64,000 nt of DNA from Gammaproteobacteria bacterium (GCA_018067045.1 JAGPVL010000043.1:1-64000); one strand, 5' to 3'; counted from the first letter of the stretch, positions 1 through 64,000 are shown. Numbers and translations are program-made. Notes: generated by a model from the letters alone, not told the origin.

Positions 1-1935
1 GGCTTCTTCCTGCTGCTCCTCAATTAAATGAATAATTGCGCTGCGCTCACTCTTGAAGAACTCAACGTCTTTCGCATCAGCGCGATAATGCTTACATGTG
101 TAACACGCGTTTGCATGCTCACACCAATCGCCAATCTGTGCTGGCATCGCACAAGCCCCGCCACAAACTCGCGTAGCGCTTATCTGATCCTTACGAACTA
201 AAAGGTCCGTCACTCTGTCGTCGACAAGCCCCTCAATGGTATAGAATCTTCCTCCACCATTCTCCAATAGGGCCTTCTTCTTTAACTCAAGTCTGTTATT
301 AATATATACCGTCGCCATATCTGGGCTGGAATGTCCAAGCTCCATCATAATAGAGAGTATATCGTGGCCGTCCTTTGCTAAAGAGGTTCCCTTTGTGTGT
401 CGAATAGGGTGCCAAGAGAAGGAAAGGGCGGAACCATCATCTGCCAAAATATTATCTTTCAAACACTGACGTTTTATTTCCTTAAGGGAATAAGACGGGT
501 CCATAAAGCTCTCATGAGTTCCATTAAAAGCTGGAAAAAGATACTTAGTGGGTTTTCCATGCCGTCGCATCACTTCTTCTCTTTGATTTTCAATAATGCG
601 TTTTAGCTCTGCATGCTGCGGTTCGCTTTTTAGAAGCGGCTTGGTATTCCATTTCCTGACCTTATTCTGCCAAAACGTTAGCAACATGTAATTCTGATCG
701 TGCGGATCATCATGCAAGCAATCGAAAAGTATAGCGTGCCCATCTTCAGCACGTATTCCTGTAGACAGAATGAGCGTAAATACTGCGGGGATAGGCGAGG
801 GTGTCTTTTCTACGGCAACACGAATTTCATCAATAATTCTCTGAGAGTATGATCTATTAGCACCTTCTTGATTGTGGCCTATTCTGCCCAATCCTCCCTT
901 ATAGTGTACTTTTTCAATTTTATTTGCAGCTCTGTTAGAAACCGATACAGATGGCCACTGATCAGGCCATTTCCGGGCGGCAGTGGACAGCATAGCCATA
1001 CAGTCAGTAAACCAATTCTTGCCGACAAGGCCTTTTTTATTCCCCCATGCGACAAACTCATCCTCCATAAGAGAATTTGAAATTAACGCGGGGGAGGGAA
1101 CTGGAAAGCGCTCATGCATGAACGCTCTGAAATGTTTCATTCTGCCAAAGTACCCAGGCAAGGTCTTAGGTGCCAACTCTCCGTACTCAACCTTCTGTAG
1201 GATATGCTCCCGAATAGCCGGTCTAATCCATTCAGGAAACAGGTAAAAGTTCAAATAATGGTCACTCTGCCTCTGTATATCCTTAAATCTAACATCATGC
1301 TCAGAATAGATATCGTTAAGGTAGATGATATTTCGCCGCTGAAGGGGTTTGAACTGCTCCCGCGACATGAATATTTTCTTATGGAAATCTCCGATAATAG
1401 TAATTCTTCCTGCTAAATACTCTTTTGCTTTAACTTGTCCGTCCTTCGGATACTCAATTTTTAGAGGATCTCTTGAATTATTTTTTTTAAATGACGAAAA
1501 AGCTTCTACAACCTTCTGGTTATGCTCCCGCCTTCCAGATCCGGTCGTTAGTCCGGCTAATGGGAACTCTGGGTGCGGAATGTTAGCGAAGCTAGGCACA
1601 TTAAAGAGTCGAAGAAGACTGCCCCCTTCTTTTCTAAACCACTCCATAGGGAGACGGCGACGTTCGACATTGCTTCTAGAATTGAATCGAGTATCCGACA
1701 GTAGTTTTGCCCAGTATAACTTTAGCTCCAGAGAAAGAAGCGGGGGAATTCCCTCAAATATGATCGGGCTATTTTTTCCTATGTGCTCGTTACTAAATTT
1801 GGGGATACTTTCAATGAAGGCCTTGTCCCAAACATCCCTTTCTAAAAGATCTGGGAAGATACTGGACACGGAAATTTCAAGCTGATGCTTGTAGACATCA
1901 TCATCCTCTTTACCACTAATTAGCTCTAAATCCAT
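1..1935 (-). CDS. Tyrosine recombinase, Tn554 TnpB-like (partial, C-terminus beyond window)
   Basis: Hand translation from the ATG at 1935 down to base 1 gives 645 codons with no stop, so the gene continues past the window edge. The C-terminal half carries the tyrosine-recombinase signature: Arg395 in TGIRAEDG, HPIRH at residues 509-513, GHSS, and the nucleophile candidate Tyr544 in TVYINNR. A cysteine-rich tail follows (CGGAC, then C-x7-C-x2-C), as seen in TnpB-type transposases of the Tn554 family, which are about 630 residues long. The start overlaps the end of the upstream recombinase by 10 bases, so translation is probably coupled. It should act with that partner in site-specific insertion and excision of a mobile element. 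Base composition looks more A+T-rich than the core genes. Family assignment is strong; element type (Tn554, RIT or GInt) is open. Confidence 0.85.
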   Translation of the reverse strand, partial: MDLELISGKEDDDVYKHQLEISVSSIFPDLLERDVWDKAFIESIPKFSNEHIGKNSPIIFEGIPPLLSLELKLYWAKLLSDTRFNSRSNVERRRLPMEWFRKEGGSLLRLFNVPSFANIPHPEFPLAGLTTGSGRREHNQKVVEAFSSFKKNNSRDPLKIEYPKDGQVKAKEYLAGRITIIGDFHKKIFMSREQFKPLQRRNIIYLNDIYSEHDVRFKDIQRQSDHYLNFYLFPEWIRPAIREHILQKVEYGELAPKTLPGYFGRMKHFRAFMHERFPVPSPALISNSLMEDEFVAWGNKKGLVGKNWFTDCMAMLSTAARKWPDQWPSVSVSNRAANKIEKVHYKGGLGRIGHNQEGANRSYSQRIIDEIRVAVEKTPSPIPAVFTLILSTGIRAEDGHAILFDCLHDDPHDQNYMLLTFWQNKVRKWNTKPLLKSEPQHAELKRIIENQREEVMRRHGKPTKYLFPAFNGTHESFMDPSYSLKEIKRQCLKDNILADDGSALSFSWHPIRHTKGTSLAKDGHDILSIMMELGHSSPDMATVYINNRLELKKKALLENGGGRFYTIEGLVDDRVTDLLVRKDQISATRVCGGACAMPAQIGDWCEHANACYTCKHYRADAKDVEFFKSERSAIIHLIEEQQEEA

Positions 1936-3131
1936 TTAATGCCTCCATCACTTAGGTGGGCTCCACCATCTCTAAACTCTTGAAGACGTTCCTCCAGCTT
2001 CTCAGGGCCCGTCAAATGGAGCTTCCGAATTTCTGAACAAAATAGGTGCTTGTAGAAATCAAGGGTCGTCTGAGGACTTGCATGGCCAAGCCTATCGGCA
2101 ACAGCCAAAAGTCCGTGTCCATCCGCAATGGCCTCGCTTGCGTGCGTGTGGCGAAACTGATGCCAAGTGAATGGGTGGCCCGTTCTTTTTATCAAGTATT
2201 TCTTTAGATTTTCTGCATAGCTTTTTGATAAGGCACGCCCAATACGGCCACGCAACACATTGCAGAAAACGTACTCCGTACCAGATTCAAATGCTCCCTC
2301 ATATTCATCGCTCGTCATATAGCCTTCGTACATCTCAAGAACATATGGCATTACAGGGACAGCCCTAGCTCGGCGAGACTTAGCTCTCGCACCGTTCTCA
2401 TTGTCTGAGCGTGGAATGACCCAGATAACCTTTTCGGAGAGATCGATATCGACATGGCGAAGCCCCAGAGCTTCGCCGATCCTCAATCCAGTGTTGTAAA
2501 GAAGGGTAATCAAAAAGGCATCACGGACGAGCTGACATGCGAGGATAAGATCGAGGACAACCTCTGGAGACATTCTTTTCTGGGTAATCTTCTGCTGCAC
2601 AAGGCCCAAATCCCCGTTCAAATATGGATCTTTCCGACGTGAGCCGCGTCGTTGATTGATGTGCTCTAAAAAGGGCTTGTAGCTACTTAGTCCATCGTGT
2701 CGATTTGACACTTCAGTTGTCGAAAATACGGGGACTCGGCCCGTTAAGTATCGATAGAAGGATTTAACAGCAAGATGAACCTGGCTTCTTAACGTTGGGC
2801 TTAATGGCGGCACAGGTGAAGACAGGTACATCAGGTTATAAGCGGTATTGCTCCCATTCAGACGATATGGAAGCCACTGTAGGAAGTGGTCATATTCGAC
2901 CACAGTAATATCTGAAAACTCTTTCCCATGAGCCTGAAGATACGACCCAAGCCTAGCAACATGCCTCGCGTAGGCTTGAATTGTATTGGGGGACTGATTT
3001 ATTTGTTCTAGGTGGATAATCCAGTCACGAACGCAATCAATAGTCTTACCGCAACCATCAATAACGGTCCAAGAGCATCGTGAGTCGTCAAAGCGGATTT
3101 TAACCAGTTCCAATGTCAAGGCAGCTTCCAT
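1926..3131 (-). CDS. Tyrosine recombinase, TnpA/XerC-like
   Basis: A 401-residue phage-type integrase. The N-terminal half looks like a SAM-like core-binding domain (residues about 30-150, with SPNTIQAYARHVARLGSYL). The C-terminal catalytic domain shows the first Arg in NTGLRIGEALGLR, the H-x-x-R box in HQFRHTHASE, the GHAS box and the nucleophile Tyr in TTLDFYKHL. It is the first gene of a two-recombinase operon and its stop overlaps the start of the next gene, as in Tn554 tnpA-tnpB. Known family role: strand cleavage and exchange at specific DNA sites. A third partner gene, if present, would lie outside the window. Full length and all catalytic positions suggest it is active. Confidence 0.9.
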   Translation of the reverse strand: MEAALTLELVKIRFDDSRCSWTVIDGCGKTIDCVRDWIIHLEQINQSPNTIQAYARHVARLGSYLQAHGKEFSDITVVEYDHFLQWLPYRLNGSNTAYNLMYLSSPVPPLSPTLRSQVHLAVKSFYRYLTGRVPVFSTTEVSNRHDGLSSYKPFLEHINQRRGSRRKDPYLNGDLGLVQQKITQKRMSPEVVLDLILACQLVRDAFLITLLYNTGLRIGEALGLRHVDIDLSEKVIWVIPRSDNENGARAKSRRARAVPVMPYVLEMYEGYMTSDEYEGAFESGTEYVFCNVLRGRIGRALSKSYAENLKKYLIKRTGHPFTWHQFRHTHASEAIADGHGLLAVADRLGHASPQTTLDFYKHLFCSEIRKLHLTGPEKLEERLQEFRDGGAHLSDGGIKWI

Positions 3132-3236
3132 GCAGAATGGACAAAGTGCTCGTATTCTGACTCTCTGCGCCAGTCACAACAAATAAAACCTTATAGTTTA
3201 CACAGTGGACATAGACATACCTGATGCTCATATTAA

Positions 3237-3252
3237 CATAATATACATTATG
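3237..3252. promoter_or_regulatory. A+T-rich inverted repeat upstream of recombinase operon
   Basis: Six-base arms CATAAT/ATTATG flank four bases, about 105 bases upstream of the first recombinase start on the minus strand. The surrounding TATATT- and TATGTT-like hexamers could serve as a -10 box, so this may be part of the operon promoter or a binding site for a regulator. Only the inverted repeat itself is directly visible. Confidence 0.3.
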
Positions 3253-3408
3253 CGCACTTAGGTATTAGCCCGAGGGAAGGAGTCTAGCGCCCGTTAAACC
3301 TAAACCCAGAAACTAAGGACCCTTTCAATCAACCAAAATGAGGCCAAGGAGCCGATCACGTATGCCGGAAACCTCTGCAGCATTTGACTGCTTCTGATCA
3401 GCCGAACC

Positions 3409-3428
3409 TATTGCACCTAGGTGCAATA
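3409..3428. repeat. 20-bp perfect palindrome
   Basis: The sequence TATTGCACCTAGGTGCAATA is its own reverse complement over all 20 bases, without a loop. It lies between the recombinase operon and yaaA. Having no spacer, it looks more like a dimeric protein site or recombination site than an RNA terminator. It could belong to the element end or to the host. Confidence 0.6.
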
Positions 3429-3458
3429 CTCCGCTTATGAACGTTTCGTATACCGCCA

Positions 3459-3477
3459 CACTTTGCCAAGCAAAGTG
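3459..3477. repeat. Short hairpin downstream of yaaA
   Basis: CACTTTGC and GCAAAGTG form an 8-base stem with a 3-base loop just beyond the yaaA stop. There is no following T-run on either strand, so intrinsic termination is doubtful. It might be the remains of a terminator disturbed by insertion of the element. Confidence 0.35.
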
Positions 3478-3504
3478 CCGTCAAGCGATTAAGAATCCTT
3501 AACA

Positions 3505-4290
3505 TCATTTCGGCAGGTCTTTCTCTTTACGACGAAAAACCATGTTATCGCCATTCGAATCTTGTGCACTGTAGCGGTAGCCCGACACGTTAAACTCCGT
3601 CAGCTTCGCCGCATCCGTTACGTTATTTTGAATGATCCATGCCGCCATCAAACCACGCGCTTTTTTGGCAAAAAAACTGATTACCTTGAATTTCCCGTTT
3701 TTCTCATCATGAAACACAGGTGTAATAATCTGCCCGTTGAGTTGTTTTGTTTTTACGGAGCGGAAGTATTCATTCGAGGCAAGATTCACGAGCACATCTG
3801 TCTTTGCTGCGCGTAAATCCTTGTTTAAACTATCCGTGATGGTCATGTCCCAAAACGCATAAAGATCTTTACCCCGATCATTTAGCAAACGGGTGCCCAT
3901 CTCTAACCGATATGGCTGCATTAAATCGAGGGGGCGTAGAACGCCATATAACCCGGAAAGAATACGAAGCCTGTGTTGAGCCTGCAGTAGCTCATCTGGA
4001 CTAAAGTCACGTACGGCAAGCCCGGTGTATACGTCGCCCATAAAGGCAAACAGCGCGGGACGAGCATTCGCTTTATCAAAAGGCCGGGACCACTGGCTGA
4101 AACGTGTCGCATTCAAACTGGCGATTTTATCAGACACGTGCATTAAGCCAGCAATATCCAAGCTGCTCAGTTCACGCAGCTGATTAACAAGCTCTTCGCT
4201 TTGATCCAACATACGCGGCTGAGTGGCGCGAACATTGGGCAGAGCACTCTCATAATCTAGGGTTTTGGCCGGCGAAATAACAATGAGCAT
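3505..4290 (-). CDS. yaaA: YaaA family peroxide-stress protein
   Basis: The protein aligns by eye with Escherichia coli YaaA over its whole length: MLIVISPAKTLDYES at the start, then GDVYTGL, LSGLYGVLRPLDLMQPYR, GKDLYAFW, NLASNEYF and FFAKKARGLM. The family lowers intracellular free iron and limits oxidative damage under hydrogen peroxide stress; a DNA-binding activity has also been described. The longest frame begins at 4320, but the family start is the ATG at 4290, giving 261 residues. It is a single gene, facing the recombinase element and divergent from the next gene. It marks the first host gene beside the mobile element. Confidence 0.93.
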   Translation of the reverse strand: MLIVISPAKTLDYESALPNVRATQPRMLDQSEELVNQLRELSSLDIAGLMHVSDKIASLNATRFSQWSRPFDKANARPALFAFMGDVYTGLAVRDFSPDELLQAQHRLRILSGLYGVLRPLDLMQPYRLEMGTRLLNDRGKDLYAFWDMTITDSLNKDLRAAKTDVLVNLASNEYFRSVKTKQLNGQIITPVFHDEKNGKFKVISFFAKKARGLMAAWIIQNNVTDAAKLTEFNVSGYRYSAQDSNGDNMVFRRKEKDLPK

Positions 4291-4369
4291 GATAAATCCT
4301 GTAGGCTTTGGCGACGGCATTATACGGAATTTAGAGGCTGCCTAATAACATCAACACGGGAAATTTAGC

Positions 4370-4906
4370 ATGGCGCAAATTCTACTAGCCGTAACCTTGA
4401 TTGTTGTGGTGTCTGCAGTATCGGCATCCTGTTGGCGCGGCGGACAAAAAAGACTCGCAATTGGCGTCCTCATCGGTGGCTCCCTAGTCTTAGTGGCTGC
4501 CCTATTGGCACTTGGCCGGCAAGTACATCTCCAGCCAGAAGTTAACGTGGATCAGATCGTCATCGAGCTTGATACCGTCAGCGCCACAGGCGCCGGATGG
4601 CGACTAACGGGGAAGATAAGCAATAACTCAGATATCGCTATTTCGCAGGTAAACGGCACGGTAAATGTTCGAAGCGCCAGCCCAGAGTGCGGCTCGGCAC
4701 CGTGTAGCATCCTGACTCAACAACCTTTCCAACTGCTCATGCACGTTGGCAGCGGGCAAAGCTACCCTTTCCGTATCGCCATTAATAACGTATCCCTACA
4801 TGATCCAATGCTACCGAAGAGCAAAGACTCCTCTACAGGTGAGCAATACCTGTGGGAATTGGAGCCAACCTCTGCGCTCGGCTATGCTGACAGCAACAAG
4901 CGATAA
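4370..4906 (+). CDS. Small membrane protein with extracytoplasmic domain, function unknown
   Basis: 178 residues with two N-terminal hydrophobic segments (about residues 3-20 and 29-49, separated by WRGGQKR). A beta-rich domain of about 120 residues follows, containing GWRLTGKISNNSDIAISQVNGTVNV. That pattern (an unpaired strand followed by S/N-rich turns) resembles DUF2393/FxLYD-type domains found in small periplasm-exposed proteins, but the match is weak. Two cysteines (CGSAPC) in the outer domain could form a disulfide. It lies 12 bases upstream of the metallo-hydrolase gene and is probably co-transcribed with it. I do not recognise a specific function. Confidence 0.75.
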   Translation: MAQILLAVTLIVVVSAVSASCWRGGQKRLAIGVLIGGSLVLVAALLALGRQVHLQPEVNVDQIVIELDTVSATGAGWRLTGKISNNSDIAISQVNGTVNVRSASPECGSAPCSILTQQPFQLLMHVGSGQSYPFRIAINNVSLHDPMLPKSKDSSTGEQYLWELEPTSALGYADSNKR

Positions 4907-4918
4907 ATCGGAGCTTAT

Positions 4919-5767
4919 ATGTTTGCCTTAACGCCTGGTCAGCCCGTTCAAATTGCCGAAGGAGTATGGCGACTGCTGGCGCTAAACCCGGGCATGATGA
5001 GCGGCCCCGGAACAAACACTTATTTGCTAGAAGGCACTAGCGGGCTGATCGTGCTCGACCCAGGCCCAGAAGATCCTCGGCATATTGCCAACATAGAGGC
5101 CGCCGCGCAGCAAATTGGACTGCCCGTACGACAAATTTTGGTCACGCACACGCATCGCGATCACTCCCCCGCTGCACTGGCCTTACATGAACAAACTGGC
5201 GCGCCGCGTTTAGGACCTTGTGTGGTCAACGACAATCTCCAAGACCAACATTGGCAACCGGATCACCTTCTAAAAGACGGAGACAGCATTCAACTGGGCG
5301 CACTTGGCGAGTTAACGGTCATTTCAACGCCAGGACATGTCAGCAATCATCTATGCTTTTTATTACACCGTCATGGCATGCTGTTTTCCGGCGACCATCT
5401 TATTAACGGCTCAACCGTTGTCATCGCGCCGCCATCCGGATCAATGGGCGCGTACATCCGCTCGCTGAATAAGCTGCTCGACCATGACGTGCATGTTATT
5501 GCTCCAGGGCATGGCGACCTAATTCATCAACCGCAACAGGCCATCGAACAAACAATTAGTCACCGCTTGAAGCGTGAACATAAAGTTCGAAGCGCCCTCT
5601 CAGAACGGCCGAACAGTTCAGCCAGTGATTTAGTTGCCATTGTTTACGACGACACCCCTGCCTTCCTCCACCCAATTGCCGAGTTTTCGCTGCTTGCGCA
5701 TTTAATTAAACTCAATGAAGACGGCGATGCGACGGTCAACGGAGGACGTTACACCCTGTCGAGCTAG
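4919..5767 (+). CDS. Metallo-beta-lactamase-fold hydrolase (LACTB2-like)
   Basis: 282 residues. The binuclear metal site is visible: HTHRDH (H-x-H-x-D-H), the next His in STPGHVSNH, Asp in LFSGDHL and the last His in APGHGD. The C-terminal 75 residues (KREHKVRSALSE..., ending in a short helical part) resemble the winged-helix tail of LACTB2-like enzymes, some of which cut RNA or act on thioesters. The start is supported by CGGAGC seven bases upstream of the ATG. It follows the small membrane protein by 12 bases. Fold and metal binding are secure; the substrate is unknown. Confidence 0.88.
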   Translation: MFALTPGQPVQIAEGVWRLLALNPGMMSGPGTNTYLLEGTSGLIVLDPGPEDPRHIANIEAAAQQIGLPVRQILVTHTHRDHSPAALALHEQTGAPRLGPCVVNDNLQDQHWQPDHLLKDGDSIQLGALGELTVISTPGHVSNHLCFLLHRHGMLFSGDHLINGSTVVIAPPSGSMGAYIRSLNKLLDHDVHVIAPGHGDLIHQPQQAIEQTISHRLKREHKVRSALSERPNSSASDLVAIVYDDTPAFLHPIAEFSLLAHLIKLNEDGDATVNGGRYTLSS

Positions 5768-5806
5768 CACAGATCAGACGAAAAACGGACCCTACCCACG
5801 CTACGC

Positions 5807-6757
5807 CTATAGCCAGCCCTTGCGCTTAAAATAAACATAAGGCGCAAGCCCCGCGAGTATCATCAATGCAATCGCCATGGGGTAACCGTACTGCCATTGC
5901 AATTCTGGCATAATGCGAAAGTTCATACCGTATAGGCTTGCCACTAGCGTCGGAGGGAGAAAAACCACCGCGGCAATCGAAAATATTTTGATAATTTGGT
6001 TTTGTTCAATATTAATAAACCCCAATGCGGCATCCATCAGGAAGTTAATTTTGTCGAAAAGAAATGTTGTATGAGACATCAGTGTATCAATATCGTGATG
6101 CATCTCTACACACTGGGCTCGCCGCTCTGTATCCGCACGTAAATGACGCTGTATAAAGGAAATCGATCGTTGCGTATCCATTAGGCACAAGCGAATTTTT
6201 CCGCTGGAATCTTCAAGTTTCGCTAGTTGCTCAATCCCTTCGTCAAGCTTCGCATTTTTATCCTCAAGCACAAGATAGCTCACGTCTTCCAACTGGCGGT
6301 GCACGTCTTCAAGCTGGTCTGCTAAGTTCTCAACTTTTTGCTCAAGCACTGACAATAAAACATCTTCTGGCTCAAGCGCTGCAACACGTCCTTTGCGAAT
6401 CCGCATTCGCATTAATCGGAAATCCGGAATTTCATTATCACGCAAGGTTAGCAGACGCTGAGGCTGCAATATAAAAGCCACTGTCGTAGTCTTGTGCCGT
6501 CCCTCGCTCTGATAAAGAAACAAGGAGTGGACATGCATCCCTTCTTCGTCGGTGAAATATCGCGCCGATGCCTCAATTTCATCCACTTCGTCTGAATCCG
6601 GCAGCGTCGCCGTCAACACTTGCTGAATCAGATCGCGCTCCGCATCTTGTGCATCAACGAGATCTATCCAGTGACAAGCTAATAAAGCCTCACCGTTATC
6701 CGGCTGAACGTCTTGTTCCCACAGATAACCGCGACGTATATCAAAGGTATAGATCAC
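5807..6757 (-). CDS. corA: Magnesium/cobalt transporter CorA
   Basis: 316 residues, the same length as E. coli CorA, and similar throughout: WIDLVDAQDAERD, EIEASARYF, LCLMDTQRSISFIQRHL, MDAALGFINIEQNQIIKIFSIAAVVFLPPTLVASLYGMNF, GYPMAIALMILAGLAPYVYFKRKGWL in consecutive blocks. The large N-terminal cytoplasmic domain is followed by two membrane helices near the C-terminus with the YGMNF selectivity motif between them. The protein forms a homopentameric Mg2+ channel in the inner membrane. It is convergent with the upstream hydrolase gene and divergent from the AlkB-type gene; no magnesium-responsive leader could be recognised. Confidence 0.95.
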   Translation of the reverse strand: MIYTFDIRRGYLWEQDVQPDNGEALLACHWIDLVDAQDAERDLIQQVLTATLPDSDEVDEIEASARYFTDEEGMHVHSLFLYQSEGRHKTTTVAFILQPQRLLTLRDNEIPDFRLMRMRIRKGRVAALEPEDVLLSVLEQKVENLADQLEDVHRQLEDVSYLVLEDKNAKLDEGIEQLAKLEDSSGKIRLCLMDTQRSISFIQRHLRADTERRAQCVEMHHDIDTLMSHTTFLFDKINFLMDAALGFINIEQNQIIKIFSIAAVVFLPPTLVASLYGMNFRIMPELQWQYGYPMAIALMILAGLAPYVYFKRKGWL

Positions 6758-6846
6758 TGTGTTCTCCTAAAGATTGCCGACGCCCGCCCGAGTGCCTTGC
6801 TCGAAAATCGGGACTGGATAATAGCCGCACATATGCCGAATAATAT

Positions 6847-7512
6847 ATGCCAAGCCCCAAGACCTACGTTATGGGTAGAATGCCAACCATGCAAAGAACA
6901 TTCGATCTTTTTGACTCAAAATCACAACAACCCGCGGACCTAGGCGACGGTGCGTTATTGCAGCAGTGGCACCCTCTTCTGCACGACGCCAGCGACGTGC
7001 TACTCAGCGCACTGATTAATGACATTGCTTGGCAGCAGCCGACCGTGACAGTATTCGGCGCATCTCATCGCATTCCACGTTTGCAGTGCTGGATGGGTGA
7101 CCCGCAAGCATATTACCGCTATTCCGGTCTGCCAATGAAACCAGCCCCATGGCACCCAGAGGTGGCACATCTGAAGAGAATTGTTGAGCTTACTTGCGGG
7201 CATCGATTTAACGCCGTGCTGATCAATTATTATCGGAACGGCTCTGATCATATGGGATGGCATAGCGACGATGAAGCGGAGTTAGGCGCAGCGCCATGGG
7301 TGGCATCCTACAACCTCGGGGAATCACGGGAATTTGCATTGCGGCGCAAAGGTGAATCAAAAACTGCGCTGAAATTTCCGCTGATGCACGACCAGTTAAT
7401 GCTGATGAATCCCGCCGTCCAACACGGCTGGCAGCATAGTGTGCCGATCAGAAAGCGCGCCAACGGCGCGCGAATCAACATGACCTTTCGAGCCATTCAG
7501 CTGGGCGTGTAG
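6847..7512 (+). CDS. AlkB-type 2-oxoglutarate/Fe(II) DNA dealkylase
   Basis: 221 residues if read from 6847. The start at 6889 (MQRTFDLF) looks more like the family N-terminus, so the first 14 residues are doubtful. The jelly-roll core shows the Fe ligands in HMGWHSDDE (H-x-D) and in VQHGWQHSVP (distal His), the 2-oxoglutarate-binding Arg in NGARINMTFR, and the substrate-side block RLQCWMGDPQAYYRYSG seen in the ALKBH2/3-like branch. Family role: oxidative removal of alkyl lesions such as 1-methyladenine and 3-methylcytosine from DNA. It is monocistronic, between corA and the c-di-GMP-related gene. No Ada-type operator was recognised. Confidence 0.88.
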   Translation: MPSPKTYVMGRMPTMQRTFDLFDSKSQQPADLGDGALLQQWHPLLHDASDVLLSALINDIAWQQPTVTVFGASHRIPRLQCWMGDPQAYYRYSGLPMKPAPWHPEVAHLKRIVELTCGHRFNAVLINYYRNGSDHMGWHSDDEAELGAAPWVASYNLGESREFALRRKGESKTALKFPLMHDQLMLMNPAVQHGWQHSVPIRKRANGARINMTFRAIQLGV

Positions 7513-7544
7513 CACGAGCCGCCGCTCCACGTTAAACGCATCAA

Positions 7545-10500
7545 CTAAGCGGCAGGCTCGGCCAAACTTTCCAAGGTGCGGGGCTTTTCAACGCCATAGC
7601 CTTGAACATAATCAACGCCGATACTGCGCATGCATTCACGGATACGATCATTCTCAACGTATTCCGCAATCGTTCGCTTGCCCATCAGGTGGCCCATCTC
7701 ATTGATAGAGCGCACCAGTGCCAGACCTGCAGGGTCGTCGGCAACATCCTTAATAAAACTGCCATCAATTTTAATGTAATCAACCGGCAGGTTCTTTAGG
7801 TGGCCGTACGACGCCAAGCCCGAGCCAAAATCATCTAATGAGAAGCGACAGCCTAAACCTTGCAGCTCATAAATAAAGTCCGCGGCATCCTCTAGGTTCG
7901 CAATAGCTGCCGTTTCGGTCACTTCAAAACAGATGCGCTCTCGCGGCACAGGGTAGCGTTGAAAATGATCAAACAAGAACTCAAGCAGTCCCTCGTCATT
8001 CAGAGAATGTCCGGAAAGATTAATGGAAAGGTGATCAAGACCATCTACCACTGCAGGATTCTCATGCATCCAACGCAGCACGTTTGACACCACCCAGCGA
8101 TCCAGTGCATGCATACGGTTGTAGCGTTCTGCCGCATGCAAAAACTCAGACGGAGCCAGCAACTCACCCTCTGGCGTCTTAATGGAGATAAGCACTTCAT
8201 ATGAAGGGAGCTGTTCCTCCTGAGTTGTTGCTTCAATCCGCTGACAACGCAACAACAAACGGTTGTTATCAATGGCGTCATTTAGACGAGCCACCCACGC
8301 CATAACATCGTCTTGCTTAACCATGCTTTCGTCTTCTTGCGCATAGGCTTGCACCCTATTACGCCCAGATTCCTTGGCAGATAAGCATGCACTAGACGCA
8401 CCCTTTAATAGCGATGCTCCGTCCGTACTACTGTCACGATACGCAATACCAATACTCACCGTAATAGTGAACGGCTTATCCGCACAAATAAAACGTTGCG
8501 CGCCAATATCGCGGGCAAAGGTATCTGCCAATTTTTTTGCCGCTTCCGGCGGCATATTTTCAATCCAAACCGCAAATTCATCGCCACTTAAACGCGCGAT
8601 GAGCGCGCCGGGGAACGCGGCTTCAACCAGCCTAGCCACCTGCCGAATCATTTCGTCCCCGGCATCGGGGCCACCATAAGTGTTTACAACCTTGAACTGA
8701 TCAATATCGATATGAAACAGTGTTGCCGAGTGCTCGTGGCTTAACAGTCTTTGCTTCAGCCGGCGCTCAAACTCTCTGCGATTAAATAAGCCCGTCAACT
8801 CATCATGCGTGGCGTGATGCGCCATCTGATCGTAAACACGTTGAACCATGTTCTCTAAGCCACGATCCACTGCCGGCGCGTCCAAATTGTCGATCGGCCG
8901 TATTTCGCCACGAGAAAGACGCTCGGCAAAAACATCAACGCGCAGCTCAACGATCTTCATGCCCTGATGATTAACAAAAACAAATGTACTGCCATCGCTA
9001 TCAACCCATGCCAAGCGGACCAGTGCGTCTTGACCGGCGTCAAAGTAACTAAACCAATCACCCACCACATGACGCTGGGCACGCTTTATCCAGCGGCCGC
9101 CCAGCTCATCAGCACCTAGCACGGCTGTTTCTGCTTCGCCGCCGACAACCCCCATCGGCACGTCAACCATTTCTGGCTCAGACTTAGCGCGCGCTTTCGC
9201 TGACAACAAATCACGCAATTCCGATATCAGTCGCGCATTTTGCATCTGCGTATGATCGACCTTACCGAGACCATCCTTAATTGTACTGAGTAACAATGAC
9301 AACGACTCTTGCGTCGGTACTTCGTCAGCCGCTTTCAGCATCTGATCTATGACACCGAGGTAGCGATGCCATTCTTGGCTTTCACGCCCACGCCGCAACA
9401 ACGCTTGTGTTAATAGCTGGCGCCAACCGGCATCCACTAAACTGAGCACGGCCTTCGGAACACGCTTCCCGCCAATCCGTCGTTCGAGCGCTCGACTGAC
9501 TTCCCGCCGCGCACCTTGTAATTTCTGCTTTCCTTCACAAGACTCAGTAACCCGCTTGATATTGCGCACATAAATAGACTGTTGCCGGCTAGCCATCTTA
9601 TCGAGCTTTCCAAGCGACTCAGTAAACACATTAATATCGCGATCAAATCCGCCTAGAATTAAATCAACTTCTTGTTCAATTTCTTGCTCATGCGCCGCAA
9701 GGTTTGCGCTACCGCGCACACCAAGGTGGGCCATTCTGTTTAACATCTGCCGTGCGGGGTGGGACTCTTCCGTTAAAAATTCATCATCAACCAGCAGAAG
9801 CCGCAAAAAAGGAACTTCCAAGCGCTTAATCGCCGCTCTGACTTTTTCCGTTAAGGCGGGATTCGACACCACGCCTTCAAATAAATGATGAATAACGTCA
9901 ATCGCCGCGTGAACATCCGAGTCGACCTGCGCAGACTCATCGCCGCCATCATTTACCGCAGTAGCAACACGTTCCATCAACGGCAACTCTGCCTTCTCTC
10001 GAATATCGGTACTGCGCTGCAACGATGCGAGCGACTCGTCAACACGCACGTCATCCGCCACAGGCATGGAGCTGCTAACTTCCCCACGCCTTTCACGAGC
10101 CTCATTGAGAGAATGTTCACTTAATAATTTACGTACGGTCTCGTATGCATGCCGAGCGATATGCTGCTGTAACGCAAACTGACGCTCCGAAAGACGAGCA
10201 CTGGAATCTGTCGCGCTACGCCGTGCAGCGATTGATGCACTCGTTGCATCACGCTTGTTCACGGGTTCGGCGGCGCCTGTCGCGGGCGCGGCAGTACCAG
10301 AGACTGTAGAAGCGTGCCCTGCAGATGAAGAAGTCGCCGCGCCCGCTGCACCCGGTTCCAATGTACGCCCGTCAGATTGGGGCGCAGCTGCGGCACTAGA
10401 TTTTTGCGGCTCTGCGATCGTTTCACTGGCTTTTTTATTCGCTACCGCTTGATCTGCGTGCGGAGCGACTTTCGCGGCATAGTTCTCACTAATATAGCGG

Positions 10501-11510
10501 CCAACATCAAGATCGGGCAGAATTCCCTGCTCAACGAGGCTTTTGTTGACCTCGATGTACAGCGCGCCAAGCTGTTCAACGACGGTACGCTCGAAAACCG
10601 CCAATATAATGCGGTCGGTCTTTTGCTTTAGCGGCAACAAGCGCAACGCCTCGCCAAACGCGGTACAGATCACCACTGGATGAAGCGGATTTTTGCGCGC
10701 ACTTAATGCAATCCCATAAAGCTGATCCATACGCAACTGCAAGTGCAGCAACTCGTCATGGAAAACACCTTCTGCCCGTGTCGCCATAACTTTTAACGTC
10801 AGCCAATCTTCGAATATTTCCTGATCTACCAACGAAAGGCGCCCGCTCGATTGCGAGTCATCATCATTCTCTTTAACGCCTTGAGATAGGTCATAAAGAC
10901 GCTTGCATGCCTTCGCAACAAAGTTTCTTGAAAGAACATCAGCTTGAGATGTCAGGGTTTTTTCCGCTTCAAAAAACGGTAGCTGACCTTGGTTGGTGTG
11001 CGCAGCATCGGCGGCACTCATAAGCGCTTCGCGGGCGCTCGGCAAAAAGTCCGCCAATCGACTAATCACGAAGCGGCGCAACGAAGCCGCTAATAGATCC
11101 GTCGCCTTTTGCATCTGCTGCGGTGTTAATTTGTATTCTCGCCCACTTTTTCGACTGTTCGCGGAAGACGAATCACTATCTGTTAACTCGCGTACGTGGT
11201 TCTGAATGGCAAGCAATACGGTGGAATCCGGCGACTCGAAGGACACGCCAATCAGCTCACCCTCTATTCGCCGTACTTTCGCCACCAAGCCAACCTCACG
11301 CGGCCCACGTAACCCGCGGACGGATAATGTGACCCGCAATACCTGATCGAGTGAAAATGCGGATGCGGTAACATCGTTACCTGAAGGAATAAGTAGCATC
11401 ATGCCGCCAAGACAAAAGTCCTGGATCTGGCAATTACTGATCACTCCATGATCGAAAGAAACGGTAGCAGGCATGTCAACCTGATGCCGTATATGTGCAC
11501 GTTGATTCAT
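7545..11510 (-). CDS. PilZ-DUF1631-GGDEF-EAL multidomain protein
   Basis: 1321 residues, no membrane segment. Order: PilZ domain (1-115; R-x-x-x-R in RAHIR, second motif DFCLGG with Cys in place of the usual Ser); DUF1631 region (about 130-860) interrupted by an Ala/Ser/Pro/Gly-rich linker near 385-450; GGDEF domain (about 905-1065) with SGDEF at the active loop and no visible R-x-x-D inhibitory site; EAL domain (about 1080-1315) reading EVL for EAL but keeping the Asn in SINLSG, the Glu in FEVTET, DDFGSG, the Lys in YIKIDG and the Gln in YVQGYG. It should bind and possibly turn over cyclic di-GMP in the cytoplasm. Whether either catalytic half is active is uncertain. Monocistronic. Confidence 0.9.
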   Translation of the reverse strand: MNQRAHIRHQVDMPATVSFDHGVISNCQIQDFCLGGMMLLIPSGNDVTASAFSLDQVLRVTLSVRGLRGPREVGLVAKVRRIEGELIGVSFESPDSTVLLAIQNHVRELTDSDSSSANSRKSGREYKLTPQQMQKATDLLAASLRRFVISRLADFLPSAREALMSAADAAHTNQGQLPFFEAEKTLTSQADVLSRNFVAKACKRLYDLSQGVKENDDDSQSSGRLSLVDQEIFEDWLTLKVMATRAEGVFHDELLHLQLRMDQLYGIALSARKNPLHPVVICTAFGEALRLLPLKQKTDRIILAVFERTVVEQLGALYIEVNKSLVEQGILPDLDVGRYISENYAAKVAPHADQAVANKKASETIAEPQKSSAAAAPQSDGRTLEPGAAGAATSSSAGHASTVSGTAAPATGAAEPVNKRDATSASIAARRSATDSSARLSERQFALQQHIARHAYETVRKLLSEHSLNEARERRGEVSSSMPVADDVRVDESLASLQRSTDIREKAELPLMERVATAVNDGGDESAQVDSDVHAAIDVIHHLFEGVVSNPALTEKVRAAIKRLEVPFLRLLLVDDEFLTEESHPARQMLNRMAHLGVRGSANLAAHEQEIEQEVDLILGGFDRDINVFTESLGKLDKMASRQQSIYVRNIKRVTESCEGKQKLQGARREVSRALERRIGGKRVPKAVLSLVDAGWRQLLTQALLRRGRESQEWHRYLGVIDQMLKAADEVPTQESLSLLLSTIKDGLGKVDHTQMQNARLISELRDLLSAKARAKSEPEMVDVPMGVVGGEAETAVLGADELGGRWIKRAQRHVVGDWFSYFDAGQDALVRLAWVDSDGSTFVFVNHQGMKIVELRVDVFAERLSRGEIRPIDNLDAPAVDRGLENMVQRVYDQMAHHATHDELTGLFNRREFERRLKQRLLSHEHSATLFHIDIDQFKVVNTYGGPDAGDEMIRQVARLVEAAFPGALIARLSGDEFAVWIENMPPEAAKKLADTFARDIGAQRFICADKPFTITVSIGIAYRDSSTDGASLLKGASSACLSAKESGRNRVQAYAQEDESMVKQDDVMAWVARLNDAIDNNRLLLRCQRIEATTQEEQLPSYEVLISIKTPEGELLAPSEFLHAAERYNRMHALDRWVVSNVLRWMHENPAVVDGLDHLSINLSGHSLNDEGLLEFLFDHFQRYPVPRERICFEVTETAAIANLEDAADFIYELQGLGCRFSLDDFGSGLASYGHLKNLPVDYIKIDGSFIKDVADDPAGLALVRSINEMGHLMGKRTIAEYVENDRIRECMRSIGVDYVQGYGVEKPRTLESLAEPAA

Positions 11511-11644
11511 TCTGTAGTGCTTCCCCAGGTTTCTGTCCGTCTTATTACTGTTATTGACGACTACGCAGAGATCGACCGCAAAGACCTCGCTGCCATATCT
11601 GATCTTTATACCTGACAGATCGCCCTAATCGGTAGCTATCATAA

Positions 11645-12871
11645 TTAACCGAAAAACAGGTAAGTTGCCAATATTGCTGTAATTAATCCCGCCACGTCGG
11701 CGGCCAAACCGCACCACAACGCATGACGAATATGGGTAATGCCTGCACTGCCAAAGTAAACCGCGAGTACATAGAGGGTTGTTTCGGTGCTCCCCTGCAT
11801 TACCGCAGCCATCCGTCCGGCTAAAGAATCAACACCATGGGTATTCATCACCTCCAGCATCATCGCTCGAGCTCCACTGCCAGAGAGAGGCTTCATCAAC
11901 GCGACCGGCAAGGCATCGACAAAGCGGCTATCTAGGCCCGTATACGCAACGGCAACACGTACGCCATCGAGCAGTAAGTCGAGCACCCCTGCCGCTCTCA
12001 ACATGCCAATCGCCACTAGCATGGCGACCAGATAAGGGATCAACCGTATCGCGGTATTAAAGCCCTCCTGTGCGCCCTCAATAAAAGTCTGGTAAACATC
12101 CAGTCCTGCGCGCCAACCCGCAATCACAAAGGTTGCAACTGCGGCCAGCAGCACGCCGCTTCCAAGGGCCGAGGAAAATGCTGCCGCATTGCTGGCCGAC
12201 ATCATTGTTACAGCCACAACAAGCGCCGTCAGCAATGTCAGCCAGATGCCTGCAACGCCCAGTATTAACGGGTTACGCAGTGAAATGCCTTGGACTTTAG
12301 CGGTTAGCCATATGCCGAAGAAAGTCGATACCGTCGTCGCAATCAGCATGGGCGCATAGATATCGGCGGGATTCGCTGCGCCCTGTTGCGCGCGATACAT
12401 AAAGACTGTCACCGGCAACAAGGTAACTGAGGACGTATTCATGACAAGAAACATGATCTGCGCATCTGTCGCGCGGTCCGGCGTCGCGCTATTGCCCGCC
12501 TGCATCGCCTCCATGGCCTTTAGTCCAAGCGGCGTCGCGGCATTATCCAGGCCCAACACATTGGCAGACAAATTCATGGTGACAGGGGCAATAGCGGAAG
12601 GCGTGCGCACCAGCTCAGGCATAAGCCTTGTCAGTAATGGCGCCAGTTTACGAGCTACCCTGTCCGTCAAAGCACTTCGCTCCGCTAGGCGGAAAAAACC
12701 ACTCCATAACGTCAGCACACCCACGAGGCCCAAACTGACCTGTACAGCCAGGTCAGCCGAGTCAAACATCGCACGGGAGACGTTATTGCTAACACTCGCG
12801 TCCCCAGCCAACGTAAACCCGAGTGCCACCGCAATGGCCAATAATAGAAAACCACCAAACAGTCCGTTCAT
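11645..12871 (-). CDS. SpmA/SpmB-type nucleoside-recognition membrane protein
   Basis: 408 residues with about ten hydrophobic segments. The first half has the Gate/nucleoside-recognition signature NLSANVLGLDNAATPLGLKAM and a later MNTSSVTLLPVTV. The second half repeats the fold with LMKPLSGSGARAMMLEVM and MQGSTETTLYVLAVYFGS. This corresponds to a fusion of the Bacillus SpmA and SpmB families, common in non-sporulating Gram-negatives. Transport of a nucleoside-like or other small molecule across the inner membrane is presumed from the Gate domain; no substrate is established. It is divergent from prc with a 160-base gap. Confidence 0.85.
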   Translation of the reverse strand: MNGLFGGFLLLAIAVALGFTLAGDASVSNNVSRAMFDSADLAVQVSLGLVGVLTLWSGFFRLAERSALTDRVARKLAPLLTRLMPELVRTPSAIAPVTMNLSANVLGLDNAATPLGLKAMEAMQAGNSATPDRATDAQIMFLVMNTSSVTLLPVTVFMYRAQQGAANPADIYAPMLIATTVSTFFGIWLTAKVQGISLRNPLILGVAGIWLTLLTALVVAVTMMSASNAAAFSSALGSGVLLAAVATFVIAGWRAGLDVYQTFIEGAQEGFNTAIRLIPYLVAMLVAIGMLRAAGVLDLLLDGVRVAVAYTGLDSRFVDALPVALMKPLSGSGARAMMLEVMNTHGVDSLAGRMAAVMQGSTETTLYVLAVYFGSAGITHIRHALWCGLAADVAGLITAILATYLFFG

Positions 12872-13031
12872 TACCGTACCTTAAGAGTTTAAGGAGTTAT
12901 TCAGAGGCTCCTCATCGGCAGGCTGACCCGAAGTGCCGATCAGGTCAATAAGTCACTGAACCAATACATTATTCCCCTGTCATCTTCGCTATACTCGAAA
13001 ACGTTCCTGCCCATTAATAAAGGATGCAGAC

Positions 13032-15164
13032 TTGAAGCCTTATTTTCGATTACCCCTTCTCGCCGTCGCGATCATGTCCATTGCTGGACTGACCGCCGGC
13101 CTATCGGCGACCTCGGCGACGACTGCTGATCCGGTACCCAGCGGTGAATTGGCCCCTGAGCCCATTCACGCGGAAACGATGGAAGCTATTGTCGATCGGC
13201 TGGGTAACCACTACCGCCAAATCCCTATCGATGACACCCTTGCCTCGAACATGCTCGATCAATATTTGAAAGATCTTGATAGTGCACGAGCCTACTTTCT
13301 AGCGTCTGACATCGACTCGTTTCAGGATTATCGCACGCGCATAGACGATCAGATTGAAGACGGAAAACTGACCGCCGGTTACAGCATTTTTAATCGCTAC
13401 CAAGCGCGCGTCAAAGAAAGGCTGAATTACGTTCTTGCGCTGCTTGATAAAGGCATTGATAAACTCGACTTGGATGATAACGAATCCATTTTAATAGATC
13501 GCCGAGCAGCGCCTTGGGCAGCTAATGTCGAAGAGAGCAACAACATTTGGCGGCAACGCCTTGAAGACGCGGTCATCGCCATGCGCCTGGACGGCGATGC
13601 CGACGAGAAAATCAGCAAACGTCTGCACCAACGCTATAGCGGCCAGTTAAAACGTCTTGAACAAAGCACACCTGAAGATGTTTTTCAGCTCTACGTCAAT
13701 GCACTGGCAAAAATTTACGATCCTCATACCAGTTACTTCACCCCGCACAATTCTGAAAATTTCAATATCAGCATGAGCCGCTCCTTAGAAGGCATTGGCG
13801 CCGTGCTACAAGCCGAAGAAGAATACACCAAGGTAGTCCGGCTCGTTCCTGGCGGCCCCGCAGCGAAAGCTGGCCAGCTCAGCCCCGCCGATAAAATTAT
13901 TGGTGTTGGTCAGGGCGATGACGAAATCGTGAATATTATTGGCTGGCGCCTCGACGAAGTCGTCAATCTGATTCGCGGCCCCAAAGGCACTCGTGTCACC
14001 CTCGAAGTCATTCCTTCCAGCGCTGCAAACGATCACCGCACTCGCACAATTTCAATTGAGCGTAACCGTGTTGTTCTAGAAGATCAGGCAGCGAAAAGCA
14101 AAATCCTAACGGTTCCCAATGAAAAAAAGGAATTGCGTATTGGCGTCATTGACGTCCCAGCTTTCTATCTAGATTTCGACGCCTATCATCGCGGCGATCC
14201 TAACTACACCAGCACCACTCGCGACGTCGCCAAGCTATTAATGGGCCTGCAAGAGAAAGGCATCGACGGACTGATCATTGATCTGCGCGACAACGGCGGC
14301 GGCTCGCTTCACGAAGCAACTCAGCTAGTCTCACTGTTTACCGATCGCGGCCCAACGGTACAAGTACGCGATGCACGCGGACGTGTTCAAATCGAGCCGG
14401 ATCAATACCCTGGTATGCTCTACTTCGGACCAATGGCCGTTCTTGTGAATCGTTACAGCGCGTCAGCTTCCGAGATTTTTGCTGGAGCGATGCAAGACTA
14501 TGGCCGCGCGCTTATTTTAGGCGATGACACCTTTGGTAAAGGCACTGTGCAAACATTAATTCCACTGGATCACGGTCAGCTCAAAATTACGCAAGCAAAA
14601 TTCTATCGTGTATCCGGAGGCAGCAACCAAAACCAAGGCATCATACCTGATATTCGCATGCCGTATTTGGTCGACAAAAGTGAGATTGGTGAAAGCGCTC
14701 TACCCAACGCATTGCCTTGGGACCAAATCAAACCCGCGCGCTATATTCGCTCAACTGAACTGCAACCGTTCTTCGGCGTACTGAAACAGCAGCACCAGAA
14801 ACGTATTGGCAAAAACCCAGAGTTTGATTACGTCGCCGATCAACTCGTTATGCTTGAAGAAAACAAAGAACGATTAACGCTTTCTTTAAATGAAGCGACG
14901 CGAAAAAAAGAAAAATCGGAATGGGAGAAACGTCGGCTTGCATCGGAAAATATGTTGCGCAAATCCCGTGGAGAAAAGCCCGTCGCTAACTTCCAAGAGC
15001 TGCAAGAGCAAGAAGAGCAGCGTATTGCTGCGCGCCAAAGCGGAGAAGAAGATACCGGTCCAGACCCTTACCTAGACGAGTCCGGCGCGGTAATGGCCGA
15101 TTTAATCTATTTGCTTAACACGGCAAAGGTCGTGAGCGCCGACCCAGTTGCTCCGCAAAGCTAG
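13032..15164 (+). CDS. prc: Tail-specific (carboxy-terminal processing) protease Prc
   Basis: 710 residues. N-terminal signal sequence (LPLLAVAIMSIAGLTAGLSA), helical N-domain, PDZ domain (about 240-320, with SLEGIGAVLQAEEE and VPGGPAAKAGQLSPADKI), then the S41 protease core. The Ser nucleophile lies in NRYSASASEIFAG and the general-base Lys in DDTFGKGTVQT, followed by the DUF3340 C-terminal region. It degrades or trims periplasmic proteins, including cell-wall hydrolases and tagged or misfolded substrates. The start is a TTG with AAAGGA 8 bases upstream; an ATG at 13024 runs straight into a stop. It is followed by a strong hairpin. Confidence 0.95.
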   Translation: MKPYFRLPLLAVAIMSIAGLTAGLSATSATTADPVPSGELAPEPIHAETMEAIVDRLGNHYRQIPIDDTLASNMLDQYLKDLDSARAYFLASDIDSFQDYRTRIDDQIEDGKLTAGYSIFNRYQARVKERLNYVLALLDKGIDKLDLDDNESILIDRRAAPWAANVEESNNIWRQRLEDAVIAMRLDGDADEKISKRLHQRYSGQLKRLEQSTPEDVFQLYVNALAKIYDPHTSYFTPHNSENFNISMSRSLEGIGAVLQAEEEYTKVVRLVPGGPAAKAGQLSPADKIIGVGQGDDEIVNIIGWRLDEVVNLIRGPKGTRVTLEVIPSSAANDHRTRTISIERNRVVLEDQAAKSKILTVPNEKKELRIGVIDVPAFYLDFDAYHRGDPNYTSTTRDVAKLLMGLQEKGIDGLIIDLRDNGGGSLHEATQLVSLFTDRGPTVQVRDARGRVQIEPDQYPGMLYFGPMAVLVNRYSASASEIFAGAMQDYGRALILGDDTFGKGTVQTLIPLDHGQLKITQAKFYRVSGGSNQNQGIIPDIRMPYLVDKSEIGESALPNALPWDQIKPARYIRSTELQPFFGVLKQQHQKRIGKNPEFDYVADQLVMLEENKERLTLSLNEATRKKEKSEWEKRRLASENMLRKSRGEKPVANFQELQEQEEQRIAARQSGEEDTGPDPYLDESGAVMADLIYLLNTAKVVSADPVAPQS

Positions 15165-15170
15165 TGGCCC

Positions 15171-15213
15171 AATGCCTCATGTTCCGTACCGCGCGTACTG
15201 AACATGAGGCATT
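15171..15213. terminator. Bidirectional hairpin between prc and the convergent hydrolase
   Basis: A 14-base perfect stem (AATGCCTCATGTTC and its complement) encloses a 15-base loop that itself contains GTAC twice. It occupies nearly the whole 55-base gap between the convergent stop codons. T-runs on either side are short, so termination strength is uncertain. Confidence 0.65.
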
Positions 15214-15219
15214 TCCTGG

Positions 15220-15978
15220 TTACGCCAACCAATCCTTTATCTCATTCGCCACCCACGTTCCTGCATCCATGGTCAGATCATGCCCCGCCGTCGGGTGAAC
15301 ACGTAGCGACACCAGCCACGCGCGCGCCAGGGCCGCGGAGCAACTTGGATCAACCAGGCGGTCCCCGCCCCCATTCAACAGCAAAATAGATGCCCCCTTA
15401 GGCGCTTCTGGCGGAGCGCGAAAACAGGCCGCCGCGAGAATCTGACGCCAAGCATTCGATTTACTGACCGGCTGAGTTGCCGCATAGCCAGCCCAACGCT
15501 GGGCGGTTTGTTCACGTTCCGCGTCACTGATTAAATTTGTCGTTAGCTGCAAAATCATCCGCTCTTTGGCAAGCGCATCCCCTTTGAGCACGCCATCAAA
15601 TAAAATGCGGCGATAGTTTTGCGGGCGCAAACGCTTCCAAAAAGGGCTATAGCGGGCAACAGAGGTGTTCATGAGAACGCCCACAGCCACTTCACCAGGG
15701 TAATCGTTCATCCAGCTGATTGCCGTCATCGCACCTAGCGACAGCGCTGCGACATGGAACGGCGGCCTCAGCCCCTTTCGACTGAGCTCGTCTCGTAAAC
15801 CAGCGACCATTTTTTCAATGGTCCGCGGGCTCTTATCATCGTAATGCTCGCCATTACCTAACAGGTCGATCGTGACCACGGTATCGCCCGCAAACTGCTG
15901 AGAGAAAAGGGCCGGAAAAGCCTCCCAGTGGCGGCTTTCACGAATCAGGCCGCGTAATAAGATCCAGGTTTTTGCCAT
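15220..15978 (-). CDS. Alpha/beta hydrolase
   Basis: 252 residues from the ATG at 15978 (MAKTWILLRGLIRESRHW), which has TAAGGGAC just upstream. The longer frame to 16059 adds 27 residues without family character. The fold shows the oxyanion-side LLRGL block, the nucleophile elbow in ALSLGAMTA, a probable catalytic Asp in GGGDRLVDPS and His in PTAGHDLTMDAG. The triad order Ser-Asp-His is complete, so it is probably an active esterase, lipase or other serine hydrolase; no signal peptide is seen after the start is corrected. Substrate unknown. Convergent with prc and divergent from the ABC1 kinase gene. Confidence 0.85.
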   Translation of the reverse strand: MAKTWILLRGLIRESRHWEAFPALFSQQFAGDTVVTIDLLGNGEHYDDKSPRTIEKMVAGLRDELSRKGLRPPFHVAALSLGAMTAISWMNDYPGEVAVGVLMNTSVARYSPFWKRLRPQNYRRILFDGVLKGDALAKERMILQLTTNLISDAEREQTAQRWAGYAATQPVSKSNAWRQILAAACFRAPPEAPKGASILLLNGGGDRLVDPSCSAALARAWLVSLRVHPTAGHDLTMDAGTWVANEIKDWLA

Positions 15979-16116
15979 GCCATTGTCCCTTACTGTATTG
16001 ACCACAAAATACGTAAATACCCCTACGTATACAAAATGGATTCGCCAGCGATCATACAATTTCAGATAGACTGGCGCCCGTGCTCATCCATTTTTTTGCC
16101 GAATTAAAGGTGACCT

Positions 16117-17532
16117 GTGCGAAAGACCGTAAAACGCGTAAAAACCGGCTCATTTGAGCGCCGACTATCCATGGCCAAAGCAGGCTTTATGGCCGGTGCG
16201 AAATACGCCACCCTCACCGCTGGCACTTTTTTCTCCGAAAAAGAAGGCCGCGAAGGACGCCGCAAGCAGATCCTGTCCAGTCAGGCGCACGAGCTCGTTA
16301 GAGAGCTTGGCAAACTAAAGGGCTCGGTAGTTAAAATTGGTCAGATGATGGCGCTATTCGGTGAACACTTTCTCCCTGAAGAAGTGACGGAAGCACTCCA
16401 TACACTGGAAAACAGCACCACCGCACTACATTGGAGTACAATCGAAGCCCACCTGCAAGAGCAGCTTGGTAGCGCCATTATGGCGCAGCTCGACATAGAC
16501 CCTGAACCACTCGGCGCCGCCTCACTTGCTCAGGTTCACCGCGCAACACGGCTTAGCGACGGTAAGCAGCTAGTGCTTAAAATTCAGTATCCCGGCGTTG
16601 CCGATGCCATCGACAGCGATATGCGCGCACTCGTGCAATTGCTGCGCTTAAGTCGATTAGTACCAATCACAGATCAATTCAATCAGTGGCTTAATGAAGT
16701 CCGTGGCATGCTTGCCCGTGAGGTCGATTATGACCTCGAGGCGGAAACAACCCGCTATTTTCGCCATGTCTTAGCAGATGATCCTCGCTATATCGTTCCC
16801 GAGGTCATCACCGAGTACAGCCAGAAAAACATTCTCTGCCTTAGCTTTGAACACGGCGTCCATATTAATGACCCCGCCGTGACCGAGCTCAGCCAGCCAC
16901 GTCGAAACTTTCTCGGCCGCGCTATTATGGAGCTGTGCTGCCGCGAAGTGTTCGAATGGCATCGCATGCAGACAGACCCCAACTTTGGTAACTATTTGCT
17001 TCGCGTGAATGCCGGGAACGACCACGACCAAATAGTGCTGCTAGATTTTGGTGCTATCCGAGAGTTTGACGATGATGTGCTTGGCCCTGGCCGAGAAATG
17101 ATTCGCGGCGCTTGGCACCATGACTCAGAGCGCATTTTCAATGCCCTGACGGCACTCGACTTTCTCTCCAAAGGCGCCCCAAAAGCCCTCTTACAGGATT
17201 TTGCCGAACTGTGCTTCGAGGCAGTCGAGGTGCTACAAGACCCTGATCGCTTCCCTCCCCCGCAAAATGTTCTCAACGAGCGTGGCGAATATTTGTGGGG
17301 TGAAAGTGATCTGCCCAAACGCATTGTCGCCAGAGCAGGCCGCAACGCCTTATCAGTGTATTTTGATGTGCCACCCAAAGAGTTCATTTTTCTGGCACGC
17401 AAGCTGCTCGGCGCCTACACCTTTTTGCACGTCATTGAGGCACAAGTCCGCGGTAACACCATCATTGAACCATTTTTGGGCATGGGTGAAGCTGTCGATA
17501 AATCGATCGTTTCGTCTAAATTGGGCAAATAA
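16117..17532 (+). CDS. ABC1/UbiB-family atypical protein kinase-like protein
   Basis: 471 residues from a GTG preceded by AAAGGTGA. Family marks are present in order: the KxGQ motif in VVKIGQMMALFG, the Ala-rich loop in GAASLAQVHRA, the ATP-site Lys in LVLKIQYPG, the ExD segment REVDYDLEAE, and the metal-binding DFGAIREFDD. E. coli UbiB is about 546 residues with C-terminal membrane helices; this protein is shorter and lacks an obvious membrane anchor, so it belongs to a soluble ABC1 branch. Family role is linked to ubiquinone and lipid metabolism through ATPase activity. The hairpin at 17640-17667 is its likely terminator. Confidence 0.88.
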   Translation: MRKTVKRVKTGSFERRLSMAKAGFMAGAKYATLTAGTFFSEKEGREGRRKQILSSQAHELVRELGKLKGSVVKIGQMMALFGEHFLPEEVTEALHTLENSTTALHWSTIEAHLQEQLGSAIMAQLDIDPEPLGAASLAQVHRATRLSDGKQLVLKIQYPGVADAIDSDMRALVQLLRLSRLVPITDQFNQWLNEVRGMLAREVDYDLEAETTRYFRHVLADDPRYIVPEVITEYSQKNILCLSFEHGVHINDPAVTELSQPRRNFLGRAIMELCCREVFEWHRMQTDPNFGNYLLRVNAGNDHDQIVLLDFGAIREFDDDVLGPGREMIRGAWHHDSERIFNALTALDFLSKGAPKALLQDFAELCFEAVEVLQDPDRFPPPQNVLNERGEYLWGESDLPKRIVARAGRNALSVYFDVPPKEFIFLARKLLGAYTFLHVIEAQVRGNTIIEPFLGMGEAVDKSIVSSKLGK

Positions 17533-17639
17533 TAACCAGCCTGTAGGACGCGCGGGCCAAAATTTGACCGATTATCGGTTTCAGTGACGTTTCCTATTTG
17601 CCATGGAGCCCACTGCACAATAAGGTTAGCACCCTGCTG

Positions 17640-17667
17640 AAAGGCCGGTTCTGGTGAACCGGCCTTT
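17640..17667. terminator. Hairpin upstream of the transhydrogenase operon
   Basis: Twelve-base perfect stem (AAAGGCCGGTTC and its complement) with the loop TGGT. It ends 107 bases after the ABC1 kinase stop and 2 bases before the most upstream possible pntAA ATG. Only a weak T-run follows, but the stem is very stable. Most likely it terminates the upstream gene; an attenuator role for pnt is possible. Confidence 0.6.
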
Positions 17668-17735
17668 CTATGTCTAAAGCTGGGTCTAAAGCTGGCCGAA
17701 CCTACTCGGCCAATCGCGCCAACCAGCGAACCAAA

Positions 17736-18944
17736 ATGGGGGTAACGCAGGTGATTATCGGTGTTCCTAAAGAGATTTGCCCAGGCGAAACACGCGTCGC
17801 TTTGACGCCTGCTAACGTCACTGTACTAAAGAAGAAACCAGACTTACGCGTCCTCATTGAAGCAGGAGCCGGTACATCCGCTGGCTACCTTGACGCAAGT
17901 TACGAACAAGCTGGCGCTGAGATCGTGTCTCGCGATGCCGTCTTCCAGCAAGCTGAGATCGTACTGCAGGTCCAGACACCTGGCAGTAACGCCGCCAATG
18001 GCAGCGACGACCTTAACAGCCTTCGAGCAGATCAAATTTTGATTGGCATGATGGATCCTTTGGCAAGCCCCGCTTTCGCTAGCGCGCTTGCAGAGAAAAA
18101 CATTACTGGCATTGCACTAGAGCTAGTGCCACGTATTACACGCGCTCAAGCCATGGACGTTCTATCGTCGATGGCAATGATTTCCGGTTATAAAAGTGTA
18201 TTAATGGCCGCAGCGGAATCCAACCGCATGTTCCCGATGAACATGACTGCAGCAGGCACTCTAGCTGCCTCCCGTGTGTTGATCATGGGTGTTGGTGTTG
18301 CTGGTTTGTTTGCATGCTCCACAGCAAAACGTCTTGGCGCAATTGTTGAGGCCTATGATGTTCGTCCGGCAGCCCGCGAGCAGATCCTTTCTGTCGGTGC
18401 TAAGCCAGTTGAACTGGATCTAGATACCAGCTCTGCTGAAGGTAAAGGCGGCTACGCGCAAGCACAAGGCGAAGATTTCCTTAAGCGCCAGCGCGAACTG
18501 ATGACAGAAGTCGTTTCACGCATGGACGTCATTATTACGACAGCGGCTATTCCTGGCGCTAAGTCTCCGATTCTTGTGACGGCAGATATGGTGAAAGCCA
18601 TGAAGCCCGGCGCTGTTATTGTCGACCTTGCAGCAGAACGCGGCGGCAACTGCGAACTCACCAAGCTGGGTGAAAACGTTGTCGAGCACGGCGTCACGAT
18701 TATTGGGCCAGAGAATGTTCCTTCCTCTGTCGCCTTCCATGCCAGCCAGATGTTCGGCAAAAACATGGAAAACCTACTTAACTTGCTGATCAATGAAGAA
18801 GGCAAACTTAACCTCGATTTCGAAGACGAAATCGTGCGTGAGACAGTTGTCTCGCATAAAGGTGAAGTGCCACATTCTCGCATGCGTCAACTACTTAACC
18901 TGCCAGAGCTGCCATCGTCGCAAGACGAAGCGTCAGCATCCTAA
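17736..18944 (+). CDS. pntAA: NAD(P) transhydrogenase subunit alpha part 1
   Basis: About 402 residues from the ATG at 17736. The frame is open to 17670, but that ATG lies directly after a stable hairpin and adds a non-family leader; a GTG at 17751 (VIIGVPKE) is another candidate. It is the soluble NAD(H)-binding domain I: IGVPKEICPGETRVALTP, MIGMMDPLASP, the dinucleotide fold VLIMGVGVAGLFACSTAKRLGA, AYDVRPAAREQ and AAIPGAKSPILVT. It delivers hydride to domain III in PntB, coupled to proton passage through the inner membrane, to make NADPH. First gene of a three-gene operon. The alpha chain is split, as in Pseudomonas and Rhodospirillum, not fused as in E. coli. Confidence 0.95.
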   Translation: MGVTQVIIGVPKEICPGETRVALTPANVTVLKKKPDLRVLIEAGAGTSAGYLDASYEQAGAEIVSRDAVFQQAEIVLQVQTPGSNAANGSDDLNSLRADQILIGMMDPLASPAFASALAEKNITGIALELVPRITRAQAMDVLSSMAMISGYKSVLMAAAESNRMFPMNMTAAGTLAASRVLIMGVGVAGLFACSTAKRLGAIVEAYDVRPAAREQILSVGAKPVELDLDTSSAEGKGGYAQAQGEDFLKRQRELMTEVVSRMDVIITTAAIPGAKSPILVTADMVKAMKPGAVIVDLAAERGGNCELTKLGENVVEHGVTIIGPENVPSSVAFHASQMFGKNMENLLNLLINEEGKLNLDFEDEIVRETVVSHKGEVPHSRMRQLLNLPELPSSQDEASAS

Positions 18945-18957
18945 GGGGAGATTCATT

Positions 18958-19233
18958 ATGGATTTCATAGCAATGCTCGCGCTTTTTGTGCTGGCTATTT
19001 TCCTCGGTGTGGAATTGATCACCAAGGTACCGCCAACGCTTCATACACCGCTAATGTCTGGCTCCAATGCGATTTCCGGCATCACCCTCGTCGGCGCCAT
19101 CGTCGCCGCGGGCAATGAGAATGTCGTCATCATTCAGGTGTTTGGTTTTATCGCCGTTGTGCTAGCAACGATTAACGTGATTGGCGGCTTTATGGTCACC
19201 AATCGCATGCTGGCGATGTTTAAGAGGAAGTAA
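18958..19233 (+). CDS. pntAB: NAD(P) transhydrogenase subunit alpha part 2
   Basis: 91 residues from the ATG at 18958, with AAGGGGAG 7-14 bases upstream. The frame is open further up inside pntAA, but that reading is an overlap artefact. Three hydrophobic segments are visible (MLALFVLAIFLGVELI, ISGITLVGAIVAAG, VFGFIAVVLATINVIGGF) plus the conserved KVPPTLHTPLMSGSNAISG. These helices form part of the membrane proton channel (domain II). It lies 13 bases after pntAA and 3 bases before pntB. Confidence 0.95.
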   Translation: MDFIAMLALFVLAIFLGVELITKVPPTLHTPLMSGSNAISGITLVGAIVAAGNENVVIIQVFGFIAVVLATINVIGGFMVTNRMLAMFKRK

Positions 19234-19236
19234 GCG

Positions 19237-20616
19237 ATGCACATTTCACAATCTTGGATTGATATCGCCTACCTGATCGCAGCATCGCTGTTTGTATTGG
19301 GTATTAAAGGCTTAACAAAACCGAAAACCGCCGTACGCGGTAATCAACTCTCCGCACTCGGCATGCTGATCGCCTGCGTAGTAACGCTGCTCGATAAAGA
19401 TGTCATTCAGTATGAAGTGATTATTGCCGGCTTATTAGTTGGCGGCACTGTCGGTGCAGTACTCGCTGCTCGTGTGCAAATGACGTCGATGCCACAAATG
19501 ATTGCTCTGCTAAACGGCTTTGGTGGCGGCGCCTCCTTTGCTGTGGCTTCTGCAGCATACTTTGGCGGCGTCAGTGGTCCCGTTGAAGTGATTAGCACTG
19601 GCGCAGCCATTTTGATTGGCGCCGTGACCCTAACCGGTTCATTGGTTGCCTTTGCTAAACTGCAAGAACTGATCGGCGGTGGCTCAATCGGCTTCCCAGG
19701 CATGAAAATTGTTAACGCTCTTTTGCTGCTCGGCTCATTAACTGCTATCGGCTTTATGCTCGTCGACCCAAGCAACAGTCAGCTGTATTGGGGCATTGCG
19801 GTCGCGTCCTGCGTGCTGGGCCTACTGCTCGTACTGCCTATTGGCGGCGCAGACATGCCAGTGGTTATCGCGCTACTGAACTCCTACTCTGGTATTGCTG
19901 CAGCGGCAGCAGGTTTTGTGATGGGCAACAGCGCCCTGATCATTACCGGCTCGTTGGTTGGCGCATCCGGCCTAATCCTTACTCAGATCATGTGTAAAGC
20001 CATGAACCGCTCCCTCACCAACGTTCTGTTTGGTGTGATGGGCGAAGTGGGCGAAACCATTGATGCCGACGAAGTTTATCAGGGCAAGGTTAAATCTTCG
20101 TCTGCAGATGAAATCGCGATGATTCTTGAAACCGCGCAACGCGTTGTCATTGTTCCTGGTTTTGGTATGGCGATGGCGCAGGCACAACACGCTGTACGTG
20201 ACATGGCAGAAGCCATGGAAGCACGCGGCATTGAGGTGGAGTATGCCATCCACCCTGTTGCTGGACGGATGCCTGGCCATATGAACGTGCTGCTTGCCGA
20301 AGCAGAAGTTGAATATGACAAAATGCGTGATATGGACAGCATTAACCCAACCTTTGAACAAACTGACGTTGCCATTGTTATCGGTGCGAACGATGTAACC
20401 AACCCGATGGCGCGTGAAGATAAAGGTAGCCCAATTTACGGCATGCCAATTCTTAATGTCGACAAGGCAAAAACAGTTGTTGTCATTAAGCGCTCTCTGA
20501 GCCCTGGTTTTGCAGGCTTGCCTAACCCACTATTTGCCAAGGACAACACCTTGATGTTGTTTGGCGACGGTAAGAAGGCCATTCTGGATCTCACGCAGGC
20601 AATTAAGGAAGGCTAA
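19237..20616 (+). CDS. pntB: NAD(P) transhydrogenase subunit beta
   Basis: 459 residues. The N-terminal two thirds consist of membrane helices (GLLVGGTVGAVLAARVQMTSMPQMIALLNGFGGGAS and following), containing conserved polar residues of the proton path such as ALLNSYSGIAAAAAGF. The C-terminal NADP(H)-binding domain III carries VVIVPGFGMAMAQAQHAV, IHPVAGRMPGHMNVLLAEA and VIGANDVTNPMA. With PntAA and PntAB it couples the proton gradient to reduction of NADP+ by NADH. Last gene of the operon, followed by a very long terminator. Confidence 0.96.
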   Translation: MHISQSWIDIAYLIAASLFVLGIKGLTKPKTAVRGNQLSALGMLIACVVTLLDKDVIQYEVIIAGLLVGGTVGAVLAARVQMTSMPQMIALLNGFGGGASFAVASAAYFGGVSGPVEVISTGAAILIGAVTLTGSLVAFAKLQELIGGGSIGFPGMKIVNALLLLGSLTAIGFMLVDPSNSQLYWGIAVASCVLGLLLVLPIGGADMPVVIALLNSYSGIAAAAAGFVMGNSALIITGSLVGASGLILTQIMCKAMNRSLTNVLFGVMGEVGETIDADEVYQGKVKSSSADEIAMILETAQRVVIVPGFGMAMAQAQHAVRDMAEAMEARGIEVEYAIHPVAGRMPGHMNVLLAEAEVEYDKMRDMDSINPTFEQTDVAIVIGANDVTNPMAREDKGSPIYGMPILNVDKAKTVVVIKRSLSPGFAGLPNPLFAKDNTLMLFGDGKKAILDLTQAIKEG

Positions 20617-20631
20617 ACACAGCCCTCTTTC

Positions 20632-20682
20632 TTACGTGAACAAAAAAGCCGGACTTTATGTCCGGCTTTTTTGTTCACGTAA
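20632..20682. terminator. Long intrinsic terminator after pntB
   Basis: A 23-base perfect stem with the loop TTTAT. The central part has GCCGGAC paired with GTCCGGC followed by TTTTTT, and A6/T6 tracts within the stem make it work in both directions. It begins 16 bases after the pntB stop. Confidence 0.9.
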
Positions 20683-20829
20683 CTTTTGTCTGCGAGTTGG
20701 CAATGAACAATCGCCGATTCATGTCATCGCCAAGGACCGCATTACAGAGTCCTCCACAGCAATAAATTCCAGCCTATCAACGCCCTCCCTCTTAATGCAT
20801 TCACCCCATTATGAAGAAAGCCACAATAA

Positions 20830-20860
20830 AAAACGGGGGAGCTATAAGCTCCCCCGTTTT
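20830..20860. terminator. Intrinsic terminator for the DUF481 gene
   Basis: Fourteen-base perfect stem (AAAACGGGGGAGCT and its complement) with a 3-base loop. On the minus strand it ends in T4, 28 bases after the stop codon of the DUF481 gene. With the pntB terminator 150 bases away it insulates the two convergent units. Confidence 0.85.
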
Positions 20861-20888
20861 ACTAACAGATCAAAACCACTATGACGCT

Positions 20889-21680
20889 CTACCGGATGGT
20901 ATAAACAAGCCCAACGGTAAATTCATGATCAGACTCTTTAGAACCAGGCGCCGTTTCAGATTCATGCTCAAGCAAGTACCTCAAGCGCAAGCTGAAATGC
21001 GAATTTATCTTCGAGTTAAAGATAGATTCAGCTCGTGTACTGGTCGAATCGCGACCAATGTCACTGCTGACCTCTTGGCGAAAATCAGCGCTTTCACTAA
21101 TAACCCATTGGTACTTAGCAGCCACACGCACAATCGCTTCATTTTCGTCATTATCACACTGGAAATAGTTATCTTCTTCTTCTAAACATTTCCAGCGATA
21201 ACCAGGACCAAGCTCAGCATCAAGAGTATGCGTCTCTGTATCAATCCAGCGACGACCTAAACCAACGGCATACGTCGCCTGATACTGGAAGCCAGAGAAA
21301 GCATCTTTCTCGTACGTTCCAACATTGAACAGGTAATTCGCACTATGTGAGTCAAACTTTCTATCCAGTTGATACAGCCCAAAATAGCGCTCATCCGTAC
21401 GAACATATTTCTCTAAGCCCGGATAACCCGTAACCTCACTTTTCTCTTCCTTGTTAGATGCCTCCAGCTTCATGGTGTTACGCCAGAGCTCACCCTCATG
21501 TGATGCATTAAAGTTGCCGTTCGCACCGTTAGAATTCGTATTGCCACGCTCTAATACCAGGCCTGCAGCAACGTCAGCCTTCCATTTGCTTTCGCTTTTC
21601 TCTGCAGCCGCATCGGCGGCATAACCACCCATTGATGCAGTGGCCACCAGCGCTGCCACTGCAGTTTTTACAAAATGCAT
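20889..21680 (-). CDS. DUF481 outer-membrane beta-barrel protein (YdiY-like)
   Basis: 263 residues from the ATG at 21680, preceded by GAGGT; the longer frame from 21713 is not needed. A signal peptide is clear (MHFVKTAVAALVATASMGGYAADA). The rest alternates polar and aromatic residues in beta strands: KWKADVAAGLVLERGNTNSNG, then ERYFGLYQLDRKFDSHSANYLF, SGFQYQATYAVGLGRRW and a final strand ending in Y-T-I-R. This matches the DUF481 salt-induced outer-membrane protein family, whose role is not settled. It is 39 bases downstream of mscS and possibly co-expressed, which would fit an osmotic theme. Confidence 0.85.
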   Translation of the reverse strand: MHFVKTAVAALVATASMGGYAADAAAEKSESKWKADVAAGLVLERGNTNSNGANGNFNASHEGELWRNTMKLEASNKEEKSEVTGYPGLEKYVRTDERYFGLYQLDRKFDSHSANYLFNVGTYEKDAFSGFQYQATYAVGLGRRWIDTETHTLDAELGPGYRWKCLEEEDNYFQCDNDENEAIVRVAAKYQWVISESADFRQEVSSDIGRDSTSTRAESIFNSKINSHFSLRLRYLLEHESETAPGSKESDHEFTVGLVYTIR

Positions 21681-21719
21681 TTCACGTACCTCATTCAAAC
21701 CGATAAAAATCAACCAAAA

Positions 21720-22532
21720 CTACTTAGTGGTATGCATTACCACTTGTGGGAATGGAATTTCGATTCCCTCTTCATCAAAGCGCTTCTTAATCGCTTCCGT
21801 GGTATCCCACATGACCGCCCAGTAATCCGCGGCATTCACCCATGGACGTACCAGCAGGTTAATTGAACTATCAGCAAGCTCCGACACCGCCACAACAGGT
21901 GCTGGGTCTTGCAGCACACGTGTATCCGCGCTGAGGATAGAAGAGATGACTGTTTTAACCTGGGCCAAGTCGCTGCCGTAGCCAACCCCGATAACCATAT
22001 CTACTCGTCGTGTTGGCATCTCAGAATAATTAACGATGGTGCCGGACATAATGCTGCCGTTTGGCACAGTAATAACTTTATTGTCTGGCGTAAGGAACAC
22101 GCTATTAAAAATACGCACTTCTCTGACCACACCAGCGGCGCCGCCAGCTTCAACATAATCACCTTTTTTGAACGGGCGGAACGTTATCAGCATCACCCCA
22201 GCGGCAAAGTTGCCTAGTGAGTCCTTTAAGGCAAGGCCGATGGCCAAACCCGCAGCACCCATTATGGCGACAATGGAAGTCGTCTCGACACCAAGCTGAT
22301 CAAGCGAAGCGATCACAACAAACGCGAGAATCGTTATATTGATGAGATTGCCCATAAAGTGAGCAACCGTGTGATCAATCTTCTTACCTATAACGCCTTC
22401 GGCAAAATTAGCGATCCGCCGAGCAAGCCACTTACCAATAATAAAAAGAACAATCGCCACGATGAAATTGTATGCATAAGGCGCCAAGTTCTGACTCACG
22501 AATGTTTGTACTTGCTGAGATAAACCTTCCAT
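21720..22532 (-). CDS. mscS: Small-conductance mechanosensitive channel MscS
   Basis: 270 residues; E. coli MscS has 286. Three membrane helices: NFIVAIVLFIIGKWLA, NITILAFVVIASLDQL, and the pore-lining TM3 SIVAIMGAAGLAIGLALKDSLGNFAAGVMLI with its Gly/Ala packing pattern. The cytoplasmic vestibule follows: FRPFKKGDYVEAGGAAGVVREV, ITVPNGSIMSGTIVNYS, and a mixed alpha/beta end FDEEGIEIPFPQ. It opens under membrane tension to release solutes during osmotic downshock. Divergent from metH, upstream of the DUF481 gene. Confidence 0.94.
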   Translation of the reverse strand: MEGLSQQVQTFVSQNLAPYAYNFIVAIVLFIIGKWLARRIANFAEGVIGKKIDHTVAHFMGNLINITILAFVVIASLDQLGVETTSIVAIMGAAGLAIGLALKDSLGNFAAGVMLITFRPFKKGDYVEAGGAAGVVREVRIFNSVFLTPDNKVITVPNGSIMSGTIVNYSEMPTRRVDMVIGVGYGSDLAQVKTVISSILSADTRVLQDPAPVVAVSELADSSINLLVRPWVNAADYWAVMWDTTEAIKKRFDEEGIEIPFPQVVMHTTK

Positions 22533-22751
22533 TGCGAAGCTCCTTTTTCCTGTGAAAGCGGATTATGCACTGCACAACCGCGCCGAGTAAGTCGATCACT
22601 ACCATTTTTTACATTGAATATACCGACTTGGGTCTTACGTCTTAAAAATTAGGCCAATGACGCACGGCGCTGATAGCTCCGACCTTGTATTGCCCATTTT
22701 TAACCCGCAGAACCAATGCAAACCCCTGTGAAACTATTTGCCTTGTGGGCT

Positions 22752-22780
22752 TTGGGCAACCCCACCAGTTCCGGTACAAT
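22752..22780 (+). promoter_or_regulatory. Candidate sigma-70 promoter of metH
   Basis: TTGGGC (22752-22757) and TACAAT (22775-22780) are separated by 17 bases and lie 31 bases upstream of the metH ATG, with GGAG at 22801. This is the best-matching promoter in the 278-base gap. No cobalamin or SAM riboswitch core was recognised between it and the gene; the leader would be only about 24 bases. Confidence 0.5.
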
Positions 22781-22810
22781 GCGCGTTCCCAGTACTTACC
22801 GGAGCACCCC

Positions 22811-25800
22811 ATGTCCCAGTCGTCCGCACGCGCTAGATTCAACCAAGCCCTGAATGAGCGCATTGTTGTACTCGACGGAGGCATGGGCACGATGATCCAG
22901 GATCGTCGTTTTGACGAGGCTGCATTTCGTGGCGAGCGCTTCAAGGACTGGCCAAGTGACCTAAAAGGCAACAACGACCTGCTTAGCATCACCCAACCAG
23001 ACGCTATCGAGGAAATCCATAAGGCCTATCTCGACGCCGGCGCAGACGTCGTTGAAACGAATTCCTTTAATTCCACCCGCATCGCCATGGCCGACTACGA
23101 CATGCAGGATCTGGCGCGCGAGCTCAATGTAGCCTCCGCTCGCGCCGCTCGCCGTGCGGTTGATGCCAAAATGGCCGAAGATCCATCGCGGCAATGCTTC
23201 GTAGCAGGCGTGCTGGGACCAACGAACCGTACTGCTAGCATTAGCCCAGACGTTAACGATCCCGGGTTCCGTAACGTTTATTTCGATGAACTTGTTGAAG
23301 CCTATGTTGAGGCGATCGACGGCCTGCTCGAGGGCGGCGCCGACGTACTCCTTATCGAAACGATTTTCGATACCCTCAATGCCAAAGCAGCCGTCTACGC
23401 AATCATGTCCTATTGCGATGACAACAATGTTGATATCCCGATCATGATATCCGGCACCATTACGGATGCATCCGGACGCACCCTGACGGGCCAAACGACG
23501 GAGTCTTTCTACCATTCGCTACGTCATGCCAAGCCCATCACGATTGGCTTGAACTGCGCGCTCGGCGCGCGTGAATTACGCCCCTATATTCAAGAGCTGT
23601 CTCGCATCAGCGAAGGCTATGTATCCGCACACCCCAATGCTGGCCTGCCAAACGAAATGGGCGAATACGACCAGTCGCCAGAAGTCATGGCACGTGAAAT
23701 TCGCGAATGGGCAGAGAAAGGCTATCTCAACATGATCGGCGGTTGCTGCGGCACAACGCCCGCCCATATTAAGGCGATTGCAGACGCGGTAACCGACTGC
23801 CAGCCACGCGCTCTGCCAGACATAAAACCAGCCTGCCGACTGAGCGGCCTCGAACCATTAATCATTGAAGAAAGCTCACTGTTTGTGAACGTCGGTGAAC
23901 GCACCAACGTAACCGGTTCGAAGCGCTTTCTGCGTTTAATTAAGGAAGGCGATTTTGATACCGCGTTAGAAGTGGCGCGTCAGCAAGTCGAATCTGGCGC
24001 TCAGATTATCGACATCAATATGGATGAGGGGCTGCTTGAATCGAAAGACTGCATGACCCGCTTCCTTCACCTTATTGCCTCTGAACCGGAAATTTCAAAA
24101 GTCCCCATCATGATCGACTCATCTAAATGGGAGATCATCGAAGCCGGCCTTAAATGCATTCAAGGCAAAGGCATTGTTAACTCCATCTCGATGAAAGAAG
24201 GCGAAGAAGCGTTCCTTCGTCAGGCCAGAGAAGTTCGCCGCTATGGTGCTGCCGTCATTGTCATGGCCTTTGATGAACAAGGCCAAGCAGATACCCGCGA
24301 GCGCAAAACCCAAATCTGCACACGTGCTTATAATCTTCTGGTTGAGAACGGCTTTGCTGCAGAAGATATTATTTTTGATCCCAACATTTTTGCCATCGCA
24401 ACAGGCATCGAAGAGCACAACAACTACGCCGTCGATTTCATTGAAGCGGTCAAGGATATTAAAACCACCCTACCTCATGCTCTCATCTCTGGCGGTGTAT
24501 CAAACGTGTCATTTTCGTTTCGCGGCAACGAAGCTGTCCGCGAAGCTATTCATGCTGTGTTCCTTTACTACGCAATCAAGAACGGCATGGACATGGGTAT
24601 TGTCAACGCAGGGCAGCTTGCCCTCTACGAAGACATCCCTGCCGATCTGAAAGAAGCCGTTGAAGATGTCGTCTTAAATAGGAATGACGAAGCCACCGAA
24701 CGGATGCTGGAAATTGCCGAGAAATATCGCGGCGCTGGGGCGGAAAATAGCCGCCAAGAAGACCTCTCATGGCGCGAATGGCCCGTTGAGAAACGCTTAT
24801 CTCATGCGCTCGTAAAAGGTAATGCCGATTACATTGAGGACGACACTGAGCTGGCAAGACAAAATGCAGAACGCCCTCTTCATGTTATTGAAGGCCCGCT
24901 CATGGACGGCATGAACGTCGTTGGCGACCTGTTTGGCGAAGGGAAAATGTTTTTGCCGCAAGTGGTTAAGTCTGCTCGTGTGATGAAAAAAGCTGTCGCC
25001 TATTTAATGCCCTTTATGGAAGAAGAGAAACTGCGCCTAGGCACGCAAGATAAAGCTAATGGCAAAATCCTCATGGCAACTGTAAAAGGCGACGTGCACG
25101 ATATTGGTAAAAATATTGTTGGCGTCGTGCTGCAATGTAATGGTTATGATGTCGTCGATATGGGCGTCATGGTTCCTGCAGATAAAATCCTCGATACTGC
25201 GATAAAAGAGAAATGCGACATCATTGGCCTTTCTGGGCTTATCACTCCATCTCTTGAAGAAATGGTCAATGTCGCCAGTGAAATGCAGCGTCTCGGCATG
25301 ACACAACCATTAATGATTGGTGGCGCGACGACAAGCCGCATTCATACCGCCGTTAAAATTGACCCAGCCTTCGATGGCGCCGTTGTTTATGTGCCTGACG
25401 CATCTCGCGCCGTTGGCGTCGCGTCCATTCTGCTCAATGATGAGCAGCGTGGCGAGTACGTTGCTGACATCAAGAAAACATACGAAGAATTACGTGTACG
25501 TCGCCGCGCTCAACAGCACGACCGCACACTGATCCCAATTTCTCAGGCACGAGAAAACCCTTTCACCTGCGACTGGGAAAACTACATCCCGCCAACCCCC
25601 ACGTTCGAAGGTATTAAGACATTTGAGGATTACCCTTTAAAAGAGCTAGCAAAGCGGATCGATTGGACGCCGTTTTTCCGTTCTTGGGAACTGGCCGGAA
25701 AATTCCCCAAAATTCTGAAAGACGAAGTTGTCGGCGTCGAAGCAACGCGTCTTTATCGTGATGCCGAAGCTATGCTCAAGCGCATCATCGATGAAAAATG

Positions 25801-26512
25801 GTTATCCGCTCGTGCGGTCATCGGCTTCTGGCGCGCCAATAATATTGGCGACGACATCGAGCTTTATGAAGATGAAAATAAAGCAACGCCGATCATGACA
25901 CTTCACCATATGCGTCAACAGCTGGACCGTAAAACCAACGACAAACCGAACTACTGCTTAAGCGACTTTATTGCGCCTAAAAGCAGCGGTGTAACAGATT
26001 GGATTGGCGGCTTTGCCATCACTGCAGGCATCGGCATTGAAGAACACCTAGAGAGATTCGCTGCTGACCACGATGATTACTCCAGCATTATGCTTAAAGC
26101 ACTAGCTGATCGTTTGGCTGAAGCTTTTGCTGAACGTATGCATGAACGCGTGCGTAAAGAGTTCTGGCAGTATGGCAAGGATGAAACGCTTAGTAACGAC
26201 GAGTTAATCAGCGAACAATACCAAGGCATACGCCCTGCCCCAGGCTACCCCTCGTGCCCTGATCACACGGAGAAAGCGCTGCTATGGAAACTGCTTAACG
26301 CGGAAGAGAATGCCGGCATCACCTTAACGGAAAGCTATGCCATGTTCCCAACTGCGGCAGTGTCTGGCTGGTACTTCTCACATCCGGAATCGAAATATTT
26401 CGGCACCGGCAAGCTGGCCAAAGATCAGGTACAGGATTACGCCGAACGAACAGGACACACGATGAAAGAAATTGAACGCTCTGTTCCGCACCTGCTTGGT
26501 TATATCGATTAA
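22811..26512 (+). CDS. metH: Cobalamin-dependent methionine synthase MetH
   Basis: 1233 residues from the ATG at 22811 (E. coli 1227); the upstream extension to 22685 is non-coding. Modules in order: homocysteine-binding barrel with zinc ligands in NCALGA and GGCCGTT; methyltetrahydrofolate-binding barrel ([14 protein letters not shown], then DINMDEGLL); cobalamin module with the cap helices and D-x-H-x-x-G in [12 protein letters not shown]-terminal S-adenosylmethionine reactivation domain with [12 protein letters not shown] and SHPESKYF. It transfers a methyl group from methyltetrahydrofolate to homocysteine in the cytoplasm. Monocistronic, with its own candidate promoter and a terminator. 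Confidence 0.97.
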
Positions 26513-26535
26513 CCCTTTCGGTAAACGACCAGCAT

Positions 26536-26565
26536 AAAAGAAGGGGCCACTTGGCCCCTTCTTTT
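26536..26565. terminator. Intrinsic terminator of metH
   Basis: Stem AAAAGAAGGGGCC paired with its complement around a 4-base loop, ending in a run of five T. It starts 24 bases after the metH stop. The left arm is also the outer part of the 368-bp inverted-repeat element described separately. Confidence 0.9.
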
Positions 26566-26712
26566 TGGTTCATCGCAGATTTCCGGGAAAGCCCGATGAG
26601 TCATCAAAACATTCAAATGAATTCGGCAACAGCATTGGTTCCTGCAAGGCTGGCAACATCAAGACTTTTGCCGGAGCGCGCCCTGCAAGCGAACAGCCGC
26701 AAGCCCCAAGAC

Positions 26713-26736
26713 TCGCCTGCAAGCAGCCTCCCACAG
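26713..26736 (-). repeat. REP-like unit
   Basis: Contains GCCTGCAAGCAGCCTCCCAC, the same unit found repeatedly at 54149-54420. It forms an inverted pair with the copy at 26780-26802. Confidence 0.75.
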
Positions 26737-26779
26737 GCCCCCCCTACAGCGCGGCACCATCTCAAATTTCTGCTCACTT

Positions 26780-26802
26780 TGTGGGAGGCTGCTTGCAGGC
26801 GA
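26780..26802 (+). repeat. REP-like unit
   Basis: Contains GTGGGAGGCTGCTTGCAGGC, the reverse complement of the unit 45 bases upstream. The two can pair into a long stem in single-stranded DNA or RNA. Confidence 0.75.
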
Positions 26803-26918
26803 TCTTTCCCGAGCAAACGCAGCGCAGTCGCCGCGTAAGAAAAGGTCCTTCAGGCTTTTCCCGGAAATCCGCGATGAACCTTCTTTTATGCTGGTGAAAT
26901 TCACGGACAGCCTAACCC

Positions 26919-28940
26919 TTACATTTCTGCATCCATTATCTGAACTAGATCACCACTGCTACCATTCAGCGAAACCTGCGCGCCGTCCGCAAGACAATGC
27001 ATCGCATCATCTACCCCCCAAACGGTAGGAATGCCGAGTGCACAGGCAAGAATCGCTGCCGGGTCTAATGGATCTCGATGTGCCAACACCAAGCCTGCCG
27101 CAGACGCTAACCATGGCAACCAACCAGCATCAGACTGATCAAGCACTAATATCGCACCCGGCTGCACTTGGTTTAACTGCCAGCCGCTGCCAACTCTCAA
27201 AACACGACCGCACGCTTCACCTTCAACAAGACCATAACCATTGACCGTGTCATGACTCGCTCGCTGGCCAAGAGGTGAGGTGCCATAACCCACGGAATCA
27301 ATGATCCAGTCTGGCGGCCCCGCGTGGGAATCGGATAAATATCGAACCTTACGTTCGCCAAGAAGCGTTTCTAGCTGGCGCCGCGCTTGTGCCTGACCCT
27401 GCCACGCCTGCCAAAGCTCATCAAAATATAAGAAGTAAATATCATCTGGGTGCTTTATCAGCCGTAACGCAACCAAACGTTGGGACATCTGTTGCAGCAC
27501 ACGTCGCAATCGGCTGGCAATGTCGTAGCGTAAATCCGCAGCCTGTCCGCGTAAACTTAACCAATCAAAGCGCGAGCGCTTGATGGTCGAAAAACGGGCC
27601 AACGCACTCAATCGCGCTTCACTGAGGCTCTCAACGATATCCTTAAGCAATTGCGCATCATGACCGCCCTCTCGCAGCCGCGGAAACGACGGATCGGCGC
27701 CAGCACTCTGGCCCCCAAAGCGCCGCACAAACTGGTCCCAACTGATCTCTCTGCGACTCACCGCCGGCAATACCGCGAGCATTTCTACCGTTCTCTGCCC
27801 AAGAGAATGAAGCGTCGGCTTGCTCCCACGAGATGCTACCGCTGGAGCAATCACATAACCCAGATGGCCTTCTAAGCCGGCCAACTTCTCACCGAGCCGA
27901 TCTAAGCGAATCAGTTCAAGCCACAGGTCGTCGGCCGAAGGCGCTTCTGTGACTTCTGCAACCCCTCTCACTTTGAGTCTTAACCAACCCAGCTTAACCG
28001 CCGTCATCGCTCTCGATAGCGGCTCGCTACGATTATTCTTACTCTGTTCTTGGGGGCCCTGCGGTCTGCTGGCACGCCACGCAGGCGGTAGCGCCCACCA
28101 TAAGAAAGCACTTTTTTGCCAAGATTGAAGTGCTTTAAAAAAGCGGCCATTGCCATAGAGGTAGCTGTGCTGGCGACGGTACGGCTCAATATTGCTCAGC
28201 TCTTGCCAACCAACCCTGCGGCCGAGGGAGCGCCAAAAGCCCTCTTTAAGCCAGCGCCCTAGCATCGTGTACCAAAGCGGCGAAATGGCTTGCGGACTAA
28301 AGCCTAGCCCAGCTCTACGGGTCCATACTTCTGAAGGCATCGGCAAGGTGCCGATTGGCAATGCTTGGACCATCCATAAACGCTGCCCGTCCCAGATCCA
28401 CTCCGCCGCTCTAGCCTCGCCATAGCTGTCGTGCAGCGCCTGAGTTAACTCGTGGAACGCTAGCAAACTCACTTCGTCGAGAAATACCTCAGAGCCCTCG
28501 CTCCGCCACGCTAACTGCCCGTCTGCGTGTAAAATTACCCGCTGCTGCGCGTCGGAACCGGCCAAGCAGCCTTCAATCACAATGTGATCGAGGTCTGGTC
28601 GCATGGGGTGCCGCGTGAACAGAACGCCCGCCGCTTTTTGTGGCGGCATGCACTGAAAAATAAGACTCTCAGGGCCGTTATCCCGACGAAACGTTTGATT
28701 TAGCGCGGCAGCGAGCGCCGTATCCGAATCAAGGTTGAGTAATGACTGACGCTTAGAACCCGGCGCCAACGGACCTTGCTGCAGCACCCAATAATGGCTG
28801 TCGCCACCGGCCAATGCCGACAACTCAGACACCAATGCCTCTGTCGTCACAGCCAGCACGTGCTCTCTGGGTACACGCCAGCATGGTGCAAGCGGCAAAC
28901 TCACGTCGTGATCTCTTTGCAGTGCTTGGAATCCCGGCAA
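26919..28940 (-). CDS. PEP-synthase/pyruvate-phosphate-dikinase-like protein, probable pseudoenzyme
   Basis: About 673 residues from a TTG at 28940 that has GAGGAGGT 4 bases upstream; the frame extends to 29102 but overlaps the preceding gene. The N-terminal part resembles only the second half of the ATP-grasp domain (LIFQCMPPQKAAGVLFTRHP, AEWIWDGQRLWMVQALPIG). A long helical linker follows, then a C-terminal swivelling phosphohistidine-like domain (GEACGRVLRVG and DPAAILACALGIPTVWGV). In active enzymes the last block reads T-H-G/A-A-x-x-A-R-E; here the His aligns with Pro and the Arg with Cys. It probably cannot carry phosphate as PEP synthase does. It follows the DUF1461-like membrane gene with only 2 bases between. 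Confidence 0.75.
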   Translation of the reverse strand: MPGFQALQRDHDVSLPLAPCWRVPREHVLAVTTEALVSELSALAGGDSHYWVLQQGPLAPGSKRQSLLNLDSDTALAAALNQTFRRDNGPESLIFQCMPPQKAAGVLFTRHPMRPDLDHIVIEGCLAGSDAQQRVILHADGQLAWRSEGSEVFLDEVSLLAFHELTQALHDSYGEARAAEWIWDGQRLWMVQALPIGTLPMPSEVWTRRAGLGFSPQAISPLWYTMLGRWLKEGFWRSLGRRVGWQELSNIEPYRRQHSYLYGNGRFFKALQSWQKSAFLWWALPPAWRASRPQGPQEQSKNNRSEPLSRAMTAVKLGWLRLKVRGVAEVTEAPSADDLWLELIRLDRLGEKLAGLEGHLGYVIAPAVASRGSKPTLHSLGQRTVEMLAVLPAVSRREISWDQFVRRFGGQSAGADPSFPRLREGGHDAQLLKDIVESLSEARLSALARFSTIKRSRFDWLSLRGQAADLRYDIASRLRRVLQQMSQRLVALRLIKHPDDIYFLYFDELWQAWQGQAQARRQLETLLGERKVRYLSDSHAGPPDWIIDSVGYGTSPLGQRASHDTVNGYGLVEGEACGRVLRVGSGWQLNQVQPGAILVLDQSDAGWLPWLASAAGLVLAHRDPLDPAAILACALGIPTVWGVDDAMHCLADGAQVSLNGSSGDLVQIMDAEM

Positions 28941-28942
28941 CG

Positions 28943-29683
28943 CTACCTCCTCAAAAAATGTTGGGCCGCATATAGCCCAGAAAAATACAGCAGCAACGTG
29001 AAAACCACCGCGACACACGCTAGAACCATGGCAATGCCACCAAACAAATACGGCGCTTTCATCAACGTGCTCATTAGCGACTCTTCCCAATAGAAGAACC
29101 ACTGATGATCCGACGGAAAAATCATCACATGCAATCGATAAAACAGCTCTTTAGGCCCCATAACGCCAAGTGCAGCGACCAACGGCAGTAGACTGCCGAA
29201 CATCGCCGCCATGCGCAAACGCCAACCGGGCAACGGGTCATTCCTGAGCATAAAGATAAGCAACAACCACAGCGGGCACAGCAGGTAAAATGCGGCCCGC
29301 CCCCAGTCCAGCAGCCTCGCCACATCTTGCAGATGCTCAACTTCAGCCTGATCCAATAGAGCCACTGGTGCCTGCCCGCTGACTTGATACTGAATCTGCT
29401 CAAGCCCTTCACCATGGTTATGCACCGACGCCGCGATTTGCCGAAACGCCGCAATATGTTGCTCTGCCGACAATAGCGCAAAGCCTGATTTATAGGGATG
29501 CTGTGGCGCATAGGTCGCGATGTGTTGCGCGATCGCTTGTTTTTGATACCAAAAGCCATAACCGTAATCAAAACGGGCGTACACCGACCACGCCAGACTC
29601 ACGGCGAGCCACACGGTCACCAGAAGATAAACCCACCACGTCAAAGCGCTTTTGGCTTGGACTACAGCACCTCTGTTGTTCAT
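28943..29683 (-). CDS. DUF1461-like integral membrane protein
   Basis: About 246 residues from the ATG at 29683 (MNNRGAVVQAK); the longest frame starts at 29824 but overlaps the divergent gene and adds a non-family leader. Four or five membrane segments: WWVYLLVTVWLAVSLAW, AAFYLLCPLWLLLIFML, MAAMFGSLLPLVAALGVMG, and GGIAMVLACVAVVFTLLLYFSG near the end. An outer loop of about 100 residues follows the first. The stretch FYRLHVMIFPSDHQWFFYWEESL is the pattern by which I place it near the DUF1461 (TIGR01906) family, role unknown. It is translationally adjacent to the PEP-synthase-like gene, so the two probably form one functional pair. Confidence 0.7.
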   Translation of the reverse strand: MNNRGAVVQAKSALTWWVYLLVTVWLAVSLAWSVYARFDYGYGFWYQKQAIAQHIATYAPQHPYKSGFALLSAEQHIAAFRQIAASVHNHGEGLEQIQYQVSGQAPVALLDQAEVEHLQDVARLLDWGRAAFYLLCPLWLLLIFMLRNDPLPGWRLRMAAMFGSLLPLVAALGVMGPKELFYRLHVMIFPSDHQWFFYWEESLMSTLMKAPYLFGGIAMVLACVAVVFTLLLYFSGLYAAQHFLRR

Positions 29684-29759
29684 AATGACGCCCTTAAACA
29701 ATTTACACTCGTGCATTGAAGCACCGAGTGGCAATAATAATAAAGAGAGGTTAACGCCC

Positions 29760-31400
29760 ATGCGTGCTGTAATGGCGTTTTTTTGCGCACTACTCCTATC
29801 GGCTTGTGCGACGAAGCTACCCACTATTACCCAAGGCCCCGCCAGTGAACCACTGAAGCGGGACTATTTCCAAGTCAAAATCAAAACCCATGACGGTAAA
29901 GAACTTGCCGCCACGGTTTACCAACCCAAGCTGGCGCCAGGACAAACCGCTCCACTGGTCATCGCCACTCATGGTTTTGGCGGCTTTCGCGCCAAACGAC
30001 CACTTTCTATTTACGGAAAAACCATGATCACCGGCGAAGCTGCGCTGGCGGCTTGGAAGCAAGGCTACTGGGTTATTTTTTATGACCAACGCGGCTGGGG
30101 CGAAAGTGATGACATCGTACACATGCTTGACCCCGAGCTTGAAATTCGTGACGTCTCAACCGTTATCGACTGGTCACTTGAACACCTACCCGGTATTGCC
30201 AAAGTAAACAATGAATGGGCCATCGGCATGATTGGCGAGTCATACGGCGGCGGCGCGCAAACTATTGCATCGTTTACAGAACCGCGCCTAAAAGCTCTGG
30301 TTCCCGTTGCAACTTGGCACAACCTTAACGCTATCGCTCCTAGCAAGCATATGAAAACCAATTGGGGCGCAAACCTATTTGTCTTTGGCGGCATGAGTAG
30401 CGGTTTTGATATTGGCTTTATGGTGAAAAAACCAATGCGTAGCGGCTTCTCCGGTACGGTTAACTTTGAAACCACTCAGTGGCTCTATGATCGCAGCCCG
30501 GCCAAATACTGTGACGAAGGAAAAACGCCACAGGCAGATGCGCTTTTCGTCCATGGTTTCCGCGACTCACTCTTTCCAATGCAAGAGGCACTCGACAATC
30601 AAGAGTGCTTTGAGCGTGGTGGTAATGACACCCGTCTACTCGCAATCCAAGGCGGCCATATTTTGCCTTGGCCAGTACAAAAGTGGTCAGGAAAACCTCT
30701 CTTCAACACCGAAGAAAGTATTCATTGTGGCGAATACGAAGGCAAGCTCGTGGATACCATTGTCGCTTGGTGGGATGAAAAATTAAAAGGTGCCGAAGCA
30801 ATCGTACCAGAGCTATGCATCACACTAGATGAAGACACAGGGCTCGCGGACCAAGCTTTCCCCACGCAATCCGAAACATTTATGGTCCCAAGCTCCAAGG
30901 TCACCATTCCATTAGCTGGCATGTTCGAATGGCTAATGATCCCAATGGATCAAGGTTTTGATATTGGTCGGAAAATTTGGTGGCCCGGCGCTGATCGACG
31001 CTTTCTCACGCCAAACGGTGGTTTTGGTCGACCCAAATTTATTCCCCTGTATGTTGCCCATGACAACGAAGTACTGTCCGGCATTCCTTCTATTAACATC
31101 AGTTTAAATGGCACCGCCAGTAAACGCTCAACACGCACCTTTGTCGGCGTGGGTGTGCAACGCGCAAACAGCCGTCGAGTTTGGGTTGCCAGTGAACAAC
31201 TCACCCCACTTCCGAAAAAAGGACGCTATAAACAAGAGCTTCCAGCGGTGTCGATGCACTTAAAAGATGGCGACCGAGTAGGCCTCATTGTGTACGGCTA
31301 CACCTGGCAATTCATGACGAACCCATCATTTTGGGGGAGTAACGCGATGATACAGGGTGAAGCAACGCTACCGATTATTGAGATACCGGACGAGAAGTGA
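29760..31400 (+). CDS. Lipoprotein alpha/beta hydrolase, X-Pro dipeptidyl-peptidase (S15/CocE)-like
   Basis: 546 residues from the ATG at 29760, with AGAGAGG upstream. A lipoprotein signal (FFCALLLSACATK) predicts attachment to a membrane after cleavage before Cys. The hydrolase domain has ATHGFGGFRAKRP, FYDQRGWGESDD, the nucleophile elbow GESYGGGAQT, a possible Asp in FVHGFRDSLFP and His in QGGHILPW. The C-terminal 150 residues form a jelly-roll-like domain (from about SSKVTIPLAGMFEW) as in the S15 peptidase and cocaine-esterase families. Peptidase or acyl-esterase action in the periplasm is inferred; the substrate is unknown. The 3' end overlaps the convergent gene by 26 bases. Confidence 0.82.
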   Translation: MRAVMAFFCALLLSACATKLPTITQGPASEPLKRDYFQVKIKTHDGKELAATVYQPKLAPGQTAPLVIATHGFGGFRAKRPLSIYGKTMITGEAALAAWKQGYWVIFYDQRGWGESDDIVHMLDPELEIRDVSTVIDWSLEHLPGIAKVNNEWAIGMIGESYGGGAQTIASFTEPRLKALVPVATWHNLNAIAPSKHMKTNWGANLFVFGGMSSGFDIGFMVKKPMRSGFSGTVNFETTQWLYDRSPAKYCDEGKTPQADALFVHGFRDSLFPMQEALDNQECFERGGNDTRLLAIQGGHILPWPVQKWSGKPLFNTEESIHCGEYEGKLVDTIVAWWDEKLKGAEAIVPELCITLDEDTGLADQAFPTQSETFMVPSSKVTIPLAGMFEWLMIPMDQGFDIGRKIWWPGADRRFLTPNGGFGRPKFIPLYVAHDNEVLSGIPSINISLNGTASKRSTRTFVGVGVQRANSRRVWVASEQLTPLPKKGRYKQELPAVSMHLKDGDRVGLIVYGYTWQFMTNPSFWGSNAMIQGEATLPIIEIPDEK

Positions 31401-32673
31401 TTTGCAGTGCCCTGCCCGAGCGCAGGGCCGCAAACGCAGCGAGGTCTTGCTCAGGAAGCTGAGAAAAGAAAAGTAAACGTACAGAAAAATTTAGCTCGTT
31501 TGCTTCCGGCCACCCATTAAGGGCGTAACCCAAATTAGGCAACTGGCCGGGGTAATTTTCTGGCTGGTTGTTTAGCTCTTTGTCATCCTGATAGACGAGC
31601 TGCAATGGAATTCCTTCTAACCCTTTCGGCACCAACAACTCCGTGAGTAATGCGAACTGGTTTCCTGAGTCAAAAATAATCCAGCTATCGTCCGTACTCA
31701 GCTCCCTCTCCAGCAAACGTAGCTCTTGCACATCAATACGCCCATCGACTTGCGCCATCAACTCGCCCCCAGCCGCCGTTCGAACCTTCGCCCCCAACAA
31801 GTTATTGCCGTCAACGGATACAACGACCTGAGGCGCTTTAACCGACCTCCGATAAAGAGCGGGTATACGTGAATAGGTGTGCGCTTCGAAATGGTTCGGA
31901 TAGCGAATCGCTTGCACGTGCATCTTCATCACCGGCAAACCCGCAAAGACAACGCTTGTTTCAAGATGCATAACAGAACGAATTGGACCGATACGAAAAC
32001 CGCGCCGCCTTGGTTTCAAATTATCATTATCCAAAGTCATGCGAGCGAAGCGAAAAAAAATACCACCGGACATGCGCATTTTTAGGGTATCGATAATAGA
32101 AGCATCTGCTGGACCGGTATATCCTTCGTAACCCAAATGCTCCCAGTTCAACTCGTTCGCAGGGTCTGTTGTGAGAAAGTAATAGGGGGTACGTGTTACC
32201 CCAGTGGCGGGATCATGCTCGATATAACGAGTAGCGCTGCGCTGAGCATTATTCTTAACCAAGTAAAAAAAAGTATCGCTATTATTCGGCGCCGCCACTT
32301 TTATCTCGGCAAGTAACTGACCCGATGCCGGCACAGCTTGCGCTGGCCGCTCGGCACCAGCATCTTCGTACATCATCAAAAGCTGATCCGCACCGTCGAA
32401 TATGCCGGCCTCCCCCTGCCGTTTAAAACCCGAACCATCGAACCAAACCATACCGTGCTCATCAATCTCATCGACTTGGAATGGCACCGGCTCAAAGGTA
32501 TCGTCTCGCCAGCGCATTAACGACAGCTGACCAATCGCCATGTCAGCCGCATCAGGAAGGTCAATGGGCGTTAGCATTAAAGCGGTTTGCGCGGAAGCAG
32601 ACGCGGCGATACAAACCTGAGTACAGGCTAGGAGTGCAAAGAACGAAGTAAGCCAGGCAAAACGTTTAATCAA
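31375..32673 (-). CDS. Exported protein of unknown function at the end of the T2SS operon
   Basis: 432 residues with an N-terminal signal (KRFAWLTSFFALLACTQVCIA); the LLAC stretch could be a lipobox but its -2 residue is atypical. The mature part opens with ALMLTPIDLPDAADMAIGQLSLMRWRDDTFEPVPFQVDEID, followed by beta-rich stretches and no membrane helix. I do not recognise a family. Its start overlaps the gspM stop by 4 bases (ATGA), so it is translationally coupled to the secretion genes and occupies the place where gspN lies in some operons, though it is much longer than GspN (about 250). A role in secretion or as a secreted-protein partner is inferred from position only. Confidence 0.8.
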   Translation of the reverse strand: MIKRFAWLTSFFALLACTQVCIAASASAQTALMLTPIDLPDAADMAIGQLSLMRWRDDTFEPVPFQVDEIDEHGMVWFDGSGFKRQGEAGIFDGADQLLMMYEDAGAERPAQAVPASGQLLAEIKVAAPNNSDTFFYLVKNNAQRSATRYIEHDPATGVTRTPYYFLTTDPANELNWEHLGYEGYTGPADASIIDTLKMRMSGGIFFRFARMTLDNDNLKPRRRGFRIGPIRSVMHLETSVVFAGLPVMKMHVQAIRYPNHFEAHTYSRIPALYRRSVKAPQVVVSVDGNNLLGAKVRTAAGGELMAQVDGRIDVQELRLLERELSTDDSWIIFDSGNQFALLTELLVPKGLEGIPLQLVYQDDKELNNQPENYPGQLPNLGYALNGWPEANELNFSVRLLFFSQLPEQDLAAFAALRSGRALQITSRPVSQ

Positions 32674-33197
32674 GGCTGACGACTCAAACTAGCCCGAAGG
32701 TTTACTCGCCCCTCATCGCTGCCAGGCAGAAACTCCGCACTCACAACATAAATACCGCTCTCCGCAAGCGCTTGCAGCCAACTATAGGCTGCAGAAAAGG
32801 CCTGATTTTCCAATTGAACTCGAACAGAATCGCTTCCCTCAGGATTAAAACTCTTAATCGTTACAGACGATAAGCTCGCAGACCGACTTAACCCAGCGAT
32901 CCAATCGTCTCCTGCCGACGACGTTTTTCCGCCTGACTGCTGACGACTCCTCACCTGTAATTCGTTTAGCTGCATCCACGACAACAGCTTAGTCTGTGAC
33001 TGCCATTGTGCGACTTGATTGTCGCGAACCTGCCACGCAGGCATCCAGACTGCGGAGAAAAGCAGCAAGGCAATCAGCGTCGTGACAAGCAGTTGCAACA
33101 CCAATTTCTCTCTATCTTCGCGCCCCTCATACCAAACCACTGCCGGCTGAACGCTTTTAGTAAAGGCATCACGCCACTGATTAAAAAGTGAATTCAT
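32670..33197 (-). CDS. gspM: Type II secretion inner-membrane protein GspM
   Basis: 175 residues: short cytoplasmic head, one membrane segment (LQLLVTTLIALLLFSAVWMPAW, about residues 33-54), a coiled stretch, then a periplasmic ferredoxin-like domain with SLSSVTIKSFNPEGSDSVRVQ and FSAAYSWLQALAESG. GspM partners GspL in the inner-membrane platform that holds the ATPase GspE. It overlaps both neighbours by 4 bases. Confidence 0.9.
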   Translation of the reverse strand: MNSLFNQWRDAFTKSVQPAVVWYEGREDREKLVLQLLVTTLIALLLFSAVWMPAWQVRDNQVAQWQSQTKLLSWMQLNELQVRSRQQSGGKTSSAGDDWIAGLSRSASLSSVTIKSFNPEGSDSVRVQLENQAFSAAYSWLQALAESGIYVVSAEFLPGSDEGRVNLRASLSRQP

Positions 33198-34339
33198 AAC
33201 GCTCCCACCTTCACACGCGCAGCAACCTGCTCGCCCTGATTACGAAAGTTGGCCACCTCAGCAGCAAGGCCAGCAGCGAGCAGTGTGCCACGCAGCGCTT
33301 CAACTGCTTCGTAGTTCGACGCCTGAAGATCAAGAATCAGTACCCCGTCGCGTTTATCGTATTGAACGCGGCGCGGCTGAACACCGGCTTTTTTATGCTG
33401 TGATAGCGCATCGCCAACCGGCGTCATCAATGCAAAAAAATCCGCACTATTGCCACCACTGCCGCCGAGCTGCGCCAATCGATTCTTAAACTGAGCAGCA
33501 ACTTTCAACGTGGCCTTGTCTCCTGGAAAAAGTGATTCATACAGCGCCGAGGCCTGCGTATTCGCTTGATCAGCAAGATGTGAGTATTGCCACGCCTGCG
33601 CCCACGCCGTTGCCCACACCACTAACAATAACGCTGCAGCAACTTTGCCAAATTGCATCCACGCGGGGGTAATACTTGGCCAACGGGAAACTTCATGTGC
33701 CTGAGGTTTCAGGTCTCCATGCAACAGCTCGATGCGCTGACGCATACTTTGACGCAGGTGAACCCATGTATCACTTTCTGAAATTCGCTCAATATCGGTA
33801 AGATCAATCTTCAGTGCCAGCAGAACGTCTTCAACTTCATCTGTCGGTAAAGACAATACCGCGCCCATGCCCTGAACCAATAAAGATGACTGCCCCGAAT
33901 AGGCAAGCACAGGAGCGGATGAAATAAGTATTTGCCCGTCAACGCCTGCACCAACAATATTGCCGCCCAGATCTTCGATGAAACCTTTCAACTCTCGCAA
34001 CGCCTGAGCATCACATGCAAGCACAGGGTAATGACCATCAACCACCCCGCCAACCGCATACCATAAATCTTCCGGGTCGCCGATGAGGTCCTCCTCTAAT
34101 AAAAACGGCAACACTTTTTGCAGATGTCGTGCTTGCTTGCGAGTCAGCTGCACAGACGTCAGCTGAACATCAGCCGACGACAGTACCAACAGCAATGGCG
34201 CCTCAGAGTGGCTCTCTAGCAAAGCCCGCAACGTTCCAGAGGAGACCTCACCATCAGGCATCTGCCATGTCACCTCGACGCTCGCGGCATCCTGACGCAG
34301 CGCACCGGGTAAAAATCGGACTAATATTGCTTCCGTCAC
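33194..34339 (-). CDS. gspL: Type II secretion protein GspL
   Basis: 381 residues. The N-terminal cytoplasmic actin-like domain (about 1-215) carries LTRKQARHLQKVLPFLLEEDLIGDPEDLWYAVG, the GspL signature. One membrane segment (AAALLLVVWATAWAQAW, near 230-247) and a periplasmic ferredoxin-like domain ending in VQYDKRDGVLILDLQASNYEAVEALRGTLLAAG follow. It anchors GspE to the membrane and binds GspM. Stop and start overlap with gspM; 31 bases separate it from gspK. Confidence 0.92.
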   Translation of the reverse strand: MTEAILVRFLPGALRQDAASVEVTWQMPDGEVSSGTLRALLESHSEAPLLLVLSSADVQLTSVQLTRKQARHLQKVLPFLLEEDLIGDPEDLWYAVGGVVDGHYPVLACDAQALRELKGFIEDLGGNIVGAGVDGQILISSAPVLAYSGQSSLLVQGMGAVLSLPTDEVEDVLLALKIDLTDIERISESDTWVHLRQSMRQRIELLHGDLKPQAHEVSRWPSITPAWMQFGKVAAALLLVVWATAWAQAWQYSHLADQANTQASALYESLFPGDKATLKVAAQFKNRLAQLGGSGGNSADFFALMTPVGDALSQHKKAGVQPRRVQYDKRDGVLILDLQASNYEAVEALRGTLLAAGLAAEVANFRNQGEQVAARVKVGAL

Positions 34340-34370
34340 CTAAATATTCCTTATTTCGTCTGCACTTATT

Positions 34371-35516
34371 CTAATCAGGATTGCAGGCAGGTTCGAGGGG
34401 GCTAAGTACCGGCTGAAGCGCTCTCGCAAACACTTTTGTCTCACCTGAGTCCGGTCGCTTGATCCGTGTTACTAATCGACTCATTCCTGAGTCCGTTGAA
34501 ACATCAATACCAACTTGAAAGTACTCAGTGCCAACGCTCAACAATGCTGCCAGATTGGTTTGCTGTGTCGCATCGACCTTACTAAACTCCGGCAAACTCA
34601 AAACGTCGCTCACCGAGACATAAGGGTCTGTTTGTCGCTGCGCCACCACCGTTTTAGCCGCCGCCTGCGCCCCAACGTCCGCAAAATAGGCCTCGAGCAC
34701 CTTTTCTGGCGCGGTATTCACATTAATTCGCGCAGTGAAAGGCAGCGCGGTAAAGAATTGCCAGAATGCCGTACTTGAGCCACCTGCTGCACTAGTCTGG
34801 GCTGCTCCTTGGGCGCCTTGAGAAAGTAATGCAGCAGACTTCGCCGCCGCTTTAGCGGCCTCTTCTTCAATTGCCGCCGCCAATTCCGCGTCGAAACTTC
34901 GCAGCGCACGCATATCCGACTCATGAGCAATGGGCTGGTTCGGCGTACGACGCAAACGATATTCAGGATCCTCTGCTCCGTCAGCGCCATCTGGCGAGCT
35001 ATTGCTATCAACCCAGTCCGCCATTTCATCGGCCAACTGTGATGCCCGACTGGCATAAGCCGGCGGCAAAACGCTAGCCAGTAAACGCTCCAGACGAATA
35101 ACAGCCTCAGCATCGCGAACAAACGCTCCGTTAGAATCCGCCACCAATGAGTTCAAGTTAAATCGCCCTTGCAGATCCTGCACCGACGCGGCAATCATCG
35201 CATCTTCATAAGGAAAGGCGAACGGACCACTCCAACTCTCTTTCTTGCAATCATCCACTAGCTCATTGTTTTCTTGATCATCTTGCAGGTCATCGATCAG
35301 ACCTTGGATCGCCAGTGTTTCCGCGGCAACTGCGTACTGATAACGATAATCCCAATCAAGCAAATTGGCGGTGCGAGTCTGCACGTGATGCTGCCGATAA
35401 ATCACATCAACCGCGAGCGAAAATGCGAGTGCAAAAATAAGCAACACGACCACCAGAGCAGAGCCCTGCTGTGCTTTATTGACCGCAGCTCTTTTAGGCA
35501 GACGTTTTATATCCAC
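34371..35516 (-). CDS. gspK: Type II secretion minor pseudopilin GspK
   Basis: 381 residues. The leader ends in KAQQGSALVVVLLIFALAFSLAVDVIYRQ, a prepilin-peptidase site with the Glu+5-less form typical of GspK. The long globular domain has QDLQGRFNLNSLV and two SAM-like folds including INVNTAPEKVLEAYF and DVLSLPEFSKVD. It caps the pseudopilus tip with GspI and GspJ. An Ala-rich stretch near 215-245 is unusual in composition. It overlaps gspJ by 10 bases. Confidence 0.92.
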   Translation of the reverse strand: MDIKRLPKRAAVNKAQQGSALVVVLLIFALAFSLAVDVIYRQHHVQTRTANLLDWDYRYQYAVAAETLAIQGLIDDLQDDQENNELVDDCKKESWSGPFAFPYEDAMIAASVQDLQGRFNLNSLVADSNGAFVRDAEAVIRLERLLASVLPPAYASRASQLADEMADWVDSNSSPDGADGAEDPEYRLRRTPNQPIAHESDMRALRSFDAELAAAIEEEAAKAAAKSAALLSQGAQGAAQTSAAGGSSTAFWQFFTALPFTARINVNTAPEKVLEAYFADVGAQAAAKTVVAQRQTDPYVSVSDVLSLPEFSKVDATQQTNLAALLSVGTEYFQVGIDVSTDSGMSRLVTRIKRPDSGETKVFARALQPVLSPLEPACNPD

Positions 35517-36148
35517 GGATTAATCACCGTACGATAGAAGCGGTGAATCACCTCGCCATTCTCCAGAAATACATTCACTTCAATGCTGCTCGGTAACGGC
35601 TGCAGCAAAGGAGGTAAACTCGCTACAGAAGGGTCTGGCCAAACGTCCAGCCATTGGTAATCCCCCGCCGCAGGTTGATACAAAAAGCGCACTTGCAGAT
35701 CTTCAACGCCGTTTAGCAAAACGGTTTCAACTGGCACCGTACCCTGGTTTGGATCAAGTACCGGAAAGTAGCGACGGACAAGCTGGTTGTCGACCACGCG
35801 GTAATCCACTCTCTGTAATTCACTGCGCTGACGTATTCCAAAGGGATTCGCCCAGCCCATACGCGTAAACGAAAAGAATTCAGCATTCCCTATGACTGCT
35901 GGAATATTATCCACTCCTCCGAGAGGATCGCGAACGGGACGCGCAATAATTTGCTCAAGATCCATCGTTAACCACGTCAACATCAACTGCCGCTGTTCCA
36001 TTAAACCAGCAGCTTCTTCCATCTGGTCCCGCTGCGACATTGCCTGACTAAACATTTGCTGTGCGGCGAGAAAGATACCGGCAAAAATGGCGATCGCTAT
36101 CAGTACTTCAAGCAAGGTAAAACCCGCGTTACGACGCAACGATGCCAT
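35507..36148 (-). CDS. gspJ: Type II secretion minor pseudopilin GspJ
   Basis: 213 residues with the prepilin leader RRNAGFTLLEVLIAIAIFAGIFLAAQQMF, including Glu+5 after the processing site. The rest matches GspJ: QRQLMLTWLTMDLEQIIARPVRD, RVDYRVVDNQLVRRYFPVLD and a C-terminal FYRTV. It forms the pseudopilus tip with GspI and GspK. It shares one base with the end of gspI. Confidence 0.93.
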   Translation of the reverse strand: MASLRRNAGFTLLEVLIAIAIFAGIFLAAQQMFSQAMSQRDQMEEAAGLMEQRQLMLTWLTMDLEQIIARPVRDPLGGVDNIPAVIGNAEFFSFTRMGWANPFGIRQRSELQRVDYRVVDNQLVRRYFPVLDPNQGTVPVETVLLNGVEDLQVRFLYQPAAGDYQWLDVWPDPSVASLPPLLQPLPSSIEVNVFLENGEVIHRFYRTVINPWI

Positions 36149-36633
36149 TACGGATCACCTCCGCTATAACCCTGCGCGTTACCCGCTGACGAAGCTCCAG
36201 ATCCAGATCCGGTGCCGGTGCCGGTGCCGGTGCCGGTAAATGGCAGGCCGATAAGGCTGCCTTGGCTATAGGTAATATAAAAGTCGGCACCGTTTTCTGG
36301 CTCTGGCCCAACTTCAATATCAACGCGGCGCGTATCTGGATAGGGACCGCTACTGATACGCGTGCGAATTCGCCACTCGATACCGTCGACCTCACGCTTA
36401 TCGTCTTGTGTACCGACACTTGGCCATTGTTGGTACACCTGCATTTCAACAAGCTTATCGCTCGCCAGTAGCCATGCTTCGGTCCGTTCCTGCATGCGTG
36501 AAAAACCCATCGCACTACTGCCAAACGCGTTCGCCAAAACAACCGCAGCCAGTGACAGGACCACCACCGCAACAAGCACTTCAACCAGCGTAAATCCCGC
36601 GTTCTTACCCCTCATATGGCTCCTCGTCATCAT
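36148..36633 (-). CDS. gspI: Type II secretion minor pseudopilin GspI
   Basis: 161 residues from 36633, or 155 from the ATG at 36615 (MRGKNAGFTLVEV). Prepilin leader GKNAGFTLVEVLVAVVVLSLAAVVLANAF, then WLLASDKLVEMQVYQQWPSVG and VDGIEWRIRTRI, as usual in GspI. The C-terminal tail is odd: Gly-Thr repeats followed by Gly-Ser, encoded by a six-base tandem repeat at 36211-36237, extend it beyond the normal family end. Tip component with GspJ and GspK. Confidence 0.92.
   Translation of the reverse strand: MMTRSHMRGKNAGFTLVEVLVAVVVLSLAAVVLANAFGSSAMGFSRMQERTEAWLLASDKLVEMQVYQQWPSVGTQDDKREVDGIEWRIRTRISSGPYPDTRRVDIEVGPEPENGADFYITYSQGSLIGLPFTGTGTGTGTGSGSGASSAGNAQGYSGGDP
36211..36237. repeat. Six-base tandem repeat (GGTGCC) in gspI
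   Basis: GGTGCC is repeated four times plus GGT. Just before it GATCCA-like units are repeated more loosely. Being a multiple of three, copy-number change would alter the GspI tail by two residues per unit without a frameshift. Confidence 0.85.
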
Positions 36634-37285
36634 CCGATTCGATAACGACTCGCCCCACGGGGTCTACGACAACACGCAACTCACGACTTGCCTCACTGTC
36701 ACGTAGCAGTACGGTGATTGGCGTTGATTCGCCACTTGGGAAAAAATACATCTGCGGTGGTTGTAACTTCCCTTGCTTGGCCTTGGCATCAGTATTGTCA
36801 CCGACACGGGTATCTTCCGCGATCAACGCGTCAGCAACATAAGCCAACGTTTTCTCGCCCGTAGATTGGTCTTCTAATAACTGCCATTCGAGGAGGTATT
36901 GCTCGGGAATGTCGTAAGCAACAAGTGCATCATCCGTTATGATATCGACGAACTTTCGCTCATCTACGCTGTAACCTAATGGCTGATACCCGTTTGCTGA
37001 AAGTCTTAACGCGAGTAACTGACCTCGAAACAAACTGTTTTCGGCCAGCATTTGAACAGTATTGCGGAGCCGCTCTGCTTGATAATCGAGATCTTCACCA
37101 CTCGAATCACGGCCCATCATTGGTAGCGTCATGGACGCAAAAAGTGCCAGCAGCGTCACCACTACTAGCACTTCAAGAAGCGTAAACCCCGACGTGTGCG
37201 AAGGTTTTTTCGCGGTACGTCTAGGCGCGGAACTCGTCGCGAACTTAATCGCGGAAGTTGAGGTCTGCATCAAAATCTTCGCCAC
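36605..37285 (-). CDS. gspH: Type II secretion pseudopilin GspH
   Basis: 226 residues from 37285; an internal ATG at 37270 is equally possible. The leader is long (about 33 residues) before HTSGFTLLEVLVVVTLLALFASMTLPMMG. The globular domain shows RLRNTVQMLAENSLFRGQLLALRLSANGYQPLGY and a late strand ELRVVVDPVGRVVIES. It overlaps both gspG and gspI. Minor pseudopilin between the tip and the GspG shaft. Confidence 0.9.
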   Translation of the reverse strand: MAKILMQTSTSAIKFATSSAPRRTAKKPSHTSGFTLLEVLVVVTLLALFASMTLPMMGRDSSGEDLDYQAERLRNTVQMLAENSLFRGQLLALRLSANGYQPLGYSVDERKFVDIITDDALVAYDIPEQYLLEWQLLEDQSTGEKTLAYVADALIAEDTRVGDNTDAKAKQGKLQPPQMYFFPSGESTPITVLLRDSEASRELRVVVDPVGRVVIESDDDEEPYEG

Positions 37286-37676
37286 CCTCTACGCCATCCG
37301 CGCCGAGTGTATAGAGGTCATAGGGCTTACCGTCGATGCCAGGGCTGATATAAACATACTCATTGCCCCATGGATCTTCTGGCAACTTTGATAGGTAGCC
37401 GTTTGGATTCCAGTTCTTTGCACCATCAGGCTTATCAATTAGCGCCGAAAGCCCCTGCTCCGTCGTTGGGTACTTTTTATTATCGAGTTTATAAAAGTCC
37501 AGCGCGTTTGCCACACCACTCATATTAGCTCTAGCAAGGTCTACTTTTGCTTTATCGCCCTGACCAATAACATTAGGAACAATAAAGGCCGCTAACAAAC
37601 CAAGAATTGTCACAACAACCATAATTTCTAACAGGGTAAAACCGCTCTGGCGCCCCACTTTATTCATTCGTTTCAT
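37245..37676 (-). CDS. gspG: Type II secretion major pseudopilin GspG
   Basis: 143 residues, the normal length. Leader RQSGFTLLEIMVVVTILGLLAAFIVPNVIG; the C-terminal half has ALDFYKLDNKKYPTTEQGLSALI, GYLSKLPEDPWGNEYVYISPG and the calcium-site region LGADGVEGGEDFDADL. It polymerises into the pseudopilus. It overlaps the start of gspH by 41 bases in another frame. Confidence 0.96.
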   Translation of the reverse strand: MKRMNKVGRQSGFTLLEIMVVVTILGLLAAFIVPNVIGQGDKAKVDLARANMSGVANALDFYKLDNKKYPTTEQGLSALIDKPDGAKNWNPNGYLSKLPEDPWGNEYVYISPGIDGKPYDLYTLGADGVEGGEDFDADLNFRD

Positions 37677-37747
37677 TATTATTCCCTTACCTAATTCGAG
37701 TGCTTAATTACGCGCCTTTACGATGACCCGCTTATGCGATGACTCGC

Positions 37748-38974
37748 TTATCGACTAAAAATGGCGTTCATATCGAGCATTGGCATAACCACGGCGAGCA
37801 CCACCATCACGACAATACCTGCCATTAACAACAACATCAGCGGCCCTAACAGCCCAACCATTGTTGTGACCGTATTATTGAGGTCCCGTTCCTGATAATC
37901 CGCAGCCCGCGTTAGCATTTGGTCGAGATCACCACTGGCCTCACCGCTGGCAATCATCTGTACCAACATTGGCGGAAAATAACCGCTTGTATCCAGCGCT
38001 TTACTCAAACTTCCGCCTTCTCGAACGCGGCTTGCAGCATGCCTGAGGGCTTCACGAATTGCCAGATTGGCGATCACCTGCTCCGAAATCCCCAGCGCTT
38101 CCACCAACGGCACACCACTACGCCCTAAAATACCCAACGTACTGGCCAGTCTTGCGCTCTCGCCCGCACGTAACAGCGTACCAACCATCGGCATCGAAGC
38201 CAGCCGCGCATGCACACGTAATTTGAACGCAGGCTCGCGCATCGCCCGACTAAAGCCAACAACGGCAATCACGCTAACAAGCGCTACTAGCCAAATCCAA
38301 TTTTGGAAAAACTCACTGACCGAAATCATGATACGGGTTAGCAAAGGTAGCGTCTGACCGCGTCCCTCAAATACCGCCACCATTTTCGGCACGACGTAAG
38401 TCATCAGGAAGGTAATCACTAACCCTGAAAAAACAATAATAAAAATAGGATAAACCATCGCTTGAGTAATCGAGCGACCCGTATCGTTTCGTGTCTCTAA
38501 GTACTCAGCCATTTGATCGAGCACTTGCTCCAAATGACCACTCGACTCCCCAGCCGCTACCGTCGCTTGATACATCTCCGGAAACGCGCGCGGAAACTCA
38601 CCGAGGCTACGGGCCAAACTATGGCCTTCAAGTACTTTAGCTCGTACAGCCAGCAGAATTCTTTCAACTCTGTCCTTACCCGCCTGCCTCGCTACTGCAG
38701 AAAGGGCATGCTCAATCGGCAAACCGGAACGAATGAGCGTGGCCAGCTGACGGGTAATAAGTGCCTGCTCTGCTCCGCTGAGTTTGCCACGCGAAGACAT
38801 CCCCGCCATAACAGAAGAGCCCGCGCCTTTCTTGTCGTCGGACTCATCAACTTCGAGCGGCACCCAACCTTTTTCACGCAGTTGCTGCCGAACCAGACGC
38901 GCACTATCGGCCTCAAGCACGCCTTTGCGTACCTTACCTTTGTGATCTAGAGACCGATATTCAAAAGCGGGCAT
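37748..38974 (-). CDS. gspF: Type II secretion inner-membrane platform protein GspF
   Basis: 408 residues with the two repeated GspF domains (each with a helical cytoplasmic part and membrane segments): ALITRQLATLIRSGLPIEHALSAVARQ, MAEYLETRNDTGRSITQAMVYPIFI, then ARLASTLGILGRSGVPLVEALGISEQV and LVQMIASGEASGDLDQML, ending with LMLLLMAGIVVMVVLAVVMPML. It couples the ATPase GspE to pseudopilus assembly. 71 bases from gspG, 36 bases after gspE. Confidence 0.96.
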   Translation of the reverse strand: MPAFEYRSLDHKGKVRKGVLEADSARLVRQQLREKGWVPLEVDESDDKKGAGSSVMAGMSSRGKLSGAEQALITRQLATLIRSGLPIEHALSAVARQAGKDRVERILLAVRAKVLEGHSLARSLGEFPRAFPEMYQATVAAGESSGHLEQVLDQMAEYLETRNDTGRSITQAMVYPIFIIVFSGLVITFLMTYVVPKMVAVFEGRGQTLPLLTRIMISVSEFFQNWIWLVALVSVIAVVGFSRAMREPAFKLRVHARLASMPMVGTLLRAGESARLASTLGILGRSGVPLVEALGISEQVIANLAIREALRHAASRVREGGSLSKALDTSGYFPPMLVQMIASGEASGDLDQMLTRAADYQERDLNNTVTTMVGLLGPLMLLLMAGIVVMVVLAVVMPMLDMNAIFSR

Positions 38975-39010
38975 GACTTGTTGCGCCTTAATTAAACGTA
39001 ATTTACTGCG

Positions 39011-40567
39011 TTATGAATTTTCTCGAGTTACGCGAAGTACTTCTTCAATACTCGTTTCGCCAGCCAACACTTTGCGCCAACCGTCAGTACGAATGCTTGC
39101 TGTCTTCAGGCGTGCTTCTCTCTCCAGAGTCTGCTCCGAAGCGCGATCATGAATCAGCTCTCTCATTGACTCACTAACAACGACCAACTCGTAGATACCG
39201 GTACGGCCACGATAACCATGCGCATTACATGCAGAGCAACCCACCGGGCGGTAAATCACCGCATCATCAGTGAGCCCCATCAGATCCTTTTCACTGTCTG
39301 TAGCAGGATGTCCTTCTTTACAGTCACTGCAAAGAACTCGCACGAGACGCTGCGCGAGCACTCCAAGCAAGCTCGACGATAGCAGGAAAGGCTCAATACC
39401 CATATCCTGCAAACGTGTTACGGCGCCAACCGCGCTATTAGTATGAAGTGTTGATAGAACTAAGTGGCCCGTCAGAGATGCTTGCACCGCAATCTCCGCT
39501 GTTTCCAGATCGCGAATTTCACCAACCATGACAACGTCGGGATCCTGGCGCAAGATTGCGCGCAAACCACGCGCAAAGGTCATCTCGACCTTGGTATTCA
39601 CTTGAGTTTGACCAATGCCTTCGAGTTGATATTCGATAGGATCTTCAACGGTAAGAATATTCCGAGAAGAGTCATTCAGGTCAGTGAGTGACGCATATAG
39701 CGTCGTGGTTTTACCGGAGCCCGTTGGGCCCGTCACCAAAATAATACCGTGAGGTTTATGGATCAGCTCAAGCATCAGTTTATGCTCAACATCCCCCATG
39801 CCTAAGCTCGACAGCTGTAACCGCCCCGCTTGCTTATCGAGTAACCGCAGTACAACGCGTTCACCGTTGCTTGACGGCATAGTCGATACCCGAACATCGA
39901 CATCTCGACCAGCTAGACGCAATGAAATACGGCCATCTTGCGGAACCCGCTTCTCCGCAATATCCAAACGCGCCATGACTTTAATACGAGACACCAACAA
40001 CGGCGCCAACTCACGCCTCGGCGTGAGCACTTTGCGTAACACGCCATCTACGCGCAGTCTGACCACCAAACTACGCTCAAACGTTTCAATATGAATATCG
40101 GAAGCATCTTCACGAATGGCTTCCTGTAACAGTGCATTAATCAAACGAATAATCGGGGCGTCATCCTCTTGCTCAAGCAAGTCCGATGTTTCAGGCATTG
40201 CGTCAGCAAGGCTGCTCAAGTCAATGCCATCTAGATTGTCTGCCGCTGCAGAAGCCGCACCACGCTGCTGCTCATAGGCGGCAGCTAAGGCAACATCAAA
40301 CTCCTCAGCGGATAATTCGATGGGTGCACCAGCGACGGAGTAATTACGTCTAACCTCCGCCAGTACCTGCAAAGAAAGCGGCGCGCGAAAGCACAGCTGC
40401 GTACTCTGCGCCTCAGAACCAGCATTACGCCGAAGCAACACTCCATGCCTCCGAGCAAAGCCATACGGCAACAAATCAGGTGGAACATTCTCGGGTAGAA
40501 CATTATAGGGTTCTGCCAGAAATTCTTGCCCGGTAGCGCCAGTTGCGTCCATTGCGACCACCTCCAT
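39011..40567 (-). CDS. gspE: Type II secretion ATPase GspE
   Basis: 518 residues. N1E-like domain (1-150), then the ATPase: [23 protein letters not shown], Walker [16 protein letters not shown], the Asp box [18 protein letters not shown], Walker [13 protein letters not shown], a His box, and the tetracysteine zinc loop (CSDCKEG and [11 protein letters not shown]). It powers pseudopilus extension from the cytoplasm. It starts 2 bases after the PilZ response-regulator gene, so the secretion genes appear to be the downstream part of the sensory operon. No gspC or gspD lies upstream. Confidence 0.96.
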
Positions 40568-40569
40568 GA

Positions 40570-41712
40570 TCAGTACTTCTCGAGTAATGCTTTAATAATA
40601 TTTTGATTCGTATCGCTTAGCCCCACGAACTGAAAGCCGGCGTGATACTCATCCGTGCCTTCCTGTTCCCGAGTCCATACATTACGCGCATTAAAGCTTA
40701 ACGTGTTGACACCATATATTTGCTCTGGCAAGACAACGCTTAACTGAAATTGCTTACCACCCTCAAGGTCTTGGCGAGTAAACAGCTTAAAACCATCAAT
40801 GCTAATATTTAAAAGGCGGCCTATATTGGTGCCCGTTTCGCGATCAAAAAGAACCATCTCTTTAAACATCTTCTTACGCGAATAACGACGACCTTCTCGA
40901 GCCAACTGTTCGGCTGAAGATTCATGCTGGTCCGTGACGTCACGAACAACCATAACAACCCCAGAGAAAGGCTCTCCAGGTAAATTAAGAGGATTCGCCG
41001 TAACAGAAACCGACTTAACGTCGCCGCTGCCATGGACAAACATTGACTGATTACTACGCCATGCCCGACCAGAACTGGCTGTCGATACAAGGGGCGACTC
41101 TGCAAATGCCCACCTTAATGTCTGCTCCTCATCACGAAACAGTAGATTATCGATGGGCTTTCCGACCAACGCTTCTCTCTCCTGATCAAACAAGAAGCCC
41201 GCCGCATCATTGCTAAACGTAATAACACCTTTACCGTCGGTGCCAATCACGCAGTCACCCATCGCTCGTAACAGGCGCTCATTCTCATCCTTCAGACGCT
41301 TCATTTGGATCACAGCAAGCTGCAATTTGCGACGCTGCATATCCATCTCTAGAAAAAGCTCAACCTTTGTCGTAATAATCTTCTGGTCTATCGGCTTAAA
41401 CAAATAATCAACAGCACCACAGTCATAGCCCTTAAACACATACTTACTTTCACTGGAAAGGGCCGTAACGAAAATAATGGGAACGTTGCGCGTCTTTCGA
41501 CTATTGCGCATCAGTGTCGCGACTTCAAAGCCATCCATCTCAGGCATCTGCACATCCAGAAGCACCAAGGCAAAGTCATACTTCATGGCTAGCTGAAGTG
41601 CCTCATTGCCACTAGACGCCATAACCAAATTACGACGCGGATCTTCAAGGATTGCTTCGAGCGCGATAAGATTCTCTCGATGATCATCAACAATTAAAAT
41701 ATTTTGTTTCAT
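40570..41712 (-). CDS. Response regulator with REC, PAS and PilZ domains
   Basis: 380 residues. REC domain (1-120): acidic pair in [10 protein letters not shown], phospho-acceptor Asp in [14 protein letters not shown], Lys in YLFKPID. PAS domain (about 145-255): [21 protein letters not shown] and [12 protein letters not shown]-terminal PilZ (about 275-378): R-x-x-x-R in RRYSRKK and the intact N-x-S-x-x-G in NISIDG, so it should bind cyclic di-GMP. The final line of the protein resembles PilZ ends ([13 protein letters not shown]). Start overlaps the cheB-like stop by 4 bases and its stop lies 2 bases before gspE. Confidence 0.92.
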
Positions 41713-42299
41713 TGCTCAAGCTGCCCGAATACCTGATCGCTAATAAATGACGCGATCTCTGCTAACGGCAAAACCTCGTCCACCCCACCTGCATCAATAG
41801 CCGATTGCGGCATAATAGGTGACTCAGAATCAGCTGGATCCTGCGCTACCGTCATGCCTCCACGCTGTTTGATATACTGCATGCCGGCCGCACCGTCTTC
41901 ATTGGCCCCCGTTAAAAGAACTGCCATTACCCCCCTCCCGTATATATGTCCTGCCGAGAAAAATAACTCATCAATTGCCGGCCGGCAGTAATGAACCGGT
42001 CGATACAGCGCCAATGCTAAAGAGCCGCCCTTCTCCACCAAACAGTGGTATCCCGGCGGTGCGACGAATAAGCCCCCCGGCTCAAGCTCCGCACCATGCT
42101 CTGGCGCCACGACTTTCAATGAGGTCTTACTAACAAACAAGTTAGCCAATCTATTGCGCTCTGCTGCACGCTGATGCTGCACCAAAACGATAGGGACAGG
42201 AAAGTTATTCGGCAACGCCGAGAATATCCGCGTCGCGGCGTCTATCCCTCCCCAAGACGCACCCACCACCACAATCTTAAAGCGTAGCGGCCGGCTCAT
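41709..42299 (-). CDS. CheB-type methylesterase domain protein without receiver
   Basis: 196 residues consisting only of the CheB catalytic domain: Ser in VVVGASWGGIDA, His in VLVQHQRAAERN, Asp in LTGANEDGAAGM, and the substrate-side block IYGRGVMAVL. No N-terminal receiver, so it is not itself phosphorylated; the stand-alone receiver encoded next to it could supply that function. In chemotaxis, CheB removes methyl groups from receptor glutamates. Here there is no MCP, CheA or CheW gene nearby, so the hybrid kinase coiled coil is a candidate target. 8 bases from the receiver gene. Confidence 0.92.
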   Translation of the reverse strand: MSRPLRFKIVVVGASWGGIDAATRIFSALPNNFPVPIVLVQHQRAAERNRLANLFVSKTSLKVVAPEHGAELEPGGLFVAPPGYHCLVEKGGSLALALYRPVHYCRPAIDELFFSAGHIYGRGVMAVLLTGANEDGAAGMQYIKQRGGMTVAQDPADSESPIMPQSAIDAGGVDEVLPLAEIASFISDQVFGQLEQ

Positions 42300-42307
42300 C
42301 GTATCAC

Positions 42308-42784
42308 CTACTTCTTATCTTTATGTTTTGCCGCCTCGTAGGCCGCTCTATGCGCCTGGGCCTGCTTTAGTTTTAGTTGTAACTCCCGCCGCTGGCGATC
42401 CAGCTGCAGAAAGAAATTCACTTTCGACTGCAATATTACCGGATCAAGCGGCTTAAACAGATAATCCACTGCGCCAACTTGATAGCCGCGAAAGACATAC
42501 TGCTTCTCTTTGCTGATCGCGGTAACGAAAATAATAGGAATGGTCTGTGTATCTTTTCGTTGGCGCATTAGCTCGGCCATCTCAAAACCGTCCATGCCGG
42601 GCATCTGTACATCCAGCAGTACCAAAGAGATGTCTTCCTTCAGCAAGACTTTTAGACCTTCCGAACCAGAGTTTGCTTTGATTAAAACTCGATCCTCATC
42701 ATCAAGAATCGCTTCAAGCGAAACCAAGTTCGCTGGCTGATCATCTACCAAGAGCAACTTCTGGATAATTTTCTCTTCTGTCAC
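42308..42784 (-). CDS. Single-domain response regulator
   Basis: 158 residues: one receiver domain (LLLVDDQPANLVSLEAIL, acceptor Asp in [16 protein letters not shown], Lys in YLFKPLDP) plus a basic, helical tail rich in Gln, Lys and Ala. No output domain. The receiver resembles the N-terminus of the REC-PAS-PilZ protein closely ([31 protein letters not shown]), suggesting duplication. Likely a phosphate sink or a switch for CheB/CheR or the kinase. Start overlaps cheR by 4 bases. Confidence 0.92.
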   Translation of the reverse strand: MTEEKIIQKLLLVDDQPANLVSLEAILDDEDRVLIKANSGSEGLKVLLKEDISLVLLDVQMPGMDGFEMAELMRQRKDTQTIPIIFVTAISKEKQYVFRGYQVGAVDYLFKPLDPVILQSKVNFFLQLDRQRRELQLKLKQAQAHRAAYEAAKHKDKK

Positions 42785-43638
42785 AATTTTACCTGCTTAC
42801 GTCTATATATCTTCATCTCGGCATCCACTGGCTCAAAACCATGGTCCGGATTAGAGAACTTCAAACTCTCCTTAGTACCTAGACATAGAAAGCCGCCAAG
42901 GTCGAGACTGTCCCTAAATAGTTGAAACACGCGCTGCTGCAGCTGAAGATCAAAGTAAATCAATACGTTTCGGCAGACGATAACATTCATCTCCCCAAAA
43001 ACCTGGTCCGTCGCAAGGTCATGATCCGCAAACACAATGTTGCGCTTAAGCCGCTGATCCATGATTACGCTTTCGTATTTACAGGTATAGTAATCCGATA
43101 ACGAGCCTCGCCCGCCCGCTTGGTGATAATTGTCGCTATATTGCTTAATCGCGGCGATCGAGTATATGCCCTTCTTCGCAGTTGCCAGAACGTTCTTATC
43201 AATATCTGTGGCGTACATCATGGTTCGTTCGTACAGCCCTTCTTCTTCGAGAAGCACTGCCATGCTGTAAATCTCTTCGCCGGTAGAGCAGCCCGCATGC
43301 CATACCTTAATGAAAGGAAACGTCTTGAGTACCGGAACAACCTCCTCCCGAAAACGCCGGTAAAACATCGGGTCGCGATACATCTCTGTCACGTTTACTG
43401 TCAAATCGTTCAATAATTCAACAAAGAATGGACGATCACGCAACACGCGAGCAGTCATATCCATAATCGAGTCAGCGCCACAAGCGCTCATGCGGTGCAG
43501 AATACGCCGCCGAATGGACGCCTTGCTATAACTACGAAAGTCATAGCCGTACATAGAATAAATCGCCTCAAGCAGAAGACGAATTTCAATCTCCTCAAGG
43601 CTCACATCGTCGTCAGTTATCTCAATCTCAGATGACAT
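42781..43638 (-). CDS. CheR-type protein-glutamate methyltransferase
   Basis: 285 residues: helical N-domain (LEEIEIRLLLEAIYSMYGYDFRSYS, RRRILHRMSACG) and an S-adenosylmethionine-binding domain with WHAGCSTGEEIYSMAVLLEE, ATDIDKNVLATA and the catalytic-region block NVIVCRNVLIYFD. It transfers methyl groups to glutamates of a signalling protein. In this cluster it follows the hybrid kinase by 18 bases and is coupled to the single receiver by a 4-base overlap. Confidence 0.94.
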   Translation of the reverse strand: MSSEIEITDDDVSLEEIEIRLLLEAIYSMYGYDFRSYSKASIRRRILHRMSACGADSIMDMTARVLRDRPFFVELLNDLTVNVTEMYRDPMFYRRFREEVVPVLKTFPFIKVWHAGCSTGEEIYSMAVLLEEEGLYERTMMYATDIDKNVLATAKKGIYSIAAIKQYSDNYHQAGGRGSLSDYYTCKYESVIMDQRLKRNIVFADHDLATDQVFGEMNVIVCRNVLIYFDLQLQQRVFQLFRDSLDLGGFLCLGTKESLKFSNPDHGFEPVDAEMKIYRRKQVKL

Positions 43639-43656
43639 CGTTGCGCTCCATAAAAC

Positions 43657-46600
43657 TTACTTGTGAAGCCAAATGCGCATTAGAGATGTCAACTTACTCA
43701 TATCGATCGGCTTCGAGCAATAATCATTGGCACCCGCCTCAATACATTTTGACCGGTCGTCTTTCATGGCCTTCGCCGTGAGAGCGAGTATCGGCAACTT
43801 CTGGAAGCGGCTTTGCTCGCGAATTTTAGCCATTGCCTCGTAACCATCCATTTCCGGCATCATGATATCCATCAGTACGATATCGATATCCGGATTCTCA
43901 TCAAGAAGATCCAGCGCTTCACGGCCATTGTTCGCAATCGTAATGTTAAAACTTAACTCTTCAAGCTGGGCAGACAGCGCGTAGATGTTGCGCATATCAT
44001 CATCAACCAACAGCAGCGACTTGCCTTCGAAAACATCATCACGATGCTCAATGGCATCCTTCGCCGCGGCGCTATGGCTTGGCATTGTCGTTTCTAGCCA
44101 ATGCAAAAACAGTGAGGCTTCATTCAGCAAGCGTTCGGATGAGCGCTCTGTTTTAAGAATAATTCTGTCGGCATACTTTCTCAGCTGCGCCTCTTCATCG
44201 CGACTCAGCTCTTTGCCGGTATAGATGATCACCGGAACAGAATTGTACTCTTTGTTTCCGTTCAGAATCTCTAACAACTCAAACCCGGTCATATCCGGCA
44301 GCGTTAAATCCAAGATCATGCAGTCAAAGACTTGTGTATCGAGTGCTGAAATCGCTTCGGCGCCGGTATGCACGGATGTGATTTCTACACCCTTCTGATC
44401 AAACAATTCACGAATGCTTTCATGTTGTATTTCGCTGTCTTCGACCACCAGCATACGACGCACATTCTTTTCAATCGCCTTTTCAATCTTGGCAAATGCA
44501 TCTGCCATCTGCTCGGTGTTAACCGGCTTGGTTAAGAAGTCAATCGCGCCAAGCGACAGGGCCTTTTGACGCTCATCCTTGCCAGAAAGAAAATGTACCG
44601 GAATATCTTTAGTTCTCGGATCCGCCTTTAGACTGTCCATTACCGCCCAGCCATCCATGCCTGGCAGACCAATGTCGAGAATAATTGCGCTTGGACGATA
44701 CGCCCGGGCATATTCAAGGCCCGATTCGCCGTCTTCACAGACATGCCCTTCAAGTCCGTAGTCCGCCGACAACTCCTGCAGCACTCCGGCAAAACCGGCA
44801 TCATCCTCAATAATCAAAACGGCCTTTTCACGTACCACAAAGCCGTCTTCAGGCGCCGCCCCAGCTTGTGTCGAAACAGAGGCCAGCGTCTGCTCTAATG
44901 ATGCTTGACCAAAAGGTGCGCCAGCCGGAGATTGATCGTCTTGATAAACCTGATCAGCACTGCCAATCGGCAGGAACAACATAAACGAGGAACCTTGGCC
45001 TGCGCCGTCACTGGCGATACCAATGTCACCGCCAAGCAGCCGCGATAATTCCCGAGAGATCGTCAAGCCAAGCCCTGTTCCACCGTATTTACGACTGGTT
45101 GTACCATCGGCCTGCTGGAATGCTTCAAATATAAGCTTCTGCTTATCCTCCGCAATACCAATGCCTGTATCAATAACGGAAAGGCGCATCGTTTGCCCCG
45201 CCAACAAATTACGATTGGGCATCTCATCCGCAGTTGGCATATCGAAACGCAGTGTTACGCCGCCGTTTTCGGTAAACTTCATCGCGTTTGAAAGCAAATT
45301 CTTAATGATCTGCTCCATCCGCTGACGGTCTGTAAAGAGTCGCGGCGGTAGATTTTCGCCCAGCTCTACTTTGAAGTAGAGGCCGCTGTTTTCAGCGATA
45401 TGCGCAAAATGCTTCCTAAAGTGGTCCGCTAACTCATTCATCTCGAGGTCATCAATGATGACATCCATCTTGCCTTCTTCAATTTTCGAGATGTCGAGAA
45501 TGTCATTAATCAGCGATAGTAAGTCTGATCCCGCTCCATGAATAACCTGCGCATGCTCTATCTGCTTGTCGTTCAAATTACCTTTCTTATTCTGACTCAG
45601 AGCATTGGACAAAATAAGAATACTATTGAGAGGCGTGCGTAATTCATGGGACATCGTAGAAAGAAACTCGGACTTATACTTAGACGATAGCTCAAGCTCG
45701 CGAATTTTCTCTTCCAAATCACCTTTAAGAATTTCGAGTTCTTTATTCTTTTGCGAGACATCTGATTTTTGCTGTGCCAACACGTTGGCCTGCGCCTCAA
45801 GTTCTTCATTGGTTACTCGAAGTTCTTCTTGCTGAGCCTGAAGACTTTCCTCAGATGCGCGCAAAGCTTGCGCCTGAGCTTCAAGTTCCTCATTAATCGC
45901 CCGCAATTCTTCCTGTTGCTGCTGAAGCCGAGACTCAGACGCAGCAAGTTCCATCGCCTGCTCTTCTAGATCTTCATTGACGGTGCTCAATTCCTGCTTT
46001 TGCGCTACTAACGCATCCGCTTGCTGCTGCGTCTGCGCGAGCATCGTAGCGAGCTTCACCCTACTCTCTGACGTATGCACCGCGATCGCTACTGCATGCA
46101 CGCCCTCTTCAAGCATGGCCAAGTCGTCAGATTCGAAGTCGCGAAACGCACCTATTTCGAGAACACCCTTTAACTCATCCTCATGAACAATTGGCGTAAC
46201 GACAATATTGCGCGGCACTGCGGAGCCCGTTGCAGAGGAAATGACAACGTAATCTTCTGGCACACGCTCTAATAGAATTTGCTTTTGCTCCATGGCGCAC
46301 TGGCCAACCAATGACTCGCCAAGCGAAAATTCATTAGCAATATTGCGGCGACGCTGCATCGCATAAGAGCTATTTAAAACAAGCTTCTGCGTTTCCGAGT
46401 TATAAACATAAAATGCGCCAACTTGCGCATCTAAGGCTGGCACCAAATGGGTCAGCATATTGTTGCCAAGCTGCTGCAAACTCATATCACCGCGCATACG
46501 ATCATTAAGCTCAGCGATGCGACTTTTCTTTCGCTCTTCACGTTGATCTTCGTCACGACGAGATTTAAGCGCATCACGCATTTGTCGAATAGCGCGCAAC

Positions 46601-47340
46601 AATCGTCCTGTCTCATCACGGGACGTTACTTCGATATCGCGATCCCAATCGCCATCGGCTATATTGCCCGCGACAGTCACGGCATAACTCAACGGTCGAA
46701 CAATACTGCGAGTAACGCGCAAAGTAATGAACGCGAGCAGAAGGATCGCAAGTGAAACAACCCCTAAGCCGATAAATCGCGTTTGAATCGTGCTTTCGCG
46801 AGTGCCACTTAAATGATCATAAAACGTTTCATAGCGTGCATCTTGGAAGTCTTCCTGCATGCGCTCAAACTGATCGCGTAGCTGCGAGACATTCGCTAAA
46901 CCATCATAAAACTGATCTTCCGAAAGCTTGCCCGCCATTTGCGCACTGGCAAACTCTTGCCCCGCATCAAAGTAAGCTTCAAACGCATGCGTTAGCGCCT
47001 GGACGTCTTCCTCAAGCTCAGGATCAACTGTCACCATCGCTTCCATGTTCTGGACCGACTGCGCCGCAAGCCTAACCGCATCACTCAACGCTTCTTGGTC
47101 AGCGGACGTCATGGCTCTAACCAGCGCATCCCGTGCAGAAAAAAGCGCAATATTATTTTGCGACGCGGCTTCGAGCAGCACGAAGTCCTTTTGCTCAATT
47201 TGCACAAGGTCAGCAATGCTCGACTCGGCAACGACGTAGCTATATAGGAAATAGACTAGAAACGACCCAATACCCAAGCCAGCGACGCACAGAATTTTTA
47301 CGCGAACGGACAAGTCTCCGAACCAGTTCATCAGCTTCAC
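43657..47340 (-). CDS. Hybrid sensor histidine kinase with GAF, long coiled coil and three receivers
   Basis: 1227 residues. TM1 (about 13-36), periplasmic four-helix sensor (37-187), TM2 (189-208), HAMP (210-265), GAF (290-425), coiled coil (430-552) with repeated QQEELRxxNEELEAQA units, HisKA with phospho-His565 in STMSHELRTPLN, HATPase with NLLSNAMKFTENG and GTGLGLTISREL, then three receivers opening with VLIIEDDAG, RMLVVEDSE and SLLLVDDDMRN. The last receiver has LMDIMMPEMDG and the Lys in CSKPID. It senses an unknown periplasmic or GAF-bound signal and probably phosphorylates the two downstream regulators. First gene of the sensory-T2SS operon; M1 or M4 may be the start. Confidence 0.93.
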   Translation of the reverse strand: MKLMNWFGDLSVRVKILCVAGLGIGSFLVYFLYSYVVAESSIADLVQIEQKDFVLLEAASQNNIALFSARDALVRAMTSADQEALSDAVRLAAQSVQNMEAMVTVDPELEEDVQALTHAFEAYFDAGQEFASAQMAGKLSEDQFYDGLANVSQLRDQFERMQEDFQDARYETFYDHLSGTRESTIQTRFIGLGVVSLAILLLAFITLRVTRSIVRPLSYAVTVAGNIADGDWDRDIEVTSRDETGRLLRAIRQMRDALKSRRDEDQREERKKSRIAELNDRMRGDMSLQQLGNNMLTHLVPALDAQVGAFYVYNSETQKLVLNSSYAMQRRRNIANEFSLGESLVGQCAMEQKQILLERVPEDYVVISSATGSAVPRNIVVTPIVHEDELKGVLEIGAFRDFESDDLAMLEEGVHAVAIAVHTSESRVKLATMLAQTQQQADALVAQKQELSTVNEDLEEQAMELAASESRLQQQQEELRAINEELEAQAQALRASEESLQAQQEELRVTNEELEAQANVLAQQKSDVSQKNKELEILKGDLEEKIRELELSSKYKSEFLSTMSHELRTPLNSILILSNALSQNKKGNLNDKQIEHAQVIHGAGSDLLSLINDILDISKIEEGKMDVIIDDLEMNELADHFRKHFAHIAENSGLYFKVELGENLPPRLFTDRQRMEQIIKNLLSNAMKFTENGGVTLRFDMPTADEMPNRNLLAGQTMRLSVIDTGIGIAEDKQKLIFEAFQQADGTTSRKYGGTGLGLTISRELSRLLGGDIGIASDGAGQGSSFMLFLPIGSADQVYQDDQSPAGAPFGQASLEQTLASVSTQAGAAPEDGFVVREKAVLIIEDDAGFAGVLQELSADYGLEGHVCEDGESGLEYARAYRPSAIILDIGLPGMDGWAVMDSLKADPRTKDIPVHFLSGKDERQKALSLGAIDFLTKPVNTEQMADAFAKIEKAIEKNVRRMLVVEDSEIQHESIRELFDQKGVEITSVHTGAEAISALDTQVFDCMILDLTLPDMTGFELLEILNGNKEYNSVPVIIYTGKELSRDEEAQLRKYADRIILKTERSSERLLNEASLFLHWLETTMPSHSAAAKDAIEHRDDVFEGKSLLLVDDDMRNIYALSAQLEELSFNITIANNGREALDLLDENPDIDIVLMDIMMPEMDGYEAMAKIREQSRFQKLPILALTAKAMKDDRSKCIEAGANDYCSKPIDMSKLTSLMRIWLHK

Positions 47341-47514
47341 GATGATCTCTGCTCCCTACGCAGGATGTTCTTGTTTTTTGCACGACCAAGAGCCGTACGA
47401 CTAAGGCATTAGGCTAGCAGACAGCTCGGCCTGATAGAACCATAAACTACCTGAAGGGAAGAAGCTAAGCAGCTTGATTTGCGAGGGTTTTTTGTTACTG
47501 AAAGATCTGAGGAA

Positions 47515-47602
47515 TGGTGCCCGGAGCCGGAATCGAACCGGCACGGCCGCGATGGCCGAGGGATTTTAAGTCCCTTGCGTCTACCAATTTCGCCATCCGG
47601 GC
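47515..47602 (-). tRNA. tRNA-Leu (anticodon UAA)
   Basis: 88 bases with encoded CCA. Acceptor arms GCCCGGA/TCCGGGC pair, the T loop reads GGTTCGATTCC, a long variable arm is present, and the anticodon loop CTTAAAA gives UAA. Last of the pgsA-linked tRNA group. Confidence 0.96.
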
Positions 47603-47619
47603 AGTACGGCTTGTAATAA

Positions 47620-47693
47620 TGGAGGCGCGGGTCGGAATCGAACCGGCGTTTACGGAGTTGCAGTCCGCTGCATAACCACTCTGCCACCGCGCC
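47620..47693 (-). tRNA. tRNA-Cys (anticodon GCA)
   Basis: 74 bases with encoded CCA. Acceptor GGCGCGG/CCGCGCC, anticodon stem-loop CGGACTGCAACTCCG gives GCA, T arm GGTTCGATTCC. Lies 17 bases before tRNA-Leu in transcription order. Confidence 0.96.
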
Positions 47694-47745
47694 TATAACT
47701 ACTACCTTGATACCAACCCAGACAACAGACTGAAACAAGGGACAC

Positions 47746-47767
47746 AAAAAACCTCGGGTAACCGAGG
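47746..47767 (-). terminator. Intrinsic terminator between tRNA-Gly and tRNA-Cys
   Basis: On the minus strand CCTCGG-TTAC-CCGAGG is followed at once by T6, a textbook Rho-independent signal. It lies 10 bases beyond the CCA end of tRNA-Gly and ahead of tRNA-Cys, so the tRNA group may not be a single transcript. Confidence 0.8.
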
Positions 47768-47777
47768 CTCGAAAACT

Positions 47778-47853
47778 TGGAGCGGGAAACCGGGTTCGAA
47801 CCGGCGACCTCAACCTTGGCAAGGTTGCGCTCTACCAACTGAGCTATTCCCGC
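47778..47853 (-). tRNA. tRNA-Gly (anticodon GCC)
   Basis: 76 bases with encoded CCA. Acceptor GCGGGAA/TTCCCGC, D loop AGTTGGTAGAGC, anticodon loop CTTGCCAAG gives GCC, T arm GGTTCGAACCC. 110 bases downstream of pgsA. Confidence 0.97.
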
Positions 47854-47963
47854 AAACCCCTTCGCATTCCTAACAACTGGTTCCACGTCGGAGGAGACGC
47901 ATTCTAACGCCCGCCCCCTTAGTGTCAAGCATCCAACACCCAAGGCGCGCCTGATTGGTTGGT

Positions 47964-48563
47964 TTATCGCCGACTCGGCCAAAGTTCAGGCCATGCCGCT
48001 CTTAAATAGGCAAACATTGACCATAAAGTGAGCACCGTGGCGACGTAAAGCGCGCTGTAACTCAGCCACAAAAATGGCGTCATAATAATGTCGCCAGCGC
48101 TATCCACTAACGGCGAACGCGCGAGCAAGCCGGTAATCGCCACAATCTGCAGAATAGTTTTTACTTTGCCGATTCCGCTCACCGCCACTCGCGCGCGCGC
48201 ACCAATCTCGGCCATCCATTCACGCAAGGCAGACACGGTGATTTCGCGAGAGATAATCACAATCGATGGCAACGTCAGCCAGATAGTGTTGTGTTGGTGC
48301 ACCAGCATAACCAACGCCGCCGCCACCATTAACTTATCCGCAACGGGGTCGAGAAACGCACCGAAACGGCTCGTCAGCCCCATACGACGCGCCAAATAGC
48401 CATCCAAGGCATCAGTAATGCCGGCAATGACAAAAATAATGGCTGCTGCAATCGCCGCATGACGATAAGGAAGGTAAAAAGCCAGAACAAAAACCGGAAT
48501 AAGCGCCAAACGAGCCAGCGTGATCATGTTCGGAAGCGTCAAACGAGGTGTCTCGGAGGTCAT
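47964..48563 (-). CDS. pgsA: CDP-diacylglycerol-glycerol-3-phosphate 3-phosphatidyltransferase
   Basis: 199 residues. CDP-alcohol phosphotransferase motif is complete: DALDGYLARRMGLTSRFGAFLDPVADK matches D-G-x2-A-R-x8-G-x3-D-x3-D. Several membrane helices (LALIPVFVLAFYL, AAIAAAIIFVIAGI, LWLSYSALYVATVLTLW). It makes phosphatidylglycerol phosphate in the inner membrane, the first step of anionic phospholipid synthesis. Lies 129 bases after uvrC with the tRNAs following, the conserved Pseudomonas order. Confidence 0.95.
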   Translation of the reverse strand: MTSETPRLTLPNMITLARLALIPVFVLAFYLPYRHAAIAAAIIFVIAGITDALDGYLARRMGLTSRFGAFLDPVADKLMVAAALVMLVHQHNTIWLTLPSIVIISREITVSALREWMAEIGARARVAVSGIGKVKTILQIVAITGLLARSPLVDSAGDIIMTPFLWLSYSALYVATVLTLWSMFAYLRAAWPELWPSRR

Positions 48564-48692
48564 CGATGCTCAATATGGGTTTGCCGGAAAGCGCCAAGTA
48601 TAGCGAACAACCCCCTTCTACTCACGCCCCTCATGCTAATCATTTTATCGCTCCGTCAAAAAATAGCCGCCACACAGCCAATCTTTAGCTAA

Positions 48693-50534
48693 TCATGTCT
48701 CGTGCAACCACGCATAAATGTGGCTCGCCAGTGCTTTACTGATCCCATTTACGCGGCTTATTTGCTCGGCCGAGGCATTGCGCAGCTGGTCTAGCCCCCC
48801 AAAATAGGACAGCAATGCTTTGCGACGTACCGCGCCAACTCCCGGCACTTCTTCGAGTGCAGACTGATTGCGCGCTTTACCGCGACGCTGTCGATGCCCT
48901 GTAATCGCAAACCGGTGCGCTTCGTCGCGCACTTGTTGTAGCAAATGCAGACCGACATGATCTGGGCCCGGCAACCACTCACGCCCGTCACCGGCAATAA
49001 GCACTTCTTCTCCAGCCTTACGTGACGGCCCCTTCGCGATACCGAGCACTGGCACGTCCTGATCCAAGCCAAGCTCGACTAACACTTTGCAGGCACGACC
49101 CACCTGCCCTTTACCTCCGTCGATTAGCAGCAACCCTGGCAACTTACCCTGCTCTTTTTGGACGCGTTGATAACGCCGCCGAACAGCCTCTTCCATCGCT
49201 GCATAATCATCGCCCCCCACCTCTGGCTCAACGTTAAAACGACGATAATCGCCCTTTAACGCACCCTCCGGACCAAAAACAACACATGACGCAACCGCTT
49301 TTTCGCCCTGAGTATGGCTAATATCAAAGCATTCAATACGTTCAATCGGCTCCGGCAATGCCAGCAACTCAATCAATGCATCAAAGCGCTGCTGCAGACT
49401 GGCCGCCGCCATCAGCTGGACCGTCAACGCTTGGTCGAGATTTTGTTGGGCCATGTTAAGCCAGGCGGCGCGCTGACCGCGCACGCTATGGGCGAGCCGA
49501 ACTTTTCGCGCAAAACGCTGACCGATGGCTTCAACAATCGCGACACCGTCTTCAAGCTCATGCTCGACAATGATTTCCGCAGGCCACTTTTGATCTGGGC
49601 GCTCATTTAAATAATAGGCAGGCAAAAATGCCGACAACACCGTCGCCTCGCTATCCTCGCCACGCGCTACAGGCTTAATCGTACGATGGCCGAGCATGCG
49701 CCCGCCCCGAATCATCAGAATCTCAATCAGCGCCAAGCCATGACGAATACCAACCGCGATGACATCCACATCGCCACTGCCCGTATCCACATGCTGTTTT
49801 TGCTGAACTTGCCGAATAGCAGACAATCGATCACGAATATCCGCCGCCGCCTCAAAATTAAGGGCCTCGGCAGCCTGCTCCATCAGCTGCGTCATCTGGT
49901 CAGTCACGCTGGCATCTTTGCCATCAAGAAAGGCCATCGCCATCTGCACCTGCCGGGCGTAATCCTGCTCAGACACCAAACCCACGCAAGGCGCAGTACA
50001 GCGGCGAATTTCATACTGCAGACAGGGCCGCGTACGATTTCGGAAATAGCTGTCTCGGCAGTTTCGTAACTGGAAGACCTTCTCTAGCAGCGCCAACGCT
50101 TCACGCACACTCGCGCCGCTTGGATAAGGACCAAAATAGCGCGAGCCGCTGCGACGTTGACCGCGATGAAATGCTACGCGCGGCCATTCATCTGACGTGG
50201 TGATGCGGATATAGGGGTAGGATTTGTCGTCACGTAAAAGAATGTTGTACGGCGGACGATGCTGCTTAATTAGAGACTGCTCCAGCAACAAAGCTTCCGC
50301 CTCGCTATGGGTCACTGTCACGTCAATTGTCGCGATCCGAGACACTAGTGCACGCGTCTTTGCACTAGTGATATTGCCCACGAAATAGCTAGTAAGTCGC
50401 GCACGCAAGTCACGCGCCTTACCGATGTACAGCAGCTTGCCGTCACTACCAGACATTCGATAAACGCCTGGTAACGAACTACAAGAAGCTAAAAAAGCGC
50501 GCGAATCAAAAAGACTTTTACTCAAAACAATCAC
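48693..50534 (-). CDS. uvrC: Excinuclease ABC subunit C
   Basis: 613 residues. GIY-YIG nuclease domain (PGVYRMSGSDGKLLYIGKAR), a Cys-rich part (RPCLQYEIRRCTAPCVG), UvrB-binding motif region (DQMTQLMEQAAEALNFEAAADIRDRL), RNase H-like 5' nuclease domain (ECFDISHTQGEKAVASCVVF, LLLIDGGKGQ) and C-terminal helix-hairpin-helix pair (LEEVPGVGAVRRKALLSYFGG, VNGISKALASHIY). It makes both incisions in nucleotide excision repair with UvrA and UvrB. The N-terminus may begin a few codons inside. A strong hairpin separates it from gacA. Confidence 0.96.
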   Translation of the reverse strand: MIVLSKSLFDSRAFLASCSSLPGVYRMSGSDGKLLYIGKARDLRARLTSYFVGNITSAKTRALVSRIATIDVTVTHSEAEALLLEQSLIKQHRPPYNILLRDDKSYPYIRITTSDEWPRVAFHRGQRRSGSRYFGPYPSGASVREALALLEKVFQLRNCRDSYFRNRTRPCLQYEIRRCTAPCVGLVSEQDYARQVQMAMAFLDGKDASVTDQMTQLMEQAAEALNFEAAADIRDRLSAIRQVQQKQHVDTGSGDVDVIAVGIRHGLALIEILMIRGGRMLGHRTIKPVARGEDSEATVLSAFLPAYYLNERPDQKWPAEIIVEHELEDGVAIVEAIGQRFARKVRLAHSVRGQRAAWLNMAQQNLDQALTVQLMAAASLQQRFDALIELLALPEPIERIECFDISHTQGEKAVASCVVFGPEGALKGDYRRFNVEPEVGGDDYAAMEEAVRRRYQRVQKEQGKLPGLLLIDGGKGQVGRACKVLVELGLDQDVPVLGIAKGPSRKAGEEVLIAGDGREWLPGPDHVGLHLLQQVRDEAHRFAITGHRQRRGKARNQSALEEVPGVGAVRRKALLSYFGGLDQLRNASAEQISRVNGISKALASHIYAWLHET

Positions 50535-50623
50535 TCAGAGGGGTTGTATGTGAGGGAGCCTCTGAAGAACTCCCTAGACCAGCAGTGTCATGAAGGGTAG
50601 CCGAACAACGCCCTTGCGCTGAA

Positions 50624-50671
50624 GCGCTAAATACAAAAAGGGGCCATTAAGCCCCTTTTTGTATTTAGCGC
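50624..50671. terminator. Strong hairpin between gacA and uvrC
   Basis: A 21-base perfect stem with a 6-base loop; the core AAAAAGGGGC/GCCCCTTTTT works as a terminator in both directions. It lies 38 bases after the gacA stop, so gacA can be expressed separately from uvrC despite the conserved order. Confidence 0.88.
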
Positions 50672-50709
50672 AGCATGTCTCTGCGCACCATTATGCCATT
50701 CAGCCAGCG

Positions 50710-51378
50710 TTATCCAGACAGTGCCGCCAAGCTTACCGACGCATTATCGTCAACCATCCCCCAGCGCATCGCCATCACCGTCATCTCCACATCACTGGTA
50801 ATGCCGAGCTTGTCGAAAATACGATAGCGGTAGGTGTTCACTGTTTTCGGCGACAAGCACAGCTTATCCGAAATACTCTGAACCTTATGACAGTTCACAA
50901 TCATCATCATAATTTGCAGCTCACGCTCGGACAACAACTCCATTGGCGCGGTATCAGCGGTATTAAAGGGCTTTAAGGCCATCGCTTGAGCTATTTGCGG
51001 GCTAATGTAACGCTGCCCCGCATGTACTATCTTGATCGCGCGGACCATTTCTTCCAGTGCCGCGCCCTTCGTTAGGTAGCCTGCCGCGCCAGCTTTCATC
51101 AAACGAGACGGAAACGGCTCTTCCTCGCACACTGTTACGGCAATGACACGCACGCCATCGTCGTGCCGAAGCATTTTCTTAGTGGCCTCTAAGCCGCCAA
51201 TGCCGGGCATTTTGACATCCATCAATACAACATCTGGGTCAAGCTTACGTGCTAGCGCTACTGCTTCTTCCCCACTGGCGGCCTCACCGATAACTTCGAT
51301 GCCGGCCACGTCTGCCAGCATACGACTAATCCCTGTACGAACGAGGTCATGATCGTCCACAACCATTATTTTAATCAT
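50710..51378 (-). CDS. gacA: Response regulator GacA (UvrY)
   Basis: 222 residues. Receiver: acidic pair in IMVVDDHDLVRTGI, acceptor Asp in DVVLMDVKMPGIGG, Lys in GYLTKGA. LuxR-type helix-turn-helix at the C-terminus: LSERELQIMMMIVNCHKVQSIS and LSPKTVNTYRYRIFDKLGI. It matches GacA/UvrY, the partner of the GacS/BarA kinase that drives Rsm/Csr small RNAs. Neighbours uvrC and pgsA confirm the call. ATG at 51378 with GGAGAC upstream. Confidence 0.95.
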   Translation of the reverse strand: MIKIMVVDDHDLVRTGISRMLADVAGIEVIGEAASGEEAVALARKLDPDVVLMDVKMPGIGGLEATKKMLRHDDGVRVIAVTVCEEEPFPSRLMKAGAAGYLTKGAALEEMVRAIKIVHAGQRYISPQIAQAMALKPFNTADTAPMELLSERELQIMMMIVNCHKVQSISDKLCLSPKTVNTYRYRIFDKLGITSDVEMTVMAMRWGMVDDNASVSLAALSG

Positions 51379-51671
51379 TCTTTGTCTCCATTAAATCATC
51401 CTTGATTCAGACTGAACGCAACGACCCGATACTTCTCTTACGCCATACCGAGTTCTGGCGATCACAATCATTGTTCGAGAATACCGCTGCTCACTCCCCA
51501 AATGAAGCGCAAAGACTAGACCGCTTAGAAAGCTCGGGCGTGAGATGTGCACCCCACCTCGTGTAATCCGAAAGCGATTCATTGCCTCATCGCGCGCTAC
51601 GAGCCACTTTAAACCCTACGGAACAACTGTGATAGCGAGAAAGATCCTGAGCAGAAAGCTTACAGGCATAA
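51379..51671. other. Intergenic region upstream of gacA
   Basis: About 290 bases between gacA and the tRNA-Ser terminator. Short open frames here show no family features. It should contain the gacA promoter, but I see no strong consensus boxes and no structured RNA I can name. Confidence 0.5.
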
Positions 51672-51695
51672 AAAAAGCGCCTTTCGGCGCTTTTT
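51672..51695 (-). terminator. Intrinsic terminator of tRNA-Ser
   Basis: AAAAAGCGCC-GAAA-GGCGCTTTTT on the minus strand, a GNRA-capped stem ending in T7, six bases beyond the tRNA 3' end. Confidence 0.9.
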
Positions 51696-51701
51696 AATAT
51701 A

Positions 51702-51789
51702 TGGCGGAGGGGGTGGGATTTGAACCCACGGACGGTCACCCGTCGCCGGTTTTCAAGACCGGTGCTTTCGGCCACTCAGCCACCCCTCC
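51702..51789 (-). tRNA. tRNA-Ser (anticodon UGA)
   Basis: 88 bases with encoded CCA. Acceptor GGAGGGG/CCCCTCC, anticodon loop CTTGAAA gives UGA, a long variable arm (GCGACGGGTGACCGTC region), T arm GGTTCAAATCC. The serine tRNA beside tusD is in the usual Pseudomonas context. Confidence 0.96.
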
Positions 51790-51930
51790 ATCGCGCGGGC
51801 ATAATACCTGAGCCCCCGCCCCAGTCAACCGCTTTGCTTGCAATTGCACTGGAGCATTCTATGATGCGAGCATTAAGGCGCCTCGGCGGGCGTGATGTTT
51901 ACGGGCTTTGCCCTCGCTAATGCACAATAA

Positions 51931-52323
51931 ATGGCCGCTAAAAAAATGAAATATAGTCTGATCATTTATTCAGATAAGGCCGACAACGGCGCCATCTCTG
52001 CGCTGTCACTGGCGCAGGCCATTATTCACTCTGGCCACACACTGTATCGGCTTTTCTTTTATCGCGATGGTGTGATGCTCGCCAAAAAAAACACCGGCAC
52101 CAGCCCATCGCAACAAAGAGCATGGCAGCAATTTGTCTCAGAAAACCATCTCGACGCTGTCGCCTGCGTCAGCGCCGCTGTGCGTAGAGGACTTGTCTCG
52201 GAAAACGAATCCCTATCAGCGACATCAACGTTTGAACATATTGCCCCTTCTTTCCAAGTCTCAGGGCTTGGCCAGCTGGCGGACGCACTCGCGAACAGCG
52301 ACCGCGTAGTGAGTTTCGGGTGA
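51931..52323 (+). CDS. tusD: Sulfur-relay protein TusD
   Basis: 130 residues of the DsrE/TusD fold: SLIIYSDKADNGAISALSLAQAIIHSGHTLYRLFFYRDGV. The active cysteine is in VACVSAAVRRG, matching the E. coli TusD catalytic Cys region. In the TusBCD complex it receives persulfide sulfur from TusA and passes it on for 2-thiouridine formation at the wobble base of tRNA. First gene of tusDCB; its stop overlaps the next start. Confidence 0.93.
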   Translation: MAAKKMKYSLIIYSDKADNGAISALSLAQAIIHSGHTLYRLFFYRDGVMLAKKNTGTSPSQQRAWQQFVSENHLDAVACVSAAVRRGLVSENESLSATSTFEHIAPSFQVSGLGQLADALANSDRVVSFG

Positions 52324-52646
52324 TTCTTGTGCTGCTTTCCCGCGACCCAGACGCGCCGTTCGCCGCTCGCGAACAGCAAGACCTACTCGCGACCCTCAGT
52401 GCCTTTGCCCTGCCAATGACGCTAGTGTTCAGTCAGCTTGGCATTAAGCAACTGGACAAGTCTCGCTACCCTGACAACAACCTACTCGCCATGTTACCGA
52501 GTCTGGGCGTTGCAGAAGTCTTTATGGAATTACCCGACACACCGACGGAAACCGCAGATTTCGATACACTGATTCCCTGCTCACCAATATCTCGCCATGA
52601 ACTGAAAGTGCTCGCACAGTCAGCTCGTTTAGCCATCAACCTATAA
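52320..52646 (+). CDS. tusC: Sulfur-relay protein TusC
   Basis: 108 residues from a GTG overlapping the tusD stop. DsrF/TusC family: LLSRDPDAPFAAREQQDLLATLSAFALPMTLVFSQLGIKQL, then ELPDTPTETADFDTLIPCSP. Structural member of the TusBCD hexamer. The N-terminus is a few residues shorter than typical TusC (about 119), so the domain lacks part of its first strand. Confidence 0.85.
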   Translation: MILVLLSRDPDAPFAAREQQDLLATLSAFALPMTLVFSQLGIKQLDKSRYPDNNLLAMLPSLGVAEVFMELPDTPTETADFDTLIPCSPISRHELKVLAQSARLAINL

Positions 52647-52656
52647 GGCTCATGCT

Positions 52657-52947
52657 GTGCTACATCTTATCGCGTTACCACAACATGACCCACGCCTCGA
52701 AAGCGCCATCAAGCTGATCAGCAATGAGGACGATATTGTTTTACTGGATCACGGCGCCGATCACGCCTCATGCACCGATGCGCTCACGCCGCTGGCATCG
52801 CTTATAAGCGCCAACGTGCATATTTTATCTAGCGCTACGCAAACGACTCTCGGCGGAGCGTTGCCATTAACCTATATCGATGCGGCAGCATTACTCGAGC
52901 TAATAGAAAAACATGCGGCCAGCGTGTCATGGTACCCAGACGTATAG
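52657..52947 (+). CDS. tusB: Sulfur-relay protein TusB
   Basis: 96 residues of the DsrH/TusB family from a GTG: MLHLIALPQHDPRLESAIKLI, DDIVLLDHGADHA, and a late LTYIDAAALLELIEKHAASVSWY that resembles the family end (VKLTVKH...W). Third part of TusBCD. The expected next gene tusE (DsrC) is not present between it and the following gene. Confidence 0.88.
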   Translation: MLHLIALPQHDPRLESAIKLISNEDDIVLLDHGADHASCTDALTPLASLISANVHILSSATQTTLGGALPLTYIDAAALLELIEKHAASVSWYPDV

Positions 52948-53043
52948 CAACGCAACGGCTTGAGCCTTACCTTCTGACGACACAAAATCTAACCAAGACC
53001 AAAACATTAAGCTCTACCAACGTATATAGAGAAACGATTCGCT

Positions 53044-54063
53044 ATGACCTTACCGGCAACGCCAGCTAATCACATCGAGCATCCCTTCGCTGAGTTTGTT
53101 CGCACCATTGGCCGCGGCAAACGCTCACGCCGAGATTTTACTTACGAGGAAGCAAAGCAATCCTTCGAAATGATCCTCGATGGCCACGCTACGGAGGCGC
53201 AAGTCGGCGCTTATCTCATGCTGTTGCGAGTCAAAGAAGAGACACCGGAAGAACTGGCGGGTTTTGTTGAAGCCTGTCGTGGCTGGCTAGCGCAACACCA
53301 ACCACCATTACCCACAGCCGATATTGATTGGCCTAGTTATGCCGGAAAGAAAAAACATCACCCTTGGTACCTGCTGTCTGCGCTTTTACTTGCTGACAAT
53401 CAGCACCGCATCTTTATGCATGGGGGCGCCGCGCATACTCACGGCAGACTCTATAGCGACCAAGCACTGGCGCAACTCGGCATCCCCATCGCAAGCTCTA
53501 TTGAGCAGGCGGCAACACAACTTGATCAAAACGCGTTTTGTTATCTCGGGCTCGACATTATGTGCCCACAGCTTGATGACTTACTCAGCATGCGTTATCA
53601 ACTGGGCCTGCGCTCACCGGTCAACACCCTCACTCGCTGCATGAACCCGACCGGCGCCCCCGTGTCACTGCAATCCGTCTTCCACCCCGCTTACATCACT
53701 TTACAGCGCGGCGCGGCAGAAATTCTTCAAGAACAGCGACTAACGCTTTTTAAAGGTGAAGGCGGCGAAATCGAGCTGCGACCAGATGCTGATACAAAGT
53801 TATTTGGCCTACAGAAAGAAAAACGTTCGGAAGTGCGTTGGCCTGCCAGTATGGCGCGACAAACGCCGCCCGGTGACGCCTCCGTCGAACCGTTAAAAGC
53901 GTTGTGGCGTGGTGACGAAAACGACGCAGGCCGCTACGGGAAACACGCGGTTATTGGCACCGCAGCAGTGGTTTTATTTACCGCAGGGCTGGCAGACGAT
54001 CAAGCCGTCGCGATGGATATTGCCGAAGAATACTGGCGGAAACGAAACAAAGATCGCATTTAG
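53044..54063 (+). CDS. ybiB: YbiB/TrpD2-type glycosyl transferase-family protein
   Basis: 339 residues with the anthranilate-phosphoribosyltransferase fold: FEMILDGHATEAQVGAYLMLLRVKEETPEELAGFVEAC, FMHGGAAHTHGRLY, LGLRSPVNTLTRCMNPTGAP and FKGEGGEIELRPD. It differs from TrpD at the phosphoribosyl-anthranilate site, matching the TrpD2/YbiB branch, which binds nucleic acid in E. coli and is linked to the SOS response. It lies 96 bases after tusB, the usual neighbour in Pseudomonas. Exact role is not established. Confidence 0.87.
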   Translation: MTLPATPANHIEHPFAEFVRTIGRGKRSRRDFTYEEAKQSFEMILDGHATEAQVGAYLMLLRVKEETPEELAGFVEACRGWLAQHQPPLPTADIDWPSYAGKKKHHPWYLLSALLLADNQHRIFMHGGAAHTHGRLYSDQALAQLGIPIASSIEQAATQLDQNAFCYLGLDIMCPQLDDLLSMRYQLGLRSPVNTLTRCMNPTGAPVSLQSVFHPAYITLQRGAAEILQEQRLTLFKGEGGEIELRPDADTKLFGLQKEKRSEVRWPASMARQTPPGDASVEPLKALWRGDENDAGRYGKHAVIGTAAVVLFTAGLADDQAVAMDIAEEYWRKRNKDRI

Positions 54064-54148
54064 AGATTCGGCAGGAAAAGAAAATCACAGCGTGATTTAT
54101 TTTTGTGGATATTTTCTTGCAAGCGATGAGCGCTTAACAGAAGTCCTT

Positions 54149-54171
54149 TCGCCTGCAAGCAGCCTCCCACA
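54149..54171 (-). repeat. REP-like unit 1
   Basis: Contains GCCTGCAAGCAGCCTCCCAC, identical in the core to the unit at 26713-26736 near metH. Confidence 0.8.
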
Positions 54172-54194
54172 GGGTTCGTCCGATGAATGTAACC

Positions 54195-54217
54195 GTAGGA
54201 GGCTGCTTGCTGGCGAA
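54195..54217 (+). repeat. REP-like unit 2
   Basis: GTAGGAGGCTGCTTGCTGGC, opposite orientation to unit 1, with two substitutions; the pair can form a hairpin with a loop of about 23 bases. Confidence 0.78.
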
Positions 54218-54283
54218 TTCCTTCGACCTACATGATCCCGCTTACTTATATAAGATCCGCACCCTTCGGTGTGGCTTATCTTT

Positions 54284-54306
54284 TGTGGGAGGTTGCTTGC
54301 AAGCGA
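54284..54306 (+). repeat. REP-like unit 3
   Basis: GTGGGAGGTTGCTTGCAAGC, plus-type, with changes relative to the core that preserve pairing within the unit. Confidence 0.78.
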
Positions 54307-54326
54307 TAGGCTTTGGAATAAAACAT

Positions 54327-54349
54327 TCGCCTGCAAGCAAGCTCCCACA
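54327..54349 (-). repeat. REP-like unit 4
   Basis: GCCTGCAAGCAAGCTCCCAC, minus-type, forming an inverted pair with unit 3 twenty bases upstream. Confidence 0.78.
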
Positions 54350-54373
54350 AGGTCAGTTAGATCATTATCTGTC

Positions 54374-54397
54374 GTAGGAGTCAGCCCTGCTGGCGAA
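54374..54397 (+). repeat. REP-like unit 5 (degenerate)
   Basis: GTAGGAGTCAGCCCTGCTGG keeps the ends of the unit but not its middle. A partial minus-type copy (GCCTGCAAGACCAGC) follows and touches the cysG stop. Confidence 0.6.
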
Positions 54398-54419
54398 GTG
54401 TTTTTGCCTGCAAGACCAG

Positions 54420-55810
54420 CTACTGATCCGTTTGAAACCAGCTATAACGTGGGTATACGCCAACAACATCGCCAACAATAATTAGCGTCGGCGCATGAAT
54501 TTCTCGCTCAGCAATGTCCGCAGGCAAGGAACCAATCGTACCGACAATCACTTCTTGCTCAGTGGTCGTACCACGAGAAATTAATGCAGCCGGCATATCC
54601 GAACGCATCCCTTGTGCAACAAGGTTCTTACTAATTTCAGGCAGACTCACCAGCCCCATATAGAACACCAAGGTTTCGCCCGGTGTCACCAACGTATCCC
54701 ACGGCAAACTCACAGAACCATCTTTACGGTGCCCCGTCACGAACCTAACCGACTGAGCATGATCGCGATGAGTTAACGGAATACCTGCATAGGCGGCGCA
54801 GCCGGCTGCAGCGGTCACGCCGGGAACAACTTGGAAATCGATGCCCGCCTCAGCAATACTATCGATCTCTTCGCCGCCACGCCCAAAAATAAAAGGATCG
54901 CCGCCTTTCAGTCGGCACACCTTTTTACCTTGCTGAGCGTAGTGCACCAACAAATCATTAATATTATCCTGCGGCAGTGCGTGATCCGCTCGCGCTTTGC
55001 CGACATAGACCATTTCCGCATCACGCCGAGCCAGTTCAAGTACGCCCGGTGACACGAGACGGTCATACAAAACGACATCTGCTTTTTGCAGTAAACGTAG
55101 CGCCCTAAAGGTGAGCAAATCAGGATCACCTGGACCTGCCCCCACTAAAAAGACTTCTCCACGGGACAAGGTTTCTGCATCCGCGTCATCGATCGCTTTC
55201 TGCAAACCCGCACGGGCCTGATCCACTCGACCCGCCAAAGCTTGCTCTGCGATAGGGCTATCTAGAACGCCCTCCCAAAATAAACGCCGAGCACCGATTG
55301 ATGGTAAACGACCAGCGAGCTTCTTACGAAAGTCGCCCATCAACGTTGCCAGCTCACCCAATCTAGCAGGCAAAGTTGATTCTATTTTTGCTCTTAACCA
55401 ACGCGCTAAAACAGGCGACGCGCCGCCCGAGCTAATACTAATCAGCAGCGGACTACGATCAATAATCGCCGGAAAAATAAACGTACACAGCGCAGGGTTA
55501 TCGACAATATTTACCGGCACACGCGCTACTTTGGCGTCATCATGCAACGCTTGATTCACGCTCTGGTCATCGGTCGCGCCGATAGCCAAGGCAACACCAT
55601 CGAGATGTGTTTCTCGATAACGCTCCTCCAGCAAGCTGCCGCCGTTCTCGCGCACCAGCGCTGCAAACTCACCATCAATCTCTGGCGCCACGACCCTCAA
55701 TACCGCACCGGCACGAATCAAAAGGCGTGCCTTACGCATTGCCACTTCGCCGCCACCAACAACCAACGCAAGCTCTGCTTTCAAACGCCACGCAACCGGC
55801 AAGTAATCCA

Positions 55811-55811
<1 letters not shown>
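54420..55811 (-). CDS. cysG: Siroheme synthase CysG (trifunctional)
   Basis: 463 residues. N-terminal dehydrogenase/ferrochelatase half: [65 protein letters not shown] and [17 protein letters not shown]-terminal uroporphyrinogen-III methyltransferase half: [75 protein letters not shown]. It makes siroheme for sulfite and nitrite reductases. Its ATG overlaps the serS stop by one base (TAATG), so it is coupled to serS. Confidence 0.96.
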
Positions 55812-57133
<1,322 letters not shown>

Positions 57134-57236
57134 CTACAAAATTCCTAATGACAATTATTAATGGAAATTAAGGGTAACAATTAGCAAAGCGTTTACAGAC
57201 AAATAGTGAACGTAAAATAAATCAGCGCACCAATCG

Positions 57237-57638
57237 CTACTCGAATATTGCGCGGCCTATCATCAATCCCAGTGCCGCCAATGCCACACAGGCGGCCATG
57301 CTACCGATACCGTAGCCAAGCGCCAACCCAATAGCTTTAAGCTCAAGCATCCGCACCATTTCAAATGAAAACGTCGAGTACGTCGTAAACGCACCAAGCA
57401 CACCAGTCATTAACGCAAGTCGAAGGTTGTCGTTCATACTCGCTGATGACGCCAATGCAACCGCCAAGAGACCAAACAAAAAGGCACCCGTTACGTTGAC
57501 GAAAAATGTCGCCCAAGGCCAAGCGGGCATCTCAGCAACCCCCAACCAACGAACCGATACGAGATAGCGCGCGGTTGCTCCCACTGCACCGCCGCAGGCA
57601 ACAGCAAACACCTGCCAACCACTAGCCATTCCGTTCAT
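57237..57638 (-). CDS. crcB: Fluoride exporter FluC (CrcB)
   Basis: 133 residues with four membrane helices. Motifs: GGAVGATARYLVS, WPWATFFVNVTGAFLFGLLA, LMTGVLGAFTTYSTFSFEM. Dual-topology FluC channels expel fluoride. AGGAGAG lies just upstream of the ATG. No fluoride riboswitch was found in the 68-base gap after rarA, so the gene is expressed with the operon. Confidence 0.94.
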   Translation of the reverse strand: MNGMASGWQVFAVACGGAVGATARYLVSVRWLGVAEMPAWPWATFFVNVTGAFLFGLLAVALASSASMNDNLRLALMTGVLGAFTTYSTFSFEMVRMLELKAIGLALGYGIGSMAACVALAALGLMIGRAIFE

Positions 57639-57706
57639 GTCACTCTCCTATGATCTATCAGCACGGCAATACCGTTTTATGCGATAACCTTCCTTACCGC
57701 TACTGA

Positions 57707-59068
57707 CTAACGCTTTCCTTTCGAGCGCTGCCACTCGCTTGCAGCGTTACGACGCTTCCAATCCGCAATCTTGTCGCCGATTCGGCTTTCCAAGCCTCGC
57801 GCAACTGGCTGATAGAATGTTGGCTGCCCCATTCCCTCCGGGAAATAGTTTTCACCGGCCACGTAGGCATCAGGATAATCATGGGCGTAATGATACTCCG
57901 CACCGTAGCCCTCGTCTTTCATCAGCTTCGTTGGCGCGTTGCGCAGGTGTAATGGCACCTCATCGCTTGGATGACTACGAACCCACGCTTGGGCCTGATT
58001 CCATGCGCTATAAACCGCATTACTCTTTGGCGCCACCGCGATATACGCAACGGCTTGCGCCAAGGCCAACTCCCCTTCGGGACTGCCAAGTCGCTCTTGC
58101 ACCTGCCATGCGCTCAAACATAACGGCATGGCGCGAGGGTCAGCGTTACCAATATCTTCACTGGCCATCCGCACAACGCGACGCGCTAGATACAGGGCGT
58201 CACAACCGCCATCAAGCATCCGCGCAAGCCAATACAGCGCCGCATCAGGATCAGAGCCACGCACCGACTTATGCAGCGCGCTAATTTGGTCATAGAAAAG
58301 ATCGCCGCCTTTATCGAAGCGCCGCAAAGAGTCGCGCAACAATTCGCGTACTTTAGGCAGATCGAGCACGTTATCACCGTCGAGTAAATCCGTCGCCACT
58401 TCCAGTAAGTTCAGCAACCGCCGAGCATCACCGTCGGCGTTAGACAGCAATGCTTCGCGCGCGTCTTCCGGCATTTCAATATGATTTAACTCTGGCAGCG
58501 CCAACGCGCGATCAAGCAAGCCCGCAAGCTCATCGGTCTGCAGACTTCTTAATCGATAAACTCTCACCCGTGATAACAGTGCATTATTGAGTTCGAATGA
58601 CGGGTTTTCAGTGGTGGCACCGATAAAAATAATTGTGCCATCTTCCACGTGCGGCAAAAATGCGTCCTGCTGAGATTTATTAAAACGGTGCACTTCGTCG
58701 ACAAAAAGTACCGTTCTTTGCCCCGATGTTAAACGCTGGCGCGCCTGCGCGACCGCTTCGCGAATATCCTTTACGCCAGCAAGAACTGCGGACAGCGTGA
58801 CAAAATAAGCGTCTACCGCACCAGCCAACATTAATGCCAAGGTGGTTTTACCGGTGCCGGGAGGCCCCCAAAGAATCATGGAGTGGAGCTGGTGCTGATC
58901 GAAAACGCGACGCAGCGGTTTGCCGTCACCGAGCAGATGGCTTTGCCCTACGTATTCATCCACGCCTTGCGGACGCATACGCGCCGCAAGCGGCTGGTGA
59001 CCAGAAATTGATGTGGCATTCCGTGCGGGCTGCGAGGAAAGCGAAGCGTCTTCGAACAGATCACTCAT
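57707..59068 (-). CDS. rarA: Replication-associated recombination AAA+ ATPase RarA (MgsA)
   Basis: 453 residues. Start region RPQGVDEYVGQSHLLGDGKPL; Walker A GPPGTGKTTLAL; Walker B TVLFVDEVHRF; sensor region FIGATTENPSFELNNALLSRVRVY; then the clamp-loader-like lid and tetramerisation region (KSVRGSDPDAALYWLARML, RRVVRMASEDIGNADPRAM, APTKLMKDEGYGAEYHYAHD). It acts at stalled forks. The start overlaps the lolA stop by 4 bases. Confidence 0.96.
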   Translation of the reverse strand: MSDLFEDASLSSQPARNATSISGHQPLAARMRPQGVDEYVGQSHLLGDGKPLRRVFDQHQLHSMILWGPPGTGKTTLALMLAGAVDAYFVTLSAVLAGVKDIREAVAQARQRLTSGQRTVLFVDEVHRFNKSQQDAFLPHVEDGTIIFIGATTENPSFELNNALLSRVRVYRLRSLQTDELAGLLDRALALPELNHIEMPEDAREALLSNADGDARRLLNLLEVATDLLDGDNVLDLPKVRELLRDSLRRFDKGGDLFYDQISALHKSVRGSDPDAALYWLARMLDGGCDALYLARRVVRMASEDIGNADPRAMPLCLSAWQVQERLGSPEGELALAQAVAYIAVAPKSNAVYSAWNQAQAWVRSHPSDEVPLHLRNAPTKLMKDEGYGAEYHYAHDYPDAYVAGENYFPEGMGQPTFYQPVARGLESRIGDKIADWKRRNAASEWQRSKGKR

Positions 59069-59721
59069 TCTTGCTGCCGAATCACATCCGTGCCTTCCGG
59101 CGCGACAAACTGAAAGCGGGACGCAGGAATTGTCTTGTTCAATACCACATCACGAAAGTCTATGGACGTTTGCTGGCCAAGTGCGTCTTCTAAACGCATC
59201 GACAAAGGCTTGCCCTTCTGAAAACGAACTTCTAAAACATCGAACAGTGGGTCATCCGCACGCGGGCGCAACAAAAAGGTGGCGTAACCGCCGTTATCTT
59301 CTGATTGCTCAACCGCAAACGCCTGCGTCACTTTCTCTGGATTGCCACCGAACAACAGCGCTGGCGTGTTCGCCACTTGAACGCCCATAGGGCGCTCAAC
59401 GACTTGCTCTAAATCCGCGTCATACACCCACAACGTTTTCCCGTCAGACACCGCTAGCTGTTCATATGGCGACAGAGTGTGCCAATAAAAACGATTGCCG
59501 CGGGCCAATGTCATGGCGCCCTGCGCTTCCTGCAGTCGGGTGCCGCCTTGATCCAGCACCACCTGCTCAAAGCGCCCCTGCATAGACTTCAGCCCTTCAA
59601 GCAGAACGACTAACTCCGACGCGGGCGAGCTCCAAGCGGCTGACGACAAAAATAGTGCCGACAGCAATAACGAGCCAATACGAACTTTACTCATCCCGTT
59701 GCCCATCAACCTTCTCATCAA
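59065..59721 (-). CDS. lolA: Outer-membrane lipoprotein carrier protein LolA
   Basis: 218 residues from 59721; internal ATGs at 59706 and 59694 (MSKVRIGSLLLSALFLSSAAWS) fit a signal peptide better. The mature part carries LLEGLKSMQGRFEQVV, RGNRFYWHTLSPYEQLAVSDGKTLWVYDADLEQVVERPM and FRDVVLNKTIPASRFQFVAPEGTDVI. It ferries lipoproteins across the periplasm from LolCDE to LolB. It starts directly after the ftsK stop and is coupled to rarA. Confidence 0.94.
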   Translation of the reverse strand: MMRRLMGNGMSKVRIGSLLLSALFLSSAAWSSPASELVVLLEGLKSMQGRFEQVVLDQGGTRLQEAQGAMTLARGNRFYWHTLSPYEQLAVSDGKTLWVYDADLEQVVERPMGVQVANTPALLFGGNPEKVTQAFAVEQSEDNGGYATFLLRPRADDPLFDVLEVRFQKGKPLSMRLEDALGQQTSIDFRDVVLNKTIPASRFQFVAPEGTDVIRQQE

Positions 59722-62037
59722 TTAACCCCCACCGGCTGGCGCCAGCACTTCACGCTGGCCATTATGGGCAGGTGAACTCACCACCCCTGCCATTTCCATC
59801 GCTTCCACCAAGCGTGCTGCGCGGTTATAACCAATTTTAAATTTCCGCTGCACCGATGAAATCGACGCGCGACGTGTCTCTAAAACAAAGCCAACCGCTT
59901 CGTCATAAAGGGCGTCTTGTTCGGCGTCATCACTTTCATTCTCAAAGCCTGGAATGCTGACACCATCAACGCCACCTTGGAGAATTTCTTCGAGGTAGTT
60001 CGGTTCGCCGCGCTTACGCCAATCATCACAAACGCGATGCACCTCTTCATCTGAGACAAACGCACCGTGAACACGTTCCGGAACACTGGAACCAACCGGC
60101 AAATAAAGCATGTCACCGTGGCCAAGCAACTGCTCTGCCCCACCTTGATCGAGCACCGTTCTGGAATCGATCTTCGAAGACACCTGAAACGCCATACGCG
60201 ACGGTACGTTCGCTTTAATCAGGCCGGTGATCACATCAACGGATGGCCGCTGCGTGGCAAGAATAAGATGAATGCCTGCCGCACGAGCTTTCTGAGCAAT
60301 ACGCGCAATCAGTTCTTCGACTTTTTTACCGACAATCATAATCATGTCAGCGAATTCATCGACGACAATGACGATATACGGCAGCTTCTCAAGCATCGGC
60401 GCCGGCTCATCCAAGTTCATCGGATCGTTAGGTTTCCACAAGGGGTCTTTCAGTGGCGTACCGGCTTTTTCCGCATCAAGAACCTTGCGATTAAAGCCAG
60501 CCAGATTACGTACCCCCAAAGACGCCATTAAACGATAACGGCGCTCCATTTCGCCGACGCCCCAACGCAACGCGGCGGCAGCATCTTTCATGTCGGTCAC
60601 AACCGGTGTCAGTAGGTGCGGAATACCGTCATAGACCGCAAGCTCCAACATTTTCGGATCGATCATAATCATGCGCACATCGTCTGGCGCAGACTTAAAC
60701 ATAATCGACAACAGCATCGCGTTCAGACCAACAGACTTACCCGAGCCGGTAGTACCGGCAACCAGCAAGTGCGGCATTTTGGCCAGATCTGCGACCACCG
60801 GCAAACCACTAATATCTTTACCGAGCGCGAGCGTGAGCGGAGAAGACGCCTCATCAAATGCCCGTGACGCCACCGCTTCGGTAAAGCGAATCATTTCACG
60901 TTGCTCGTTCGGAATTTCGATACCAACTGTGGTTTTACCCGGAATCACTTCCACCACACGCACACTGATGACGGCCAAAGAGCGCGCCAAATCCTTGGCC
61001 AAATTGGAAATCTTACTGACTTTAATCCCAGCGGCAGGCTGTATTTCAAATCGTGTAATAACCGGACCGGGCTGCACCGCCACCACTTCCGCCTCGACAT
61101 TAAAGTCGCGCAGCTTCAATTCAAGCAACCGCGACATGCTATTGAGCGTTTCGTCAGAAAAGCCGCCGCGATTGTCCTCGCCTGCCGCATCAAGTAACGA
61201 CAGCGGCGGCAAAGACCCGCTAACTTGAGAGACAAACAGAGGCTGTTGTTTTTCCTTTTGTGCCCGCTCACTTTTCTCTGGCAGCTTGGTTGGCTTCACA
61301 ATTGCTGGAGGCTTGCGTGCATCCTGTATCTTTTTACCCGCGTCAAACGACGCCTTACGCTGCACAACAACTTGCTGGGCAACTTTCTTGTCTTCGCGCT
61401 TCTCTTTAAACGCCAACCAGCGAACCGGTACATTTGTTAGAAAACGACTCGTTGCCGCGCCCAGCTTTTCGGCCAACGCTATCCAGGAAATATCCGTAAA
61501 GATCGTCACGCCGATTAAAAACAACGCGACCAGCATCATCGTGCCGCCAAGTGGATTAAAACCGCCAAGGGCTGCATCACCGACCACTTGACCCAGTACA
61601 CCACCCGAGTCTTCCGGCAACGGACTACCGTTGCCACCGAAGTGCATATGGCTAAGCCCCGTACCGGCAAGCATGGTGAGTACAAAGCCAACCAAACGAA
61701 CGCTAAACATAGGCCAAGAGCCGTTCAGCCCCGAGTGACGCTCACGTAATACCCGCACGCCCCAATAGGCGACGAGCAGCGGGAACAGGTAGGCAAGATA
61801 GCCAAACAACATAAACAGCATATCCGCGCAAAACGCCCCTGCGCGCCCACCACCATTGCGCACAACAGAGACCTCGCCCATATAAGACCAACCTGGATCT
61901 TTGGCGTAATAAGTCAATTGGGACAGCAGCAAAAAACCCGACAGGATCAACAGCGCAATCACCAAGGCTTCAAAAAGGCCTCTGCGCAAATGGCTAGCCC
62001 AGCCGGGCTCAACAACTTTATCTTTTAATTTACTCAA
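59722..62037 (-). CDS. ftsK: DNA translocase FtsK
   Basis: 771 residues, shorter than E. coli FtsK (1329) because the Pro/Gln-rich linker is brief, as in Pseudomonas. Four or five N-terminal membrane helices (about 20-190), a short basic linker, the alpha/beta motor (Walker [13 protein letters not shown], Walker [41 protein letters not shown]) and the gamma winged-helix domain that reads KOPS ([28 protein letters not shown]). It pumps DNA at the septum and activates XerCD at dif. First gene of the ftsK-lolA-rarA-crcB-serS-cysG run. Confidence 0.97.
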
Positions 62038-62137
62038 AGTTTCATCACTAACGTTTTGAATATACGAGGAATACTACCCTTGCAACGCCGTCAGCTCCAG
62101 CGCACATCCCTGCAAGCGATAAGCAGAAAGCAGCCGG

Positions 62138-62168
62138 TGTCGGCGACATGCCGAATAAGTCGCCGACA
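62138..62168. repeat. Hairpin upstream of ftsK
   Basis: Ten-base perfect stem TGTCGGCGAC/GTCGCCGACA around an 11-base loop, about 100 bases upstream of ftsK. No T-run follows on either strand. It could be a leader structure of the ftsK transcript. Confidence 0.5.
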
Positions 62169-62499
62169 TTGTCGAGCCAGCAGTGCCAAAGGGCAAGGCT
62201 AATCAAGGCGCGTCCCGCAAGAACCTATAACGGTCGCCACGATTCAACGGAACTGTTGTCAAACAGTTATCCATAGCGGCTAGCTCTAGCATCTATAGAT
62301 CGACTCTGTATTAGCAGGATATTCGTCAGAGACATCACAACGCCACCGTCTGAGAAAGCGCGATAAATATTTGTTTTATATGGAATTGATGGAAATTTTG
62401 TTGATTTGAACAACACTCAAAAAAAGAACAATTAGCCACCCCCGTGACAACCGTACTGGCACTTACACAGTCACAAAGCCATAAGAGGTCTTCTACGCC

Positions 62500-62513
62500 C
62501 ATGAAATTTCATG
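62500..62513. promoter_or_regulatory. 14-bp palindrome upstream of trxB
   Basis: CATGAAATTTCATG is perfectly self-complementary and lies 98 bases upstream of the trxB ATG, where a regulator could bind. I do not recognise it as the site of a named regulator. Confidence 0.4.
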
Positions 62514-62550
62514 TAATTTCCTCGCCCTCAGGTGCCAGTCATTGCAATAG

Positions 62551-63558
<1,008 letters not shown>

Positions 63559-63564
63559 AGCACG

Positions 63565-64000
63565 ATGGTCGCTCTGATTTGGCTTGATCCGGGCGACCCC
63601 TTCCCTGCCACGACAGAAGTACTCGATGACCCGCCTGGGTTGCTTGCCGCTGGCGCAGACCTCTCTCCCGACACTCTTATTCGCGCCTACTCTCAAGGCA
63701 TATTCCCTTGGTTTAGCGAGGGCGAGCCGATCCTGTGGTGGTCGCTGTCGCCACGCATGGTACTGCCCCCGGAGCAATTTCACCTTTCTCGCAGCCTGAA
63801 AAAATCACTTCGGCATACCCCCTTTGACGTCGCGATTGATCAGCAATTCGAACAAGTGGTACGTCATTGCGCCGAAACACCGCGGGACGGCCAACCCGGC
63901 ACATGGATTACCGAAGAGATGCAGGCGGCCTATTCCCGGCTCCATCAGCTTGGTCATGCCCACAGCGTAGAGATTTCTTTAAACGGCACCTTAGTTGGCG
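63565..64000 (+). CDS. aat: Leucyl/phenylalanyl-tRNA-protein transferase (partial)
   Basis: Hand translation from the ATG at 63565 gives 145 codons with no stop before the window ends: VALIWLDPGDPFPATTEVLDDPPGLLAAGADLS, then LIRAYSQGIFPWFSEGEPILWWSLSPRMVL, LRHTPFDVAID and GTWITEEMQAAYSRLHQLGHAHSVE. This is the Aat family, which adds Leu or Phe to N-terminal Arg or Lys for degradation by the N-degron pathway. The trxB-aat order is the Pseudomonas one. The C-terminal part, about 85 residues, lies outside. Confidence 0.95.
   Translation, partial: MVALIWLDPGDPFPATTEVLDDPPGLLAAGADLSPDTLIRAYSQGIFPWFSEGEPILWWSLSPRMVLPPEQFHLSRSLKKSLRHTPFDVAIDQQFEQVVRHCAETPRDGQPGTWITEEMQAAYSRLHQLGHAHSVEISLNGTLVG

Follow-up and report, generated by a model that had tools for sequence, protein, structure and literature searches.

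To our knowledge, covalent adaptation by CheR and CheB has so far been known from chemoreceptors. The described system closest to the locus studied here is the five-gene cluster cfcABCDE of Pseudomonas putida KT2440, in which the first gene, PP_3761, encodes the kinase CfcA (PMC4951495). Its genes cfcB and cfcC encode a CheR and a CheB for which a role in chemotaxis was excluded, and the diguanylate cyclase CfcR depends for its function on the conserved histidine of CfcA (PMC4951495). The authors also mention unpublished results, according to which mutants in the other cfc genes retain the crinkle phenotype (PMC4951495), an observation that counts against the explanation we favor below. We had also considered P. 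putida CheR1 as the Cfc methyltransferase and dropped it, because cheR1 sits in a wsp-like cluster (PMC6363813). In Pseudomonas aeruginosa, the PilZ protein MapZ, with c-di-GMP, inhibits methylation by CheR1 (PMC6370697).

For orphan CheR/CheB pairs beside kinases, cfcB/cfcC included, no substrate is stated in the literature searched, of which the Cfc report was accessible in part. Searches of the open-access literature also found no earlier report of CheR-methylated histidine kinases; subscription papers lay mostly outside the search, which makes this weak evidence of absence. The Cfc kind of system, with CheR/CheB beside a kinase and excluded from chemotaxis, is known already; the substrate proposed here is a coiled coil in the kinase. 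Our main reading, to which we assign a probability of roughly 0.55, is that the locus is a Cfc-type module in which CheR and CheB would adapt the kinase by methylating pairs of adjacent glutamates (EE pairs) in its coil, with outputs linked to c-di-GMP.

The five-gene locus compared with the Cfc cluster

We analyzed a stretch of 64,000 nucleotides, here called the window, from a gammaproteobacterial genome (GCA_018067045.1 JAGPVL010000043.1:1-64000). Open reading frames and Pfam matches confirmed five complete genes on the minus strand at 40570-47340, encoding in transcription order a membrane hybrid kinase, CheR, a lone receiver (REC), a receiver-less CheB and a REC-PAS-PilZ regulator (Table 1). 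As read from the sequence, the kinase gene and cheR are 18 bp apart and the REC gene and cheB 8 bp, while cheR overlaps the REC gene, and cheB the REC-PAS-PilZ gene, by 4 bp each. An earlier note on this DNA had described these genes as one coupled run. The gene content and tight spacing agree with that description, but the end that it gave the run, at 40570, has to be moved, since only 2 bp separate this point from gspE, and the gsp operon extends in the same direction to about 32670 with F, G, K, L and M, the last three of them identified by Pfam. On the 5' side of the module lie three tRNA genes, pgsA and uvrC.

Table 1. Positions of the module, its kinase domains and the adjoining gspE in the window.
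Feature	Position	Strand	Basis
Hybrid histidine kinase, 1227 aa, TM-periplasmic helical domain-TM-HAMP-GAF-coil-HisKA-HATPase-REC x3	43657..47340	-	Pfam, ORF
HAMP, residues 209-259	46564..46716	-	Pfam 1.6e-12
GAF, residues 286-422	46075..46485	-	Pfam 5e-16
Coiled coil from GAF to HisKA, residues about 430-552, 28-residue repeats	45685..46053	-	sequence; heptad-step linker lengths in homologues
Coil units 1 and 2, residues 468-523, SESRLQQQQEELRAINEELEAQAQALRA / SEESLQAQQEELRVTNEELEAQANVLAQ	45772..45939	-	conservation; EE pairs co-vary with cheR
HisKA, residues 556-623, SHELRTPL phospho-acceptor box	45472..45675	-	Pfam 2.5e-16
HATPase_c, residues 671-792	44965..45330	-	Pfam 3.6e-24
Three receiver domains of the kinase	43666..44823	-	Pfam Response_reg, 3 stretches, E 8.9e-68
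CheR methyltransferase, 285 aa	42781..43638	-	Pfam 5.2e-40
Lone receiver domain, 158 aa	42308..42784	-	Pfam 1.2e-25
Receiver-less CheB methylesterase, 196 aa	41709..42299	-	CheB_methylest, Pfam 3e-53
REC-PAS-PilZ response regulator	40570..41712	-	Pfam
gspE, type II secretion ATPase	39011..40567	-	ORF; 2 bp 3' of the signaling genes

As in cfcABCDE, a GAF hybrid kinase comes first, cheR and cheB follow, and receiver proteins come after; a non-chemotactic role and a c-di-GMP output, both of them predicted from the genes for our locus, would also be shared. Unlike that cluster, the module has the lone REC between cheR and cheB, ends with REC-PAS-PilZ, and continues into type II secretion genes. 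The Pseudomonas-like genomes G264 and G229 encode a kinase of the architecture CHASE3-GAF-coil-HisKA-HATPase-RECx3 followed by CheR, CheB and a REC-HisKA-HATPase protein. Pseudomonas-like kinases are 42-43% identical to that of the window over about 960 aa. The coil of the window kinase is one 28-aa unit longer than in G264/G229 (128 vs 100 residues), and CHASE3, matched at 5.7e-35 in the G264 kinase, gave no Pfam match at E 0.001 in the window kinase. Because of this absence of CHASE3, we file the module as a variant of the Cfc kind, not as the Cfc system proper. It also resembles Wsp and other alternative-function chemosensory pathways, in that CheR and CheB would tune a sensor that sets c-di-GMP. 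Wsp, however, consists of an MCP, CheW and a CheA-type kinase, whereas the module has sensor, coil and kinase in one protein with no MCP, CheA or CheW.

Both modifying enzymes appear intact, and their catalytic residues align with those of solved enzymes. Module CheR keeps the SAM motifs CSTGEE, TDID and CRNVLIYF, with 5ftw as its top PDB match (1.7e-34), and Ser15, His42 and Asp135 of module CheB align with the catalytic residues of solved CheBs (PDB 3sft, 1chd). The N-terminal receiver of canonical CheB is absent from module CheB by Pfam, and the earlier note had suggested that the lone REC is this receiver, split off from its enzyme. We rejected that idea, because CheB is receiver-less also in relatives from other families and classes, where no lone REC is present. 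CheB frames of about 200 aa are also found in most homologous loci, and Alcanivoracaceae and two neighboring families were the only groups seen to place a lone REC between cheR and cheB. From these relatives, the receiver-less state of CheB is judged to be general for the module, with the lone REC probably a later addition in Alcanivoracaceae and the two neighboring families.

Linkage of the kinase with CheR and CheB

A scan with module CheR recovered 19 loci, ranging from Alcanivoracaceae to delta-proteobacteria, Myxococcota and a Clostridium relative (the distant ones being L020-L026), and the kinase directly precedes cheR wherever the stretch reaches far enough. Among 294 genomes of the order, 64 of the 68 CheRs of the subfamily lay no more than 5 kb from a match to a homologous kinase, and because of this we conclude that the kinase-CheR neighborhood is not due to chance. 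In the same genomes we located QEELxxxNEEL coil sites with a degenerate pattern for QEEL[R/K/Q]xxNEEL, and 76 of the 77 sites lay within 5 kb of a subfamily CheR, where about 0.002 per site would be expected by chance. An adjacent cheR was likewise present for 64 of the 77 close kinase homologues, so these kinases do not usually occur without it. The coil was dropped as a strict marker of cheR; the rule holds within the order (76/77 sites) and fails class-wide.

Gene fusions provide a second line of evidence. At L077, CheB-CheR-HAMPx3-GAF-coil-HisKA-HATPase-RECx3 is encoded in a single 1795-aa open frame, and further CheR matches in the order sit in frames of 850-1800 aa. The module is like such CheB-CheR-kinase fusions, L077 having the same architecture, except that its parts are separate proteins in the window. 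We take the L077 fusion as strong evidence for joint action of CheB and CheR with this kinase. Taken together, the conserved operon linkage and the fusions bear out the earlier assignment of CheR and CheB to the kinase, and we consider it very probable that the two enzymes act on the kinase complex in some way.

Coil glutamate pairs and the presence of cheR

A Glu/Gln-rich coil had been noted between GAF and HisKA. It is present, and it is better described as a series of 28-residue (four-heptad) repeats. In nearly all kinases the GAF-to-HisKA linker was 30, 44, 58, 65, 72, 79, 86, 93, 100, 107 or 128 residues long, values that are all 2 modulo 7, meaning that its size changes by whole heptads and often by 28 residues. 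The EE pairs stand directly before core leucines, spaced 7 residues apart inside a unit and 28 between units, and we regard EE477-478, EE484-485, EE505-506 and EE512-513 in units 1 and 2 as candidate methylation sites. In an alignment of eight kinases from three families, 17/28 columns of unit 1 (61%) and 20/28 of unit 2 (71%) were invariant, compared with 72% of HisKA, 35/133 columns of GAF (26%) and 6/28 of the HisKA-adjacent coil (21%). In our judgment, such strong conservation of exposed coil positions is odd for a mere spacer. The strict MCP consensus [ASTG][ASTG]xx[EQ][EQ]xx[ASTG][ASTG] had no match in the window kinase and one in the PilJ-type MCP encoded elsewhere in the genome. In an AlphaFold2 monomer model of residues 200-640, a low-confidence break flanked by long helices separated units 1 and 2; with its pTM of 0.45, the model was used for no conclusion.

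We gathered GAF-coil-HisKA kinases from the order, one of its families (f7) and the class, omitting the coil from the class query to guard against bias. This gave 127 distinct kinases, 98 with and 29 without an adjacent cheR as judged on the stretches retrieved around each kinase, and the tree was built from HisKA-HATPase. Kinases with an adjacent cheR had a mean of 6.2 EE pairs and a mean linker of 102 residues, vs 2.7 pairs and 79 residues for those without. Independent contrasts, which are approximate because cheR is a yes/no trait, also detected both associations (EE pairs, r=0.42, p=7e-7; linker length, p=2e-5). EE density in the distal coil was associated with cheR (p=3e-5), and the 44 residues adjoining HisKA, which served as an internal control, were not (p=0.73). 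When E and Q were summed, there was little difference between kinases with and without cheR. The direction was as predicted in 10 of 13 independent clade pairs (Wilcoxon on the differences, p=0.004; sign test, p=0.09) and in all five pairs of equal coil length. For example, L105, which has cheR, carries 7 distal EE pairs, and its equal-length sister L080, with no adjacent cheR, carries 0. Similarly, the f7 kinases have 5.9 EE pairs compared with 3 at equal length in G101 and G225, genomes without any CheR. From these results, we conclude that absence of cheR tends to go with loss of coil repeats or EE pairs from the kinase.

The rule has exceptions. L081 and L165 have many EE pairs and no adjacent cheR; L191 belongs to a genome without CheR yet retains 4 EE pairs in a coil of 100 aa; and the coil is short in L129 and L170, where cheR is present. 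Unlinked kinases in G019, G135 and G601 could be served by other CheRs there. Receivers, too, have been lost from several cheR-less kinases, and part of the EE trend may therefore come from general simplification. Because the strict consensus is absent, exceptions exist and the contrasts are approximate, we hold to the observation that coil repeats and EE pairs co-vary with cheR, and take coil methylation as the interpretation that it suggests. The earlier proposal that the coil is the likely target of CheR and CheB is strengthened by this co-variation and weakened by the missing MCP consensus.

If the main reading is correct, the periplasmic domain and GAF would sense a signal, and HisKA/HATPase would autophosphorylate and then phosphorylate the receivers within the kinase as well as the lone REC and REC-PAS-PilZ. 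CheR would methylate the heptad-spaced glutamate pairs of the GAF-HisKA coil, CheB would demethylate or deamidate the same pairs, and coil methylation would reset the gain of the kinase, as MCP methylation resets CheA. REC-PAS-PilZ would integrate phosphorylation with c-di-GMP and would probably control secretion or surface behavior. Kinase activity, coil methylation, its effect on gain and the output target are thus all steps that we infer. We see an even chance for the broader proposal of methyl-accepting histidine kinases, that is, widespread hybrid kinases in which CheR/CheB methylation of EE pairs in a 28-residue-repeat coil would reset gain, and which would feed c-di-GMP signaling. If true, covalent sensory adaptation would exist outside chemoreceptor arrays, and ordinary two-component kinases would be using receptor-style adaptation as a portable module for setting c-di-GMP. 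For orphan CheR/CheB pairs, the comparison points to one substrate region and to single testable residues.

The best-surviving alternative, although unlikely in our estimate, is that the kinase complex is what CheR and CheB act upon, with the coil no more than a signaling helix, its EE pattern reflecting docking or a general constraint. The modified residues would then lie in the periplasmic helices, HAMP, the receivers or a partner, or the two enzymes would act by binding. This alternative accommodates the missing canonical consensus and the exceptions to the EE/cheR rule, and since units 1 and 2 nearly match HisKA in conservation at exposed positions, a docking surface would fit as well. It does not readily explain why the association is limited to the distal coil and absent from the HisKA-proximal part, or why L080 and G101/G225 lost EE pairs with no change in the length of the coil. 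A further difficulty is L073, in which HisKA and HATPase are gone and HAMP-GAF-coil-RECx3, cheR, cheB and a REC-containing regulator are kept; a coil that persists without the kinase core probably has a role beyond relaying signal into HisKA.

Less probable again is common descent, in which one lineage happens to have both a long coil and cheR, and the cheR-less kinases are decaying or distant. The independent contrasts and, by the Wilcoxon test, the 13 clade pairs remain significant despite the strong phylogenetic clustering and the small number of parsimony changes of cheR state on the tree (about 13), both of which favor descent, as does the loss of receivers from several cheR-less kinases. 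Descent is further opposed by the lack of any trend in the HisKA-proximal coil.

Chemosensory genes elsewhere in the genome and the output of the module

The genome of the window (3.3 Mb, 96% complete, Alcanivoracaceae by its relatives) encodes a single MCP-domain protein in total, along with two each of CheR and CheB and three CheW-domain proteins. All of its chemosensory genes except module cheR and cheB sit on one contig, C31, in a Pil-Chp-like arrangement of two receivers, CheW, an MCP of 696 aa, CheR, a CheW/REC protein of 2313 aa, CheB and CheW. The CheR (302 aa) and CheB (347 aa) of this contig are both encoded beside the PilJ-type MCP. The gene cluster of the module has no MCP, CheA or CheW, and the sole MCP and the CheW domains of the genome are on C31; the earlier statement that chemoreceptor, CheA and CheW are missing is correct for the window and does not extend to the genome. 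A second MCP was not found in the genome, although at 96% completeness one could have been missed, and no flagellin was found either. Because the sole MCP stands beside its own CheR and CheB, the module pair is left without a free chemoreceptor in this genome. We rejected flagellar chemotaxis as the target, since neither flagellin nor a second MCP was found, in agreement with the separation from it proposed earlier. It is very improbable that module CheR and CheB serve as spares for the PilJ-type MCP of the Pil-Chp-like system, for although this protein is the only MCP of the genome, it is encoded next to a CheR and CheB of its own, and module CheR is 30% identical to the C31 CheR, counting the aligned part only, and tracks the kinase across classes.

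On the output side, the PilZ domain in the window has intact c-di-GMP-binding motifs (RxxxR and NxSxxG), and RxxxR and [DN]xSxxG are conserved in 13/13 PilZ-bearing orthologues tested. Sister operons encode REC-PAS-GGDEF-EAL (L075) or REC-PAS-GGDEF (L074) at the position that REC-PAS-PilZ occupies here, and the L070 operon has both REC-PAS-PilZ and REC-PAS-GGDEF-EAL. The GGDEF/EAL regulators of sister operons and the intact PilZ motifs thus indicate that the module belongs to c-di-GMP signaling, as in P. putida. The restraint of CheR1 by MapZ in P. aeruginosa makes a c-di-GMP feedback on module CheR possible. Here too a PilZ protein is found alongside CheR, but unlike MapZ it is fused to REC-PAS, and we put forward an action of REC-PAS-PilZ on module CheR as a suggestion. 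As for type II secretion, our guess is that the coupling matches secretion to surface life. The gspE junction recurs at the Alcanivoracaceae loci checked, and gspE/F/G lie on the 3' side in L009-L018 and also in L070 and L071, which represent the two neighboring families; the coupling was seen only in this family group.

Junction with the type II secretion operon

The signalling genes are separated from gspE of the type II secretion operon by a 2-bp gap (40567-40570, minus strand), and this junction is kept across Alcanivoracaceae loci. In L070 and L071, two loci of related kinases from other genomes, gspE/F/G likewise lie downstream of the module. The frame closing the gsp operon had zero Pfam matches; its position suggests gspN.

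Besides REC-PAS-PilZ, the window encodes another c-di-GMP protein, PilZ-DUF1631-GGDEF-EAL.

Altered kinases in related loci

The L073 module retains HAMP-GAF-coil-RECx3, cheR and cheB, with HisKA and HATPase absent from the kinase; the remaining protein is possibly a non-kinase methyl-accepting scaffold. In L077, a CheB-CheR-kinase fusion is followed by an additional stand-alone CheR. The L191 and L129 kinases carry 7-9 tandem HAMP domains.

Coordinates of features in the window and related loci
Feature	Position	Strand
PilZ-DUF1631-GGDEF-EAL, 1321 aa	7545-11510	-
432-aa frame, putative gspN	31375-32673	-
gsp operon (gspE, F, G, onward to K, L, M)	32670-40567	-
Module with kinase lacking HisKA and HATPase	L073:8223-11126	-
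CheB-CheR-HAMPx3-GAF-coil-kinase-RECx3	L077:4166-9550	+
Second cheR	L077:9499-10449	
Poly-HAMP kinase	L191:1163-6583	
Poly-HAMP kinase	L129:2-5275
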